From assembly GCA_028753945.1 (NCBI GenBank), contig JAPNXP010000003.1:3472001-3536000 (forward strand): a stretch of DNA of 64,000 bases, read 5' to 3'. The stretch comes from Hexactinellida sp. DTS-2022 (lineage: Eukaryota; Porifera; Hexactinellida). Below are positions 1-64,000 of this stretch, piece after piece. Position numbers and translations under genes: made by a program. Each line of letters opens with the position of its first letter. The first letter of the stretch is position 1. Below the pieces are notes generated by a model, which saw only the letters and a program-made list of their open reading frames with translations, was not told the origin of the DNA and did no database searches.

Positions 1-1125
1 TAGTGCATTGCATGCGTGCTTAACACTAGTAAATGTTTGTTTGCTCAATTTTCCTAGTTTCCCAGGTAACGCTTCCCAAGCATCTAACCAAAATGCTAAA
101 CGAGTCAAGTATAAGAATCTTTTATCATTAAGGATCAAAGGGTTCGAGAGGCTATCGTTTAAACGGATACCCTTAAACGGTGTATTAATGTTGAATATTT
201 TCCATAATGAAAGAAGGATACATATGAAGTCAGAAGTATTTTTACGATATTCAGGTAACCGAGATTCGTCTCGAATTCTTAGAGCAGCTAGTGTTAATTC
301 GTTAACGACCTTCAGAACCAATTTGACATTTTGTCGTTCTATAGCAGAAGGAAAACAAGCTTTCATGGTAAGATGGGGGGCTAGTTTAGCTAAACTTTGA
401 CTTTCCGAGTTATAAAGAAGACGTATATCTTGGAAGCAAGCTGAATGGACTTTAAGAGGATATTGGCAATAATCAACTGCAAAATTTTCGAGATTTGGAT
501 ATTGAAATGTTTTCTCAAAATCTTTCTGATTTAGCCAATTGTTGCGAATACTCTTCAATATATGAACAAAGTCAAACGTAAGGAATAGAATTCTGTGATT
601 GTCAACAGGGTGAGGCACTTTAATCTCCAGCTTATTATTGAGAGAAAACAATTTAAAGAGATTAACGTTCAACGGGTAGTTATCAGTTGCTATAACTTGA
701 ACGCTCAAACCACAATCCTCAATATCGATAATGCAAGATTTTATGATAGGAAATATTTTTTCGGCAGAGATAGATGCGCATGGTAGCAAACGAGAAATAC
801 AAGACCACTTTTTATGAAGACTGGATACCATAACTGCGAAAACTGTTCTCGTTGGATCTTCAGGATTTAAGTTTGGGCCATATACCTTTCCACCTTTGTA
901 AGATATTTCCGATTTGACATGTATCTCATCCATTTGAATAATTACATTCCGTTCCTGAGGAGTAAAGGACGAAGTAGCCTGTCTAAGATATGCACAAAAA
1001 TCATTTTCGAGGCCAAAAGAAGAATATAGCTTCTCCAATGTATGAACGTGTGGTAGAGATAGACAGTCTAAACCTTGAAGATATCTATAGCTAGCAGGAG
1101 ATATGAGATGAGTTTTAATAGCCAT
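1..1125 (-). CDS. P-element/THAP9-type transposase, catalytic part (partial at window edge)
   Basis: Reading leftwards from an ATG at 1125, 375 codons are open without a stop to the window edge. The protein fits the RNase H-like core of P-element/THAP9 transposases. A first acidic motif QMDEIHVK puts Asp at about residue 66. A second motif ATDNYPLN puts Asp at about 148. FDFVHILKSIRN (about 184-195) matches the D-x2-H...RN signature of the insertion domain that binds GTP in P elements. The third acidic residue would lie beyond the window. The frame stays open upstream of the ATG and overlaps the end of the THAP reading frame, one frame off, so both probably belonged to one transposase. Role: cut-and-paste transposition in the nucleus. 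Absence of stops suggests recent activity or constraint. The family call is firm; intactness cannot be judged from here. Confidence 0.85.
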   Translation of the reverse strand, partial: MAIKTHLISPASYRYLQGLDCLSLPHVHTLEKLYSSFGLENDFCAYLRQATSSFTPQERNVIIQMDEIHVKSEISYKGGKVYGPNLNPEDPTRTVFAVMVSSLHKKWSCISRLLPCASISAEKIFPIIKSCIIDIEDCGLSVQVIATDNYPLNVNLFKLFSLNNKLEIKVPHPVDNHRILFLTFDFVHILKSIRNNWLNQKDFEKTFQYPNLENFAVDYCQYPLKVHSACFQDIRLLYNSESQSLAKLAPHLTMKACFPSAIERQNVKLVLKVVNELTLAALRIRDESRLPEYRKNTSDFICILLSLWKIFNINTPFKGIRLNDSLSNPLILNDKRFLYLTRLAFWLDAWEALPGKLGKLSKQTFTSVKHACNAL

Positions 1126-1136
1126 TATTTGTGTAA

Positions 1137-2021
1137 TTACATTATACCTTCGTCTGTTTTTGGGATAAGTGTATTTTCTAACTGACAAATGATAAATTGA
1201 AGCTTTTCTAAATCGGAAGAATGTATTTCAACCCCGTCATTTTGTTTTATATCAGAAATTGCCTCAATAATGTGTTCTTTGGCTCGATGTATATGATATT
1301 CATGACAGTTGTTAATATACTTAGAGGTGTATTTCGAGGATATTTCGCAAAGAATTGATTCAATTTCTCGGATATCAGTTATTGAGTTGGCAGTAATAGA
1401 AATATTTTGTCCATTCGCAAAAGCATTTGCGGATAGAAAACAATTAATTTCAAGATAGAGGTCGACTGATATATTCCGTTCTATCAGACTGGGGAGAATA
1501 AATGTGGCAAGATTATCACGGTACCATACTAACCAATTATTAGGTAAAGAAACGAGAGTCAACTTATCTTTTAGATCCTGTAGAGTATTGATCTTGTACT
1601 TATATGTTTCCTCTGTCTCAGTAATCAAACTCATCTGTATGGTTTTATTCAGCAATTCCTCTTCCTTTGAGTCGTATGACAAGCGAGTCCGCTTCGTTTT
1701 CGATGTTGTTGAATAATAAGATGGACATCCAGGCAGCAAACATGGAACAGCGCCTTCTCTCAACTTAGGCCTGTCACGAGATACTTCTGTGAACGTTCCG
1801 TCTCCTTTGGGTACTTTATGCGTCGCTTCTATGTCTTCTTCCCTGAAATGTTTAATACACACTCGCACTACCTTCATGTCAGCAATATCATCACGACGTA
1901 GAGCCCGGATCCAAGCTTGTTTCAGTTCAGGTGGATTTGTTGGCATTTTGAAAACGGTAACTCGGTCGTCTGACTCGTAGTAGTTACTCTGGCAGCCCGG
2001 AGCTGAACAACTGTTCGGCAT
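1137..2021 (-). CDS. THAP zinc-finger N-terminal part of the P-element transposase
   Basis: This 294-residue frame begins with a THAP domain, the C2CH zinc-binding DNA-recognition module: Cys5, Cys10, Cys55 and His58, with conserved Trp37, the FKMP proline and a GAVP box near residue 91. After a basic linker comes a region rich in leucine and tryptophan (LPNNWLVWYRDN), like the N-terminal portion of THAP9-like transposases. It stops at 1137, just 11 bases before the ATG of the catalytic frame. The two frames overlap out of register, so a small indel or an unseen splice separates DNA binding from catalysis. In a working element the THAP finger would bind subterminal sites. A domesticated THAP gene is possible, but the adjacent transposase core makes a transposon more likely. 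Confidence 0.85.
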   Translation of the reverse strand: MPNSCSAPGCQSNYYESDDRVTVFKMPTNPPELKQAWIRALRRDDIADMKVVRVCIKHFREEDIEATHKVPKGDGTFTEVSRDRPKLREGAVPCLLPGCPSYYSTTSKTKRTRLSYDSKEEELLNKTIQMSLITETEETYKYKINTLQDLKDKLTLVSLPNNWLVWYRDNLATFILPSLIERNISVDLYLEINCFLSANAFANGQNISITANSITDIREIESILCEISSKYTSKYINNCHEYHIHRAKEHIIEAISDIKQNDGVEIHSSDLEKLQFIICQLENTLIPKTDEGIM

Positions 2022-2264
2022 CTTGAACGTAAGAATTAGTATCTAATAGTTAGGAACCCAAAAGACTAATAATAGTAGGGAACAAGATAAAAATATGTAT
2101 TATGCGCGTATATAATAGTATAATTATAAAGATAGGCATGTGAACAATTAATGAAACAAAGATTGCTAAAAATTATGGTTGGTTATAAATGCCCACTTAC
2201 TACTGCATCCCTGGTACTATATTTCAACTTTACTGTCTGGCCTTTTATAGAGTAGGCTATGATA
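2022..2264. other. AT-rich stretch upstream of the THAP frame
   Basis: No coding frame is recognisable. It presumably holds the 5' untranslated part and one terminus of the P element, but no inverted terminal repeat or target duplication could be identified because the other end lies outside the window. Confidence 0.4.
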
Positions 2265-3022
2265 TATCTATACGTGATCTACGTTATAATAAGGCCTATT
2301 CACTGTTATCAAAATGTGGACTATGGATACTGTCGAAGGCCATTGTAAAATAGAGGGGACTACTTTATCTCAATTATTCGTAATGGTAGACCTGAATATG
2401 TTTGTAAGTATATGGGAACATCCGAATATGATATATAGAACCTTTCAGAATTGAAATATGTAATCATTTGATGACGTAATCGTCAATTTTCGTTCGAATT
2501 ATCATGTTTTTAAAGCCCTGTTTTAACACAGTTAAACGCGTTATATACGTTCAACATTGGTACATGATGATACCCAGACCTAGTTAAATAAAATATATCA
2601 AAATTATAATAGGAATGTTGTCACATTCCTCGGTTGTCAGGCAAATGTATATTTCCTAAATGAGCCATAACACCAAAACTATAACTGTTATGTAAACTAG
2701 ACTACGCCTCATCTATCCGCAATAGGTGACTTCCTATTCATCGATAGTACATTTTCTATACCTTACTTTGATACTTTTTGAGTTTATGAGATAATTAACT
2801 CGTATTCCGTAAATGGTACTGAGCTCATAAACTCAAAAAGAAAGGTTCTATATATCATATTCGGATGTTCCCATATAGTTACAAACATATTCAGGTCTAC
2901 CATTACGAATAATTGAGATAAAGTAGTCCCCTCTATTTTACAATGGCCTTCGACAGTATCCATAGTCCACATTTTGATAACAGTGAATAGGCCTTATTAT
3001 AACGTAGGTCACGATCTATCTA
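2265..3022. mobile_element. Non-autonomous element with about 180-bp inverted repeats
   Basis: The left arm (about 2265-2446) and right arm (about 2840-3022) are inverted copies with few differences. Both contain the segment reading from ACGTTATAATAAGGCC to the GGAACATCCGAATATG region. The loop carries a smaller palindrome (2775-2790 with 2824-2839). No transposase is encoded; the 62-residue frame in the right arm lies within the repeat and resembles nothing known. A partial relative of the right arm occurs at about 7320-7537. No target duplication was identified, so the superfamily is unknown. Confidence 0.6.
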
Positions 3023-3037
3023 TCTATATATTAAAAG

Positions 3038-3464
3038 GATTGCCAGTCAACTCGTACCTATTTCAACTCGTACCATACATCAACTCGTCCCAAATATCAA
3101 CTCGTCCCAAATATCAACTCGTCCCAGTCAACTCGTACCTGGTCAACTCGCCCCAAATATCAACTCGTTCCTAATCAACTCGTCCCAAATACCAACTTGT
3201 ATTTGTACTATGTCTTGGTCAACAGGGGCTTGGCTTAGTTAACTAAATTGTTTCTCATCATTATATAAAAACGATCTCATTATTTAATATTTATATCAAG
3301 TTATTTATTAATCAAATGGGGAATAAGTTGATGAACAAGGTTGTTAAAGAATAGGTACGTGTAAGAGTTGCCTAAAATACTGGGACGAGTTGACATAAAA
3401 AATAGGTACGAGTTGACCAAATAATTATGGACGAGTTGAAATAGGTACGAGTTGACTGGCTCCC
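3038..3464. mobile_element. MULE-type MITE whose inverted ends are tandem arrays
   Basis: The element has a perfect 9-bp target duplication TATTAAAAG (3029-3037 and 3465-3473), as expected for Mutator-like elements. Both ends share the inverted sequence GCCAGTCAACTCGTACC and continue inward as irregular tandem copies of TCAACTCGT-C/A-CC on the left and its complement on the right. No protein is encoded. It is inserted just inside the 5' end of the Helitron-like copy A. Confidence 0.85.
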
Positions 3465-3494
3465 TATTAAAAGAGGAATTGTTGTGTCAACTTG

Positions 3495-3538
3495 TGTGTG
3501 TGTGTGTGTGTGTTTGTTTGTTTGTTTGTTTGTTTGTC
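3495..3538. repeat. (TG)n-(TTTG)n microsatellite
   Basis: Simple repeat of TG followed by TTTG units; this leader recurs at the 5' side of the Helitron-like copies. A 67-residue frame through it (MCVCVCV...) is an artefact. Confidence 0.9.
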
Positions 3539-4161
3539 CAGAATTAATTGGAAAGACTACGAGTCCCAGAAAGCTGAAAATCTGTATACAGGGGTAATTT
3601 TGTACTGCGACAACGATCTATTGGTTTTTGAAGAGAAATATTCACATTTGAAGGTGACAAAATATGTTGGCCAATTAAATTCGAGGGTTTGTTAGTATGG
3701 ATTAGCAGATTTCATAAATTAGTATAAATAGATTGTGCATACAGTCGAAATCGGGGTTTTTTGCCACGGGTTTTTTTGCCTCCTTTTGTCGTGCATTTTG
3801 GGGGGCAAAAAACCCGATTTCGACTGTGATAGAAATATTTTCTGAGGCTCCAATTTGATTGATTGAAAATTAATTTATTTAACCAATCAATCATTTGTCT
3901 ATTCTATTGCCTGTTTTCTTTTAGTATTATTTTGATTCGAGCTTTCTTATAGCTTATCGTGCAACTGAAATTTATTGAGCTATTAAAACTCATTATTAAT
4001 GTGATTGCTTTGGGGAGGGAAAGGCCGCGAAGCGGCCGTTAATTGTATCGCGTAGTGCCTAACACGAGCCTAACACGATTAATTAACTCGGAACATACAA
4101 ACAAATATTTATATATATACACAAATAAAGGTTTGTGGTTTTATAGTACGTATAGATAATT

Positions 4162-4478
4162 CCACTCAAACCTCCGATATCCGGACCTTCCAGACCCGGG
4201 CACCTCCCTCAATCGGGCTCACTTATTGGTGTAAAGGCAAACTAAATATGTATTCATATAAGCAATAATGGAGTTAAATGACAAAAACAATAACAAATGC
4301 AAATTGTATTATCCACAACCCCGTTAACAACATCGTTTTTGATTTTTTAATGAATCTAGAAAATATCAATTAGACACTTTGAAATTGCACACGCACTAGC
4401 TATTGTAACTCTGAAATCCCGCAAATTCTCAGTTACGGACACCCTCCGGGGACATGCCCGGATAAGGGAGGTCGAGTG
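4162..4478. mobile_element. Tc1/mariner- or pogo-like MITE
   Basis: Imperfect inverted ends: CACTCAAACCTCCGATATCC on the left, and on the right the complement of CACTCGACCTCCCTTATCC. The left flank reads TAATT and the right flank TAATTA, consistent with a TA-centred target. No coding sequence. Confidence 0.55.
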
Positions 4479-4897
4479 TAATTAGGAAGCCGTAGGCTAG
4501 AAATAAGCGCGTCACCAGTCCTAATGTATTGACAAGTTTACAAATCATTCAATTTATTCAGAGCATCGCATAGCAGTTTTATTGAAATTCGACTACATAT
4601 ACCAGTGTAAAATCGGTAATGGGGATTTTCAAGCAAAATCGGGATGGTTGGACAATGTATATAAATTCTATTTTCAGGACAAACTAACACCATATCAATA
4701 GCCAATCGAACTTTATAGCGAAAAATAGAAAAAACATTTCGGCCTTCTATGTTTTTGGCTTTCTCAGTGGCATACCAGCCCCTGTATTAAGTGGGTCACA
4801 ATAATAAAGTGTCACTATGTTAAGATGCCTATATTGAATTTGAATATTTTCGATACTTATAGTAAATGGGAATCTAACTATAGCTCGTAGCTGCATC

Positions 4898-5111
4898 CAG
4901 GCTTTCATCCAGGAAATATTTACCGCGCTCCTAGATTTAGTTTGAGCTCGTTCAGTTTTCATTTTGTACGCCTAGATTAGTCATCTTGTATTAAGTCTAT
5001 GGGAGCAGCTCTCGAAAATGTAGGCCTAGACTCGATTTTTGTACGCCTAGATTAAAATCCTGCCAAATAACGCTCCTTTAGGCGCGCCCAGCACGCCTGG
5101 ATAACACCCTG
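4898..5111. mobile_element. hAT MITE, 'CAGGGTTTCATCC' family, copy 1
   Basis: Starts CAGGCTTTCATCCAGG and ends CCTGGATAACACCCTG. An exact 8-bp duplication GCTGCATC flanks it (4890-4897 and 5112-5119). The interior contains GCGCGCC-type segments and the 'TCTATGGGAGCA...CTCTCGA' core shared with the copies at 10078, 18855 and 22490. Confidence 0.88.
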
Positions 5112-5439
5112 GCTGCATCTAACGGACAGGTACTTAGAGTGTCCTATCCCAATATTTTTGGGGGGCTTTATCACACAATGATAAGATGAAAAGAACTGAA
5201 GCTGCTGAAAAGCAATCGAGTATGGCTGATAGGATGACGATTTGAAACATAATATAACTTTCAACAAACAAATAATGGTGCAAAAACAGTCGTCAACAGG
5301 AATAAGACATTATGACAAAATATCGGTCAAGTATTACAAACTACAAAGTTTAATTCCTTAGCCATAAGGCCGAATGGAATTCCGAAAAATACAAACATGT
5401 TTCTATTTTCTCTCATATTCGTATTAACGAGGTTATACA

Positions 5440-5850
5440 GTTAGCAAATTAATGAAAATTCAGAATGAACCTAGAAGTTAGCTTCCAACAGGTATTGTAG
5501 GTAAACAAGTATGCTAATTTCGAAGTTCGCATTTATAAATTTCTAATATGAATAATTATTGTTGTTGTTTACAAAAAGAGGTAACAAATTAATTAAATTC
5601 AAAATCAACCTAGAAATTGGGTTTCAACTGGTATTATAGGTAAACAAATAATCTAAACACGAATTTCGCATTCATAAATTTACAATATGAATATTTATTG
5701 TTGATGTTGTTTACCAAAAAAGGTACACAATTTAACGAAAATTCAAAATCAACATAGAAATTAGCTTTCAAGGGATATTATTGGTAACAAGTTTGACCTA
5801 TGGTGGAAAGGGTGAGGTGTAAGGCCGCATAGCGGTCGTTAACTTGAGGT
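5440..5850 (+). repeat. Helitron-like element, partial copy B (tandem monomers and 3' part)
   Basis: Three degenerate copies of a ~140-bp monomer (AATTCA...CCTAGAAGTTAGC...GGTAAACAAGTATG...TTGTTGTTGTTTAC) are followed by the AAGGCCGCATAGCGGTCGTT hairpin. The same monomers occur at 9130-9770 and 27057-27450. The 5' end is absent. Confidence 0.6.
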
Positions 5851-5934
5851 GCAATCCATACCGTACCGATCCGTATTCGTATTAACGAGGTTCTACTGTA
5901 TATACTTTGTTCGAGGTCAAAATAAAATCTATAG

Positions 5935-6402
5935 TAAAACCTGTCATCCACGAATATGGACCTTTATGGAATCAATTAATCATATAATAGAGGGCACTGA
6001 TAATGACATTGGTAGATTACGCGAGGGAAGGTAAATCAGTAGGCCAAGGAAGAAGAAGGACTTAAAACACGATAAAGATAGGATGAAATGTAAACAGAAA
6101 CTCAAAGATGGAGTATACAATCCATTAGAATTTCTGAAAGCTATGAGCTATACAATAGGCAATGTTGTGAGTACTCAAGATGCATTCTCAAGTAGTTCTG
6201 AAGATGAAGGTGAGAGCGATGATGCTCCAACAATGGGGAACCAATGTATTGTATGTCTTGGACCACGACTGGAAACTTGGGTATTTATGCCATGCAGGCA
6301 TGCAAATTGTTGCTCTGATTGCTGCTAAGAGATAGAGAATCTAGCACAAACTTGCCCTGTGTGCCGCTCCACCATTGATTCAATTTTCAAGATATACAAT
6401 TA
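5935..6402 (+). pseudogene. MULE transposase C-terminus with IAP-type RING (MULE-1 remnant)
   Basis: Short frames reproduce the C-terminus of the whole MULE at 24 kb: HPRIWTFMESINHIIEG matches HPNIWKFLSSLENIMTD, and YNPLEFLKAMSYTIG matches YTPIQYLKCISSTIG. A serine/acidic linker follows, then a RING finger: CIVC, CRHANCC, C, a stop, then CPVCR. The RING spacing and the KIYN ending look like the IAP/MDM2 class of E3 ligases. At least two in-frame stops show that it is dead. The 31-bp array to its right is the matching transposon end. Confidence 0.75.
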
Positions 6403-6587
6403 ATCATACTCCATACACGGGATACACCTACTTCATTTCCTTCGTATTTCTCTGATTCAATTTTCCTTGTTTTACCTATGCATATGCATGTTAAAATAAT
6501 CAATTAAATATAATCAATTTATAAAATAAAGTACGGACAATTGTTCCAAAATTCCATACATTAAAAAAACAATCCTATATAAAAAAT

Positions 6588-7319
6588 ATCAGTACATTCT
6601 CGGACAAGTGACAACATACTGAAAAACGATTCGGACAAGTGACAACATACTGAAAAACGATTCGGACAAGTGACAGTATACTGAAAAACGATTCGGACAA
6701 GTGACAACATACTGAAAAACGATTCGGACAAGTGACAGCATACTGAAAAACGATTCGGACAAGTGACAACATACTGAAAAACGATTCGGACAAGTGACAA
6801 CATACTGAAAAACTATTCGGACAAGTGACAACATACTGAAAAACGATTCGGACAAGTGACAACATGCTAAAAAACGATTCGGACAAGTGACAACCAGGGG
6901 CGTCGGAAGCGTGAAAGCGGGGAGGGGGCAATCAGAATTTAGAGGGGGCACAGACAAAAAGCTAATTCTTAGTAGTATAAAACCCAACGTGATTTTAGGT
7001 CTTTTTTGATAGTTTCACTTCGGATAAGAGCAGAGTATCATGACATTTGAACTCATGTGTATCATTGGTGTTGTTATTTCATCTATTTGGACTGGGAAAG
7101 GGGGCACAGGTGAGGGGGGCACCGAGATTTTTGAGGGGGGCACGTGCCCCCCCTTCTGACGCCCCTGGTGACAACATACTGAAAAACGATTCGGACAAGT
7201 GACAACATGCTAAAAAACGATTCGGACAAGTGACAACATACTGAAAAACTATTCGGACAAGTGAAGGTCCCACATTTTCGGACAAACGACAACATCAAAT
7301 TCGGACAAATGCAGGCACC
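6588..7319. repeat. 31-bp tandem array forming the right terminus of MULE-1
   Basis: About ten near-identical 31-bp units (complement TGTCACTTGTCCGAATCGTT then TTTCAGTATGT) lie at 6590-6894. About three more lie after a nested MITE (7168-7262), followed by degenerate units to about 7319. Read inward from 7319, the end starts GGTGCCTGCATTTGTCCGAA, close to the left end of the MULE-3 remnant at 44070 (GGGGGAGTTGCATTTGTCAG). This identifies the array as a transposon terminus, not a host satellite. Minus-strand frames of 80-132 residues through it are repeat artefacts. Confidence 0.75.
6895..7167. mobile_element. hAT MITE inside the 31-bp array
   Basis: Ends CAGGGGCGTCGGAAG and CTTCTGACGCCCCTG are inverted repeats. 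The exact 8-bp duplication GTGACAAC (6887-6894 and 7168-7175) is part of the array unit, so the insertion split a pre-existing array. Confidence 0.92.
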
Positions 7320-7537
7320 TCAGTTAATTATCTCATAAAATCAAAAAGTAATTTAAAGGTGCTATGTATACCTTGATATCATGTTCGGATGTTCCCATAT
7401 AGTTACAAGTTATATTTCAGGTCTACCATTACTAATAGTCGAGATAAAAAAGTACCCTCTATTTTACAATGGACTTCGAAATCATCCATGGTCCAATTTT
7501 TTAAAGTCGTGAATTGGCCTTATATAACGAAGGTCAC
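7320..7537. repeat. Partial copy of the 2265-3022 inverted-repeat element
   Basis: The order of segments (TTATGAGA-like start, TTCGGATGTTCCCATATAGTTA, GGTCTACCATTAC, CTCTATTTTACAATGG, then CCTTATATAACG) follows the right arm of the earlier element with moderate divergence. It ends where the large palindrome begins. Confidence 0.6.
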
Positions 7538-7721
7538 GCGTAGGCCTAAAACAGAATTGTTACTCATTGATATCCCGTAATCCGCTATTGCTAGACAAAG
7601 GAAATGTATTATTGTCGTATAGGAAGTCATATTTTGGGAGTCCAACGGTCATATTGGTTTATCGAAAATATTTGTGGAATGTAAGTTATGCGATGTTCAC
7701 ACCTTTCCATATATGGTAATA

Positions 7722-7821
7722 CAGTAGATGTCGGATATAAGCACACCGGTTATAAGAACATATCGGAAATAAGCACCTTAAGTGCAGTTCCCGACGATGT
7801 GCTTATAACCTGCATCCACTG
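7722..7821. mobile_element. 100-bp TA-target MITE (Tc1/mariner/pogo type)
   Basis: Inverted ends CAGTAGATGTCGGATATAAG and the complement of CAGTGGATGCAGGTTATAAG are flanked by TA on both sides (7720-7721 and 7822-7823). The opposite palindrome arm near 8905-8915 reads through the site without the insert. Confidence 0.9.
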
Positions 7822-7973
7822 TATTGTTAAAATCTCGAGATTAGTTAACTTTATCCATATGAAATTTATTATTGGTGAATGGGAAATGGGAATTCATATT
7901 AGGGACTCAGATCACATTGATTTACCTAAGGCGTTCCCCTTAGCCTATATTATTATTTTGGCACTCTCCACAG

Positions 7974-8404
7974 CAGTGGCGGCGCCAGCATTTTTAATCA
8001 GGGGGGGGGGGGCTCTGGGGGGGCAGGGGAATTTCAGGGGGAGCACATTTAATCTATATTTTTTAATGCTCCATTACAAGAATATAGTATTAAGTTTAAG
8101 AAATCCATCAAATTTATAGTAATAAAGAGCTACAGGCCTACAACAGAGGAGGGAATTGTCGATTGGTACAGCGGTGAAGGCATTTAGGAATACTTGAAAA
8201 TTTAATGTATACGTATGCTTTCATTTTTTAGTTATTCATTCTAATTCAAAGGTACAGGGACAACAAATGTAATTTCTATATTACAACCTCGTACAGAGGT
8301 TGTAACATCCTTATGAGGATGATATTCTATTGCAGCCCCAGGGGGGCTCACCCGAAAATAGGGGGGGCTCGAGCCCCCCTGTCCCCCCCCTGGTGCCGCC
8401 TCTG
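7974..8404. mobile_element. hAT MITE, 431 bp, in the left palindrome arm
   Basis: Ends CAGTGGCGGCGCCAGC and GGTGCCGCCTCTG; exact 8-bp duplication CTCCACAG (7966-7973 and 8405-8412). G-rich and C-rich runs lie just inside the ends. The unoccupied site is in the other arm near 8750-8760. Confidence 0.92.
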
Positions 8405-9124
8405 CTCCACAGGAGGATTGCCCCGACCCTGTTTTGTAGTTTAGCTAATTCTTACCTATCAGATATCTGTAATTATGTTGTTTTATTAAAAAATCTTGAT
8501 AAGTTTCTTTCAATTCTATTCCTTTTTATTCTGACTAATCCTAATGATTATGATTAATAAATTCAGAGTATGGGATTATGTATGGGATTATTTATTATCT
8601 GAATTTATTTATCATAATCATTAGGATTAGTCAGAATAAAAAGGAATAGATTTGAAAGAAACTTATCAAGATTTTTTAATAAAACAACATAATTACAGAT
8701 ATCTGATAGGTAAGAATTAGCCAAACTACAAAACAGGGTCGGGGCAACCATCCTGTGGAGAGTGCCAAAATAATAATATAGGCTAAGGGGAACGCCTTAG
8801 GTAAATCAATGTGATCTACTGAGTCCCTAATATGAATTCCCATTTCCCATTCACCAATAATAAATTTCATATGTATAAAGTTAACTAATCTCGAGATTTT
8901 AACAATATTACCAATATGAAAAGGTGTGAACATCGCATAACTTACATTCCACAAATATTTTCGATAAACCAATATGACCGTTGGACTCCCAAAATATGAC
9001 TTCCTATACGACAATAATACATTTCCTGTATCTAGCATTAGCGGATTACGGGATATCAATAAGTAACAATACTGGTTTAGGCCTACGCTAATTTTACCGT
9101 AAAACGAAGTTTACAGTCCCTATA

Positions 9125-9890
9125 TTAAAGAAGTCCCTGCCTAAACAAAGATTCATATTATAAATTATGAATGCGAAATTCGTGTTCAGCATACTTGTTT
9201 ATATATAATACCCGTTGAATGCTAACTTCTAGGTTGAATTTGAATTTTCATTAATTTGTTTACCTAAACAAATATTCATATTAGAAATTTATGAATGCGA
9301 AATTGGTGTTCATCATACTTGTTTACATATAATATCCCTCGAAAGCTAACTTCTAGGTTGATTTTGAATTTTCATTAATTTGTTTACCTATTTTTGTAAA
9401 GAACAACAATAAATATTCATAATATAAATTTTTTAATGCGAAATTCGTGTTCAGCATACTTGTTAACCACTAATACCGTTGAAAGTTAACTTCTACACGT
9501 ATGTTCATTTTGAATTTTAATTCATTTGTTTACCTAAACAAAGATTCATATTGGAAATTTATGAATGCGAAATTCGTGTTCAGCATAATTGTTTACCTAT
9601 AATACCCGTTGAAAGCAAACTTCTAGGTTGATTTTAAATTTTCATTAATTTGTTAACTATTTGTGTAAACAACAACAACAAATATTCATATTATAAATTT
9701 ATAAATGCGAAATTCGTGTTCAGCATACTTGTTTACCTATTATAACATTTGGAAGTTAGTTTATATCTCATTTATAAATGCGGTTTTTATATCCCCATCA
9801 ATTTACTACAATCCGGACAAACAAACACACAACAATCGAGTTTTAATAATATATATATATATAATATACTATAGATAGATAGATAGATAG
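9125..9890 (-). repeat. Helitron-like element, copy C (reverse orientation)
   Basis: About five monomers of the ~140-bp repeat lie at 9130-9770. They are followed by the complement of the family leader (ATCCGGACAAACAAACACAC, ACAACAATCGAG) and a (TA)n/(TAGA)n end. The hairpin-bearing 3' end is missing on the left. Confidence 0.65.
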
Positions 9891-10069
9891 ATAACACATC
9901 ATGGAACGTATTTGTGAAAATTATCAATTTGTATGCACATACTTACGTATTAAGGTGTAATGAATAAACAATGTATCAGATAATTTAGCTAAATAAGTGC
10001 ATTATTGTTACCCCAAAAATCAGATCAAACATATAATGTTGAAAAATATGGGACCAAATTTGGGTAATA
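9891..10069. other. AT-rich repeat shared with 35.5 kb
   Basis: The segment GTGTAATGAATAAACAATGT closely matches 35548-35575, and GTGAAAATTATCAATTT is the complement of a segment near 35685. It is part of an unclassified dispersed repeat continuing to about 11440. No coding signal. Confidence 0.4.
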
Positions 10070-10077
10070 CTTGTAAC

Positions 10078-10267
10078 CAGGGTTTCATCCGGGTGTGCGC
10101 GAGCCACCAGGCGCGTGATTGTAAATGAAACTTGTCTAGACGCGCAAAAATCGAGAGATGTTCCACTTAACGCAATACAAATTGAATATTTTAGGCGTTT
10201 TAGGCGGATGTTTTCGAGCTGAAACTTAATTTATGCGAGCAGAAAAATTTGCCTGGATGAAACCTTG
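10078..10267. mobile_element. hAT MITE, 'CAGGGTTTCATCC' family, copy 2
   Basis: Starts CAGGGTTTCATCCGGG, ends CCTGGATGAAACCTTG, with an exact 8-bp duplication CTTGTAAC (10070-10077 and 10268-10275). Confidence 0.93.
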
Positions 10268-10275
10268 CTTGTAAC

Positions 10276-11450
10276 TAAAAATATGTTTTTCATAAGTCAT
10301 AATTTTAGAAAAGGTGTTAAATTTGTTGTTGCATATTTCTATGTGTATTTAAAACAAATGGAATTTAGGAGAAAGGTAACCACGGGATCGCGGGATATCA
10401 TAATCCCAATAGTTCACTTCGAAAATCAATAGAATCTTGTCATTATGCCAAACAACACCTATAGTACAGTATATCAGCGCCTGCATCAATGTTTCCATAA
10501 TTGGCTCTAAAGTTCTACATTGATTTCGGCTAATATATCACTATGTAGAATATCTGATCGAGAACAATAGCATACGAACAAGTATGTCTATACGCAGATA
10601 AAGTCCCTTCATCTCTATAAGTGTCTTTTATAGAGCTAATCGGCAATAATTCCCTATGGAGATTGGGATTTTTGCCTAGGCACCATAAGTTATCCCCTAA
10701 AGGATATTGGTATTCTATACACTTTGAATTCTCCTAGAAACAGGTACTCTCCATTTGTAAACTATTTCTCAAGAGGATATTTCTGAAATTAATACACTGT
10801 TTAAAAATAAGTTAGAAGAATCATTCTAATAGATTTGCTAATAAAATGAACAGTATAATAATTGATTTGTCGTTCACAATTTTTAATCTTAAGCAATTAC
10901 ATTTTAGTAAAATTAAACCTTGTAGATAGCATTTGCCCGAAATTTAATTTGCTCATTAATTAGCCATACTATGAAGGCTGCCAACCAGGATATAATAATT
11001 AAGGACGCTCTCGTGACACACTAACGTAATGAGTATTTGAGTGATTTTGATAAGATTTTTGTATACTATATTTGGCATGAATATTAGTCAAAATATTTTA
11101 TAATACATGTTATTTATGTCTATAATAACATCAAAATCAAAAATATATAATATCGAAGTATTAAATGAATTGATTAACTATATATATTTTTTGGAATAGT
11201 GTAAGTGATCAGTGATCACAAATTCGGTTTAGTCCCCTATTTGTGGAAACATAAAAATATTTCTTTTGACAGATGGTATAATATTTCGATCTGACATTTC
11301 TACAGTCTTATACTAGCCGAATCAAACAATGTAAACTTTAAAACTAATTCTGTTAACATTGATACATCGGCTAAAAACTTCAGCTGTCTAGGCTGTATAA
11401 TCTTTCAAATTAATTATGGACAAAATCCCCACAAAAAAACAGCATGCAAC
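10276..11450. other. Non-coding AT-rich sequence, unclassified dispersed repeat
   Basis: No protein-coding signal in either strand. The end (TTCAGCTGTCTAGGCTGTAT, then AATTAATTATGGA) resembles 35870-35905, so the block seems related to the repeat just upstream of the Ginger-like element. Confidence 0.4.
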
Positions 11451-12416
11451 AGTAGTTAGGGAATTTTAGCCCAAATTATAGGTCAACCTCGAAAAAAATT
11501 GTTACCAAACAATTTCTACACTAGCGTCTTCTTCTGTGTCCGAATAAACATAGAAAAAAAGTTGCAAGCCCAAAGCTGTGAGGAAAATTTTTTACACCCC
11601 TTCAAACCCGGGGACCAGAGGCCAAAAATCGCCGATATTTTTTACCTTTTTTTTTTCATTAAAATCAATTTATATGGTGTATTTTGGAACAAGGAATTGT
11701 TTAGAACCACCCATTTTATGCTAGCATTAATAGAACCTCTCGAACTTTGAGCATTTACTCGAAAAATTCGAATATCTGAAATCTAATACTACAAAAGTCA
11801 GGCCCTATCAAATAAATTACTTGTTTAATATTCCCGCCCGTCCCAATTTTTACACTCCGTCCGGATTCATTTACTATTAACTTATGAACTTAATAGTGCA
11901 AAATATTAGCTATTGACTGATGTTAAATATTCCTAATGTATCAATTTTAATAAGTCAAAAATTTTAGAGCATTACTTTTATATTTTGGGCATTGCCTTGT
12001 GTTTTTCTAATTAAATTAAATGAGAATATGTATTTTATTTGATATTGGATATGTTGTTTCATATGAATGGAATTAAAAAGAAAAAGAAAATCCCGTCCGC
12101 CGTCCTTATTTTCTAAAAAATCTGGATGATAAACAAGTAAATTTTTTACATGTATTTATGTTGCAGTGTGTACCCACACACCCTGTCATGTTAGTGTGTG
12201 CAGGTACACACTGCTGTATTACCGCACACAATCAGTGTATTAGTGTGTGCGGGCACACACTGGTACCTGCACACAATTAATGACTAGACTACATTGTATC
12301 AATAAACACTAAGGAGTTTGTGTAATTGCGAAAGAGATCGAATGCCGGCTGCTATCCTCGTGTATTCGGTACATACAAACTATAATTTTTTATTCCGTAA
12401 TAATAATTATTTAATT

Positions 12417-13810
12417 AAAAACAGGAGTGTTAGAAATGTTGTAATAGCCTATTTTTCTGTTAACTGTTAACAGCATTACTCTTGCTGTTTACAGCTTATT
12501 TTTTACACTCCTTCTTTAGAAATTTTTATCAACCAATTTTCAGTAAAATTTTCAAGTATAGAGTATCTGGAAACACTTACGATGGGTGTAGATAAGGGGG
12601 GGGTAGAGGAGTTTTAATCACTCCAGATATTATACAAACTGTGAACTATATGCCCATACTATACTACATATAGATTAGTATATTACTCTGCTTGCGGTGT
12701 AAGCGCCACACTACTGAAAATTTATCCATTCACCTGCTTACACAAAAGTACACTTGACAATTGTCAGTATATTTAAGCCACAGAAGGTAAAATTGTATGT
12801 AGCAGCTTTTTTTTAGTTTCTAGAAATAAGAAACTATTCGCTTTTAATTAAGAGGGCCCAGTAATTGCAAATCGTTCTTTCACAGTTGAATTTCGATCCC
12901 AATTATTATAGAATTTCTCCTATGAGATACAAAAGGAGATTAATGTAAATAACAGACCCTTAATATGCTGTTAATGACGCATTTAATGTTAATAGTTAAA
13001 CTACAGTTGGATGTTATATTTGCTGTTAGCTGTACAGCTCCTTCCCGCCCTGATTATAAATTACATCATTTTTTCAGGCTGGCAATTCAGCTTTATAGAT
13101 CAGCCCGTGACCAGCCTAACTACACAGTTGATGTTAGTTAGATCAGACTACAAGTCAATAATACATAATATATATTACAAAACAGCTCACAGACAGGATG
13201 GATGACACATTCTTTCGTATGCTTCCAAATTTATGAATACTTTGGTACATGTTTTCGTTTTAGTAAATAGCATTTCTTATTCTTTACATGACCACGCAGC
13301 AAAGAGCATTCCCATAGGATTTCAACTCTCGGGAATTTCCATATCATGAAGATTTTCCCCATTCCCCTCATATGGAAATGCTGTGGGTATTCCCATATCG
13401 ACGGCAACACTGCCACCCAGTAGTAAACACTTTGAAATACATAATGCAGTAAGCAATATTCGTGTCGGTTCGCTATCCATGGAGACCCATGGAGTCTACC
13501 TAGTACCTACATGAAAACCCTAAGCAACTCTTTAAACATACTTTGATTTGAATTCAATGTAGTAAAGTTTAAATGGAAAAATAACAAATACACTAAGTTC
13601 GATGTAATACTGGAATTGAAGGAAAAATTGAGAATTCGAAGTTCGATTCTCTTTCTCCTGCCTAAATTTTATACCCCTATCATAAATGGTCTAGTTAGGC
13701 TTATCTATAAGGCAGAAAGGCCACCCAGAAAATAAGCGAACAATTTTGAAACTTTGCTGCTTAGAGTAGTATTAAATAGTTGTAGTATCCTACTATAACT
13801 ATAGTCTATG
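12417..13810. other. Centre of the large inverted repeat
   Basis: No gene recognised. At 13290-13410 lies a hAT-like end (complement CAGTGTTGCCGTCGATATGG), related to the MITE at 44978, but its left end and target duplication could not be found. The stretch 13600-13800 resembles 26700-26880. Confidence 0.45.
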
Positions 13811-13853
13811 ATTAAATAATCATTATTACGGAATAAAAAATTATAGTTTGTAT

Positions 13854-14102
13854 CAGGGAATTAAAGGTTCACGAACGGACTGAATAAACCAAATTCAGTT
13901 CATTTCAAATTAACGCACGTTCAGTTCGTTCACGTTCACCTCCTAACTTCAACACCACCACCGTTCGTTCAGTTCGTTCAACTGCCGTTCAGGCAACCGT
14001 TGACGTTCGTTCAGTTCGTTCAGCTTAAATGCCATCAAAGTCTTGCGTTCAGTTCGTTCAGTTCAAATTCAATAAGTTCGTTCGTGAACCTTTCATTCCC
14101 TG
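13854..14102. mobile_element. hAT MITE with GTTCGTTCA repeats, in the right palindrome arm
   Basis: Ends CAGGGAATTAAAGGTTCACG and CGTGAACCTTTCATTCCCTG; exact 8-bp duplication GTTTGTAT (13846-13853 and 14103-14110). The interior is built from GTTCGTTCA and TTCAGTTCGTTCA repeats. The opposite arm (about 12370-12385) holds the single-copy, empty target. Confidence 0.95.
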
Positions 14103-15019
14103 GTTTGTATGTACCGAATACACGAGGATAGCAGCCGGCATTCGATCTCTTTCGCAATTACACAAACTCCTTAGTGTTTATTGATACAATGTAGTCTAGT
14201 CATTAATTGTGTGCAGGTACCAGTGTGTGCCCGCACACACTAATACACTGATTGTGTGCGGTAATACAGCAGTGTGTACCTGCACACACTAACATGACAG
14301 GGTGTGTGGGTACACACTGCAACATAAATACATGTAAAAAATTTACTTGTTTATCATCCAGATTTTTTAGAAAATAAGGACGGCGGACGGGATTTTCTTT
14401 TTCTTTTTAATTCCATTCATATGAAACAACATATCCAATATCAAATAAAATACATATTCTCATTTAATTTAATTAGAAAAACACAAGGCAATGCCCAAAA
14501 TATAAAAGTAATGCTCTAAAATTTTTGACTTATTAAAATTGATACATTAGGAATATTTAACATCAGTCAATAGCTAATATTTTGCACTATTAAGTTCATA
14601 AGTTAATAGTAAATGAATCCGGACGGAGTGTAAAAATTGGGACGGGCGGGAATATTAAACAAGTAATTTATTTGATAGGGCCTGACTTTTGTAGTATTAG
14701 ATTTCAGATATTCGAATTTTTCGAGTAAATGCTCAAAGTTCGAGAGGTTCTATTAATGCTAGCATAAAATGGGTGGTTCTAAACAATTCCTTGTTCCAAA
14801 ATACACCATATAAATTGATTTTAATGAAAAAAAAAAGGTAAAAAATATCGGCGATTTTTGGCCCCTGGTCCCCGGGTTTGAAGGGGTGTAAAAAAATTTC
14901 CTCACAGCTTTGGGCTTGCAACTTTTTTTCTATGTTTATTCGGACACAGAAGAAGACGCTAGTGTAGAAATTGTTTGGTAACAATTTTTTTCGAGGTTTT
15001 GAGTTATAATTCCCTAACT

Positions 15020-15530
15020 ACAGTTGTGCTTTTAATGGAGAAGCTGCGTTGAGTTGTCGTTTGTCGAATCGACTTTTGTAAGTTCTGCATTTGTCGAATA
15101 GAGTTTCTGAAGCCTTTTAAGATATCCATTTTTCGAAAGTGTTGTTTCAATAATATAAAATGGATGAAATGACACATCTGTGTTATCAAACAACAACTCG
15201 ATTGCTGACTTGACGGAAGAACATTTGTTTGTGTATTCTCTAGTTAGGGTTTTTTTTTAAGGCCGATCTTGGTGTAAATATTGCACCAAGATTTTTGGAG
15301 TTACACTACGATTTGGGTCGGCCGCTGCCGCTGCAGTGTTGAGTTACACCAAGGCCGCTGAGTTACACCAAGGTCTCAATCTTAAAAGACCCCTTCTCTA
15401 GTTGTACTGAAAATGCATAAATAACTAATCCCAAACATATTTCCAATATCTGTCCTATTTTTACATTATTATTATTATTATGGAATTTACGACAGAATAA
15501 TACAAACGTTGTAAGGGAATTGTTTTACAA
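15020..15530. other. Non-coding stretch left of MULE-2, with a short TTTGTCGAAT-type array
   Basis: At 15055-15115 short repeats around TTGTCGAATCGACTTT occur and may be the left terminus of MULE-2, matching the TCGATTTT-type array at 16290-16445. At 15285-15380 short repeats of GAGTTACACCAAG occur. No gene seen. Confidence 0.4.
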
Positions 15531-15537
15531 CTGCAGA

Positions 15538-16300
15538 TGGTTATAAATATGTCCAATCCAAGAACACTTAAAATTATATCTACCTTAAATGCGCCATCTT
15601 TAGAAGTGGTTGCAAAGCAACAAGTAAACTGAATCGCACAAGAAACTTGATAACTCTTATGTAACTACATAACCACGAAGTACTTGAGTACAACTTTACA
15701 AGACCGAATCCATCAATTGAAAACCAAGTGCAAGACCGTTGCTAAGTAGGTACAATCATCTAGTTTGATACAAGTATTCGATGATGTAGCTAGAAATAAC
15801 CCATGTGCTCGTGATATTACCTTTGCAGAATGTGAATTAGCTATGTACCGAGCTAGAAAACTATTAAACCCAAAGTTCCTCAATCTGTTACCGAATTTAT
15901 AAATATGTTAGGATCTACGCCTCTTGGAGTACATAATAAATTTTCTGTTACTAGTGAAAACCAAACTGCTGTGGCCACCAACATACAATTTGATGGAACT
16001 ATTTATACTGTTCCCATTCTATTCTATCAGTTATGGACAATATTCGTCTCTGTTGGAAGGCACACTATTCCTACCGTGCATTGCTTAATGACGGCCAAAA
16101 CACAAGAGCTATATAAGGGGTTTTAGAGGCTTGTCGCATACATACCTGAATTCAAGCCGGTGGCTACCATGTCGGATTGGGAACAAGCTTCTAGAAATGA
16201 GTTTATAGAAGTTTTTCCACTAATTCGCATATATGGGTGTATATTTCACTATACTCAACGAATTTGGTCAAAGGTTCAAAAACTTGATATTTTATTCGTT
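15538..16300 (+). pseudogene. MULE-2 transposase remnant (FLYWCH and MULE core)
   Basis: A FLYWCH-type finger is readable at 15540-15700 (DGYKYVQSKN, YLKCAIFRSGCKAT, LHNHE). Then come VARNNPCARDITFAECELAM, the first catalytic block NIQFDGTIYTVPILFYQLW, CLMTAKTQELYKG, and SDWEQASRNEFIEVF with GCIFHYTQ. Several stops and shifts interrupt the frame, and the C-terminal Glu region is absent. Same domain order as the nearly whole MULE at 24 kb, but clearly a different, older copy. Confidence 0.75.
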
Positions 16301-16450
16301 GATTTTGTAAATCGACTTTCAGAATGTCGATTTTACAAAATCAACTATGTATTTTACAAATTAGAAGTTTAAGTTTGTATGTTGATTTTACAAAATCGAC
16401 GTTTTGGATGTTGATTTTGTAAAATCAACATTTGACAAAATCGACATAAC
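16285..16450. repeat. Array of TCGATTTT/AAAATCAAC units beside MULE-2
   Basis: Repeated palindromic units such as GTCGATTTTACAAAATCAAC follow directly on the transposase remnant and are probably a decayed MULE terminus. Confidence 0.5.
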
Positions 16451-16789
16451 ATATTATATATTAGTGTTGTAAAATTTCAAAATTTTTGTTTTCTATGGAA
16501 TTTCTGGAAAAATTACATATTTCAAATTATGCTTAGGAACTTTATTTGAAATTGCCAAAATTTTTGTGCTACTTAAGTTAGACTGTCATGAGGAAAAATA
16601 ACAAGCGCACAGTAACAACTCTACATTATAGATATGATTTATCAAAATAAAAAAACTAGGTACCGTATATGTAATAAATTATTATATATACCTAGTTTTT
16701 TTAATATTTTTCCATGTAAATTTCCGGAAATTTGGAATTTTTTTAGAAATTTTCCGACCTTACAACACTAATATACATATATACTACAA

Positions 16790-16940
16790 AATCAATCCTT
16801 TATTCCAGTCTTGAACATAATTCGGCCTTATTCCGGATTAACGATTCGGCCTATTTCCAGTGGTAATATAATTCGGCCTTATTCAAGTTTCATTTTCGGC
16901 TTAATTCCAGTTTGAAAATTCGGCCTTATTCAGTCAACTC
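16790..16940. repeat. ATTCGGCCTTATTCCAGT tandem array
   Basis: Six units of about 24-28 bp beginning ATTCGGCC or a close variant. Position and size fit the terminal array of the minus-strand MULE at 17539-18315, but no opposite array was found. Confidence 0.55.
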
Positions 16941-16967
16941 GAAGCGACCTAGCAAGCGATTCGCGCT
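16941..16967 (+). repeat. Helitron-type 3' end
   Basis: GAAGCGACCTAGCAAGCG...CGCGCTAG followed by T matches the end at 41167-41190. A short hairpin followed by CTAG|T is the usual Helitron 3' signature. Confidence 0.5.
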
Positions 16968-17538
16968 AGTATATATATTTCAGAGTTGCACGCGGGGCGA
17001 AAATCTTTGCCCCAATAGGCCCACAGAATAAGTACTACTCAACAACTGTCAGGACTCAGGACAGTCAGGTAATTCAATGGCCAACTAACTCACCATCTTG
17101 TTAAACTTTATCGATTTTTCCAATTTACTATAATTTAATATTTACTTTATAACTCCATATAACCATGTTATGTGTTTGTTGTTTGTTTGTGTAAACTTTA
17201 GAATGAAATCATTATTATATTAACAAGGGAATTGTTCCCATCTCGCCTACTCCCACTTTGTCTACAAATATCCGATTAGTTTATTTCGGCTACGGGTCTT
17301 ATTGAGTAACACTATCTTTGAAATGTTAGAGTTTAATAGGAAGGTATAATTAAGTAGGAAAAAATGGAATGTAGGAAAATAAAGTTAAATATGAAAAGGA
17401 TTGTAGGTAGAAGTAATGATCAGCGTTATCAAACAACTCATCTTAAGTAGTAGTTAAGTTAACAGCGAGATTCTACGTAGATAATCGCCTAGGGTTATTC
17501 TATTTTCCATGAACTGTTCTTTTAGTTTGTGGATATTA
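16968..17538. other. Non-coding AT-rich stretch
   Basis: No gene, repeat boundary or structural RNA recognised. Confidence 0.3.
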
Positions 17539-18315
17539 TTATCTTTTGGACCTCTTTCCAGGCCCTACTAGGAAGTTGAGCACCAGTTTCCAACTGTGTG
17601 CAATACTCACCTCTGTAAAAGCTTGCTCTTGTTTAAACACTTCGACAATTTCGAATACGCTGACGTGAGATTTTCCTGTTATTTTCTTCATTTTGTTATG
17701 CCATTCTTCAAGGTAATTATTTGTCCTTGGGGAGTGTGCATCAAGTCCAAATACATACCATAACATGGGTGGAAACTGACCAACTAACCTAGTATCTTCA
17801 AATATTTAATAAATTCCTTTAAGTTAGTTTGGTCAAGAGCCATCATTTTAATACATTGCCAGCCAAGTCGAACAATATCCTCAGGGATGAAGGCGATTGC
17901 TGCTGTCTGGCGAATAAATATTGGTTGATATTTGAATCTTCTCTATAAGCAGTTTGAAGGCCCAGCGAATTAATTTTTCGACTAAGGGCCTTTGTAAAAT
18001 GAAAAAACCACCCTTCACTGTAGTTGCAGGGGAAGCAAGCTGAATTGCCTGAATACGTGTAAGCGCAATTTCGAAATATGCTATAATTTCAGTAGGTCTG
18101 ATATTACAACCAAGTTCTCTAGCTTTGGATATGAGAAGCTCTAACGCTTGAGGGTAGTAAATATTACGCGACTTTCCTGGGAGGAGACAATACATATATG
18201 GGAATTGCTTTCCATTTTTGAAGGCGTGACAGGTAAATATTTGGTAAAATAGGCTGGGACATGTTTGAAATGTACCATCCATATAGATTCTGTCGTCATT
18301 CGATAAATACAGCAC
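17539..18315 (-). pseudogene. MULE transposase remnant (minus strand)
   Basis: From 18315 leftwards: YMDGTFQTCPSLFYQIF, then CLLPGKSRNIYYPQALELL, then an AYFEIALTRIQAIQLASPAT block where functional MULEs have DFE. GFFILQ stands where GCxFH is expected. After a break, 17766-17539 reads LDAHSPRTNNYLEEWHNKMKK, matching the N-x-E-x2-H region around the catalytic Glu. The second catalytic Asp and the Cys-His pair look lost, and the frame is broken between the two blocks. Confidence 0.75.
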
Positions 18316-18854
18316 TCTCGATATTAACCCCTATCAACAAATTAAAAGCATCTCTATACTGTGTTAATTACAAAATGAATTAATCTATCTCTATATTAAT
18401 AAATTGACAATGGTGATCAGATTTTCACCTTTGTTATTATGTTAAGTAACTTAAGTTTATTACAAAGTGTTTATAAAATTAATTAGATTGACTAATTGAT
18501 TGAATAAACTTAGTATATGAAGAATATAGACTTGATTAAGTAAATCTCAAAATTATTTCATCGAAAGCAATAATTTAATTCGTACTTACCAGGTCAGATC
18601 CAGGATTTCTTAAAAGGGGAGTTGTCTTTTATTTAAAAAACATCACCAGCTGGGGGTCTGGGGGCGCTGTAAGCTCCCCTGGAAGCCACATAAGATAGAA
18701 TGCTATTGGCCAAATTTCCAATATCTAACAAGTGCGATACTTAGTAGATTATTATGGACATTTCAAAAATTATCCAGACCATATGCCACATTGTACCCCA
18801 AGGAGTGGACATTGTTTCTTAGGATGGCCCAAATTCCCAGCAAGGGTTCTGGAG
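18316..18854. other. Non-coding stretch with a G-rich repeat piece
   Basis: Contains, from about 18590, a hAT-like start (CAGGTCAGATCCAGG) that may pair with GGAACTGACACTG at 19318-19332. The flanks give no convincing 8-bp duplication. Confidence 0.35.
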
Positions 18855-19036
18855 CAGGGTTTCATCTAGGCGTGCGAGACGCGCCTCCAGGCGCGTAACT
18901 TTGGAGGGAAAAAATTCTAGGCGCGCGAAAATCGAGAGATGCCCATAGACGTAATACAAATTAAATATTTTCGGCGCGTGTGAGCGCACTTAAACTTAAT
19001 CTAGGCGAGCAAAAATTTTGCCTGGATGAAAGCCTG
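18855..19036. mobile_element. hAT MITE, 'CAGGGTTTCATCC' family, copy 3
   Basis: Starts CAGGGTTTCATCTAGG, ends CCTGGATGAAAGCCTG; exact 8-bp duplication TTCTGGAG (18847-18854 and 19037-19044). Confidence 0.93.
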
Positions 19037-19437
19037 TTCTGGAGGACAATGTAAGATCACCCCATTTGGGGCGAGGAGGGATTTGTTAACTAAAGGCAAT
19101 ATGTAGTAGTCCTGAGATCAAATAACTATAAAGATCCATACTAGTATATTAGTATTATAAACTATAATTGATAATTTAATGATGTTAATAGTAATTTGGA
19201 AGTAATCACATAGTATTAGAGCTTGGGGTCACTAATTGAAGTAATTAATTGAGACAGAGTATAGTGAAATCAATGGTCATTTAAAATCAAAGGGGGGTTA
19301 CAGCCCCAAACCTCCCTGGAACTGACACTGCTTACCCTTGTATGAGCTTTCTTAAAATTCGAAAAAAATAACAAATAACAATTAGTAAGTTAAATAATCG
19401 ATAATATAGTTTAATTTAAACCCGAGTATTTAGTATA

Positions 19438-19610
19438 CAGTAGAACCTCTTAATACAAACACCAGGGTCGCGTAAAAAAGTGTTCGCCTTAGCCGGAATT
19501 CGTATAATCAATATTATTTGTATTGTAAAGGCTTTGAAGGGACTGAAATAGTGTTTGTGATATCCGGAATTTGTATCAACAGATCTGAAGTTACCCAACC
19601 ACTCTGAAAA
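19438..19610. mobile_element. pogo/Tigger-like MITE fragment
   Basis: Left end CAGTAGAACCTCTTAATAC preceded by TA, typical of pogo/Tigger relatives. Similar ends occur at 5873-5892 and 34355-34400. The right end is not recognisable, so this copy is truncated or diverged. Confidence 0.5.
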
Positions 19611-19739
19611 GTTTTTAGAGATATCTACATTTTTGCCACTTTCCCATACATTTCAATGGGAATGCATATTTTCACACTTTGCGACCATGACCAATCAGAT
19701 TGCAGAGTTTTCGCAATCTTTATCACTCGAGTTTATTGG

Positions 19740-19815
19740 CATGGGCTTAGGGAGGGGGGATCAGGGAACTGCCCCCCCCCCCCCCCCCTAAAAAACGTCC
19801 TGGCTACGCCCATGT
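19740..19815. mobile_element. Short hAT-like MITE with a C homopolymer
   Basis: Inverted ends CATGGGCTTAG and CTACGCCCATG, flanked by TTTATTGG (19732-19739 and 19816-19823, with one extra T on the right). The interior is mostly a poly-C run. Confidence 0.65.
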
Positions 19816-20204
19816 TTTATTGGTCTAATTAAATGGGCCAAATAATGATGACTAAATGAAAACAATTGAATTCCAATTAATAGTTTTTGTTTTTTTACAA
19901 TATTCATTCTAAATTTGAAAAAATAATTCTTGATTGCAGCTCTAGGTGGAGCTCCCTCAAAAAAGAGGTGGATCTCGAGCCCCGCCTCTGGTCATCACCC
20001 TGTGGAGAACCATAGTTAGTTCTGATATAAACTTTAATGTAACAATGTGTATTACTGGTTATAACCAGAACTAACTAAGATAAAGACGGACTAGTACATA
20101 CACATGTTTGTACCCAGTTTATACCGGAACTAACTATGATTTACAGTTTGATAACCGGATTTTAACCAGGGTTATGAAAATTGTGTAACCAGAACCCAGT
20201 TCTC

Positions 20205-20960
20205 TAGGCTTTTCTGTTCAGTGAGTATAATCAAATGTGAGCGTGATGCAGACCTCGCTTCTGGGACTCGATGGTATACACATCCGCTAATAATAGTTTA
20301 CCCAGTAATGCTTTGTCATAATATCCTGAAGATAATCCACAGTAAGATCCACTCGAATATTCTGCTGATTCATCTTGATGTAATTCAGCCTCTGTTGTTC
20401 TATCTTGGAATGCATATATCCACAGAGATGAAGCGGACTTTGCTCCTGATCATCGGACGGTATGAATAGTACTACATAGCAGTGACACATTCCCTACCTT
20501 GAGCGTGAGTATTTTTCAGCTGCCAGCCAGCCTCACCTAAAGGGAAGAGCAGGACATAATGCATTCATCATAAGAGGGTGTGTCTGTTATAAGCTAAAGA
20601 CCACCAGTCCGCGCATGCAATACTATGTATATGCTGGCCACCTCCTCTCCAAAGCCGTCACCAGGCATCATCGTATCTACTACAGGTTGTTTAGGTGTAT
20701 CCTAACGTAGAGGGTCAGGAGCACTTTCTGCAGGGATAACCATTCTCATGTCAGCGCCTTCTCTGCACTCGCAACAAATCTACTCCGTCGGAATAAAGAA
20801 ACAGATGGGCTATACTCATGCAGTATAAGTTGTATGCCTCTCAACTCAGGTAGAGAAGCATCTCCTTTATGCAGCAGACACCTCCAGCTCTGTCTCAGGA
20901 GTATCATCATAAATATAGATCCACGCAAACGTTGGTGCCTCTCCTTGTGCAGTGAAAGCT
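20205..20960 (-). pseudogene. Helitron Rep/helicase N-terminal remnant
   Basis: Reading leftwards: GEAGWQLKNTHAQG (cf. LLFPxGExGW), then IPSDDQEQSPLHLCGYM, then KIEQQRLNYIKMNQQNIRVD, all typical of the Helitron-like N domain. After a deletion comes VYTIESQKRGLHHAHI at about 20233-20280, the HUH motif of the rolling-circle nickase. Several frameshifts separate the blocks and the helicase is absent. Dead fragment, confidently assigned to Helitron. Confidence 0.8.
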
Positions 20961-21567
20961 GTACTACAAACGATGTACTATACGTGTATACTGAATGTTA
21001 ACAGCCCCACCTTAGCATTAGCCAGATCTTTGTCAAAATTTCTTCCAAGAGAAGAAAACGTTTGAGATCTCGAAAAGGTCTTTCACGCGGGTCAGTAGCA
21101 GTCAAAAGGTGCATAAATGTTTCAGAGCGAAATCTTATCTTGATATTTGAAAATTATCTGATAAACGTTGAAATTTAAATTTAACATCCCAAAACTAACA
21201 TATAGAATATTTGCCTACTCAGTACGTATAAGGCCCATATTCTTATTATATTTTATACTAATTAATTAACACGTTATTAATTAGAATAATCAATTATGTC
21301 TTTGCAATTAAACTTGTCAACAATATTTACATTTTCACCCTATCTGTAACAAATACTTACTAGGAACCCGCACACGCGGTCAAAGCCACAACACAATTTT
21401 GTTAAACACTTAAGTAGTCTAGATATCCACTATTTATAGTATCTTATGTGTGGCAATGTCTCGCTAGTTTTGCATCTATTCTGAACCCTTGTGCAAGTTA
21501 GCTCGTCCAATATATTTCAATAAATATTATTATTCTGAAGAATATTATTTTACTTTTTCCATTATAG
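20961..21567. other. Non-coding sequence upstream of the START exon, ending in a 3' splice site
   Basis: No coding block recognised. The last bases (TTTTACTTTTTCCATTATAG, 21548-21567) form a good polypyrimidine tract and AG acceptor. Confidence 0.5.
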
Positions 21568-22250
21568 GTGATAACTTGAGATCTTACAGAACCTTAGCAA
21601 CAGAGCTGCATATATCAGTTCAGACTGAATTAAGGGAAGCACTGAGAGTCAATATTGATTTTAACAAAATTGTACTTGATTATGGTGTTTCCAAAATTGG
21701 AAAATGGCAATTCATCGGATTTGAGAAAGAAATAGTCATATTGAGGAAAGAGTTTAGTAACAAAATTCATGGCTTTCTAGGAATGGGTGTTATCAATTTT
21801 CCTCCAGGAAGAGTTTTTGAAGTTTTGCGAAATCCACAAAATCGATTTGTTTATGATAATATGTTAAAAAATATTAATGTTCTTCAAGAAGTGGATAAAG
21901 AAATGTATATATTACAAATGCAACATGAACATAATCAATGTTTTGTAAAGCAATCAAGGGAATCATGTTTACTTGTTTCAGAAAGCTCTGATGGTAACAA
22001 ATATACAATTGTAAGCAAGTCTGTTGAGCATGATCTTTGTCCTTTGAGCGAAACTGTAAAAAGACTTGAGGTTTACAAGGGTGGTTGGATTATTGAGCCT
22101 CGGGAGAAAAATGGCAAACATTTTTCCAAGATCTATTATCTAATTGTTATTGAATTACAAGATGTCCCTCAATTTGTGATAAATCATGTTGGAAAGAGAC
22201 AGCCTCTTAGTATAGCATATCTTCGTGACTTTATGAATCAAACAAGTTAG
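21489..22250 (+). CDS. START lipid-binding domain protein (probable terminal exon from 21568)
   Basis: The open frame of 253 codons carries a START domain over residues about 75-250. Recognisable blocks are GMGVINFPPGRVFEVLRNP, YDNMLKNINVLQEVD, QCFVKQSRESCLLVSES, VKRLEVYKGGWIIEP and the C-terminal helix PLSIAYLRDFMNQ. START domains hold a single lipid or sterol in a helix-grip fold and serve in lipid transfer or sensing. A splice acceptor just before 21568 suggests that the first 26 codons are intron and that the true exon begins GTGATAAC in phase 1. Upstream exons were not found in the window; a Helitron fragment lies where the intron would be. The exact STARD subfamily cannot be told. A stop at 22248-22250 is followed by an AATAAA signal at 22446. 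Confidence 0.8.
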   Translation: MCKLARPIYFNKYYYSEEYYFTFSIIGDNLRSYRTLATELHISVQTELREALRVNIDFNKIVLDYGVSKIGKWQFIGFEKEIVILRKEFSNKIHGFLGMGVINFPPGRVFEVLRNPQNRFVYDNMLKNINVLQEVDKEMYILQMQHEHNQCFVKQSRESCLLVSESSDGNKYTIVSKSVEHDLCPLSETVKRLEVYKGGWIIEPREKNGKHFSKIYYLIVIELQDVPQFVINHVGKRQPLSIAYLRDFMNQTS

Positions 22251-22445
22251 ATATCATTTCAAATTTAAACATTTAATTATATATAATTTTGAATTCGGTT
22301 TTATAATACAATATATGTATTTAAATATATTTTAATGAATTTGGTTAATTATTGTAACTGTAAATTTTATTTGTAATTTTGAAGAGACTGTAATATATGT
22401 GTTAGTATTTATAGACAGTTTAAACTGTGCTTTTATTTGGTTATT

Positions 22446-22451
22446 AATAAA
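22446..22451 (+). promoter_or_regulatory. Polyadenylation signal AATAAA
   Basis: Canonical AATAAA about 195 bp after the START-domain stop codon; plausible 3' end of that transcript. Confidence 0.45.
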
Positions 22452-22489
22452 TAATTATATTTATGATAATCTATTTTATTGATTTTACC

Positions 22490-22660
22490 CGCGGTTTTAT
22501 GTGCGCCCAGATAATTTTGAGCTTGCTCACACGCGCCTAATATACTGAATTTGAATTACGTCTATGGGAGCATCTCTCGATTTTCCCGCGCCTAGAAAAG
22601 TTTATTTTCAAATACGCGCCTGGAGGCGCATTGCACACGCCGGATGAAACCCTGCGGTTA
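22490..22660. mobile_element. hAT MITE, 'CAGGGTTTCATCC' family, diverged copy 4 (reverse)
   Basis: The right side ends GCCGGATGAAACCCTG, and the interior (TCTATGGGAGCATCTCTCGA, GCGCCTGGAGGCGC) matches the family core. The left end and target duplication are unclear. Confidence 0.6.
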
Positions 22661-23857
22661 TCCCATACCATGCATCAACATACTAAGACAACAAAACCAA
22701 TTTTTGCATCTAAATTGGATTAAATATTGAATTCGACGTATGGCCTATTTTACCTACTTTATCAAAGATGTGCGTGTTCCCCTAACCTAAATGATTTATT
22801 TTATATCGGAAATACATAAGTACCAAATATTTCAAAATACTGAAATTTATATCAAAACAGCAAGAGTATATTAAATCATGGCTCAATCAGGGATTTATCT
22901 AGACAATAATCTGGAAGCTAAATATTTTGAAAAATAAAGTCTTAACGGGAACTCCCGGCCATAGTATTTATTTATATTTACAGGGAATACGATTCACAAT
23001 GCATAAATTCCACCTTCAAGTGAGAAGGTATAGTTGGGCAAACGAGGGCTATATAGCTATTGATTCAGAATTTCTTTTTTTTGGAAAGCATTAATTAAAT
23101 AAATTTTCATACTGCGCCCCTCCCTATAGGGACGCAGAATTTTAAGCAATAATTATATGTGAAAATTTGGACTTTGATTTCACTTCTATGTATTTTGGAT
23201 TAGAAAAATATTTGTTAAAGTATCAGAAATAATAGTATTAAAGTTTCATATACGTACTAAAATTCTAACTTTTTTGTTTGTTAATCTAAACCAGTGTTTC
23301 TCAAAGTGGGCCGTAGAGCCCCCCGGGGGGCGCTAAGGGTTTTAGAAAGCTAAAAATAATTATAATGTCAATTGCTTTCCTAATCTAAATAAGCACTGTC
23401 CTGTTCTTTCAAACAAATCTTAACTTCGCAATAGTCAGTGATCTCATTAAATTCAATAAAATACGTACAAATCTAAACCAAATATAATTAATATAGTTTT
23501 CGATCGAAGAAATGAGTAGTAAAAAGCCCCTCACAGACGGGATGGGAGTGTGCTCCTTCTGATTGCACTTCCCCAATGTTTAATTTAACTAGAATTTCAA
23601 TATTCAAATTACATTTCATCTTAGTGTAAAATAATTTAATTAATGTTTGAATTGTGAAGACTTAAATGTTTAAATTATTTAAAGATTAATTATTACAAAT
23701 AGAATTTGGAATACGTGTAGTATATACGTTACTATTTGAATAAAAGAATTCATTATTGACATCATCATCAACTTGTAAAATGTTCCAACTTCCAAGTGTT
23801 TTCATTGCACTTGTATGAAACACATATTCACTTACAAACCAATTAATAACAGTCATT
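22661..23857. other. Non-coding stretch with a hAT end and a repeat shared with 45.7 kb
   Basis: At 23294 a hAT end (CAGTGTTTCTCAAAGTGGG) occurs. At 23525-23570 CCCCTCACAGACGGGATGGG matches the tail after the hAT transposase remnant (33437). At 23750-23857 the sequence (GACATCATC...TTGTATGAAACACAT...CACTTACAA) parallels 45650-45740. No gene. Confidence 0.5.
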
Positions 23858-23865
23858 ATCTATAG

Positions 23866-24165
23866 GGGAACGCGGAATTTGACCTAAAATAAATTCGGAA
23901 TTCGACCTAAAACTGATGTAGGAAAATGACCTAAATTCGAAGTAGGAATTTGACCTAAAGAAATTTGTGAATTCGAAAAATGACCTAAATTCGAAGTAGG
24001 AATTTGACCTAAAGAAATTTGGGATGTAGGAAAATGACCTAAATTCGAAGTAGGAATTTGACCTAAAGAAATTTGGGATGTAGGAAAATAAACTAAATTT
24101 GAAGTAGGAATTTGACCTAAAGAAATTTGGGATGTAGGAAAATAAACTAAATTGGGAGTATGTTG
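23866..24165. repeat. Left terminal tandem array of the MULE
   Basis: About five to six copies of a ~50-bp compound unit, inverted relative to the right array at 26262-26478. Minus-strand frames of 98-117 residues through it are artefacts. Confidence 0.88.
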
Positions 24166-24393
24166 CGGGCATGCCACCAATGTGATTAGTTATCACTTCG
24201 CCGACAATAATAATTGGCTTCTTATAGACTTGTATTACTTGTTACAAGCGTTATTATTTCATTGAATGATCTTGTTAGTCCTATCTTGTTTATGATTAAT
24301 ACATTTAGTGTTATAATTATTAATATGCAAGTACAAATGCTGATAAATTTGGAATTTATGATAACACTGGAATTTTACTATCTTATCATAACA

Positions 24394-25923
24394 ATGGAAT
24401 TCTCAATCGTTGAGGGAAAGAAACTAAACTCGCTCAATTATATGTCTGATGGGTATCGATATAATAAGTATAACGAATCAAATGGAACGATATATCTTAG
24501 ATGTACTCTCGCGAGAAGTCATGGATGCAGTGCTACAGCAAAAATACTGGATACTGGAAATCTCTTGATAATTACAAAAACTCATAATCATTCTCAAACT
24601 GAACATCAAACAGATACCATCATATTAGCTAACAGAATAAAACGAGTAGCTGAGACATCTACCGAAAATTTAAGAGAGATTTTCAACACGGAGTGTCGTT
24701 CTTCTTCAGGAGCATCTTCTCTGTCATTTAAGTCAATTGAGAGTACCTTGTCAAAGAGGCGTAGGATAGAGTTGCCAAAATTACCATCATCTGCGGAAGA
24801 ATTCTCTGAACTCGTGATACAATCACCATTCTCTAGTAATCACAGATTGACAATTAGAGAAGGTAATGAAACAGCTGTATTATTTGCTAGTGATCAAATG
24901 ATAACTAAACTAAAAGAAGCAGAAACTGTTCACTTTGACGCTACTTTTAAAGTTGTCCCGCGTATATTCTATCAATTGCTAACGGTATTTATTCGGTATA
25001 AAGGCCATGTAATCCCAGCATTGCATATATTAATGAGCGAAAAAAATGAAGAACTTTATACGGCAGTATTATCAGCAGTTCATAGTTTTATTCCAGAATT
25101 TAATCCATCTATAGCGATGTGTGATTTTGAAAAGGCTTCGCGCAATGCCTTCAAGACTATATTTCCCTATACAACCATCGTTGGTTGTTGGTTTCATTTT
25201 ACACAAGCTGTATACCACAAAGTTAAAGAATTAGGCCTTTGCAAACTGTACAAAGTCAACAAAGAATTCAAAAAATGGATCCATCAATTGATGTCGCTGC
25301 CATTTTTAACAGAAGAAGACATTCGTCCGATATATTTAGCTATCAATCTATCAACAGAATTAAATGATCATGAGTTAAAGATTGTTGGTTCGTTTAAAAA
25401 GTATTTTTTGAAAACTTGGATAGACGGAAGTGAAAGTTTATCAGTATTCTATTACGAATTTAATACAAACAATGGAGCTGAGTCATACCACAAAAATCTG
25501 AAGTCATCAATCAAAACGAATCATCCTAACATTTGGAAATTTCTCTCATCATTAGAAAATATAATGACTGATAATGATTTAGAAATAAGAAGGCTGGATA
25601 ATGGGTTAACTATTACAAGGACACCAAAACCGAAAGTTCGCTTGAATAATCAACGGCGAACGGAATACAAAACAAAATATCTTAATGGCATGTACACACC
25701 AATCCAGTATCTAAAGTGCATTTCTTCAACCATAGGCATTGGAAACAAGAGGGTATTAAGTACACCTGAAGTTGCGTCTCAAGAAGAAATAGACTCATCA
25801 AGCGATGAATTCGAGTCGTATTCCAGATGCTACGTATGTCTCCTTCAAAGGAAAGATAATTTTTACTTTTGCATGAAGGTTTTGCACATGCGGGCTTTTG
25901 CGAAAAATGCGCGAACGAAATAA
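24394..25923 (+). CDS. MULE transposase: FLYWCH finger, DDE core, C-terminal RING (frameshifted at the end)
   Basis: The frame is open from 24214, but MEFSIVEGKK at 24394 is the likelier start because the FLYWCH finger begins there; the 60 residues before are hydrophobic and intron- or terminus-like. Numbered from 24214: FLYWCH at about 62-127 (SDGYRYNKYN, Cys and HNH). MULE core at about 238-430 with Asp242 (HFDATFK), Asp304 (MCDFEKA), Cys325/His328 (GCWFH) and Glu423 (NNGAESYHKN), so the catalytic triad is intact. A serine/acidic linker leads to a RING starting CYVC (539-542). A one-base shift at about 25870-25885 throws off the rest of the RING, which continues in the next frame to a stop at about 25992. 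Cut-and-paste transposase; catalysis looks preserved. Confidence 0.9.
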   Translation: MEFSIVEGKKLNSLNYMSDGYRYNKYNESNGTIYLRCTLARSHGCSATAKILDTGNLLIITKTHNHSQTEHQTDTIILANRIKRVAETSTENLREIFNTECRSSSGASSLSFKSIESTLSKRRRIELPKLPSSAEEFSELVIQSPFSSNHRLTIREGNETAVLFASDQMITKLKEAETVHFDATFKVVPRIFYQLLTVFIRYKGHVIPALHILMSEKNEELYTAVLSAVHSFIPEFNPSIAMCDFEKASRNAFKTIFPYTTIVGCWFHFTQAVYHKVKELGLCKLYKVNKEFKKWIHQLMSLPFLTEEDIRPIYLAINLSTELNDHELKIVGSFKKYFLKTWIDGSESLSVFYYEFNTNNGAESYHKNLKSSIKTNHPNIWKFLSSLENIMTDNDLEIRRLDNGLTITRTPKPKVRLNNQRRTEYKTKYLNGMYTPIQYLKCISSTIGIGNKRVLSTPEVASQEEIDSSSDEFESYSRCYVCLLQRKDNFYFCMKVLHMRAFAKNARTK

Positions 25924-25992
25924 ATCGCCTAAATCAAGACTGCCCAATTTGTCGGGGAAAAATCAATGGCATAGTAAAGATTTTTCAGTAAG
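25876..25992 (+). pseudogene. RING finger remainder of the MULE transposase, in the next frame
   Basis: Reads GFAHAGFCEKCANEIN, RLNQDCPICRGK and INGIVKIFQ before TAA. With CYVC upstream this completes a C3HC4 RING whose Cys/His order and KIFQ ending resemble the RING of IAP proteins (ubiquitin E3 ligases). The break is a single-base shift, so it is recent or a sequencing error. Confidence 0.75.
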
Positions 25993-26261
25993 ATAAGCTG
26001 TCTCTAATTTATTATTTATTTACTTTTCTTTTTACAACTTCTCAATTATTATTATTATTTGTTTCTTTTTCTTATTAAAACCTCTCATTTGTTATTATTG
26101 GTTTGCTTTATTAGGGAAAATAATATTCAGTATTGTAAATAATCACACTCAATGACACTATTTCTTAATCATTATGGCATTGAATATGTAATACAAGAAA
26201 TAATGACTACAAGTACAAAATCAATACAAACATCACAGTCAGAATTCGGTCACCCCTAACA

Positions 26262-26478
26262 AAATGAATTTTAGGTCATTTTCCTACATCCCAAATTTCT
26301 TTAGGTCAAATTCCTACTTCGAATTTAGGTCATTTTCCTACATCCCAAATTTCTTTAGGTCAAATTCCTACTTCGAATTTAGGTCATTTTCCGAATTCAC
26401 AAATTTCTTTAGGTCAAATTCTTACTTCGTACATTTAGATCAAATTCCTGCATTTTTTAGGTCAAATTCCTGCGTCCC
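26262..26478. repeat. Right terminal tandem array of the MULE
   Basis: About four compound units, complement of the left array, with shorter degenerate units at the very end. The 89-residue frame here is an artefact. Confidence 0.88.
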
Positions 26479-26486
26479 ATCTATAG

Positions 26487-26898
26487 TAGGCTTATGTAAT
26501 ATGTTCTATAGTATTCAAAATACTATAGAGTAATTACAATATGGAGAAGATGGCTGATTTATGTAAATAATCGTTAATAAAACCTAGAGTTGGTTAGCGA
26601 CCTATTCATTTTAATTGATAAATAGAAAGAACATCCTTAGGAGACCTCTATAATTTCAATTGATAATTCGAATACAAATTTCGATATAACTGATGAACAA
26701 AAGCGAAATTGAGAATTCGGGCTTCGAGGTGATCATCTTCAGAAATTCTATATCTCCTGTCCAAATGTTAAATATCTATCACCAATGGTCTAGTCAGGCC
26801 ATCGCGTACGACCGGAAGTCCGACAGAGGTAAATTCAATAGTGTGCACTTATAGTATAAACTATAGTAGGACTGTTTCGTAACAAAATGACTGATATA
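26487..26898. other. Non-coding stretch right of the MULE
   Basis: Sequence at 26700-26880 resembles 13600-13810. At 26875 the motif TTTCGTAACAAAATGACTG begins; its inverted partner lies at 31380-31405. No gene. Confidence 0.4.
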
Positions 26899-27609
26899 TC
26901 TATATTATTAAATCTCGATTGTTGTGTGTGTGTGTGTGTGTGTGTGTGTTTGTTTGTCCGGATTGTATTAAAGTGATGGGGGAATAGAAACCGCATTAAT
27001 ATATGAGATATAAACTAACTGTCAAATGTGAAAATTGGTAAACAAATGATATAATAGGTAAACAAGTATGCTGAACACGAATTTCGCATTTATAAATTTA
27101 TAATATGAATATTTGTTGTTGTTGTTTACACAAAATAGGTAAACAAATTAATGAAATTCAAAATCAACCTAGAAGTTAGCTTTCAAAGGGTATTATAGGT
27201 AAACAAGTATGTTGAACACGAATTTCGCGTTTATAAATTTCTCATATTAATATTTGTTGTTGTTGTTTACACAAAATAGGTAAACAAATTAATTAAAATT
27301 CAAAATCAACCTAGAAGTTAGCTTTCAACGGGTATTATAGGTAAACAAGTATGCCGAACACGAATTTCGCGTTTATAAATTTATAATATGAATATTTGTT
27401 GTTGTTGTTTACACAAAATAGGTAAACAAATTAATTAAAATTCAAAATCAACCTAAAACTATGGAAATCTTATAAAGAGATGTATATAACGTCCCTTTCT
27501 ACCATTTTCCATGGCAGAAAGTGTAAGGAGTAAGGCCGCACAGCGGCCGTTAACTTGAGGTGCGTAGCACCGATCTGTCGCAAAGCGACCGAGACCGAAG
27601 GGCTCGTAA
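26899..27609 (+). mobile_element. Helitron-like non-autonomous element, copy D (complete)
   Basis: 5' end TCTATATTATTAAATCTCG, then ATTGTTG(TG)n and TTTGTTTGTCCGGATTG. Next come three copies of a 142-bp monomer (27057-27450), hairpins GGCCGCACAGCGGCC and GTCGCAAAGCGAC, and the end ACCGAAGGGCTCGTAA. It sits between A and T, as Helitrons do. There are no target duplication and no inverted ends. The central tandem repeats and the 3' hairpin recall DINE-1/HINE elements related to Helentrons; this assignment is inference. Confidence 0.6.
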
Positions 27610-28410
27610 TAGATATATTTTAATTATGGTGACTACTATGTTTTGTAACAAAATGACTGAAACAATAGAAATAGATTTTATTCAATAATAATAATTAGCA
27701 ATAATTGTGTTCGTCATTATCTTTTAACGGCTTCTGATTACATAACCTTTGAAGTTGCACAATTTGGTGACATATAAATAAAGTGCATTATTGACAATTG
27801 TAAATTCTACTTCATTGTTGCCAGAGTATTTTATCTTTATTCACAGATGGACGATGAATTTTATATGAATTTGGTCCAGTATCTCACTTCCAACTCTTAC
27901 CAACCCACCTTCTCTTTCTGAGGCTGTGAAACAAAAAATCAGGAGGAATTGCACAAATTTGTCATTGAAAAATGGTTTACTATACAAAAAGGAGGGAGAA
28001 ATTGATGTTTTGGTAATCAAACGTAACCAAGTACCAAACATACTGATTACTGAAGGAGTGTCACGATGATATTGGGCGACACAAGGGGGTACATGGAACT
28101 TATAGCATCATCAAGCAAAGGTACTATTGGTCTAACATGTTTCGAGAGATCAAGGACTATGAAAGTAATTTCGTTAAATTCTTATGACGGATTTGTTCGA
28201 GTATTTCACATAAATATGAGTCCTCATTATGTCTAAGCCCATTAGACTACGTAAACTGTAAATCAAAATGAAAATTGATTTTAATTGAAATTGCATCAAT
28301 TTAAGTGTTGGGTAATTTAAAAAAATACTTCTACCCCTTCGTGGTACAAGGGTATCATATTATATAACTGAAATAACTATGCAACTTATTAACTTAATTA
28401 ATATAATAGC

Positions 28411-28775
28411 TTACGAGCCCTTCGGTCTCGTTTTTATCAATTGTAAACAACAACAGTAAATATCATATTATATATTTTTAATGTCAAATTAGAAATGCAC
28501 CTACTTGTAGCTTGTTTACCTATTAAAGTTGTTGAAAGCTAGTCTCTAGGTTCATTTTCAATTTTCATCAATTTGTTTACTCATTATGTAAACAATAACA
28601 ACAACTATTCATATTAGAAGTTCGGAATCAGCAAACTTGATTACCTATAGTAACATTTTATTCGCAATCCTATCTTTTTAAAAATTATAAGTGCTGTTTC
28701 TACTCCCCTCTCACTTAAATACAATCCGGACAAACACACAAACAACAATCGAAGTATAAGTATTAATAATCTAGA
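28411..28775 (-). mobile_element. Helitron-like element, copy E (short, reverse)
   Basis: Left edge TTACGAGCCCTTCGGTCTCG is the complement of the family 3' end. The right side carries ATCCGGACAAACACACAAAC, then ACAACAATCGAAG and TCTAG at the 5' tip. It is inserted within the integrase fossil region. Confidence 0.6.
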
Positions 28776-29355
28776 CAACAATATGAATAATTGGTTATTT
28801 GACTTACTTCATTATCACTTTATGTAGTAGGTAATATAATACTTATTCATTCTGCTTTAAGGTATTATCATGTGAGAATTGTCAATCAAATTCGAACTTC
28901 TCCATCAAAACTACCTGACCACTAAAACCCATAGATGTTGTTGCTAAACCTTGGTATTTGTGTGGGATGGATATGATAGGGCATCTTATATGCTCTACCA
29001 ATGGATTATTTTACGAAATTTGTTGCAACCCGTCCACTTAAAACAAAGAATGCTACTGAAGTATCTGCTGCAATATTCTCAATATATTGCAATTATGGTG
29101 CACCCGTTAGAATTATTACTGATAATGATCCTTCTTTTACCAGCAAAGTAAGTTTTACTAAGGAAACACAAGCAATTGATCATTTTATATTGACGAAGTG
29201 AGGATAATAATTATATCATCACTCGGACCCTAATTATCATTACGTTCTTATATAAACTAATACAAATAAACAAAGTTGTAAATAAGCGAATTCTCCCTCA
29301 CGTATTTCGTAGAATTAGTATAACATATTACATATAGGTAGATTTGAAACATAGG

Positions 29356-29490
29356 CAGTGGCGGCGCGAGGGGGGAGGCGGCCGCACCCCTGTTGGAGGG
29401 GCGGAAATCCAGTGTTTACGTAAGAAAAGCGGCCGTCCCCAAGCAAGAAGGTTGGGAGATTATCAATACAACTGATGTCCGCCGCCCCTG
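29356..29490. mobile_element. hAT MITE, 135 bp
   Basis: Ends CAGTGGCGGCGCGAGG and GTCCGCCGCCCCTG; exact 8-bp duplication AACATAGG (29348-29355 and 29491-29498). Same end type as the MITE at 7974. Confidence 0.93.
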
Positions 29491-30800
29491 AACATAGGGC
29501 AACCGAAGATTTTGGTTATCTAGAAGCTTAAAATTTTCCTGAATGCCAGGAGAAAGGGATTGCTATAGCTGTAGATATTTGTTAGCTGTAACAGTAATTC
29601 GATTATTAATTTATTACATATTATTTCCGCATATATAAATATATTTGAAATATCTTCTAAAGTGAAAGGCAAAATTTCAAATAGGTGAAGAATTACGTAT
29701 TACGCATATTATATAATACGCTATTATATAACTTCACAGCTTCTCAAATTACAATAAGGAATATTTTATGTTAACTACAGCGAAACTTCCATAATCCGAT
29801 TAACGAACAACCAAGGTTGGTCCCAATGCTGTTTGCACAAAATAGTATGATCAAGATAAGAGTTTTAAATTATTTCAAAGGAAATTGTGCCTAGTAAATT
29901 CATGCATTTACACGTGTATACGTAGATTAACAAAGAACTGCATACAAAATGTGACACAAGCATGAGCTTTTCTGCACCCTACCACCCACAGACTAATGGT
30001 TTAGATGAATCAACGAATAAATCAGTTCAACAGTAAGTATTCAGCAATTATGTATCTATATACGAACTAAAATACTGATATAAAATTCTGAATTTGTATA
30101 CAATTTATGTATACAAGCTATTGAATTTCCATATCAATAAAAAGAGAGAAGTTTTACACTAGTATTCGTTACATTCTTAATATAAGCATCAAATTGTCGA
30201 TTGAATTGTGCTAATTATAATTTCTAGATCACTCAAGAAAAGCCTGATGAACCATATGGAACGAAAAGTTATTATAAATTGATTGTGATCATTTTTGTCT
30301 AAGAAAATAACCATAGAACCTTTCTACTCTAGACATTCTTGCCGAGGAAAATGTATACCCAACATCAGCCACTCAATGTTTGATAGAATACCACCATTGC
30401 TATTCATAGAAACTGGTAAAGTAGGATTGTGAGTTGTAGCTACTTAGTATACTACTAGCTGTAAAAATGTCATTATTACAAGTTAACTTTATATAGTTAG
30501 TTACTACTATATATTCCTATTGTGATACATTTAGGAGACTCGAAATGAAGTGGTTGTCAGATTATATAAGTATCATGTCAAAACAACGAAAATTGAAGTG
30601 AGTTACAAGGATAATTTTGAATTAATTGTATAATGATAATTCCTATGTATATTACTATGAATTATGTAATTCTTTAGATATCAACTTTTCTACCATTCGA
30701 TATATAACAGCGTTAGGCTACATTTCACAATGAATATCAAGACTAGAGAGGGATGGTTCTAATATGATGGGTTATCAGATGCTGCTCTAATACGGTCAAC

Positions 30801-31490
30801 GAAAGAACTCAAACTAAAGAAGAGCCAAAGCATAAATATTGTAGCCTATATATTAGCTGAAGAGTAGTAATATAAGTATATATCTTATTAAACAAACTAT
30901 TGGACATGATGTTTAGTTTTTCCAAATTTATAAAATATTAGTACACCTACAAATTGTGACTATTAATTACGTAATGAAAAGTGGAACCACTTTACCTCTT
31001 CAAGACATGCCTTGTGATAACTTCATCTAGAGGGATTTTACTGGGAGATAGATACACATGTTATCCTTTTTTGATAGATAAACACTACGAAAGGACAAAT
31101 ATTATTCCAAGAATTAATTAAATAAAGTAGGATCAGTTCTTATTTAAGCTTTTAAGCTTTAATTAGTGTTCGAGGAATGACCAGTTTAGAAAATCATTTG
31201 CATCAGTTTAAACATAATATTTAGCAATATAGATCTTATGATAAGAATATCTGGATTATGGTGGCCTCGCAGGGTATTTGGAATTGTAGGGATTCATAAT
31301 AAAATCCAGTCATTTTGTTACAGAGACTGTAACAAAATGACCGTCTGTAACAAACTGAATGTATAAATAGGTAGTCAATTTATTACAGACAGTCATTTTG
31401 TTACAAAACAACACCCTACTATAACGTTTTTTACTAGAAGCACACTGTAGACAGTATAAGTACTGATTATATCAAAATACTGATTTGTTA
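30801..31490. other. Non-coding AT-rich stretch with TGTAACAAAATGAC sub-repeats
   Basis: At 31310-31410 alternating direct and inverted copies of CTGTAACAAAATGAC and TCATTTTGTTACA occur, related to 26880 and 27636. No gene seen. Confidence 0.45.
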
Positions 31491-33450
31491 AATTTCCGTC
31501 CATTGAACAACTAATGTGCTTAGTGCGCGAACAAGCTATCAAGAAAGCTTGATCATCTGAAATCGCGGCACAGTGACAAGGTAGCTAAAGATTGCATTTA
31601 TTCATTAACTTGAGAGACAGTCGCAAAACTATTGGCGGAATATTTTGGGAATATAGATAGACAAAACATGAATGTTTGGTTGCCCGAAATCCAAGAATCA
31701 GTTACAACTGTTATGCATTCAAATTGGCGTAGTGTGATTCAATCCATTCCGTTGAGAATGTTACTGTGGCTAGGAGGATAAATTTGAGGCTAGTGATGTT
31801 GAAAAACCCTATGCAATATACTGAAAACAACTGAATTTTATTTTAAAATTGACGAATCCACATTGTCAGGTAACTAAGCACTGCTCCTTGCATATGTCCG
31901 CTTTATTCACGAAGAATTAATGGTTGAAGAAATGTTGTTTGCTAGACCGCTTGTGACTGATACATAAGGTTAAACTATCTACAAAGTCGTGGGGAATTCT
32001 TTCAAGAAAAGTAAATTCCCATGTATGTATACTACCAGGTCAAAAGTATTTGAACAGCAATAACTTGTCTTCATACATTCAAGCTTCTAGCAGCATAATT
32101 ACATTTGTAAACGCTAAAGCATGTACGTTTACATAAGTTTACAAAAATAACAAAAGTTTTCAATTTACATTTATATCGACGTGTTAAACTCGTTAACTAT
32201 ATAATGAGCTACTTAAATATATAATTTCTGATAATTATGAGGCAATTAGAATATACAAATTCTGAATGCAGATTTGAATTCTATCATGGGCGAATTACTC
32301 TAAGTGCATTATTTCAAATCATAACGATTATTTTCTACTGAGATACAGCCTCATTATCATTTGTGCCACAAGTGGCACGCTGGAAAGAAATACCACTTCA
32401 TGGATATTGTCTGAAATGAAATGTAATCAACATTTTTATTTATTTATAACTATAGTAAGATATTTATAGTCGTTTCAGGTAGTTAGACAGCCGTTGATAA
32501 GTTACCTGACAAAATTGTTTCTACATTAAAATTCCTGTTGTTCAAATACTTTTCCTGGATAGTGTATAATATCATTGCTTGTGCCACAGATGGGGCGCCT
32601 GCTATGGTTGGTAGACATCATAGTTTCATTTCGTATTTGAAATAAAATCAATCAATAAAATCAAAGCTTCCGCACTCAAGGAAAGTATATTTCGCCAATT
32701 ATAAAATTTGAACGTCTGCTTTTGCACAAGGAAGTGAGATGATGTCTCAGTCAGTTCTACAGTCTTTTGGACACCATTCTGGAATTTTTATAGGAAGAGA
32801 ACCCGAAGTTAATGCAGCTTGTCCGCGCAGCGAAATCTGATGTATCTTATTTGACTGACATTTATGATAAGTTCAACGCAATGAACTTGCAACTACATGA
32901 CAATATAGTCATTCTGGTCAATTGCAAAACTGTTGTCAGCTCCTTCATAGGGAAACTAACGGTGTTAAAACAAAATATCAATAGACGAGAATTTTGCAAG
33001 TCTCCTCACTTAACAGGACTCGAAATTTCAGACAACGATTTGTTAGCACATTGTGAATATCTTGAAGTATATGATCTGGCGATTCACTGATTTGTTGCAA
33101 CTTGAACCGCCACATTGGCTAATTGACACATTCTGTGTGGATGTTAAAACGGTTTCATTCTTAGCAAAAAGAGCTGATGGACATGCAAAGTGATTGCGAG
33201 GATTAGCTCGTTTGACAAAGATGGGATTTGAACGATTTTGGATGGCAATCCCAGGAGTCAAAAAATTTCCCAATTTGTGAAAAGTAAGAAAAGTGATAGT
33301 TCTGGAGTTCCCGACATCTTATCTCTTTGAGAGTGGTTTTAGTGCAGTCGTTCAATTGCTAACGAAGCAAAGAAACAGTTAGTTATTTTTCACTTTCGAG
33401 ATTTGAGATTGCTGCTCACTGATATGAAACCAGATGTAAAAACCCCTCAC
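31490..33450 (+). pseudogene. hAT transposase remnant (ZBED8/FAM200-like, Charlie type)
   Basis: Blocks in several frames follow the order of ZBED8/FAM200/SCAND3-like hAT transposases: EQAIKKA near the start, KNPMQYT with FYFKIDEST (the DEST motif, about 31840), AYVRFIHEELMVEEMLFARP, GAC in 'DGAPAM' position near 32590, LHDNIVILVNCKTVVSSFIG (32900), then EFPTSYLFESGFSAV and LTKQRNS (33305-33380) and DLRLLLTDMKPDVK. Numerous stops and shifts make it inactive. A 530-bp insertion splits it at 32032-32564. The sequence after it (CCCCTCACAGACGGG) recurs at 23528, perhaps a deleted derivative of the same element. Confidence 0.8.
32032..32564. mobile_element. Tc1/mariner-like insertion inside the hAT remnant
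   Basis: Inverted ends CTACCAGGTCAAAAGTATTT and the complement of CACTATCCAGGAAAAGTATT, each flanked by TA. Interior non-coding. It separates the DEST-containing block from the rest of the hAT transposase. Confidence 0.65.
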
Positions 33451-34522
33451 AGACGGGTAGTGTGCTTCTTCTGGTTGATTCTTAGTTGGTACGCTCAGAT
33501 ATTTGGGTAGGGAATATATTTTACCAGATCTTTGGGGCAATATTTATAAGTGTAATAATCACTTGTGGCACAGGCCGTACCCAATTTTGTCGCATAAAAC
33601 CTCCAATAGCATAGGCGTAGCACGCGATTCGGCAGGTCCGGCCATGGCCGGACCACTTTTCATTTGATCTACTATATTATATAGGAGGGTCCGGTTTTGG
33701 CCGGACCACTTTAACTGTTTGACCGGAGAGTTTTTAGAGCCGTGCGACGCCCGTGAATAGTATTATATTCTAGGTACAGTGACATAGCCACATAGGTGCA
33801 AAGTTTGGGGTTCTGGGAGGGGGTATGTATGTGAAAGGAGCTTCACAGACCTTTAGGTTAATCTGTGGCGGCATGAGGTTCTTATTTGATGTGGGGGCGA
33901 TAAACCAAAAAACACATTATATATTTTGCCTTTTCCTTTCTATGAATTGATTGTAGTAAATAGTATTTTAATATTCAAACTACATTTAATTGGCAGGATT
34001 CATAGATACTTTAAATGTCGAATAGTAAAGATTTCAAAGTAAATCGGCTTTAATAAATAACAAATTAAAACTACTAAATCCACTGCTGTCGTCATTAAGG
34101 TCTCCAATTAGATTACTGCTCTCCTTTTGAGTAAGGCTAGTCAATAAGAAGAGCTCGCTGGAGTGTATGCTGATGACAAGAGATGATGTTAGATCTGAGG
34201 AAAATATAAATTATAGTTCTGCGAGAGTGCGAGTTTAACCAAACCCTACTGATTACTTGCATTGGATTAAACTAATAACTAATAAGACCTATCCTCTCTA
34301 TAAACAACAAATAATTATTACAAAATCCAAATTTACTATTATATAATATACATAGAACCTCATGATTAGTACGAACACGGTTAATACGAAATTCCGGTTA
34401 ATACGAACACTATTTCGCCGACTATACTATAGTATAGTGGCCAGTTTTAATCTCACTGCCTTGGTTAGTTATTACTGTCCCGACTATACTATAGTTTAGT
34501 GGCCCAGTTCTAATCTCAGTGG
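33451..34522. other. Non-coding stretch with GC-rich repeat pieces
   Basis: 33600-33770 holds a pair of GGCCGGACCACTTTxA segments and ends resembling hAT termini (CATAGGCGTAGCACG and CGACGCCCGTG); the flanks share only AATAG, so no 8-bp duplication supports it. At 34355-34410 are pogo-like AACCTCATGATTAGTACGAA pieces. No gene. Confidence 0.4.
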
Positions 34523-34530
34523 CTAGGTAT

Positions 34531-34728
34531 CAGGGTTGTTTGATTTAAATCAAAAATCTGATTAAAATCAAAAAAGTCTGATTTAAATCAAAAAAATCGG
34601 ATTTTTTTGATTTAAATCAGACTTTTTTGATTTAAATCAGATTTTTTATGTCTATTGTTTTTGCGAAAAGAAATAAATAAATTGATAATTTGATTTTTTT
34701 AAAAAAATCATGATTTTTATCAACCCTG
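34531..34728. mobile_element. hAT MITE made of TGATTTAAATCA palindromes
   Basis: Ends CAGGGTTGTTTGATTT and ATTTTTATCAACCCTG. Flanks CTAGGTAT (34523-34530) and CAAGGTAT (34729-34736) agree at 7 of 8. Interior consists of TTTGATTTAAATCAGA repeats. Confidence 0.8.
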
Positions 34729-34743
34729 CAAGGTATATTATTA

Positions 34744-35941
34744 TTACGAGCCCTTCGGTCTCGGTCGCTTCGCGACGGATCACTCTCTCACAAAAGTCGC
34801 TTCGCGACTTTTGTGAGAGAGAGTGTTAGGCACTACAATACAATTAACGGCCGCTTCGCGGCCTTTCCCTCCCCAAAAGCAATAATATTAATAATGAGTT
34901 CACCTGTGGCTAGTAAATTACATACTATGACTTAATAACCCGCGCCTAAAATTCATTTGGGTTGTGATTAGTTACTGTAATTTGTTTGGGAAATTATGTT
35001 ACTATGTAAGTTATTCTCATTGCTCATTAGTTATTAATTATTAGTTAATTAATAGCTCAATAATTCTTAAGGGTAGCTCGTTCAGCTATATTTAAACGTT
35101 AGCTTGTTAGCTCAAATAAATTGAGACCTGTGTTGGTAAATTATACGCAATTAATTTATTTCAGTAAATTGTATTGCAAAGTAATTTACCAACTCTGGAT
35201 TTAATCTCTGCATAATAATGGTTTAAAGATGAGAATAAGACCGCTTCGCGGTCTTATTCTCACCATTAAACCATTATTATGCGAGGCAAATCCAGGGTTG
35301 CAAAATATTTGATTTAATTGATAGCAGTAATAAACATTTATACATCTCACCATAAACAATTCATTTTGCAGGAGCTGGGTTAGTGAATTATTAAATTTAA
35401 TTGATTAAGATAATAAATCTCATCTTTAGGCAGAACCAAATTCCTAGATTACTTAACTTAATTTAATTTCTAGTGGAAATCCTAGATTAGAAATTACGTA
35501 ATTCCATTGATAGTCTTATTATAGGAAGCCAATATAGAGGTGTAATAAATAAACAATGCATCAGAGAAGTTAACTATTCTAAGCGCATTCTTGTTAACCA
35601 AACAAATCAAATCACCCACATAGTGCTAAAAATAATAGGACACATTTTAACTAATAACTTTCGCTATGTAAGTTCGTAAAAATTGATAATTTTCACAAAG
35701 GTGCTCCATTATGTGTTGCCTATTTTCATATAAAATTTATACTAACCGAGTCAAATTTGCAAAAGTTATTAAGGAAAAGGTTACCGTGTGATGTCATACT
35801 CACAATATTTCGCATAGAAAACCAATAGACCCATGTCGCTATGACAAACTGCTCCTATATACCAAATTTCAGCTCTCTAGGTTGTATGGTCTTTTCAATT
35901 AATTATGGAAAAACATCCAAACAAACACACAAACAACAATT
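34744..35941 (-). mobile_element. Helitron-like element, copy F (reverse, hairpin-rich)
   Basis: Left edge TTACGAGCCCTTCGGTCTCG is the family 3' end, preceded by A on this strand (T on the element strand). Inward come four hairpins with a TTC/GAA triloop (34764-34776, 34783-34821, 34849-34863, 35231-35261). The right side (about 35912-35935, AACAAACACACAAACAACAA) is the complement of the family leader; the 5' tip is replaced by the Ginger-like element. Confidence 0.6.
35231..35261. other. Perfect 14-bp stem hairpin with GAA/TTC triloop
   Basis: GAGAATAAGACCGC, TTC, GCGGTCTTATTCTC: a perfect inverted repeat. Flanking TAATAATGGTTTAA and TTAAACCATTATTA extend it imperfectly into a larger cruciform. 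Confidence 0.9.
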
Positions 35942-38700
35942 CCGTTTTTGAGAAATTTGGAGAAATTGTCAAGTTCCTTGAAAGTGGTTACATTCCTGAA
36001 AAATTGAAACATTCCGCTCAAGGACAATGGAATTTCAAGAGAAGGGCAGGAAATTATACTCTCTCCGAATCTAGACACCTGTATAAAGTAAGTTGATTCT
36101 CCTCAATATAATATCCACATTATAATGCACCTATCAATTATAGCCCCCATTCTCCCCAGTCTTGGGCAACTATGATTATCATAGTGTAAAATTGGAATAG
36201 AAAAAGAATTAATTTTTGCAATAATTTAGTAGAAACACTTCAAAATTGTTTATTTTTACAATCCATTAATCTTTTATTAGAAGATCGTTCAGAATGGAAA
36301 AGAGTTGAGGCTTCGGGTTCCTATTCGAGAAGATATTAGTCAGGTTTATGAACAATATTAGTATATTACCATTCACTTGGTCATCCTGGGATAAATTCCA
36401 CTCTACAAGCAATCAAGCAGAGATACACTTGGCCCGAGATGTATGTGGATATTACCTATTATGTAAGTAATTTTGAATGAATTACGATTTTGCATCTTGT
36501 TTATCTCGAAAACATCTTTAACTTCGCAGCAATTGTTGAAAATCCTCATGATATGTTATTATAGGTGAAAACTTGTGAAATAGTGTCAACAAACAGCTGT
36601 GCTACCACCTAATTCTCAAAAGAAGCTGCAACCTATTCCACCTCCAAATGTTCCATGTAAACATATAGGGATGGATTTAATATGCGATCTCCCTGAAATA
36701 TCAGATGGCTACAAACACATTCTTGTTACTGTGTGTTACCTTTCTAAGTACGTCGTCGCTCGAGCACTCAAAAATAAAACAACTATTGAGGTTCTAGGTC
36801 AATTGGAAGATATCTACCTCGAGTTAGGATTACCCGATATCACTCAACACGACCAAGGGAAGGAATTTACATCTAAGGTACTTATGCTAAATTAATTAGA
36901 AATATATACAATAATATCTTTGTATTACATTTAGTAAAGTTCTAGTACCTAACTAACATATTTGTATACGTAATTATCATATTCCTAGATATTTCAGGAG
37001 TTCCATCACAAATTGAATGTTCAAAATCGCAGTACTCGAGCATACCACCCAATGGCGAATGGATTGGTTGAGGCTCATAACAAAATACTGAAAACTTAAG
37101 ATTTTTAGCTTTTTAAATAATTAGTTTCGAGATTTATCTTTAATTATAATACAGTGGAATCCGCTTAATTAATCGGGAGACGGATTAATAACGGGTATTC
37201 TGCTTAATCGGGACAAAGATTTAGAACAGATTCTTATCTTTGAATTATCTTCGTTAATTGGGACTCCACATCTTAACTGGGAGAAAAAGTATGCTCCCGA
37301 GGTGTCCCAATTAAGCAGCTTCCACTACAATACTAATTATTTCCCTAGTAAGTTGAACAAGATGCACATTCAGTGTGGAAAGGATTGGACTCAACTCCTA
37401 AAATCCGCTGAATTTTGCATGAACTCAACGTTCAAAAAGTATCATGGCACTACACCATTCAGAATTATGTGGGGTAGAGATTCTCGGTATGAAGAACGTG
37501 TCCCATCCGTCAACAATGTATCAGTGTCTGCAGAGGAGGATGTTGATATACAATCAAATTACAAATATTTTACATTGTAACTACATTTTGATACGTATCG
37601 ATCTGATAATATTCAATTTAGATAGTTATACTAGCTATTATTTAAAAGTTACTAATTAATTACAAGTGGTTAAAACTACTTCTAAAATTATAAGCAGCAT
37701 GAGGTAACATACAAGCACGATATTTTAGGCAATCCAATAACTCAACACGATACTTTGGGGCATCTTTCCAGAAGGCTGACCGAATAGTGGTCCGGAGTTA
37801 GTCTCAGAAAGCCCTAGTATCGTTGTTATTGATGAAAAGTGGCAGAGATAAATGTACTCTTTTGGGCTGACTTTTCACTCAGCCATCAAGCAGCCGGTAA
37901 TCCTGAAAGGAAAGCCTCTGAGTCAATACGAGCCACGGGAGACAGAGAGTATTGTTGGAGATGGAAACTGTCTCTTTCGGTGCTTATCGAAGATAATCAC
38001 TGGAAGTCAAGAGAGCCATTTACAACTTCGAGCTTATAATATCTAGATTTATAGCAAGTGAGGGTACAACTCAGCTCCAGTGCTATTTTCGCCAGAAAAA
38101 GATGTATCCATCCAACTACATACTAGATGAAAACCTGGTTAGTATAGAAGGAATCTGGGAAGGAGATGTAGAAATCATGGCTGCTGCTTGTATCCTCCAG
38201 GCAGATATATTTCCTGCGAACAACGACCTGAAGGCTCATTAATTCGTGAGGTACAGTGTAGCATGCTCAGAGCTAATGATGAATCCATCTACATTACCAA
38301 CTATTTGAACCATTATGAACCTGTAATTTCAATGCTTAATTCCTCAACTCTTACCTATGGAACGACATCTACTAACTTCATCAAGATCGAATGACGACTA
38401 TCCACAATATCCGAATCCTCAGAATAATATTCGTTTGAACATCATTGATTTTAGAAAGCGCTCAAAGGCAAGGTACATCGAACCTTGTGGGAACCTCTGC
38501 CCGAGGTTATTCCGGCAACGTAATCCCTATCATGGTGAGTCCAGATAATGGAAACGCGACCTGCAACGGCATATCCCCAGTGGCGAAAACGCGACAGAAC
38601 ACTACACCAACACTCAACAATCTAAAGTGTATTGCGGAAAAGGCAACGCAACTGACGAGTCCAAGCCGGGACGAAACACAAAGAATATCAGATGAGTTGT
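35935..38700 (+). mobile_element. Ginger-like DNA element with integrase and OTU protease domain, broken
   Basis: Parts in order: an N-terminal helical segment with GYIPEKLK (35940-36090), followed by GTAAGT; a zinc-binding HSLGHPG...CEI type segment (36290-36570); an integrase core with GMDLICDLPE and QHDQGKEFTSK (36660-36880); AYHPMANGLVEAHNK (37040-37095); a C-terminal integrase region with HGTTPFRIMWGRD (37340-37570). Beyond it, VGDGNCLFRCLSKIITG (37950-38010) and WEGDVEIMAAA (38160-38200) are the signature of an OTU cysteine protease (deubiquitinase fold). Ginger1 elements are recalled to carry OTU domains and introns. GT...AG-like gaps fit introns. Several breaks; regarded as inactive. 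Confidence 0.7.
37152..37327. mobile_element. pogo-like MITE inside the Ginger-like element
   Basis: Ends CAGTGGAATCCGCTTAATT (preceded by TA) and AATTAAGCAGCTTCCACTA are inverted; about 176 bp; interior non-coding. It lies between two integrase blocks. Confidence 0.6.
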
Positions 38701-38739
38701 AATTAATTAATTATTTTAGCTGTGAGTGTCTGTTTAAAT

Positions 38740-39078
38740 TAGGGCTGAAACGAATATTCCAAATGTAACGAACGAACCTTTTCTAAACGAACGAATATTC
38801 AAATATTCGTTTAATCTTAGCGATAAAGTATTAGACACAATTTTGTTGATACAAAGGTTAGTTTAGGTAGGAATGTATATTGACGATCTCTCCAATCTAA
38901 ACACAAGTCCTGTTGTTATCGAAAAGTAGTTAACGAATATTTGGTTCAATCTAAAGCCCACCATACACGACGCAACTTTGTTGCATCGTGTATGGTGGGC
39001 TAAATATTCGTTTCAAAGAGAATATTCGTTTGGAAAAGAACGAATATTCGAATATTCGGTATATTCGTTCCAGCCCTA
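38740..39078. mobile_element. MITE with TAGGGCTG ends and exact 8-bp duplication
   Basis: Ends TAGGGCTGAAACGAATATTC and TATATTCGTTCCAGCCCTA; exact duplication GTTTAAAT (38732-38739 and 39079-39086). Interior repeats AACGAATATTCG. A 46-bp near-perfect palindrome (AGCCCACCATACACGA...) at about 38956-39001 may be a further nested insert. Confidence 0.9.
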
Positions 39079-39087
39079 GTTTAAATA

Positions 39088-39156
39088 CAGTCGACTCTGC
39101 TTAATTGGGTAACTTTGATCCGAGGATAGTTTGACCCAATTCAGCAGAATCGACTG
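39088..39156. mobile_element. 69-bp pogo-like MITE
   Basis: Ends CAGTCGACTCTGCTTAATTG and CAATTCAGCAGAATCGACTG are near-perfect inverted repeats. TA precedes it; the right flank is AT. Confidence 0.65.
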
Positions 39157-39517
39157 ATGTATGTGTTTTGTCTGAGCTGTGTCTGGTTTATATAGTTTAG
39201 TATTATAATTACAATAGTCACGCTATATGAGTACCTGCTATCTGGGATTCACCACCAGCTTAGGATTAGGAGAGTATATCAGCTAGGATATAGCGGTACT
39301 AGTATAGTGTAGCTATTGTATTGTATGTGTCCTGTGACACCTGTCTAACTGTGTCTGTGTTTTACATGCTAACTAATAATTCTTCCCTCTAGCCATTAAT
39401 TTGTATATACTTTTTGTAAATTGTATCAACAATATAGCGTATTTTGTAGTACATTTCCACTGATATTGCATTGCAAACCCTGTTATATATGTATATATTG
39501 TATTGTTTTATTTATTA
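39157..39517. other. Non-coding AT-rich stretch
   Basis: Nothing recognisable in either strand. Confidence 0.3.
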
Positions 39518-39525
39518 CTTGGAAT

Positions 39526-40102
39526 CAAGGTTGAAACCGCTCGAACCGAATATCAGTATTCATGAATAGTTTCCCTACCGAATACGAATACTGATATTTG
39601 GTTGAGTAACCGAATACGAATACTGATAATATTCGGTTGCGTCAACCGAATACTAATACTGATAAATTCGGTTACGTCAACCGAATACCAGGGAATTATC
39701 CAGGTGCGGGAGACGTTCCTTTTGGAGTAAGATTTACGAAAAATATTAATTAGGAGCGCGAAAAATAGGAATATTTTCCTATACCGTAACATTGATTTGT
39801 GATTTAGGCGTATTTAAAAATGTCTGTATAATACACTGCCGAATACGAACGTTGATAATACTCGGTTACGTCAAACGAATACAAATACTGATAATATTCT
39901 GTTACGTCAACCGAATACGAATACTGAGACCGAATACCGAATAGTGATATATATCAAGTTGGCAACCGAATACCGAATAGTGATATATATCAGGTTGGTA
40001 ACCGAATACCAAATACTGATATCAGGTTGGCAACCAAATATCAACTATTCGGCAAATAATATTCGGTTCAACCAAATATATCAGTATTCGGTTTCAACCT
40101 TG
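39526..40102. mobile_element. hAT MITE, 577 bp, ACCGAATAC/GATAATATTCGGTT repeats
   Basis: Ends CAAGGTTGAAACCG and CGGTTTCAACCTTG; exact 8-bp duplication CTTGGAAT (39518-39525 and 40103-40110). Interior built from CCGAATACGAATACTGATAA units. A second MITE is nested inside. Confidence 0.93.
39689..39838. mobile_element. hAT MITE nested in the 39.5-40.1 kb MITE
   Basis: Ends CAGGGAATTATCCAGG and GTCTGTATAATACACTG; exact 8-bp duplication CCGAATAC (39681-39688 and 39839-39846), which is part of the host MITE's own repeat unit. Confidence 0.93.
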
Positions 40103-40110
40103 CTTGGAAT

Positions 40111-40627
40111 ATATATTGTTGATATTTTTCAATGAATTATTGACTATATCTTCCTCAATTACACATTAGAAGGGTTTAAGTGATAACTATATAATGCATA
40201 ATGGGAAAATTTCGCGTTTACATTGTATAGTGATACCTCTAAGTGGCTGAAGTTGGGCCGGCGAACATTCTGATATCCACCCATTCCCCAGTTAGTGGTA
40301 ATTCCCCACTTATAGAGGTGTATTTCAATGAAAATTGAAAAATATTGTCTCGAACATCCCCACTTATAGAGTTCCACTGTAATACCCAATTTAATAGTAA
40401 GTAACATACAAACAATATCCAACCACAACTGAATCTCGAGATTTTGCTCTAAATCTCACTATTCTATGGTGAATCTCAGAATTCTACGCTACTATTGCGT
40501 CCATGGTTTTTTAGTACAGGAATCTCAGGATTCTACGATCTCAGAATTCTACGCAACTGAACTAAGCTCTAAGAAGATTTTACTTTTGCTTACGTCATCA
40601 AATTGTGCCACATGACACTTCATATAT
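40111..40627. other. Non-coding stretch with a pogo-like end
   Basis: CCCCACTTATAGAGTTCCACTG followed by TA at about 40360-40383 looks like a pogo-type right end. No partner end or gene found. Confidence 0.4.
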
Positions 40628-40915
40628 GGTATACAAAATCATAGAATCTAAAGCTTCTGGTATCTAGTCCCAGTTTGTTACCCAGTGAATTTGTCTTGAT
40701 AAATAAACATCGTTACATGGTTAGAGCTAGTCACCACGACTTCTCATTCGTGAGATAATTAATTGCTCCGTCATCAAAAGTGGCGCATCCATATGACCAT
40801 ATATGGTTTAAATTTTTTTTTGCAGAATTGCGAATTATCGAGCCATTCTAATAGGTCTAAATCCAAATTTGCTAAGGATTATGAATGAATTTACGTATTT
40901 ATAGAAGATGGCCCA
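40628..40915 (-). repeat. Inverted copy of the 44945-45565 repeat (without its MITE)
   Basis: Complement of blocks such as ATGATTTTGTATACCAT, GTTTGTTACCCA, CATGGTTAGAGCTAGTC, CCATTCTAATAGGTCTAA and TTTTTTGCCCCTGCAGG matches 44945-45565 in order, but lacks the 299-bp hAT MITE. Non-coding. Confidence 0.8.
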
Positions 40916-41120
40916 TTTTTTGCCCCTGCAGGTGTTGGATTTACGACGTTTTGATCTATCCTGACAAGAATATACCATAGAATCTTCCAGAGTAAATTCT
41001 GAATGACTTTTTATGGACTTCCAGTCAAGTCAATAAAATATTGGAGTGTTCTGAATAACTTTGTAGAGACATACAAAAGAACACTTTGTGTCTCCATAAT
41101 CAATGTTAGAAGTATATAAA

Positions 41121-41153
41121 CCACACACCAACCGCGAAGCGGTTGGTGTGTGG
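41121..41153. other. Perfect 15-bp stem hairpin with GAA triloop
   Basis: CCACACACCAACCGC, GAA, GCGGTTGGTGTGTGG. It lies about 20 bp before a Helitron-type CTAG end. Confidence 0.92.
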
Positions 41154-41159
41154 TTGTGT

Positions 41160-41190
41160 TCAGCCGCGAAGCGACCTAGCAAGCGAAGCG
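41160..41190 (+). repeat. Helitron-type 3' end
   Basis: GCGAAGCGACCTAGCAAGCG then AAGCGCGCTAG followed by T; same as 16948-16967 apart from two bases. Hairpin plus CTAG|T fits a Helitron 3' terminus. Confidence 0.55.
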
Positions 41191-41204
41191 CGCTAGTATT
41201 TATT

Positions 41205-42340
41205 GAAATTTGAATATCTCTGAAATGAAGTGAGCTAAAAGGAAATATCCACCACTCCAAGGATCGTTACCTCCCGAAACACCTTTCTGAAATTGTTTAA
41301 CACCTTTATTTTCCTTCCGTTTCCTTTCCGAAGAACAGAGTTTAAGCCCAAATTTTCAGGATATCTGTCTCATGGGTTACATATGTGCACCTGGGTCAGG
41401 ATTTTTATTACATTATTTCGGACACATTTTTCCGCCTGTTTAATGTTCCAACAGCCACAATAAATAATGCCCGAATGTTCAATTTATATGCATTCGATCG
41501 ATAATTTATTTCTACACCTTTTCACAGAGCACGAATTTTCAAATTGGGCTTCGTTTGTGCCACAGTTCAGTTGCAAATTTCCTTTGTTTACTAACACTTC
41601 AATTAATTGAAAGTGTTAATAACTTAATTCTAATTCTATTGTTTCAACTAGTGATAATTATTGATTCAACTTGTGAGATCGAATAGGAAGGCTTCTATTT
41701 CAACTTGTTACCTTTGTTGCATTACACAAAACCTCGCACAAACAGGTTTCCCTTTATTTGGCATTCATTGATAATTATATACACTACACCTTTGCAACTT
41801 GAGTAATAAACACCTCCTAGATTTAGTAGAGTTAGGCTAAAACACTATATGGACACGTATAGAACTCGCTAAAAGATGAAAATAGACTAAAAGAAATCCA
41901 AAATCGAACGAAAATTGATAAAGTTACGGCCAAAATCAATTATAAGCTAAATCCTATGGAGAAAATTGACAACATCACTTAAGCCTTTTATAGTTTAAAC
42001 AATGCTATTATAGTAGTTACTCTTGTGCATACAAGCTATTCCTAATGACGCCACAACTTAGTTGGTTTGCTAGTGTTGAATTTGAGGTTTCTTATGAATT
42101 CCAATTCCACTGTTCATTACGCAATCACAAATTTGTCCATTACTATTTTGCTAAACTTTAGATCATTTACTAAATATCAAAAGTCACAAGATCAGTAAAC
42201 AAGTACGTATAATTGTAAGTCTGCGGCACCCCTAGATGAAGCGGACGGCACCCTGGTTGGGAATCACTGTAGTAGAGGTACACAAGGTGATTATAATTTA
42301 TAATAAGGAAAATCCTATGTAGACATATTTTAAGTGACCG
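41205..42340. repeat. Unclassified dispersed repeat, related to 51.86-52.2 kb
   Basis: 41205-41290 (TTGAATATCTCTGAAATGAA...CGAAACACCTTTCTGAAAT) matches 51868-51965. No coding signal in the rest. At 42205-42270 a hAT right end (GGTTGGGAATCACTG) occurs without a partner. Confidence 0.5.
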
Positions 42341-42347
42341 CCATAAG

Positions 42348-42501
42348 CAGAGGCGTAGCCAGGGTGCGGCACTTTGGGCACAGGCCGTACCCAAAAGATT
42401 TGTGCCCACAAAAATGCCACTAGTATAATACTATAGTGCGGAAATGCCGCAACCATAATCTACCAGTGCCGCACCTTCATGCAGGTATAGCTACGCCTCT
42501 G
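42348..42501. mobile_element. hAT MITE, 154 bp
   Basis: Ends CAGAGGCGTAGCCAGG and TAGCTACGCCTCTG; exact 8-bp duplication GCCATAAG (42340-42347 and 42502-42509). Confidence 0.93.
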
Positions 42502-42509
42502 GCCATAAG

Positions 42510-43520
42510 GACTTGAGCAAGTGACTATGTAGTATTTATATAGAGCGGACGTTATAGCAAGTTATAATGTACAGCATATGGCTAACACGTAACACACTAA
42601 CACTATTGTTGTAGAGCATGGAACCCAACATTGAGCCGGAACCCCCTTAGTAGGCATCTATTTATATCCTGTAGATGCCCAATTTTAGGTATAGAAAGTA
42701 ATAGAAAGTAAATTAATAGGAAAGACTAGTCCAGTAATGTGTTGCATGAATTTTATTCAAATTTGAGCAGATAATTTCTGAATAACGCAAGTTTCCTGGT
42801 GTAATACACCGACTCCAAATATAGAAAATAAACAATCAATTAAGAAGTGTAAAACTCCTTAAACCACGGACTTTGGGCTTTGGAGAACAGTTATGGTATT
42901 GATTGGTAATTATTGGATATTAAATAGACACAATACAATTTTGGATTTTTTCTATATTTTTTCTCTGTAGACGGTGCCCTGGCCAGAGCAATATAGTTGA
43001 TGGCCTGAAACTTGGCATGTAGGTGCGGATGCACAGTGGGCAAACCAGGGGAAATAGAGTTATTTGTCAACACCCTTGGATTACGAACTTTTATATTTTT
43101 TCAGATTCACCATTGTTTCAAACCTAGAAATACTAATTTTCGAAGTCATATACTAGCGGGGTAACGAATAATATGAATTGGAATGACTGATCTAAATATA
43201 TTTTCTATCAATAATTCTGTTGTGATATTACGATCGTAATCAAACTTGTACGATTTCTACCCATATGATGATTCATACTATCAATATGTAATTTATATCA
43301 AGACTCAAGACTGTAACTTCTTGATGTCATTGCTATAAATACAATTTCATTGTGGAATTGAAGCTAAATTTACAATATCTTATGGAAGTATTTATGGATT
43401 TCGGACGGAAATTTATATGCCATTTTGGTTCAAAAACATTAGGTGCTCGGTCGTGGTCACATATTCTAATGCTTTTAAATGTTACATAGACATATTAGCA
43501 AAATATTAGCGACATCTAGG
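42510..43520. other. Non-coding stretch; part repeated at 52.1 kb
   Basis: 42955-43040 (CTGTAGACGGTGCCCTGGCC...GGCATGTAGGTGCGGA) matches 52118-52190. No gene. Confidence 0.5.
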
Positions 43521-43905
43521 ATCTGTTTCAGTATCCTCAATAGCTCTAGCCATTTAGTCTCAGCTTGCATACAGAGTTAGAAAGAACGTGGGACATCCCA
43601 GCTGTCTTATCATAGACTTCAGTACTCTCTGTTTCTACTGCCAGAATGCAGGAGAAGACCGGACTTGATTCAAGAACTTAAAAGCCTCATCGTCCTCAAC
43701 CATTCTCTCCAGATTGTCGCCATTGGGAACATCAGACACAGTAATAGCCTGTCCGTCTGTAGACTTAGTCTTTCTCAGACAAATATTGATAGCATTGTTC
43801 AGGCTAGCTGTTTCCACCAGTTTGTACTTAAGAAACAGCAGAGGGATGTTAGTGCTACATCTCCTATCATATCTAGGGAATAAATTACATAGTCTCATTA
43901 GCAGA
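43520..43905 (-). pseudogene. Helitron-like N domain remnant
   Basis: Reading leftwards: FPRYDRRCSTNIPLLFLKYK, DDEAFKFLNQVRSSPAFWQ, then after an in-frame stop SMIRQLGCPTFFLTLYAS. These match the segment 'YFLNxIRGTPxYW...LGxPTFFLTLSAA' of Helitron-encoded Rep/helicase proteins. Stops in frame and no Rep or helicase blocks make it a dead fragment. Confidence 0.75.
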
Positions 43906-44069
43906 TTTGAAATTTATATTGAAACTTAGTTAATTGTAATTAAAATAACAAATATCTTATTGGACCATGGATACAACAGTCATTCAACTTTAAGAATATC
44001 CATGGTTGAGTTACAAAATTATGTATATAGTAGAGATTGAGATTATAAGTATTATTAGATAGTATAACT

Positions 44070-44300
44070 GGGGGAGTTGCATTTGTCAGAATTTTGAGGT
44101 TGTCATTTGTCAGAATTATCCTAACTGTCACTGTCAGAATGGTTTTAAGACTGCTGTCATTTGTCAGAATGGTTTTTAAGACTGCAGTCATTTGTCAGAA
44201 TGGTTTTTAAAGACTGCTGTCACTTGTCAGAATGGTTTTAAGACTGCTGTCACTTATCAGAATGATTTTTAAGACTGCTGTCACTTGTCAGAATCCTAAC
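44070..44300. repeat. 31-bp tandem array, left terminus of MULE-3
   Basis: Starts GGGGGAGTTGCATTTGTCAG and continues as about six units of TGTCACTTGTCAGAATGGTT(T)TTAAGACTGC. Homologous to the complement of the array at 6588-7319. Confidence 0.75.
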
Positions 44301-44640
44301 AAAACTGTTGATTATTTTTCTCGCTATGTGGAAACCTTTGGAATTGAGTTAATGAATACATCTGCTGTTGGTAAAGGTGTGTATGAAATACAATTATGCA
44401 GTATATATAGATCCAATATCCAATTCGATGGCACTTTCTTTACTGTTCCTCGCCAATTTGTACAACTCTGGACAATCTTTGTAGCTGTAGAAAGGCACAC
44501 TTTACCAGCTATTCATTGCTTAATGACAGCAAAGAACCAAAACCTATATCAAGCAGTTTAGAAAATATCAGAGAAAATATCCCTCATTTCCAGCCCCAAG
44601 CATCTATGTCAGATTTCGAAACTGCCGCCCGAAATGCGTT
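44301..44640 (+). pseudogene. MULE-3 transposase remnant
   Basis: NIQFDGTFFTVPRQFVQLWT, HTLPAIHCLMTAKNQNLYQA, a stop, then ASMSDFETAARNAF. The first two catalytic Asp motifs survive; the FLYWCH finger and everything after the second Asp are deleted. Same family as MULE-1, judging from the terminal arrays. Confidence 0.78.
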
Positions 44641-44944
44641 TAATTAATTAACTGTTGTTTATAATTTGTTCTATATTCATCAATTTGTATATTTTTCTTT
44701 TTTTCTTGGCCGACCTATTTCCTTTGCTCGACTCAATCTGCCAATATCATTGTCGGTATCCTTAAGGGGAGCTTCAGCCAAATTTAGCAGATTTGTACAG
44801 GATGTCTCTACAAAGTTCTTTAAAAAGCACCAAACATACTTTTCTCACGATGGGAAGTTCATAATTAGTCGTTGATAATTTAATTTGGAAGATTATATTG
44901 TATATTTTTGTCAGGACAACTAAAAATGTCAAAAATCCAAACCT

Positions 44945-45565
44945 GCAGGGGGCAAAAAATGTGCCATCAGCTATAAGCACGGTTGCCGTGGGAATGGAAT
45001 TTCCATTCCCATTCCCATCCCATTCCCATAGGAATCCTGTGGGAAGCCCCATAAGGAATCCCATAGGGGAGTATAATATACATACGTATACATAAAAAAC
45101 AATTTAATTACTAAAGCAGATTCGTATCAATAGTAAAGCCTATATTAATTAAGGATGGCCTAATGAAACCATATTCGAATATCCCATGGGAATTCCCACA
45201 GGATTCCTATGGGGATCCCCACAGGGGAAAATCTGATTCCCATTCCCATCCCATTCCCATACCCACGGCAACTCTGGCTATAAGTCCGTCAAATTCAATC
45301 ATATTCCTTAGCAAATTTGGATTTAGACCTATTAGAATGGCTCTAAACAGTATAGTGACTAAAATTCACAATTTAGTAAATTTTAAATTGAATGACCATA
45401 TGGATGTGCCACTTTTGATGACGCAGCAAGTATTTATCCCGCGAATGAGAAGTCGTGGCGACTAGCTCTAACCATGTAACGATGTCTATTCATCAAGACA
45501 AATTCAATGGGCAACAAACTGGGACTACATACCTGAATTTTACATTCTATGATTTTGTATACCAT
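44945..45565 (+). repeat. Dispersed repeat copy carrying a hAT MITE
   Basis: Inverted partner of 40628-40915; see that entry. Non-coding; the 100-residue frame over its centre is spurious. Confidence 0.75.
44978..45276. mobile_element. hAT MITE rich in CATTCCCATT
   Basis: Left end CACGGTTGCCGTGGGAATGG and, inward from the right, CAGAGTTGCCGTGGGTATGG; exact 8-bp duplication GCTATAAG (44970-44977 and 45277-45284). Confidence 0.92.
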
Positions 45566-47545
45566 GTATACCTTTATTAACAGTAAGTATATTTATTACA
45601 AAAGAGATATTAATATCTTATAATTCCGTTATTAATTTGAATCATAGAATTGACATCATTAACTGTATATGTGCAAGTGTTTTATTGCATTTGTATGAAA
45701 CACATCTTCACTTACAATCAAAATAATAATAACAGTAATTATCAAGCAGTATAGTTGTAATATGCTCTTTATACAGGCCCGTAGCACGCCAACATTTATT
45801 GGTGCGGCATAGTGACGTCACCATATTTATTACAAACTGCCATGAATCCTTTTATCGCTCTTTTACTCTATGTTTCAGGGTTGTATCAACTCATTTTGAG
45901 TTGGCAGAATCAACTCATTTTCTTGAATGAGTTGAATGAGTTGGTGACAGCAAAATGAATGAGTTGAATGAGTTGGTAGACAAAAAATGAGTTGTTTTGC
46001 CAACTCAAAATGAGTTGATACAACCCTACTTCCGAACATGGCCAGACAACTTTCACTTTGTCGTAACATTAATGCGTAGGGAGATCTAAATTTGGCCGGA
46101 TCACTTTTGAGAGCCGACCTACGCAGCTGTAAATGTATTAGTAAACTGAAGATTTAAGATATACGTTAGTTACAATTAGTTAAATAGAAAATGAGTTGGC
46201 AGAATCAACTCATTTTCTTGAATGAGTTGAATGAGTTGGTAGACAATAATTGAGTTGTTTTGCCAACTCAAAATGAGTTGATACAACCCTGCTAGTAAGT
46301 TTTAAGTTTCTCAACTGAGGGAATTACAAAAAATACAAAATACTATTAAAATTTCGTGTTATACAGTCTTTATTGAAGTGTAGCAAGAGTTAAAACTTGC
46401 TAAATAATCTAATGATTACAAATAAGATATATTATATTGGTACCGAAGTAACCGAACAGTTTTGCGGTGGCAGCAGCACCTATGCCACACCTGTATCAGT
46501 TGTGTTTACCAATACCATTATGCCCCTCCTATAGTTGTCGGTGACTTAAATGTGGGCCCAGGCCCCAGAATAATTTGTGTGATTACTAAAATTATTGGTG
46601 CGGCCAATGCCGCACCTGCTCCTACGGCCCTGTTATAGTATCAGCTAAGTTGAGTAATACGCTATCCATCAGTAAATATTATACGCTAAATCTATGATCA
46701 ACCAGAGATGTTTTCGGAGTAAATACAGAAGTAAATTTTTAAATCTTATTGTAAATACAAGATGCTAGCAGATAATCAAATTTGTACTATACAGACTATA
46801 CTATGAGTCGATTAACAATAAAAGAATAACGATTAAACTGAAAGTTGTTCAAAGAAAATTCGATGAGCGCGAATATTAAGTAAGGTATATGTATAATACG
46901 TAATACGTATCCAATAAAAGACGTATTAAACAACTAAAAGTGGAAGAAGAAGGGCTGATTTAAGGAAAAACACCGTTTAACAATACATTTTAAGAATTAT
47001 CGATCCTTTGAAATTCCTTTCATAGTTAATTAATTAAATGGATAATTGGATTTGGAAATATTCAAAAATACTTGATCAAGAAATTTCATAATTAAACGAC
47101 AATGAAAATAATTACCTGTTTCAGATCAGAAGTCTTCAGAAGATGAAGCATTAAGAATTTAGGACCTCCTCCTGTAGGTCCTGGATTTAACTCTACTCCA
47201 CCGATCACAAGTAATATCCTGATTACTACCAATAACAGGCAACACGATAGTATCGGTTACGCCTTTTTCGTAATGGGCCGGCCTGCCGCGCGTATTCCAA
47301 CTTTTATTTGCATGCGCGCGCGGCGCGCGCTATATTCTTAACTTGTCCACGGGTGGCTCACATACAGATATCGATCAAAAAAATACAGTTTATTCAAACA
47401 CCTGCATTAATATCCATTAATATCCATCCTTTTGAACTGCATATGTTATAAATATCAATATTTGAAGCCCAAACAATAATTTGAAAAATGGCATCTTTTG
47501 GTAAAATTTTAAGTGACAAACATTTGAGAGCGCTACAGATGCTAG
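45566..47545. other. Non-coding repeat mosaic
   Basis: 45640-45770 parallels the flanks of the MULE at 24 kb. 45775-46630 is bounded by CAGGCCCGTAGCACGCC and CTCCTACGGCCCTG (hAT-like ends, no clear 8-bp duplication). Inside it, 45877-46028 and 46190-46292 are two copies of a palindromic repeat (CAACTCATTTTGAGTTGG). 47275-47345 is a GC-rich patch with GCGCGCGCGG. No gene. Confidence 0.5.
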
Positions 47546-47857
47546 ATGCTATGTCGCAATTGTTGCGTTAAAGTGGGGAACAATGGGGTGAATTTGACTC
47601 AAAGGTTACTAAATATATACAAAGAGTTCTTATCAGACAGCGTTGAGCAACTAAGCTGCATGTTACCGACAGTCATCTGTAAGACTTGCGGAATTTGGCT
47701 CGAGAAAAAGAATACGAGTTTGAGTTCTGGGAATATTCCAGTCCCTTTTACTTGTACCATACCAATCAAGAACACCAGACTGAGTTCTTGTAGTGTTGAT
47801 TTGCCTTGTGGTATGTGTCAAGAAGCATATCGATTTGGACCTAAAAAACGAGTCTGA
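47546..47857 (+). CDS. Small cysteine-rich protein, unidentified (possibly transposon-derived)
   Basis: 103 codons, starting MLCRNCCVKVGNNGVNLTQR. Cysteines occur as CRNC near residue 3, CKTC near residue 47 and CGMC near residue 91, with a hydrophobic segment between the first two pairs. This CxxC...CxxC layout is reminiscent of zinc-associated N-terminal domains, but no family can be named. An in-frame TAG lies just before the ATG. Sequence after the stop (to 48050) contains more lysine-rich frame fragments (KSVGRPLVNSPQQKCF), so the gene may be broken or spliced. A 30-bp array follows at 48066, as beside the MULEs, so a transposon origin is possible. Confidence 0.35.
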   Translation: MLCRNCCVKVGNNGVNLTQRLLNIYKEFLSDSVEQLSCMLPTVICKTCGIWLEKKNTSLSSGNIPVPFTCTIPIKNTRLSSCSVDLPCGMCQEAYRFGPKKRV

Positions 47858-48065
47858 AAGCAAATTCGACATAAGTCTGTTGGTAGGCCGTTAGTAAATT
47901 CTCCTCAACAAAAATGTTTCCTAAAGTAGGACGTGGTATTCGCCATGAATGTTCTTCTTCTAATGTTGTAAACAACACCAGATACTGCCTAGGTAAAAGG
48001 AAATTATTAGATACATTTGTAGGAGATTATATCGTTAAGCGTTTGGATGTAAGTAATGGGAAGCG

Positions 48066-48182
48066 CGGCAATTGATCGACTGACAACGTTTGCAATTGAT
48101 CGAATTTCTAAGGTTTGCGATTGATCGACTTAAGTTTGCAATTGATCGATTTTCTAAGGTTTGCAATTGATCGACTTTAGAG
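48066..48182. repeat. About 30-bp tandem array (TTTGCAATTGATCGA)
   Basis: Four to five units of (G)TTTGCAATTGATCGACTTT with an optional CTAAGG spacer. Confidence 0.75.
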
Positions 48183-48300
48183 ATGCACCGGATCAACTTT
48201 TTTGGTTCCGGCCGGATCCGGATCTCGCCGGATCCTGGATCTACAGATCCGGCAGGAACCGGATTTTACCGGATCCGGGTCCGCTTTTGCATATCCCATG
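48183..48300. mobile_element. hAT MITE fragment (AGAGATGCACCGGATC end)
   Basis: One hAT-like end with CCGGATCC-type repeats; no partner end was found. Confidence 0.4.
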
Positions 48301-48455
48301 AGTCTAATACGAACTTGTTAGAAGATATGAACACGATGTAGGGAATACAAGACTCTAACATATCTTACGATAAGATTCAAGTATTATAGTTATCACGTAC
48401 ACACTTAATCAAAATACTAACCGAGTCCAGCTGACAGTTTTTAAGTACGTACCAA

Positions 48456-48718
48456 CAAGGGCGGATTCCTGGGGGGGGCATGGGGGGGCAATTGCCCCCA
48501 CAGTTTTTCAAAATTAGAATAACTGAAATTAATTAGTGAACAAGAAAGATAATAGAATTTATTGGAAATTCTAATTAGGATGAACACCGTCACGTATTAG
48601 CTAGCATGGACAAATTGTAGTTTAGTATGTGTAGTGTAGTATTCTATAATGGAATCAAAAAGTAGCTCTGATAAGTTCAATTTTGCCCCCCCAGAATTTT
48701 TTAAAGAATCCGCCACTG
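48456..48718. mobile_element. hAT MITE, 263 bp
   Basis: Ends CAAGGGCGGATTCCTGGG and AAAGAATCCGCCACTG; exact 8-bp duplication CGTACCAA (48448-48455 and 48719-48726). Confidence 0.93.
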
Positions 48719-48726
48719 CGTACCAA

Positions 48727-49959
48727 CCGAAATATAATAAATATATTTTTACTAGAGAATAAAAATCGGTAGGTCTTATCCGAGGAACTGCTTATCCGAT
48801 TAGGTATTAACCGAATTATTTATAATGCATTTGATAGGGGGGAAAATCGATATTAGAGAATAGTGCGTATTATAGACCGTCTATTTCTAGACCAGGTTTT
48901 CTTACATATACATTAGTATTACCCATAAAAAGCAGGGCAAGTGGTCTACAGAATTTATAGACGGTCTACAAATTTTGGCTTATTTGTATGGGCTTTTATA
49001 GACCGTCTAGGAATAGACCGTCTACATAAAGGATGCTCTTTTTTAATCTACAGTGGTAGTTCTTTGCTCATTATTTATGATGTTGGCAGACTGGCAGTTA
49101 AAGATAGATAATTCATTCTTAGGAATGGAAATAATCCATTGTCGTCTTATATACTTCTTAAAGATTGCATATTGATTCTTATGAACTTCACTAAGAGCCT
49201 AGTAAGAGGTAAATCTCTCACCATAGGCGCCGAATCCGGGGGGGGCAGGGGGGGCCGAGCCCCCCCTCGTGCCAAACCCGGGGGGCGAGGGGTGGCTCTT
49301 GAGGAAGGGCCAGAGGGATGGACGGTTCTGGCCAAAGGACCCGACGAGTAGGGTGACCAAATGTCCTATTTTTGAAGGACACCTTCTCAGGCTAACTGCT
49401 TTTGCACACTGTGTCCTTTTGTATCTTTTTAAAAATTGTTTACCTTCTGTTCTGTCTAATAATCCTAAATAACTTTGTTGTTCAACCATATTCAGAATTA
49501 TTAAAGTATACTAGTCCATGTCCTTGTACAAAAGCCTTTATTCTCATATGTTCTACTTCTCTAATACTGGGTTTCTCAACCTGCGATCTCTTTAATTTTA
49601 AATGTGTACTTCTTTTAAAGTAGTCATCTGGTTACCCTGCTGGAGAGGCACCTAACTTTGACAATTAACCCAAAACTCCATGGAAATTTTAAGGAATATA
49701 AATAAACAAATTGGCAAGTTACCCATTATTGTGAACTTTTTAGTTCAAAACTTGTGTATGCTGATTTGTTAATATGTATATCATTTATTATTTTATGAAT
49801 TTTTCAGCGTTTAAATCTCACAGTATTTAGCATTTATAGCTGTATCCTATGAATGATCAATACCCTCGGAAAATCAATGATGTCCCCGGTTATTATTTGA
49901 AGAAAAATACAGTACATAATTTTATTCTTAGCATCGATAATACATTGTAGTTGTTAAAA
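48727..49959. other. Non-coding stretch with GC-rich repeat fragments
   Basis: 48870-49030 contains repeats of TAGACCGTCTA. 49226-49345 is a G/C-rich hAT-like fragment (CATAGGCGCCGAATCC). 49350-49640 is bounded by TAGGGTGACCAAATG and CATCTGGTTACCCTG (hAT-like, flanks not matching). The overlapping frames here are not convincing. Confidence 0.45.
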
Positions 49960-51580
49960 CTTCTATAAAGTTCTCTAAAGGCATCCCACTTGATAAAGGA
50001 TATAGGGGTATTGGCCCAGATAAAGTATTCCAAATAAGTCAGGGAAAGGAAGGGTTCCCCGAAGAACAAACGGTAGTACAAAGCAGCGAAGATGAGCAGG
50101 TAGCATATGTATCAAGGAGTCATGCTAAAGTCAGAGGAAAAGTAGAACCAAAACATCCAGAGCCGAAGTGTTTCGGGTGCGGAGAGCAGGGACATTTTAT
50201 TCGTACCTGTCCCGATAAGAAGTGTACAAGTTGTGGTCGCTGGGGACATCGTGCTTCGTATTGTCGAAACAAAGGTGAACAGTATTATGCAAGCAAGACA
50301 CAGAGATATATACCAGCTGTCAGGTAGTGAGGAAGCGGTGACTCTCAAGGTACGATAGAAGGGCAAAAAGTAGCCGCAATCAGGGCCGAATTAAGGTCTT
50401 GGTAGGCCCTAGGCACTTTGAGGATACCAAGCAGCAATTAGGCCCTAAATTTTTCGTTCGTAAGTCCCAAATTTTTCGTAGGCCCTAGGCACAGTGCCTA
50501 TTGGATAATCCGGCCCTGGCCGCAATACTGGACACAGGTGCTACGCCTTGTGTAATCGACAAAGGTACCGCGGATAAACTTGGGCTCTGTAGGATGTTAG
50601 TGCACGAACGTAGCAAGGTATATGGATTGTGTAATAATCCCGTCCAAGTGCTGGGCTACGCAATGGCTACTATTAAAGTAGGGACGCTAGAACCAGTAAT
50701 ACAGAAGGTGTAGATATTGAACAGTGAAGAACCGACGGTCCTGTTAGGGCGACAACTTATTAAACGGCTAGGAACTGTTACTTTCGATTTCCTTCATAAG
50801 CGAATCAAGGTGGGAAACGTTTGGGAACAATATGAAGCAACAGTACAAGGAGCAACCCCGTTAGCACGTGCCCAAGTGGTGAAGCAAGAACTAAAATGAA
50901 TCGCAGGGAAGATCGCCCTCCTCCTAAACCCTAATTTGTCCAATCAAAATCATGAAAGACTCAAAAGTCTAGCTGGGCAATTCGAGATTGCGTTTGCTCG
51001 AAATCACAAGAAGCCCTCGCGCACTACGCTCCCAACGCAACATGCTATCATAACCGAGGAGGCACTACCCCAGAAGAGTCGCCCAAGGATGGTACCCCCG
51101 AAGTGGGAGGAGGAATATCTCGACAGCTAGAGGAGATGCTCGCAACTGACCCCCCGATAATCAGGCCTAGTTTCTCACCATGGGCATCCGATGTGGTCCT
51201 TGTAAAGAAGAAAGATGGCAGTCTGCGTTTTGCTGTCGACTATCGCCGCCTAAACGCGGTTACAAAACGGGACGAATATAGTCTACTCAACCCTCACAAC
51301 ATCTTCGACAATATAAATGGCAGTAGATATTTCACGAAGCTGGACATAGCCTCGGCTTAGTGGACTATCCCGATACGGCAACAAGACACTGAGAAAACAG
51401 CGTTCCATACGCCGAGTGGCCTCTTTGAGATGCTTGTAATGCCTTTCGGGCTCTTTAACAGCCAAGCCACATTCCATAGCTAATGGACCAAGCCCTCTAC
51501 GCGCTCAATAACGTCGAGTTATGTGGACGACATATTAGTTTACTCACGAACTTTTGACGAGCCGTGCAACACCTTACACC
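49960..51580 (+). mobile_element. Ty3/Gypsy LTR-retrotransposon fossil (gag end, protease, RT), broken
   Basis: Family: Ty3/Gypsy, by order and motifs. Parts: a gag C-terminus with two CCHC knuckles (CFGCGEQGHFIRTC and CTSCGRWGHRASYC, about 50160-50270), a retropepsin-like protease (DTGA, about 50520-50900) and the N-terminal half of reverse transcriptase with KKKDGSLRFAVDYRRLN (about 50936-51560). RNase H, integrase and LTRs were not seen. It is truncated and has several breaks. A hAT MITE lies inside it. Probably moderately old. Confidence 0.8.
50381..50518. mobile_element. hAT MITE inside the Gypsy fossil
   Basis: Ends CAGGGCCGAATTAAGG and GGATAATCCGGCCCTG; exact 8-bp duplication GCCGCAAT (50373-50380 and 50519-50526). 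138 bp, with repeated AGGCCCTAGGCAC. Confidence 0.93.
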
Positions 51581-52890
51581 TTAATAAATTTAAGTTGACA
51601 ATGAAATTGGTGTTAAATTATTTAATAATATTAATAAGTATTTATACTAATTTGCTAAACAGCGTTAATCTCAGAGATGATACATTTATCCTTATGCCAC
51701 GTAACACCTCTACAAATGGGTCTTGACACGTTGAAGTGATGATGACATCGTTAATAAATGTGTTTTCACAATTTTGTGAATTATACATTTCGAATGGGTT
51801 GGTTGGTTTTGGGTGAACACCCAACACGCACATTAAAAATGTTGACTCATCACCTATTATATTCTACTGAAACTTGAATATCTCTGAATGAAGTAAGCTA
51901 AACGAAACTTCCGCCACACTAAGGGTAGTAGCCTTCCGAAACACCTTTCTAAAATGTTTAACATCATCATAGTGAATATCACGTTACGAAAAAATCTAAA
52001 ATTACACCTGTCTACAGCATGTTCTTTTGGAGGCACTATCAATCCAACAACCACCAAAAGATAGTGCCACCAGGGAATATGCTGTCGCACAGGTGTAATT
52101 TTAGATTTGTTTTTTTTCTCCGTAGACGGTGCCTTGGCCAGAGCTTTATAGTTATTGGGCTGAAAGTTGGCATGTAGGTTCGGAGTGACCGTCTAATTTG
52201 CACCTGGGGTTTCGATTTTTGATCAAATAATTTTAACACTTATTTATACCAATTATGGATCATAACATAAAATAATGAATAGTGAGATTGATCAAATTTA
52301 TATGCTGGAAAGAGAATAAAATTTTACACCTTTTGTCCTCAGTTTCTCCCAAAATTGGGGTGCCAATTTCCGGTGTTTCCTCACACTTCAAATTCAGTAA
52401 AACTGTTAAATCAATTTACATTATTTCAAAATGTAAAATTATAGTGACTAGACTTCTATTTATTGTTGCATTACTATACAATGGATCAAAGCAAATTAAG
52501 AGAAGTTAGGAAATTGTTGACTTAACTCTACTCATCGTGGAAAAACATTGCTAAAATAATTAACTAGTATTTATTTATATTCGCTAAGTTTCCAAGACTA
52601 TCGTTGAGATTTGCCTAGCAAAAGAGCAGGCAATTTTGTTCATATTTCTCAGTGATTAATAATTTAATACATTTATTATTATAAACCCAAAGTATTATCA
52701 CAGCTATTTGTAATACGATAAAGGATAAAATAGTAACATTAGAGAATCTACTAACAAAAAAACGGTAGATAGTTTCTACAAGTACCAACTATGTTATGAG
52801 AGTACAGGTAGTAATTACGTGGTGTGGAGAAAAAAGTAAAATAATTATAGTGAAAAGAATTAACGATTAAATAGTATAGTATACGTATAA
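51581..52890. other. Non-coding stretch with dispersed repeat and a foldback
   Basis: 51868-51965 and 52118-52190 match 41205-41290 and 42955-43040. Between them, 51991-52108 is an imperfect long hairpin (AAAATCTAAAATTACACCTG at one side, its complement at the other). No gene. Confidence 0.5.
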
Positions 52891-52891
52891 G

Positions 52892-54400
52892 TTAAAATGT
52901 GCGTAATGTGAATGTATGGAGAAATTCAGGTACGTTTTCGGAAACCTTCGATAACAAAGCGAAATGAATCGAGTTCGTCACACCGGAGACATGTTCAAAT
53001 TGTATCTGAATAGAGGTTATATCCTGTGAATATAAATAATTTTCAAAGTTTAGTATAAGATAGTTGGCAAATTCTTGAGTTGATTTAATAGACGAGAACG
53101 CCCAAGAATGTATTAACGAAATACTGGTTAGATCTAGAAGCTGAATACGAGATTGTGCGATGTTTATCACAAAAAATATCTTGTTTTTCTTCCACACACC
53201 TTCATACTTTATTGATGGAGAATAATTAACTAATCTATAAAGTGAGGATTTGAATGCATTCAACCACATCATCAAATAATCCCATGTTTCAGCAGAGAAG
53301 ATATGCTGAGTACCTAATTCTGAACGTAGAAGAAAGGAGTTTGACCTTAAAGAGCTTTTATCTTTAAGAAGATGATATGATGTTGTCTGTAAATTGTAAC
53401 TAACTTCGAATTGTTCCCAAGAATGCCCGTCAGATGGAGGCTTTGAATATATACGCACATCATATTCGGTGCACACGAGAAACTTCCTAATCCAAAATGA
53501 ATAATTTGCAGAGGATATCAATCTCTCAAAAAGCCACCCCATTATCAAAATAGACTCACTATTTGATTTCAAATTATGAATAAATGAGAGCGATTCTAGT
53601 TGTATAGCTTTTTTTATGGCAACTACCCACGTTGATATTTCAGCATTTTCCTGATCACCATAATGGATAGTAGCATTCAGGTTACCGTCGGAGCTACAAA
53701 TATTAAATCCATTTATTAACCTGATAGCAGTACCAGATTTGTATAAGGTGACACTTGCATTTAAGAGAGGGATCCTCGAGTAAGGTACCCATTCTGATAG
53801 TTTCAAAGTTCGAGATTCAATATTTTTATCCGGAGCAAATATTAAATTGTTAATTTCAGTTCTTATAAGTTTGAATAATATTACACCATATAAACTATTC
53901 AATAAATCCGCTACAATGTTATGCTTCGCCAGAGAAACGTCAATCCCGTTAATAGAATCAATCAAATCATCTGGCTGTAACCCATAATAATCTGCAGGTG
54001 AATTTATGAATACCCGACTAACCCTTATGGGTTGTTCCCCAACTATCGTCACTCCTAATCTCTCATGAGGCTTTATTTCAACTTTTAAGTCAAAAGTCTG
54101 ATAATTAATCAATTTGTTATGCTCATAAAATTCGTAATTCTTATGATATAAAAGGAGAAACTCCGCTTTGAGCAGCAACTTAACTCTCTCTTTAACCCCC
54201 TTTTCAGGTAAGAAAATACCTATTGTTTTGGGTTGATTAAAATTCGATACAACTGCAAAAAGATATTCATGTGGACTTAAAATTGTAGTGGAAGAGGAAA
54301 CCATTCTATTTAATAGTGGTATAAATATCAAGGGTAGGAATTCCAATTTTGGGATTGGCATGATGTTTTTGATCCCGAGATCCCGGGTCTGATAATACAT
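52892..54400 (-). CDS. Gamma-syntrophin-like scaffold protein (PDZ, PH, syntrophin-unique)
   Basis: 502 codons, uninterrupted. A split PH half is likely before the PDZ domain (about 102-180; binding loop ERLGVTI at 113-119, then GLQPDDLIDSINGIDV). SRIPLL (about 208) matches the SRIPLL-like start of the interdomain PH part of gamma-syntrophins. A second PH lies at about 286-392 (MGWLFERL, RKFLVC, SWEQFEVSYNLQTTSYHLLKD, W-LNAF), then a syntrophin-unique-like end (about 395-490). Human gamma-1 syntrophin has about 517 residues, so length and order are complete. Alignment of the N-terminus suggests that the start may be Met33 (54304) rather than 54400. Syntrophins attach channels and signalling proteins to dystrophin at the membrane. 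The reading frame is intronless here. It lies 554 bp downstream of the giant repeat gene, same strand. Confidence 0.85.
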   Translation of the reverse strand: MYYQTRDLGIKNIMPIPKLEFLPLIFIPLLNRMVSSSTTILSPHEYLFAVVSNFNQPKTIGIFLPEKGVKERVKLLLKAEFLLLYHKNYEFYEHNKLINYQTFDLKVEIKPHERLGVTIVGEQPIRVSRVFINSPADYYGLQPDDLIDSINGIDVSLAKHNIVADLLNSLYGVILFKLIRTEINNLIFAPDKNIESRTLKLSEWVPYSRIPLLNASVTLYKSGTAIRLINGFNICSSDGNLNATIHYGDQENAEISTWVVAIKKAIQLESLSFIHNLKSNSESILIMGWLFERLISSANYSFWIRKFLVCTEYDVRIYSKPPSDGHSWEQFEVSYNLQTTSYHLLKDKSSLRSNSFLLRSELGTQHIFSAETWDYLMMWLNAFKSSLYRLVNYSPSIKYEGVWKKNKIFFVINIAQSRIQLLDLTSISLIHSWAFSSIKSTQEFANYLILNFENYLYSQDITSIQIQFEHVSGVTNSIHFALLSKVSENVPEFLHTFTLRTF

Positions 54401-54954
54401 TATAAATATTTGTACTATACATGCAGGAATATTTTAGGAAAGTATGTATGTATGAATATTTACAAACTTTAAACTGTATAGTCTGTTCTTTCTAATTGTC
54501 CACTTATTTACTTGTCCAAATCAACTATCAATATATCTGTAATAGTCCACTTTGGGCCAATTGCCCACTGGTGGACTAATAGAGAGAACAGTGTGTATCA
54601 GTTATTCTAACCAACAATTTGTAATTACACTTTCATTATTTTTGGTAGGATTTAGTAGAATGATATCGCCATCAGAAGTGAAAAATAGGCCAATTTTAAA
54701 TGGAATACGTGTATATTAAAATTCGGGATTAGACATCAATCCCAGGATTGGAATCCCTAATGAAAATCAATTGGAAAGACTAATATTGAATGTTTAATAA
54801 ATGAAATAAATGTGTGAAATAGAAATGATTCTGAAATTATAAATAATATAGGATAAAAATATTTGAATATAAAGTATAGGAAGTAAATACAAATAAATAC
54901 TAATCTAGAGAGTCAAATCTAACTACTAATACAGTATACGAAAATTAGTGTTAC
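54401..54954. other. Intergenic or intronic AT-rich gap
   Basis: No coding block on either strand; in particular no continuation of the Ig-like repeat. Minor repeats of TGGACTAT/CCACT at 54500-54590. Confidence 0.5.
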
Positions 54955-57900
54955 TTAGTTACCCGTTAACGTGTAACTATTATTAGAAGGTGAATTAGAG
55001 TTTTGTAGAGTAAAACCTGTAACATTAAAGGTAGAATTGTTGACAGATTCACTAAATCTGAAAGAAATTTGGCCTTCATCTAGATCCAAGTCAAAAGATT
55101 GAAGTAAAGGTGGAGTTGTATCAGCTACATAAGAATTCGCTCGTTGTCCATTTCCATCCTGAATCGGTACAATCGAATTTCCATTCATGTCATGAATAAA
55201 AAGAGACGAAATCAAAATGTAAGTGTCATTAACATTTGTAGCCAATGATGGCGAAGATTTTATACAATTGATATCACTCAAAGTAAGATTAATCATAACA
55301 ACGTCGTTATCGATCAAGTACACACCTGCGCCTGTTAAAGTAACTATAGAATCTGATAATGAGAGAAAATTAGAATGTTGAAGTGTCAAGTATCGGGGGT
55401 TAAGAGTAGAAACATTTACGGTCTCAGTGAAGGTAAATATAATAAAAGCCTCGTTCATGCTGATGGAAAAAGCAATTAATTCTGGGGATAAAGAATCTGG
55501 AACATATTCGGCTACTCTGACTGTTTCATTAAAAGGAATCGATTCCAAGGGGTTACCACTCATATCAAATATTGCAGGTTGAGACAAGATTTCGAGAAAA
55601 GTGGTTGATGAAGCTGTACCAAGATACTTCAGGCGTTTAATTTGATTTAAATTTGAGATAGAAAGTATTATACTAATTTCGATCCCATTCATACTATTAG
55701 TGCTATCGCCACCTAATATAATAGACTGTGTCACGTTTGAAATAGGACGGGTGCCATGAAGCTTAAATGCATCAAAACGAATTGTTCTCGCATTCATTGC
55801 TTCATTGAAAATAAGTTGAAGTAACCCAAGGTTTAAATCCAAATTGAAAGAAGTCAGAAGAGGATTCACCATATCCAGAATACAAGAACGAACTTGGATA
55901 CCTGTAACTGGAACAACCATGTTCCCAAAATTGTCAGAAATTGATTCCGGTTTTAAAGATATAAAAGTGGTGTTGATACAATCATAAAAGGTAGCTAAAT
56001 CGGGTAAGATTTTGATGATATCCAAGTCTTTAGCCGTAAGCTTAATAATTAATATAGGGTCATCAGAGCTTATTACTTCACCAAATTGGAGCGTCAAATT
56101 AACAGCATCGGTGTTGTTGCTCGAAAGGAGTGTTGTGTGCTGAATTGAAAAGCTACTAGAATTTATAGTTTCAGAAAATAACATAGTCAGAAGACCAAAA
56201 TTGAGGTCTAAGTCAAAAGCTATCAAATATGGTTGTATAGTATCCAGAGATAATGAGTCAACTTGTAATGCGTTGAACGAAGAAATTTCTTGCAATGGGT
56301 TAATATTCCTATCTAGGACTGCGCCCATTTTAACACTAAGAAATGCATTGGATGATTTAGTGTAGAGGTTCGTCATGCGTTTGAGATCATTTAAGTCTGC
56401 ATCTGAAAAAGTTATAATGATGTAGGGGGAATGGATACTAGAAACAGTAGAAAAAGGGAAAATTGTATGCGTTTGATCAACAGTCATCGAAGTATTTTGT
56501 AGAGTAAATAATGTAACATTAACTGTAGTAAAATCGACAGTTTCAGAAAAAGAAAGAAATAATTTTCCAAGTGAAAGATCTACTTGAAATGAAAGTAAAG
56601 TGGGACTAGTCATATCAGGAGTAAATGTAGAAACTTGCTTACTACTCAAACCATTTAATAGAGGTACTAATGGACGAGAGTTATGATCAAAAATTGTAAA
56701 AGGTTGTACAGTTATCCAAGTTGTTTGTTTATTCCTTGCAATATTCAATGCTTTAATATAATTCAGATCTGGTTCACTGATGGAAATAATAAGTGAATTG
56801 TCAATAGTTAAGTTCAGTATTATACCTGAAGTAAGTGCATATTTCTGTTCGGGTAGAGGTGAGTTAGAAGCAGACTGGATAGTGAGGCCAGTTGCATTAA
56901 AAGAATCTGTATCAACTGTTTCATTAAATTTAAGAGATATAAACCCAGTATTCATATCTAAATCGAACGAAAGTATAAACGGATCATTTGTATCATAAAT
57001 AAACGCATCAGCTCGCCGAAAATGAACAGATTGGATAGGATTCTGATTCATGTCTTGTATAAATGAAGCTAGTAGACTAATATAGGAAGAATTTGCACTT
57101 GTGGCTAATGGCTCTATGTTTTTAATAGTATTTAAGTCTACATCAGTTAAATGAACTTCAATGAAGGTGTTGTTATCAGTGGTATCAAGTGCTCCACCAG
57201 AGAGAGTATAATTAATCGACTTGTAAGGTGAAACACTCAAAGTAATTAACTGCACATTAGCAGAAATTGAAGCCACGATTTCATTGAAATTAAGACGTAA
57301 TCTTCCAAGGTTCATATCTAAAACAAATGAGAGTAAAAGTGGAGGTACAGTGTCTTCATAAAACTGCAGTGCAGTTTTCAATATGAATTCAATGGGGTTA
57401 CCAGCAGTGTCAGTCACAGCACCTGCCATTAATTCGAGGAGTGTAGACGATCTAGAAACTGCAATTGAAAAATCTCTTTTTATTAAGTTTAGATCAAAAG
57501 GAGATAGAGAAATGTCGATTATTGTCGAGTCAAATTGAGGAACATTGCCATTTGTCAGCTGTACAAAACTTCCATCAACACTCTGAGACCGGATATAAAA
57601 TTGGGTAAGCATAACCGCAGCGTATGCTATAGCTTCATCAAAAGTGAGAGACATTATATCAGAAGTTAGGTTGAAATTGAAAGAAATTAGCTGAGGTGGG
57701 GTCTCATCAGCAGTGAATATATTCACTAGTTTAACTGGTTCTTGTAATACATATAGTCCTCGCATGTCACGTACTAGTATTGCAGTGTGAATAAGATAAG
57801 TGCTGAACTTGTCAGTAGCTAAGCTTCTGAGAGATTTGATTGCATTGAGATCATCGAAATGGATAGTGATTGTAATAATAGTACTGTCGTTTAGGGATGT

Positions 57901-60900
57901 AAAGCTACGATTCGTCAATGTATACGCCTGATGTGGGAAGGAATCATTAGATTGCAATTGAATTTGGGTCACATCAAACGAAGTTGAATTAATAGTTTCT
58001 GAAAAAGTAAGTAATATCAGACCTGAGTCTAAATCAAAATCAAAACTCTCTAATTTTGGATGAGTTGAATCCAGTGTAAAGTTCCTTACCAGAAGAGTGG
58101 ATCCGTTCTGGTTATTAACATAATTACCATACATATCCATAATAGTAGAACTTCCCAAATAAATATACGTTGTATTAACGGAAACGGCGAGGCTTGTTAG
58201 ACGTTTGATTTCATTTAAGTCGAAATTATCTAAGGAGAAGTAGATAGAAAGAGCATCTTCATCAGTAATAATACTAGAGGCAGAAAGGATAATGCTTTGA
58301 GTTGAAGAAAGAATATGAGGACTATTATGTAATTCAATATATGTCACATCAAATGAACTGAGCTTTACTATTTCGTTAAAAATTAGTAATATTGTACTAT
58401 TGGCTGTTGAAAGATCGATATCAAAAGATAATAACAAAGGTTTTGTAATATCTGGAATGTAAGTATTAACAAGCATAGCTTCATAGTCATTGATTTCTAT
58501 GGATTCTAATCCCACCGTATCTCTGACGTGACTCGAGTCAAAACTTAAGAAAGTAGTGGATGCACTAGTAACAAGATTTTCTTGAGCTAGCTTTTGAATG
58601 TTATTTAAATCATAGAAAGAAATCGATAAGTTAACAATATACCAATTTCTATTATTAATTGTATCTATTATACCATCAGTCAGTATATATGCAATAGTAG
58701 AAGTAAGAGAACCCTTTGATATCTGAAGGACTAATTGATCAATTCGTATAGTATTTATATCGACAGTTTCAGAGTATGTAAGAATCATATTGGCAGTATT
58801 AAGGTCCAAAGTATAACTTGACAAATGGGGAGCAGTATTATCACTTGTATAAGCATCAGATGTAAGGTTGAGAGGATTTGTATTAGATATCGTAACGAGA
58901 GGATTGTTATTCATATCGATAACTAAAAGTGACATACTTGACAAGTATGTGTTAGTAGAGTTAGACGCCAAATTAGGTCTGGATTGTATCTGCACAATGT
59001 CTGTAAAGTTGAGAATAATATCGATAATACGAGAGTTAAGACGAACCTGTGCTTTTTCGTTTGAGAGTGTATATAAGAGAAGAAAATCAGTTGCACCAGC
59101 GGAGGCAAGTAGAGATAATTGATTTACATTGAATGTTTTACTTCTGACAGGTTCAGAGAAGGTCAAGAAAATACCCTCAGGTGGATTCATACTCAAAGAA
59201 AACGATAACAATTCTGGTCGAGTAGTATCAGGGGTAAAGTTAAATATAGGTATTCCTTCTTCTACTATAACTGGAGGTAGAATAAAGTTTCCAGCATGGT
59301 CCCGTAGAAAGTTCTCGGTATATCTCAGATATGTGTTATTTTTTCTTGTTGCAAGTGTGTCATCTAATTTAAGAGTATTGATGTCGGTTTGAGCTAATTT
59401 GATGAAGGCAATAATTTCCCTGCAGCATGACCATTCGACTTCATCAGGATAACTTAAAACAATACCCAAAGAAGCAAATCCGATAAACATTGAAGGCTGG
59501 AGAATTAATTCGCTAATTATGAAAGTATTTCTTTGTACTTCCTCATTAAAAGTAATAGTTAGTAGATTTGAGTTAATGTCCAAATTGAAAGAGAGTATTC
59601 TAGGCCGTGTTTCATCCTTAACATAATTAGAATTATTTAAGGCTAACGCATTAGTAGTTGAAATTGAAACAAGAGAATTCATTGCAGTGTCTTTAATCGT
59701 TTCGTTTGTAATAACGATGTATGTGTTTGTGGCACTTGTAGCTAGATTATCATTATTCTTGATCAAATTGATATCTTGATAAGATAGTTGAATAACAATA
59801 CATGCATATCTTGTAGAGTCGGGGAGATTACAAAGTTCTAATAAGTATGACTGAGAACTCAGATGAATAGTGTCTGAACTAATTGTAATTTGGGACTGTA
59901 GAGATATACTTGAAACAACAATTGTATTTAAATCAATGGGCTCCGAAAACAATAGCAACATCCTTCCAATATCCATATCTAGTTGGAATGATTGAAGAAT
60001 CGGGTTAGAAGTATCAGGAATAAGCTTAGTCACTCGGAGTATTATATTATTGATTGGATTGTTGCTAAAATCTCTTAAAGCTTCGGTATTAATCCCTATG
60101 TATGTGTTGTAAATAGTTGTAGCAACTGTCAAATCAACCTTCAATGGAAAAAATACATGGATACATACATCTATTTTAACAATACTTGGAATAGTTGGAG
60201 TAACCAGAGGTTGATCACAGAGATTAGTTGGTACATCAAGTGAGTAATTTGTAGATAATAAGGGATCAGAACCAATGAAAATTTTCATCTTATCAAAAGT
60301 AGACACATCTACGGCCTCATCAAAAGTAAGTATCATATTTCCATAATTAATATCGAGATCAAATGACACTAGTTGAGGTGCTTTAGTGTCATTGATAAAT
60401 TCGCCAACTGGAATGGCATAAGTAACTGAAGTGTAAGGATTCAAACTCATATCGAATACAGCGGATTGTCCAAGAAATAGAAAAGTGGTGCTTGCATCCA
60501 GGGCAAGGGTCTTCATTGATTTAATATTATCAAGGTCATTTTGTGATATATATACTGAAACATCAGTAGAATAGTTTGATATAACCCAGCTTGATATTAA
60601 TGTGAAGTTATGTGAATATAATGAGGGTTCACTATGAAGGACAACTTCCTCAATTATAAAAGTAGAAGTATTTACAGTCTCAGAGAAGTGAATAGTGATC
60701 AGTCCAACATTCAAATCAAAGTCAAACGAATTGATTATAGGATGAGTTACGTCAGGAACAAATTCAAAAGTACTTTTGGGTGAACTAGCATTGATGGAAA
60801 TGATTGGATTACCAAATGTGTCAGAAACAAGTGAATTATTGAATGACAGGTAGGTGTTGGTAGTGGCTGTCGCAAGGCCTACAATGGATTTGATTAAATT

Positions 60901-63900
60901 AAGATCCCGAAGAGAAAACTCCAACAGAATGAAGAGATCATCTTGCAATGTTATATTACCACCAGTCAAAGAAAAATGAATAAAAGGTTCATACGACTGT
61001 GTTATGTTAGATCCATTCGATGAAGTGGATATTAAAGGAATTGAGGCACTAAGCAATACAATCTGTGTTAGATCAAAAGATTCAGATGCAACAACTTCTG
61101 AAAAAATAAGTTTAATTTTGCCGATATTTAGGTCAAGAGAGTAATTCAGTAGAAAAGGCGATATTTCGTCTATAATGAAAGTAGAAACTTGCAGAGGATT
61201 TGTTAAATAAATAGGGTTGATAAAATTCAAATTCAAGTCATGGACAGCTGTAGAATTGACTGAAATGAAGGTAGTGTTTATGGAAGTTGCGAGAGAGCGG
61301 ATACGATTTAGTGAATGCTTATCCTGAAGTGAGATTTTGACATTTAGCACTGTGCTGTCATTATTAAATGTAGATCCTTCCGTAAGTGTAAAATATTGAG
61401 ACCTGGAGTTCAAAAATGTTATGTCAAATACTCTCAGCGAAGAGGCATTGACTACTTCATCGAAAGTAAGCAAAATTAGAAGTTCGTTCATGTCTAAAGT
61501 AAATCCAGATAAGTTCGGGTTGGTTTTATCTGATGAGAAATTACGAACCTCTAGGGCTGATATGTTGTTAATAGCAATTAAACTGTTATTATGAAGATCT
61601 TTGACGGTGTCATAACCAATAGACAAATAAGAAGTGGAGTTACTCACTACTAAGTCTCCTTTAAGTTTGAGATTGTCTAAATCTTGATCAGTTAATGAAA
61701 GATAAATTATAGTTCCATTTTCAGATCTAACATGCTCTCCACCAGTTAATTGATAATAAGTACTATCAAAAAGTTGTATATTGGACTGACTAATAAAAAT
61801 TATTCCAGTGGGATGAAAAGTATCAACATTAACGGTATCAGAGAAACTCAACGAAACAATTCCAGTGTTTAAATCAAGATCAAATAGTAATAAAATTGGT
61901 GGAATATCATCTGGGGTATATTGTGAAACAAGAATAGCGTTTCCATCAGTGATTGGAACTACATCAATATACATGGTATCATCAAAAATAGAAGCTCTGA
62001 AGGTAATATACGTTGTATAGGGACTATCAGCCACTATCGGAGTGCTCTTCAACTTAAAGAGGTCAGCATGTGAGATATCTATCCGCATCACATATCCATT
62101 AGAACTGTTGATGCGAGTTGATGAGGTGAGAGTGAAAGTAAATTCTGGAATACTTAATCTAGAATGTTGTATTGTTAAAGATGAAGGATTGAATGAATAA
62201 GCTAATATCACATCGTTAAATGATAAATGAATAGTTCCAACGTTGAGGTCTATAGAGAAAGAAATGAGAGAAGCACGTGTGTTGTCAGGCGAGAATATAC
62301 ATGCCTTCTGCTTGATAGGCAATGAAGGATTAGACTGAGTATCATATATTGCATCAGCCTGAAGTGTAAGATAAGAACCATCCTGTTTTGTAGCAAAAAA
62401 CATATTGGATTTTAGAGAAATTATGGAATCCTTCTGCAGTTGAATAGTAATTTCATGTAGCCCAAATTCCCTTGTTTCAGGACTAATTGTGCATGAATTT
62501 AGAGTCAAAAATGTACTACCATTAACAGAAAAATTTGAAAGTGTGAGTGCACTACAGTTGAGTGAATCTGGATAGATTGGTTCACTAAACGTCAGTGTAA
62601 TAATTTCTCTGTCCATATTTAAAGAATGACAAAGAAGATGAGGTTTGATTGTATCAGCAGTATAGTTTTGACTTTCCATTGTCATTGCATTAAAAAAGGG
62701 AATAGATGTGGCTGAGTTTGGAATATAAGCAGTATCTGTGAAAGAATTGCTATCTAAGGACAAATAAGTTGTATTGAATGATTTCGCAAATGATTTCGCT
62801 TTTAGAATATTTAAATTATCATTAGTCAAAGTTATAGCAACCCTCAAAGAACTTACGGAATGAATAAATTTAGATGTAATAGCATGGAAAAGAGATGTAG
62901 AATTTGATATATCTGCATTTGCTTGCAATCTAATGGCTGTAGAATTTATGGTTGGGATGTCAACAGGTTCGTTAAAAGAAAGGAGCAAGGTTCCAGTATT
63001 CATATCAAAAGCAAAGCTCGCTATATATGGATCTGTAAGGTCATGACCAAAGAATCGAACCACAAATCCACTGGAAGAATTAACAACAGGCAAGATAGGT
63101 AAACCAACCATGTCATTAAGTAATTTGTCTGTAAGTGTTAAGTAACAATTTGAACGTAAAGTACAAAGCATATGCAAAGCTTTGATTGCAATGATATCAA
63201 CATCATTTAAGAAAAGTATGAACATAGTGTCGTAAGTAGCATTAATAGTAGTTCCACCAGTAAGCACATAAGACTGTTGAATTGGTGATTCTGAAAAGTC
63301 TTGTAGTGTTATGGCAGTTGGATTGACAGAAGATACATTCACCGTCTCAGAGAATGAGAGTGTCAAATGACCTTCCATTAAATCAAAGCTTGTGAATTCA
63401 TATAATTCAGGTCGAGAAGTATCTGGAGAATAACTATCAACATGGTGCGATTTATTTTGTTCTCTGATACCTAGGATACTAAGATTAAACTGATCACGTA
63501 TTGCGTCCGAAGAGAAAGTTAGATAGCAATCAATAGAAAGTCGACAGAATTGCTTTCGCTTAATCTCATTCAGATCGAAGGAACTCAAAGATATATCCAC
63601 AATGTGTGAATCAAAGGATTGTATTGTGCTATCAAGTAGCGTGTGGTTTTGTACAGATAATGAGTAGGGATTATTTAGTAAAGTGAACTTTCCTATTGAA
63701 ATTGAACTAACATCTACAGTTTCATTAAAAACAAGAGTGAGTATACCCAAGTTCATTTCTAAATCAAACGATAACAAAATTGGTCTAATTAAATCCTGTG
63801 TGAAGTTCGAAACTTGAAGGGCGTATCTTGAGGTACGAGGAATTAATCTATTATTATTCATGTCATACGCTAAATCATCTGTATAAGTAATATACAAGTT

Positions 63901-64000
63901 ATTTTCATTTGTGGCAAGATTTTCTAGTTCTTTTATTCGATTTTTATCTGATTTTGAAATAAGAATATCGAAATATGTTTCAAAAACATCTTCTGTTACT
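54955..64000 (-). CDS. Giant tandem Ig-like (SbsA-like) repeat protein, N-terminus beyond the window
   Basis: One frame is open from the window edge to a stop at 54955-54957, just over 3010 codons; no start is needed inside the window, because the frame reads through from 64000 (EDVFETYFDILISKSDKNRI...). It contains 24 repeat starts of about 122 residues. Consensus: PDxTxPxLLSFDLDLNxG, xLxLxFSETVNxSSFNxT, xxTLQ, SYTLTGG, LSxxDLNxIKxLxxLATS, then TTYLxxxxxxxxDMxGNPL. The pattern resembles bacterial SbsA-type Ig-like domains (FSEPVD after PDTTxP); similar repeats are recalled in large proteins of sponges and unicellular relatives of animals. It is rich in N-x-S/T sites, with few cysteines, consistent with an extracellular or surface role. 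No membrane segment was seen in the visible part. The last repeat stops midway, just after SYTLTGN, where GGTAACT gives a possible splice donor. Confidence 0.85.
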   Translation of the reverse strand, partial: VTEDVFETYFDILISKSDKNRIKELENLATNENNLYITYTDDLAYDMNNNRLIPRTSRYALQVSNFTQDLIRPILLSFDLEMNLGILTLVFNETVDVSSISIGKFTLLNNPYSLSVQNHTLLDSTIQSFDSHIVDISLSSFDLNEIKRKQFCRLSIDCYLTFSSDAIRDQFNLSILGIREQNKSHHVDSYSPDTSRPELYEFTSFDLMEGHLTLSFSETVNVSSVNPTAITLQDFSESPIQQSYVLTGGTTINATYDTMFILFLNDVDIIAIKALHMLCTLRSNCYLTLTDKLLNDMVGLPILPVVNSSSGFVVRFFGHDLTDPYIASFAFDMNTGTLLLSFNEPVDIPTINSTAIRLQANADISNSTSLFHAITSKFIHSVSSLRVAITLTNDNLNILKAKSFAKSFNTTYLSLDSNSFTDTAYIPNSATSIPFFNAMTMESQNYTADTIKPHLLCHSLNMDREIITLTFSEPIYPDSLNCSALTLSNFSVNGSTFLTLNSCTISPETREFGLHEITIQLQKDSIISLKSNMFFATKQDGSYLTLQADAIYDTQSNPSLPIKQKACIFSPDNTRASLISFSIDLNVGTIHLSFNDVILAYSFNPSSLTIQHSRLSIPEFTFTLTSSTRINSSNGYVMRIDISHADLFKLKSTPIVADSPYTTYITFRASIFDDTMYIDVVPITDGNAILVSQYTPDDIPPILLLFDLDLNTGIVSLSFSDTVNVDTFHPTGIIFISQSNIQLFDSTYYQLTGGEHVRSENGTIIYLSLTDQDLDNLKLKGDLVVSNSTSYLSIGYDTVKDLHNNSLIAINNISALEVRNFSSDKTNPNLSGFTLDMNELLILLTFDEVVNASSLRVFDITFLNSRSQYFTLTEGSTFNNDSTVLNVKISLQDKHSLNRIRSLATSINTTFISVNSTAVHDLNLNFINPIYLTNPLQVSTFIIDEISPFLLNYSLDLNIGKIKLIFSEVVASESFDLTQIVLLSASIPLISTSSNGSNITQSYEPFIHFSLTGGNITLQDDLFILLEFSLRDLNLIKSIVGLATATTNTYLSFNNSLVSDTFGNPIISINASSPKSTFEFVPDVTHPIINSFDFDLNVGLITIHFSETVNTSTFIIEEVVLHSEPSLYSHNFTLISSWVISNYSTDVSVYISQNDLDNIKSMKTLALDASTTFLFLGQSAVFDMSLNPYTSVTYAIPVGEFINDTKAPQLVSFDLDINYGNMILTFDEAVDVSTFDKMKIFIGSDPLLSTNYSLDVPTNLCDQPLVTPTIPSIVKIDVCIHVFFPLKVDLTVATTIYNTYIGINTEALRDFSNNPINNIILRVTKLIPDTSNPILQSFQLDMDIGRMLLLFSEPIDLNTIVVSSISLQSQITISSDTIHLSSQSYLLELCNLPDSTRYACIVIQLSYQDINLIKNNDNLATSATNTYIVITNETIKDTAMNSLVSISTTNALALNNSNYVKDETRPRILSFNLDINSNLLTITFNEEVQRNTFIISELILQPSMFIGFASLGIVLSYPDEVEWSCCREIIAFIKLAQTDINTLKLDDTLATRKNNTYLRYTENFLRDHAGNFILPPVIVEEGIPIFNFTPDTTRPELLSFSLSMNPPEGIFLTFSEPVRSKTFNVNQLSLLASAGATDFLLLYTLSNEKAQVRLNSRIIDIILNFTDIVQIQSRPNLASNSTNTYLSSMSLLVIDMNNNPLVTISNTNPLNLTSDAYTSDNTAPHLSSYTLDLNTANMILTYSETVDINTIRIDQLVLQISKGSLTSTIAYILTDGIIDTINNRNWYIVNLSISFYDLNNIQKLAQENLVTSASTTFLSFDSSHVRDTVGLESIEINDYEAMLVNTYIPDITKPLLLSFDIDLSTANSTILLIFNEIVKLSSFDVTYIELHNSPHILSSTQSIILSASSIITDEDALSIYFSLDNFDLNEIKRLTSLAVSVNTTYIYLGSSTIMDMYGNYVNNQNGSTLLVRNFTLDSTHPKLESFDFDLDSGLILLTFSETINSTSFDVTQIQLQSNDSFPHQAYTLTNRSFTSLNDSTIITITIHFDDLNAIKSLRSLATDKFSTYLIHTAILVRDMRGLYVLQEPVKLVNIFTADETPPQLISFNFNLTSDIMSLTFDEAIAYAAVMLTQFYIRSQSVDGSFVQLTNGNVPQFDSTIIDISLSPFDLNLIKRDFSIAVSRSSTLLELMAGAVTDTAGNPIEFILKTALQFYEDTVPPLLLSFVLDMNLGRLRLNFNEIVASISANVQLITLSVSPYKSINYTLSGGALDTTDNNTFIEVHLTDVDLNTIKNIEPLATSANSSYISLLASFIQDMNQNPIQSVHFRRADAFIYDTNDPFILSFDLDMNTGFISLKFNETVDTDSFNATGLTIQSASNSPLPEQKYALTSGIILNLTIDNSLIISISEPDLNYIKALNIARNKQTTWITVQPFTIFDHNSRPLVPLLNGLSSKQVSTFTPDMTSPTLLSFQVDLSLGKLFLSFSETVDFTTVNVTLFTLQNTSMTVDQTHTIFPFSTVSSIHSPYIIITFSDADLNDLKRMTNLYTKSSNAFLSVKMGAVLDRNINPLQEISSFNALQVDSLSLDTIQPYLIAFDLDLNFGLLTMLFSETINSSSFSIQHTTLLSSNNTDAVNLTLQFGEVISSDDPILIIKLTAKDLDIIKILPDLATFYDCINTTFISLKPESISDNFGNMVVPVTGIQVRSCILDMVNPLLTSFNLDLNLGLLQLIFNEAMNARTIRFDAFKLHGTRPISNVTQSIILGGDSTNSMNGIEISIILSISNLNQIKRLKYLGTASSTTFLEILSQPAIFDMSGNPLESIPFNETVRVAEYVPDSLSPELIAFSISMNEAFIIFTFTETVNVSTLNPRYLTLQHSNFLSLSDSIVTLTGAGVYLIDNDVVMINLTLSDINCIKSSPSLATNVNDTYILISSLFIHDMNGNSIVPIQDGNGQRANSYVADTTPPLLQSFDLDLDEGQISFRFSESVNNSTFNVTGFTLQNSNSPSNNSYTLTGN

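Follow-up and report, generated by a model that had tools for sequence, protein, structure and literature searches.

Human titin, a chain of 38,138 residues encoded by 363 exons of which the largest spans 17,106 bp, is built of Ig and FnIII domains, and these are arranged in zones with super-repeats of 7 and 11 domains. Longer still is PKZILLA-1 with 45,212 residues, and some predicted proteins of Omnitrophota exceed even this. In sponges, Calx-beta and Wreath domains are features of the aggregation factor.

For glass sponges, a giant gene has already been mentioned, although barely in print. Avas.s016.g412.i1 of Aphrocallistes vastus is given as 49,014 residues and 5.34 MDa from a single 147-kb exon (PMC10282587), in the main text of which the words Ig-like, immunoglobulin and adhesion are absent. 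Furthermore, the Oopsacas minuta authors removed "an aberrant protein of around 48,000 amino acids" from their predictions (PMC10280926).

Here, a window of 64,000 nucleotides from the glass sponge Hexactinellida sp. DTS-2022 was analysed (contig JAPNXP010000003.1, positions 3,472,001 to 3,536,000). A sequence-only reading of this window had described at least 24 repeats in a stop-free frame of over 9 kb and had taken the frame to be under coding constraint and part of a giant animal gene. The repeat frame was confirmed on the minus strand (3,014 codons and a TAA stop, open at the window edge; see table) and the unit consensus of that reading was right. The window covers codons 46,060 to 49,073 of a much longer frame, and thereby its 3' end. 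In full, this frame counts 49,073 codons (147,219 bases, C12:3526958-3674176, minus strand) without a single stop or N. Between 1,674 and 6,060 stops are present in each of the other five frames of the same DNA, and with this base composition a stop-free frame would arise by chance with a probability of about 10^-1338, which bears out the coding constraint. The true size, the super-repeat architecture described below and the prior mention in glass sponges had been missed by the sequence-only reading, which also gave no strand.

A unit profile seeded on 80 units and applied to the giant frame revealed 395 tandem units, every one at E < 1e-3, which cover 96.4% of the residues at a median spacing of 124 residues. 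The count of 24 thus holds for the window, where units 372 to 395 are present together with part of unit 371, but these are 6% of the array. The last unit ends after 54 residues. Since none of the 395 units measured is longer than 141 residues, an in-frame intron of appreciable size is not present, and the best explanation is that the array is encoded by one 147-kb exon of a genuine sponge gene. The predicted chain has a mass of about 5.4 MDa (5.39 MDa), and a model starting at the first Met comprises 48,911 residues. Size and single-exon structure match the A. vastus protein (49,014 residues versus 49,073 codons), a candidate orthologue, and the O. minuta prediction is similar in size (PMC10280926).

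The units share a mean identity of only 26%, and D100 is present in 98% of 391 units and F21 in 95% of 394. Conserved positions include E23, D72, D100 and D123, which were considered as a candidate interdomain calcium site. The largest stretch without a unit match in the profile search is 76 residues, which is too short for a kinase within the frame. Pfam was scanned with P0001 and 105 units, the remaining units being matched to the in-house profile only, and revealed no significant family match to array units; neither Ig I-set, FnIII and kinase nor Calx-beta and Wreath domains were present in this set. Likewise, NCBIfam on P0001, PADLOC on one unit and the PDB sequences searched with P0001 and a 105-unit profile (best E 0.092) gave nothing significant. 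The best explanation is that the frame harbors no recognisable domains besides the Ig-like units, and the flanks, searched over 26 kb on the upstream and 55 kb on the downstream side, contain no further units (best E 0.34, from a stretch unlike a unit).

Structure prediction yielded confident models for a single unit (pLDDT 95.4) and for three units in series (pLDDT 95.8, pTM 0.89). As modelled, the unit is an Ig-like beta-sandwich, and its nearest counterpart is the bacterial S-layer protein SbsC. In a Foldseek search of the PDB, SbsC entries 2ra1, 4uic and 4uj6 occupy ranks 1, 2 and 4 (TM 0.51-0.57), with 2ra1 (E 3.1e-4, TM 0.55) as the only SbsC match at E <= 0.001, followed by 4uic (E 1.4e-3, TM 0.57); galactose oxidase is third (TM 0.38). 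The identity between SbsC and the unit is 11-13%. The predicted fold therefore agrees with the earlier suggestion of a beta-sandwich like those in bacterial S-layer proteins. Membership in the SbsA/Big_5 family, on the contrary, found no support: at E <= 0.001, Pfam Big_5 (PF13205) matches nothing in the sponge's own genome, whereas 5 of 14 control genomes are positive; P0001 has no match either, and only 7 of the 105 units match weakly (best E 0.017). A bacterial or viral origin was considered and found no support; the consensus unit is without a relative in phages, plasmids, viral contigs and bacterial or archaeal genome contigs, in a search that reaches fairly close relatives only, and the unit may still be of distant bacterial origin. 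For the three-unit model, the first fold match by E-value is 9gos (E 1.1e-9), the Chlamydomonas flagella membrane glycoprotein 1B, a surface glycoprotein of 3,878 residues, but at 11% identity the two superpose poorly (TM 0.24). Close after it in the ranking come antibodies and further Ig chains.

What looks new is a higher-order arrangement of markers along the chain. The marker module consists of one or two units with a cysteine pair, two ordinary units and one unit in which Glu23 is replaced by Asp, the latter lying three units after a cysteine-pair unit. In zone I the marker recurs every 5 units (13 modules). In zone II (units 70-377, a 23-unit super-repeat; zone limits set by inspection) it recurs alternately every 11 and 12 units at 27 sites, 26 of which are complete; at unit 131 the cysteines are kept and Asp23 is missing. 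Altogether, 39 of 40 expected sites carry the marker and no extra site exists. The best-lag z is 19.9 in zone I and 18.3 in zone II (lag 23), whereas 300 permutations of the unit order reached at most 9.0 and 4.3, respectively. Among units 1-60, 56 are most similar to their own phase (12 by chance), as are 148 of the 315 units from 70 to 384 (13.7 by chance). Cysteines occur at column 83 in 68 units and at column 89 in 69, with both present in 66 versus 11.9 expected; an even cysteine number is found in 81 of 103 Cys-bearing units, and a single cysteine-pair unit (207) is off-pattern. Zone III displays neither a super-repeat (z 1.9 versus a permutation maximum of 4.1) nor the marker module.

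Features of the window (minus strand throughout; positions count from the first letter of the window)
Feature	Position	Strand	Remark
3' end of the giant frame, continues to C12:3674176	54955..63999	-	open frame
Units 372-377, last six of zone II	61528..63792	-	zone limits by inspection
Unit 372, carries the first of two cysteine pairs in the last marker module (phase 4 of 23)	63421..63792	-	
Unit 373, carries the second cysteine pair in this marker module (phase 5 of 23)	63040..63420	-	
Unit 376, Asp unit (F-N-D-V replacing F-x-E), phase 8 of 23, three after unit 373	61909..62283	-	
Zone III, units 378-395	54958..61527	-	
TAA stop	54955..54957	-	
Syntrophin-like single-frame ORF, separate or nested gene outside the array	52892..54400	-	PDZ; PH below cut-off

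Two further loci, C4 and C18, contain the same unit family. The C4 paralogue carries the marker every 18 units, and its only 4 Asp23 units among 89 each lie exactly 3 units after one of four cysteine doublets. Since the pattern had been derived without C4, this is a prediction that came true. Here, 3 of 11 cysteine-pair units (31, 35 and 89) are off-pattern, and a strong offset of unit colinearity between C4 and C12 was not detected (best z 3.7). Of C18, 61 units or pieces of units were read, and these lack the marker (one cysteine pair, two Asp23); the module is therefore not shared by the whole family. The C18 paralogue terminates in three TIG domains; a Calx-beta-like stretch follows them by eye only, without a Pfam hit.

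The reading we favour, by a modest degree, is that the gene encodes an exported matrix or surface scaffold of about 395 Ig-like domains with counted docking modules, titin-like in its logic and not in its ancestry. It builds on the results of this analysis, namely the frame, the units, the fold model, the modules, their spacing and the paralogues. According to the prediction, adjacent domains are packed against each other in a constant manner, and the chain should therefore be a long, fairly stiff rod. A repeating partner would then dock at the modules, and the distance between these would be set by the spacer units, by analogy to the super-repeats of titin and nebulin in muscle. Spacing may be what selection preserves. 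Zone III and the end within a unit are not accounted for by this scaffold.

Alternatively, the 5-, 23- and 18-unit patterns would be scars of old block duplications in a tether or adhesive mat, for which length and spacing are irrelevant. Super-repeats do arise by block duplication, and regular spacing could be inherited from it. Among all 13 blocks of zone II that were compared, similarity is nearly uniform (28.6% on average, about 29% between neighbours), as expected after an old burst, and phases 1, 3, 9, 12, 14 and 20 outside the module also retain some similarity. However, retention is very uneven: zone II kept the cysteine pairs at 52 of 54 sites and Asp23 at 26 of 27, whereas similarity in phases 10, 11 and 13 is close to or at the chance level, and the excess similarity averages 0.048 for module phases versus 0.014 for the others. 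Most phase-specific identity of the inter-module units has been lost while their number was kept, without gain or loss of a unit over 26 zone II intervals (counting the unit 131 site). Furthermore, the spacing differs among three arrays (5, 11/12 and 18) and the internal order of the module is the same. We regard a purely passive history as less likely than the scaffold.

The scaffold reading also implies export, and here the ends of the gene are of interest. Beyond its stop codon, C12 resembles the C4 paralogue in the corresponding flank; the evidence for this is weak, but it makes the TAA probably the true gene end. Under a first scoring scheme the homology of these flanks was not significant (53, 76 and 17 of 500 shuffles); a second scheme was suggestive, with 23, 31 and 4 of 500 shuffles locally, 2, 8 and 2 globally, and 0 of 1,000 random window stretches. 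A donor-like GGTAACT overlaps the stop. In the last 100 residues, the 19-residue hydropathy mean peaks at only 1.1. Ten hydrophobic open stretches are present in 20 kb downstream of the C12 gene, none linked to it, the nearest at window position 52737 (57 codons); C4 and C18 have 3 each in the downstream DNA examined. For the neighbouring ORF, which had been called a syntrophin, the PDZ domain scores above the Pfam cut-off, but PH falls below it.

An intracellular titin-like spring or scaffold in the sponge syncytium would fit the lack of a convincing signal-peptide exon in 26 kb upstream (simple hydropathy scan) and of a demonstrated membrane anchor, the presence of titin domains A168-A170 among the structures matched by the three-unit model (TM 0.20) and an architecture that resembles the zones of titin. 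It is nevertheless improbable, since the paired cysteines, presumably disulphides, are confined to defined units, N-glycosylation sequons are in modest excess (952 versus 814 +/- 26 in 50 shuffles, 17%), the C18 paralogue ends in TIG and Calx-beta-like sequence, and the Ig I-set, FnIII and kinase domains are missing from the sequences scanned. Paired cysteines, sequons and the TIG-ended paralogue instead point to export and make the extracellular structural or adhesive role proposed earlier plausible.

A misassembly, chimera or decayed frame, although a similar prediction was discarded as aberrant in O. minuta (PMC10280926), is already largely refuted and very improbable given the absence of Ns and stops, the strict module register over zones I and II, the conservation of D100 and F21, the protein lengths of 49,014 and about 48,000 residues reported independently, and a unit identity so low that assembly collapse or expansion is unlikely.

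The proposed exported scaffold shares with titin a giant serial chain of Ig-like domains and zones of multi-domain super-repeats, here of 5 and 23 units. In contrast to titin, the array lies in one exon, uses one domain type and has no sequence relation that could be found. More tentatively, it may be a non-muscle, extracellular counterpart of titin in animals without muscle: a one-exon ruler of about 395 domains, in which one module at intervals of 5, 11/12 and, in a sister protein, 18 domains sets the distance between repeats in the matrix or skeleton of glass sponges. As parts of the same tentative proposal, its length would be nearly constant across glass sponges, and together with the A. 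vastus counterpart it would be the longest animal protein we found reported. An Ig-like domain is typically about 4 nm long, at which the ruler would measure about 1.6 micrometres.

If translated as a single chain, the protein would exceed human titin by about 11,000 residues and be among the longest of any organism. It would lend itself to studying how an exon of 147 kb is transcribed and its product translated, folded and exported. Titin-like counted super-repeats would then be able to evolve outside muscle, from an unrelated domain of Ig-like fold and within a single 147-kb exon. Glass-sponge genomes allow a direct comparison of where the modules lie and how many units there are, by which a one-sentence curiosity and a discarded prediction become a testable claim.

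The chain of Ig-like units, which the sequence-only reading had described as at least 24 units over more than 9 kb, is real in the window and is part of a far larger array. The frame runs past the window edge and was read on the DNA of C12:3520001-3700000, which is identical to the window in the overlap and contains 0 N (C12 is the contig of the window, which occupies C12:3472001-3536000, in a genome of 112.4 Mb and 18 contigs). Here, 49,073 codons follow each other without a stop, and the remaining five frames over the same DNA hold 1,674 to 6,060 stops. At this composition a stop-free frame has a probability of ~10^-1338, the G+C content at the codon positions is 41, 37 and 27%, and the product has a calculated mass of 5.39 MDa. 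An in-house profile built from 80 units detected 395 units, all with E < 1e-3, which cover 96.4% of the residues and of which 390 span at least 100 profile positions. This bears out the coding constraint that had been claimed for the frame. The units are 111 to 141 residues long, except for a terminal piece of 54 residues, and therefore no intron of appreciable size is hidden in the frame.

Pairwise identity of the units is 26% on average and 50% at maximum, and adjacent units are not closer than random pairs (0.259 at lag 1 vs 0.258). The most conserved positions among 394 aligned units are P3 (92%), F21 (95%), E23 (85%, with Asp in a further 13%), D72 (85%) and D100 (98%), and D123 reaches 100% over the 245 units in which this column is aligned. 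Such a pattern looks like the one expected of purifying selection on a fold, not of decay.

For Aphrocallistes vastus (A. vastus), the largest protein, Avas.s016.g412.i1, has been reported with 49,014 residues and 5.34 MDa, encoded in one exon of 147 kb, and the words Ig-like, immunoglobulin and adhesion are absent from the main text of that paper (PMC10282587). For O. minuta, a predicted protein of around 48,000 residues was considered aberrant and removed from the gene set (PMC10280926). Within the open-licence PMC literature, preprints excluded, a sponge giant of this kind is mentioned only in these two papers among the matches listed. The window probably comes from a glass sponge. Since its species could be A. 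vastus itself, the nearly equal length need not be an independent sign that length is conserved. Human titin comprises 38,138 residues (PMC12198301).

An AlphaFold2 model of one unit, obtained from 105 aligned units, reached a pLDDT of 95.4 and a pTM of 0.87. Foldseek placed SbsC at ranks 1, 2 and 4 (E 3.1e-4, 1.4e-3 and 2.2e-3; TM 0.51-0.57) and galactose oxidase at rank 3, with a single match at E <= 0.001 overall. The predicted structure thus agrees with the Ig-like fold proposed earlier. The membership in SbsA/Big_5 proposed alongside was not supported, as Big_5 matches were weak and confined to 7 of 105 units in a Pfam scan, and none reached E <= 0.001 in a whole-genome search; sequence searches against Pfam, NCBIfam and the PDB revealed no recognised family. 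A model of three consecutive units (80 three-unit rows) gave a pLDDT of 95.8 and a pTM of 0.89, which suggests that adjacent units pack in a defined way. Against the PDB this model yielded 217 matches at E <= 0.001; the best 50 are headed by FMG-1B and include Dscam, GhpA, FdeC, SbsC and segments of titin alongside numerous Ig chains, such as those of antibodies and T-cell receptors. With TM values of only 0.13-0.27 over three domains, these matches point to Ig-like character only.

Corrected pairwise similarity revealed two super-repeats, with limits placed by eye and units 1 and 67-69 outside both. In zone I (units 2-66) a period of five units is elevated at lags 5 to 60, and in zone II (units ~70-377) a period of 23 units stays in register at multiples from 23 to 276. 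Over 300 permutations of unit order, the best-lag z was 19.9 in zone I (permutation maximum 9.0, mean 6.3) and 18.3 at lag 23 in zone II (maximum 4.3, mean 2.9), and zone III (units 378-394) gave no signal (z 1.9 vs a maximum of 4.1). The best phase was the unit's own in 56 of 60 zone I units tested (chance 12) and in 148 of 315 for units 70-384 (chance 13.7). Super-repeats are also known from titin (7 and 11 domains) and from nebulin (seven repeats) (PMC3859903).

Cysteines are scarce in the giant frame (226 of 49,073 residues). C83 and C89 occur together in 66 units, where 11.9 are expected from their single occurrence in 68 and 69 (Fisher p 1e-68), and an alignment-free text search for C-x(4-8)-C returned 67 clusters with a nearly identical rhythm. 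The pairs occupy 13/13 units of one phase in zone I and 14/14, 14/14, 11/13 and 13/13 units of phases 4, 5, 15 and 16 in zone II, with one such unit outside these phases. The zone I cysteine unit carries an extra pair at columns 55 and 58 (11/13 and 12/13). Three units past the cysteine unit, E23 is replaced by Asp in 13/13, 14/14 and 12/13 cases of the three phases concerned, out of 53 Asp23 units in total. If the marker module is taken to be a cysteine unit followed by Asp23 three units later, it is present at 39 of 40 expected sites and at 0 sites elsewhere; the sole missing site, unit 131, still has its cysteine pair. The spacings are 5 (twelve times), followed by an alternation of 12 and 11 up to unit 373.

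The main rival explanation is that this spacing was simply inherited from block duplication. The duplications look old, because the thirteen blocks of zone II share a mean identity of 28.6% (adjacent blocks ~29%; 25.5% when shifted out of register by 7 units, the one shift tried) and those of zone I 35%. Over this divergence retention was uneven, which argues for functional modules: excess similarity in zone II averages 0.048 in the ten module phases vs 0.014 in the thirteen that remain. When labels were shuffled 2,000 times, phases 1, 3, 9, 12, 14 and 20 were reached 0 times, phases 0, 21 and 22 were borderline (39, 28 and 40), and phases 10, 11 and 13 were reached 87, 1,377 and 122 times. 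Since some non-module phases were never reached, the spacers are partly constrained in sequence, though much freer than the module units. On the favoured reading, selection would act on the module spacing.

Among the candidates scored in the genome searches (the best 24 of 86 and 150 of 651, so that unit counts are lower bounds), the unit family is present on three contigs only, C12 and the paralogue contigs C4 and C18. The C4 frame has 11,202 codons and 89 units, apparently with a further exon of units upstream, separated by a short intron, and a super-repeat of 18/36 units (z 6.7 and 10.2; 5.6 at 54). Its 11 cysteine-pair units form doublets at 5-6, 23-24, 41-42 and 59-60, with units 31, 35 and 89 off this pattern. 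As predicted from C12, its only four Asp23 units (9, 27, 45 and 63) each lie exactly three units past a doublet. At its end the C18 locus carries three TIG domains (E 6.4e-27), and a Calx-beta-like stretch was seen there by eye. Its 61 units or unit pieces read, with ~20 kb of array outside, hold no module, since only 1 cysteine pair and 2 Asp23 are found.

Several features count for export of the giant protein. Cysteines are mostly even-numbered (0 in 291 units, 1 in 19, 2 in 67, 3 in 3 and 4 in 14), and the pairs would form disulphides; N-glycosylation sequons are in excess (952 vs 814 +/- 26 in 50 shuffles); and the C18 paralogue carries TIG domains. A search for the signal peptide and C-terminal anchor suggested earlier gave nothing convincing as a signal-peptide exon in 26 kb upstream, and in 20 kb downstream 10 hydrophobic open stretches, none with a link to the gene. 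Within the frame moderately hydrophobic stretches are few (maximum 19-residue mean 2.15; 7 of ~49,000 windows reach 2.0), with none in the last 100 residues. The C-terminus falls inside a unit. Because the DNA after the C12 stop resembles that after the C4 stop, this stop is weakly suggested to be the true end; given the splice-donor-like sequence at this point, a further spliced exon has a small probability, although no further units were found in 55 kb downstream.

Other elements of the window are collected in the table. The open stretch at ~52737 could have arisen by chance or belong to some gene as a membrane-anchor exon, and the THAP-domain and TNP-like ORFs perhaps form one THAP-type transposase gene. 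The motif at ~47253 resembles the 2A-type skipping peptides of some retrotransposons and viruses.

Features of the giant frame, its surroundings and the C18 paralogue (bare coordinates are window positions)
Feature	Coordinates	Strand	Description
Giant frame, whole	C12:3674176 to 3526958	minus	
Giant frame, window part	63999 to 54955	minus	3,014 codons, TAA end, open at window edge
Splice-donor-like sequence	54955-54980		GGTAACTAAG, right at giant-frame end, mid-unit
Syntrophin-like ORF	52892..54400	minus	neighbouring ORF
Hydrophobic open stretch	~52737	minus	57 codons, past syntrophin-like ORF; strongly hydrophobic segment (19-residue mean 2.53), short charged tail
Open stretch with GGVELNPGP	~47253	minus	
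31-bp-unit minisatellites	6600-6894, 7168-7264, 44125-44294		up to 9.5 copies, 96% matches
MULE-type transposon	23915-26453		uninterrupted 569-codon ORF with FLYWCH and MULE domains; on either side, a 54-bp tandem repeat in inverted arrays whose arms reach 163 nt at 97% complementarity
START-domain ORF	21489-22250	plus	lipid transfer, 253 codons
THAP-domain ORF	1137-2021	minus	overlaps TNP-like ORF
TNP-like ORF	1-1188	minus	RNase H transposase-type, open at window edge
C18 locus	C18:6067572-6111470		several frames of the same unit family (L029, L030, others)

The giant protein is most likely an exported rod, a chain of Ig-like domains in which the modules, set at counted intervals, would act as docking sites and bind a partner. 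A domain of this kind typically measures ~4 nm. On this scale the module intervals would be near 20 nm and 45-50 nm in the giant protein and ~70 nm in the C4 paralogue, and the whole chain would extend over ~1.6 micrometres.
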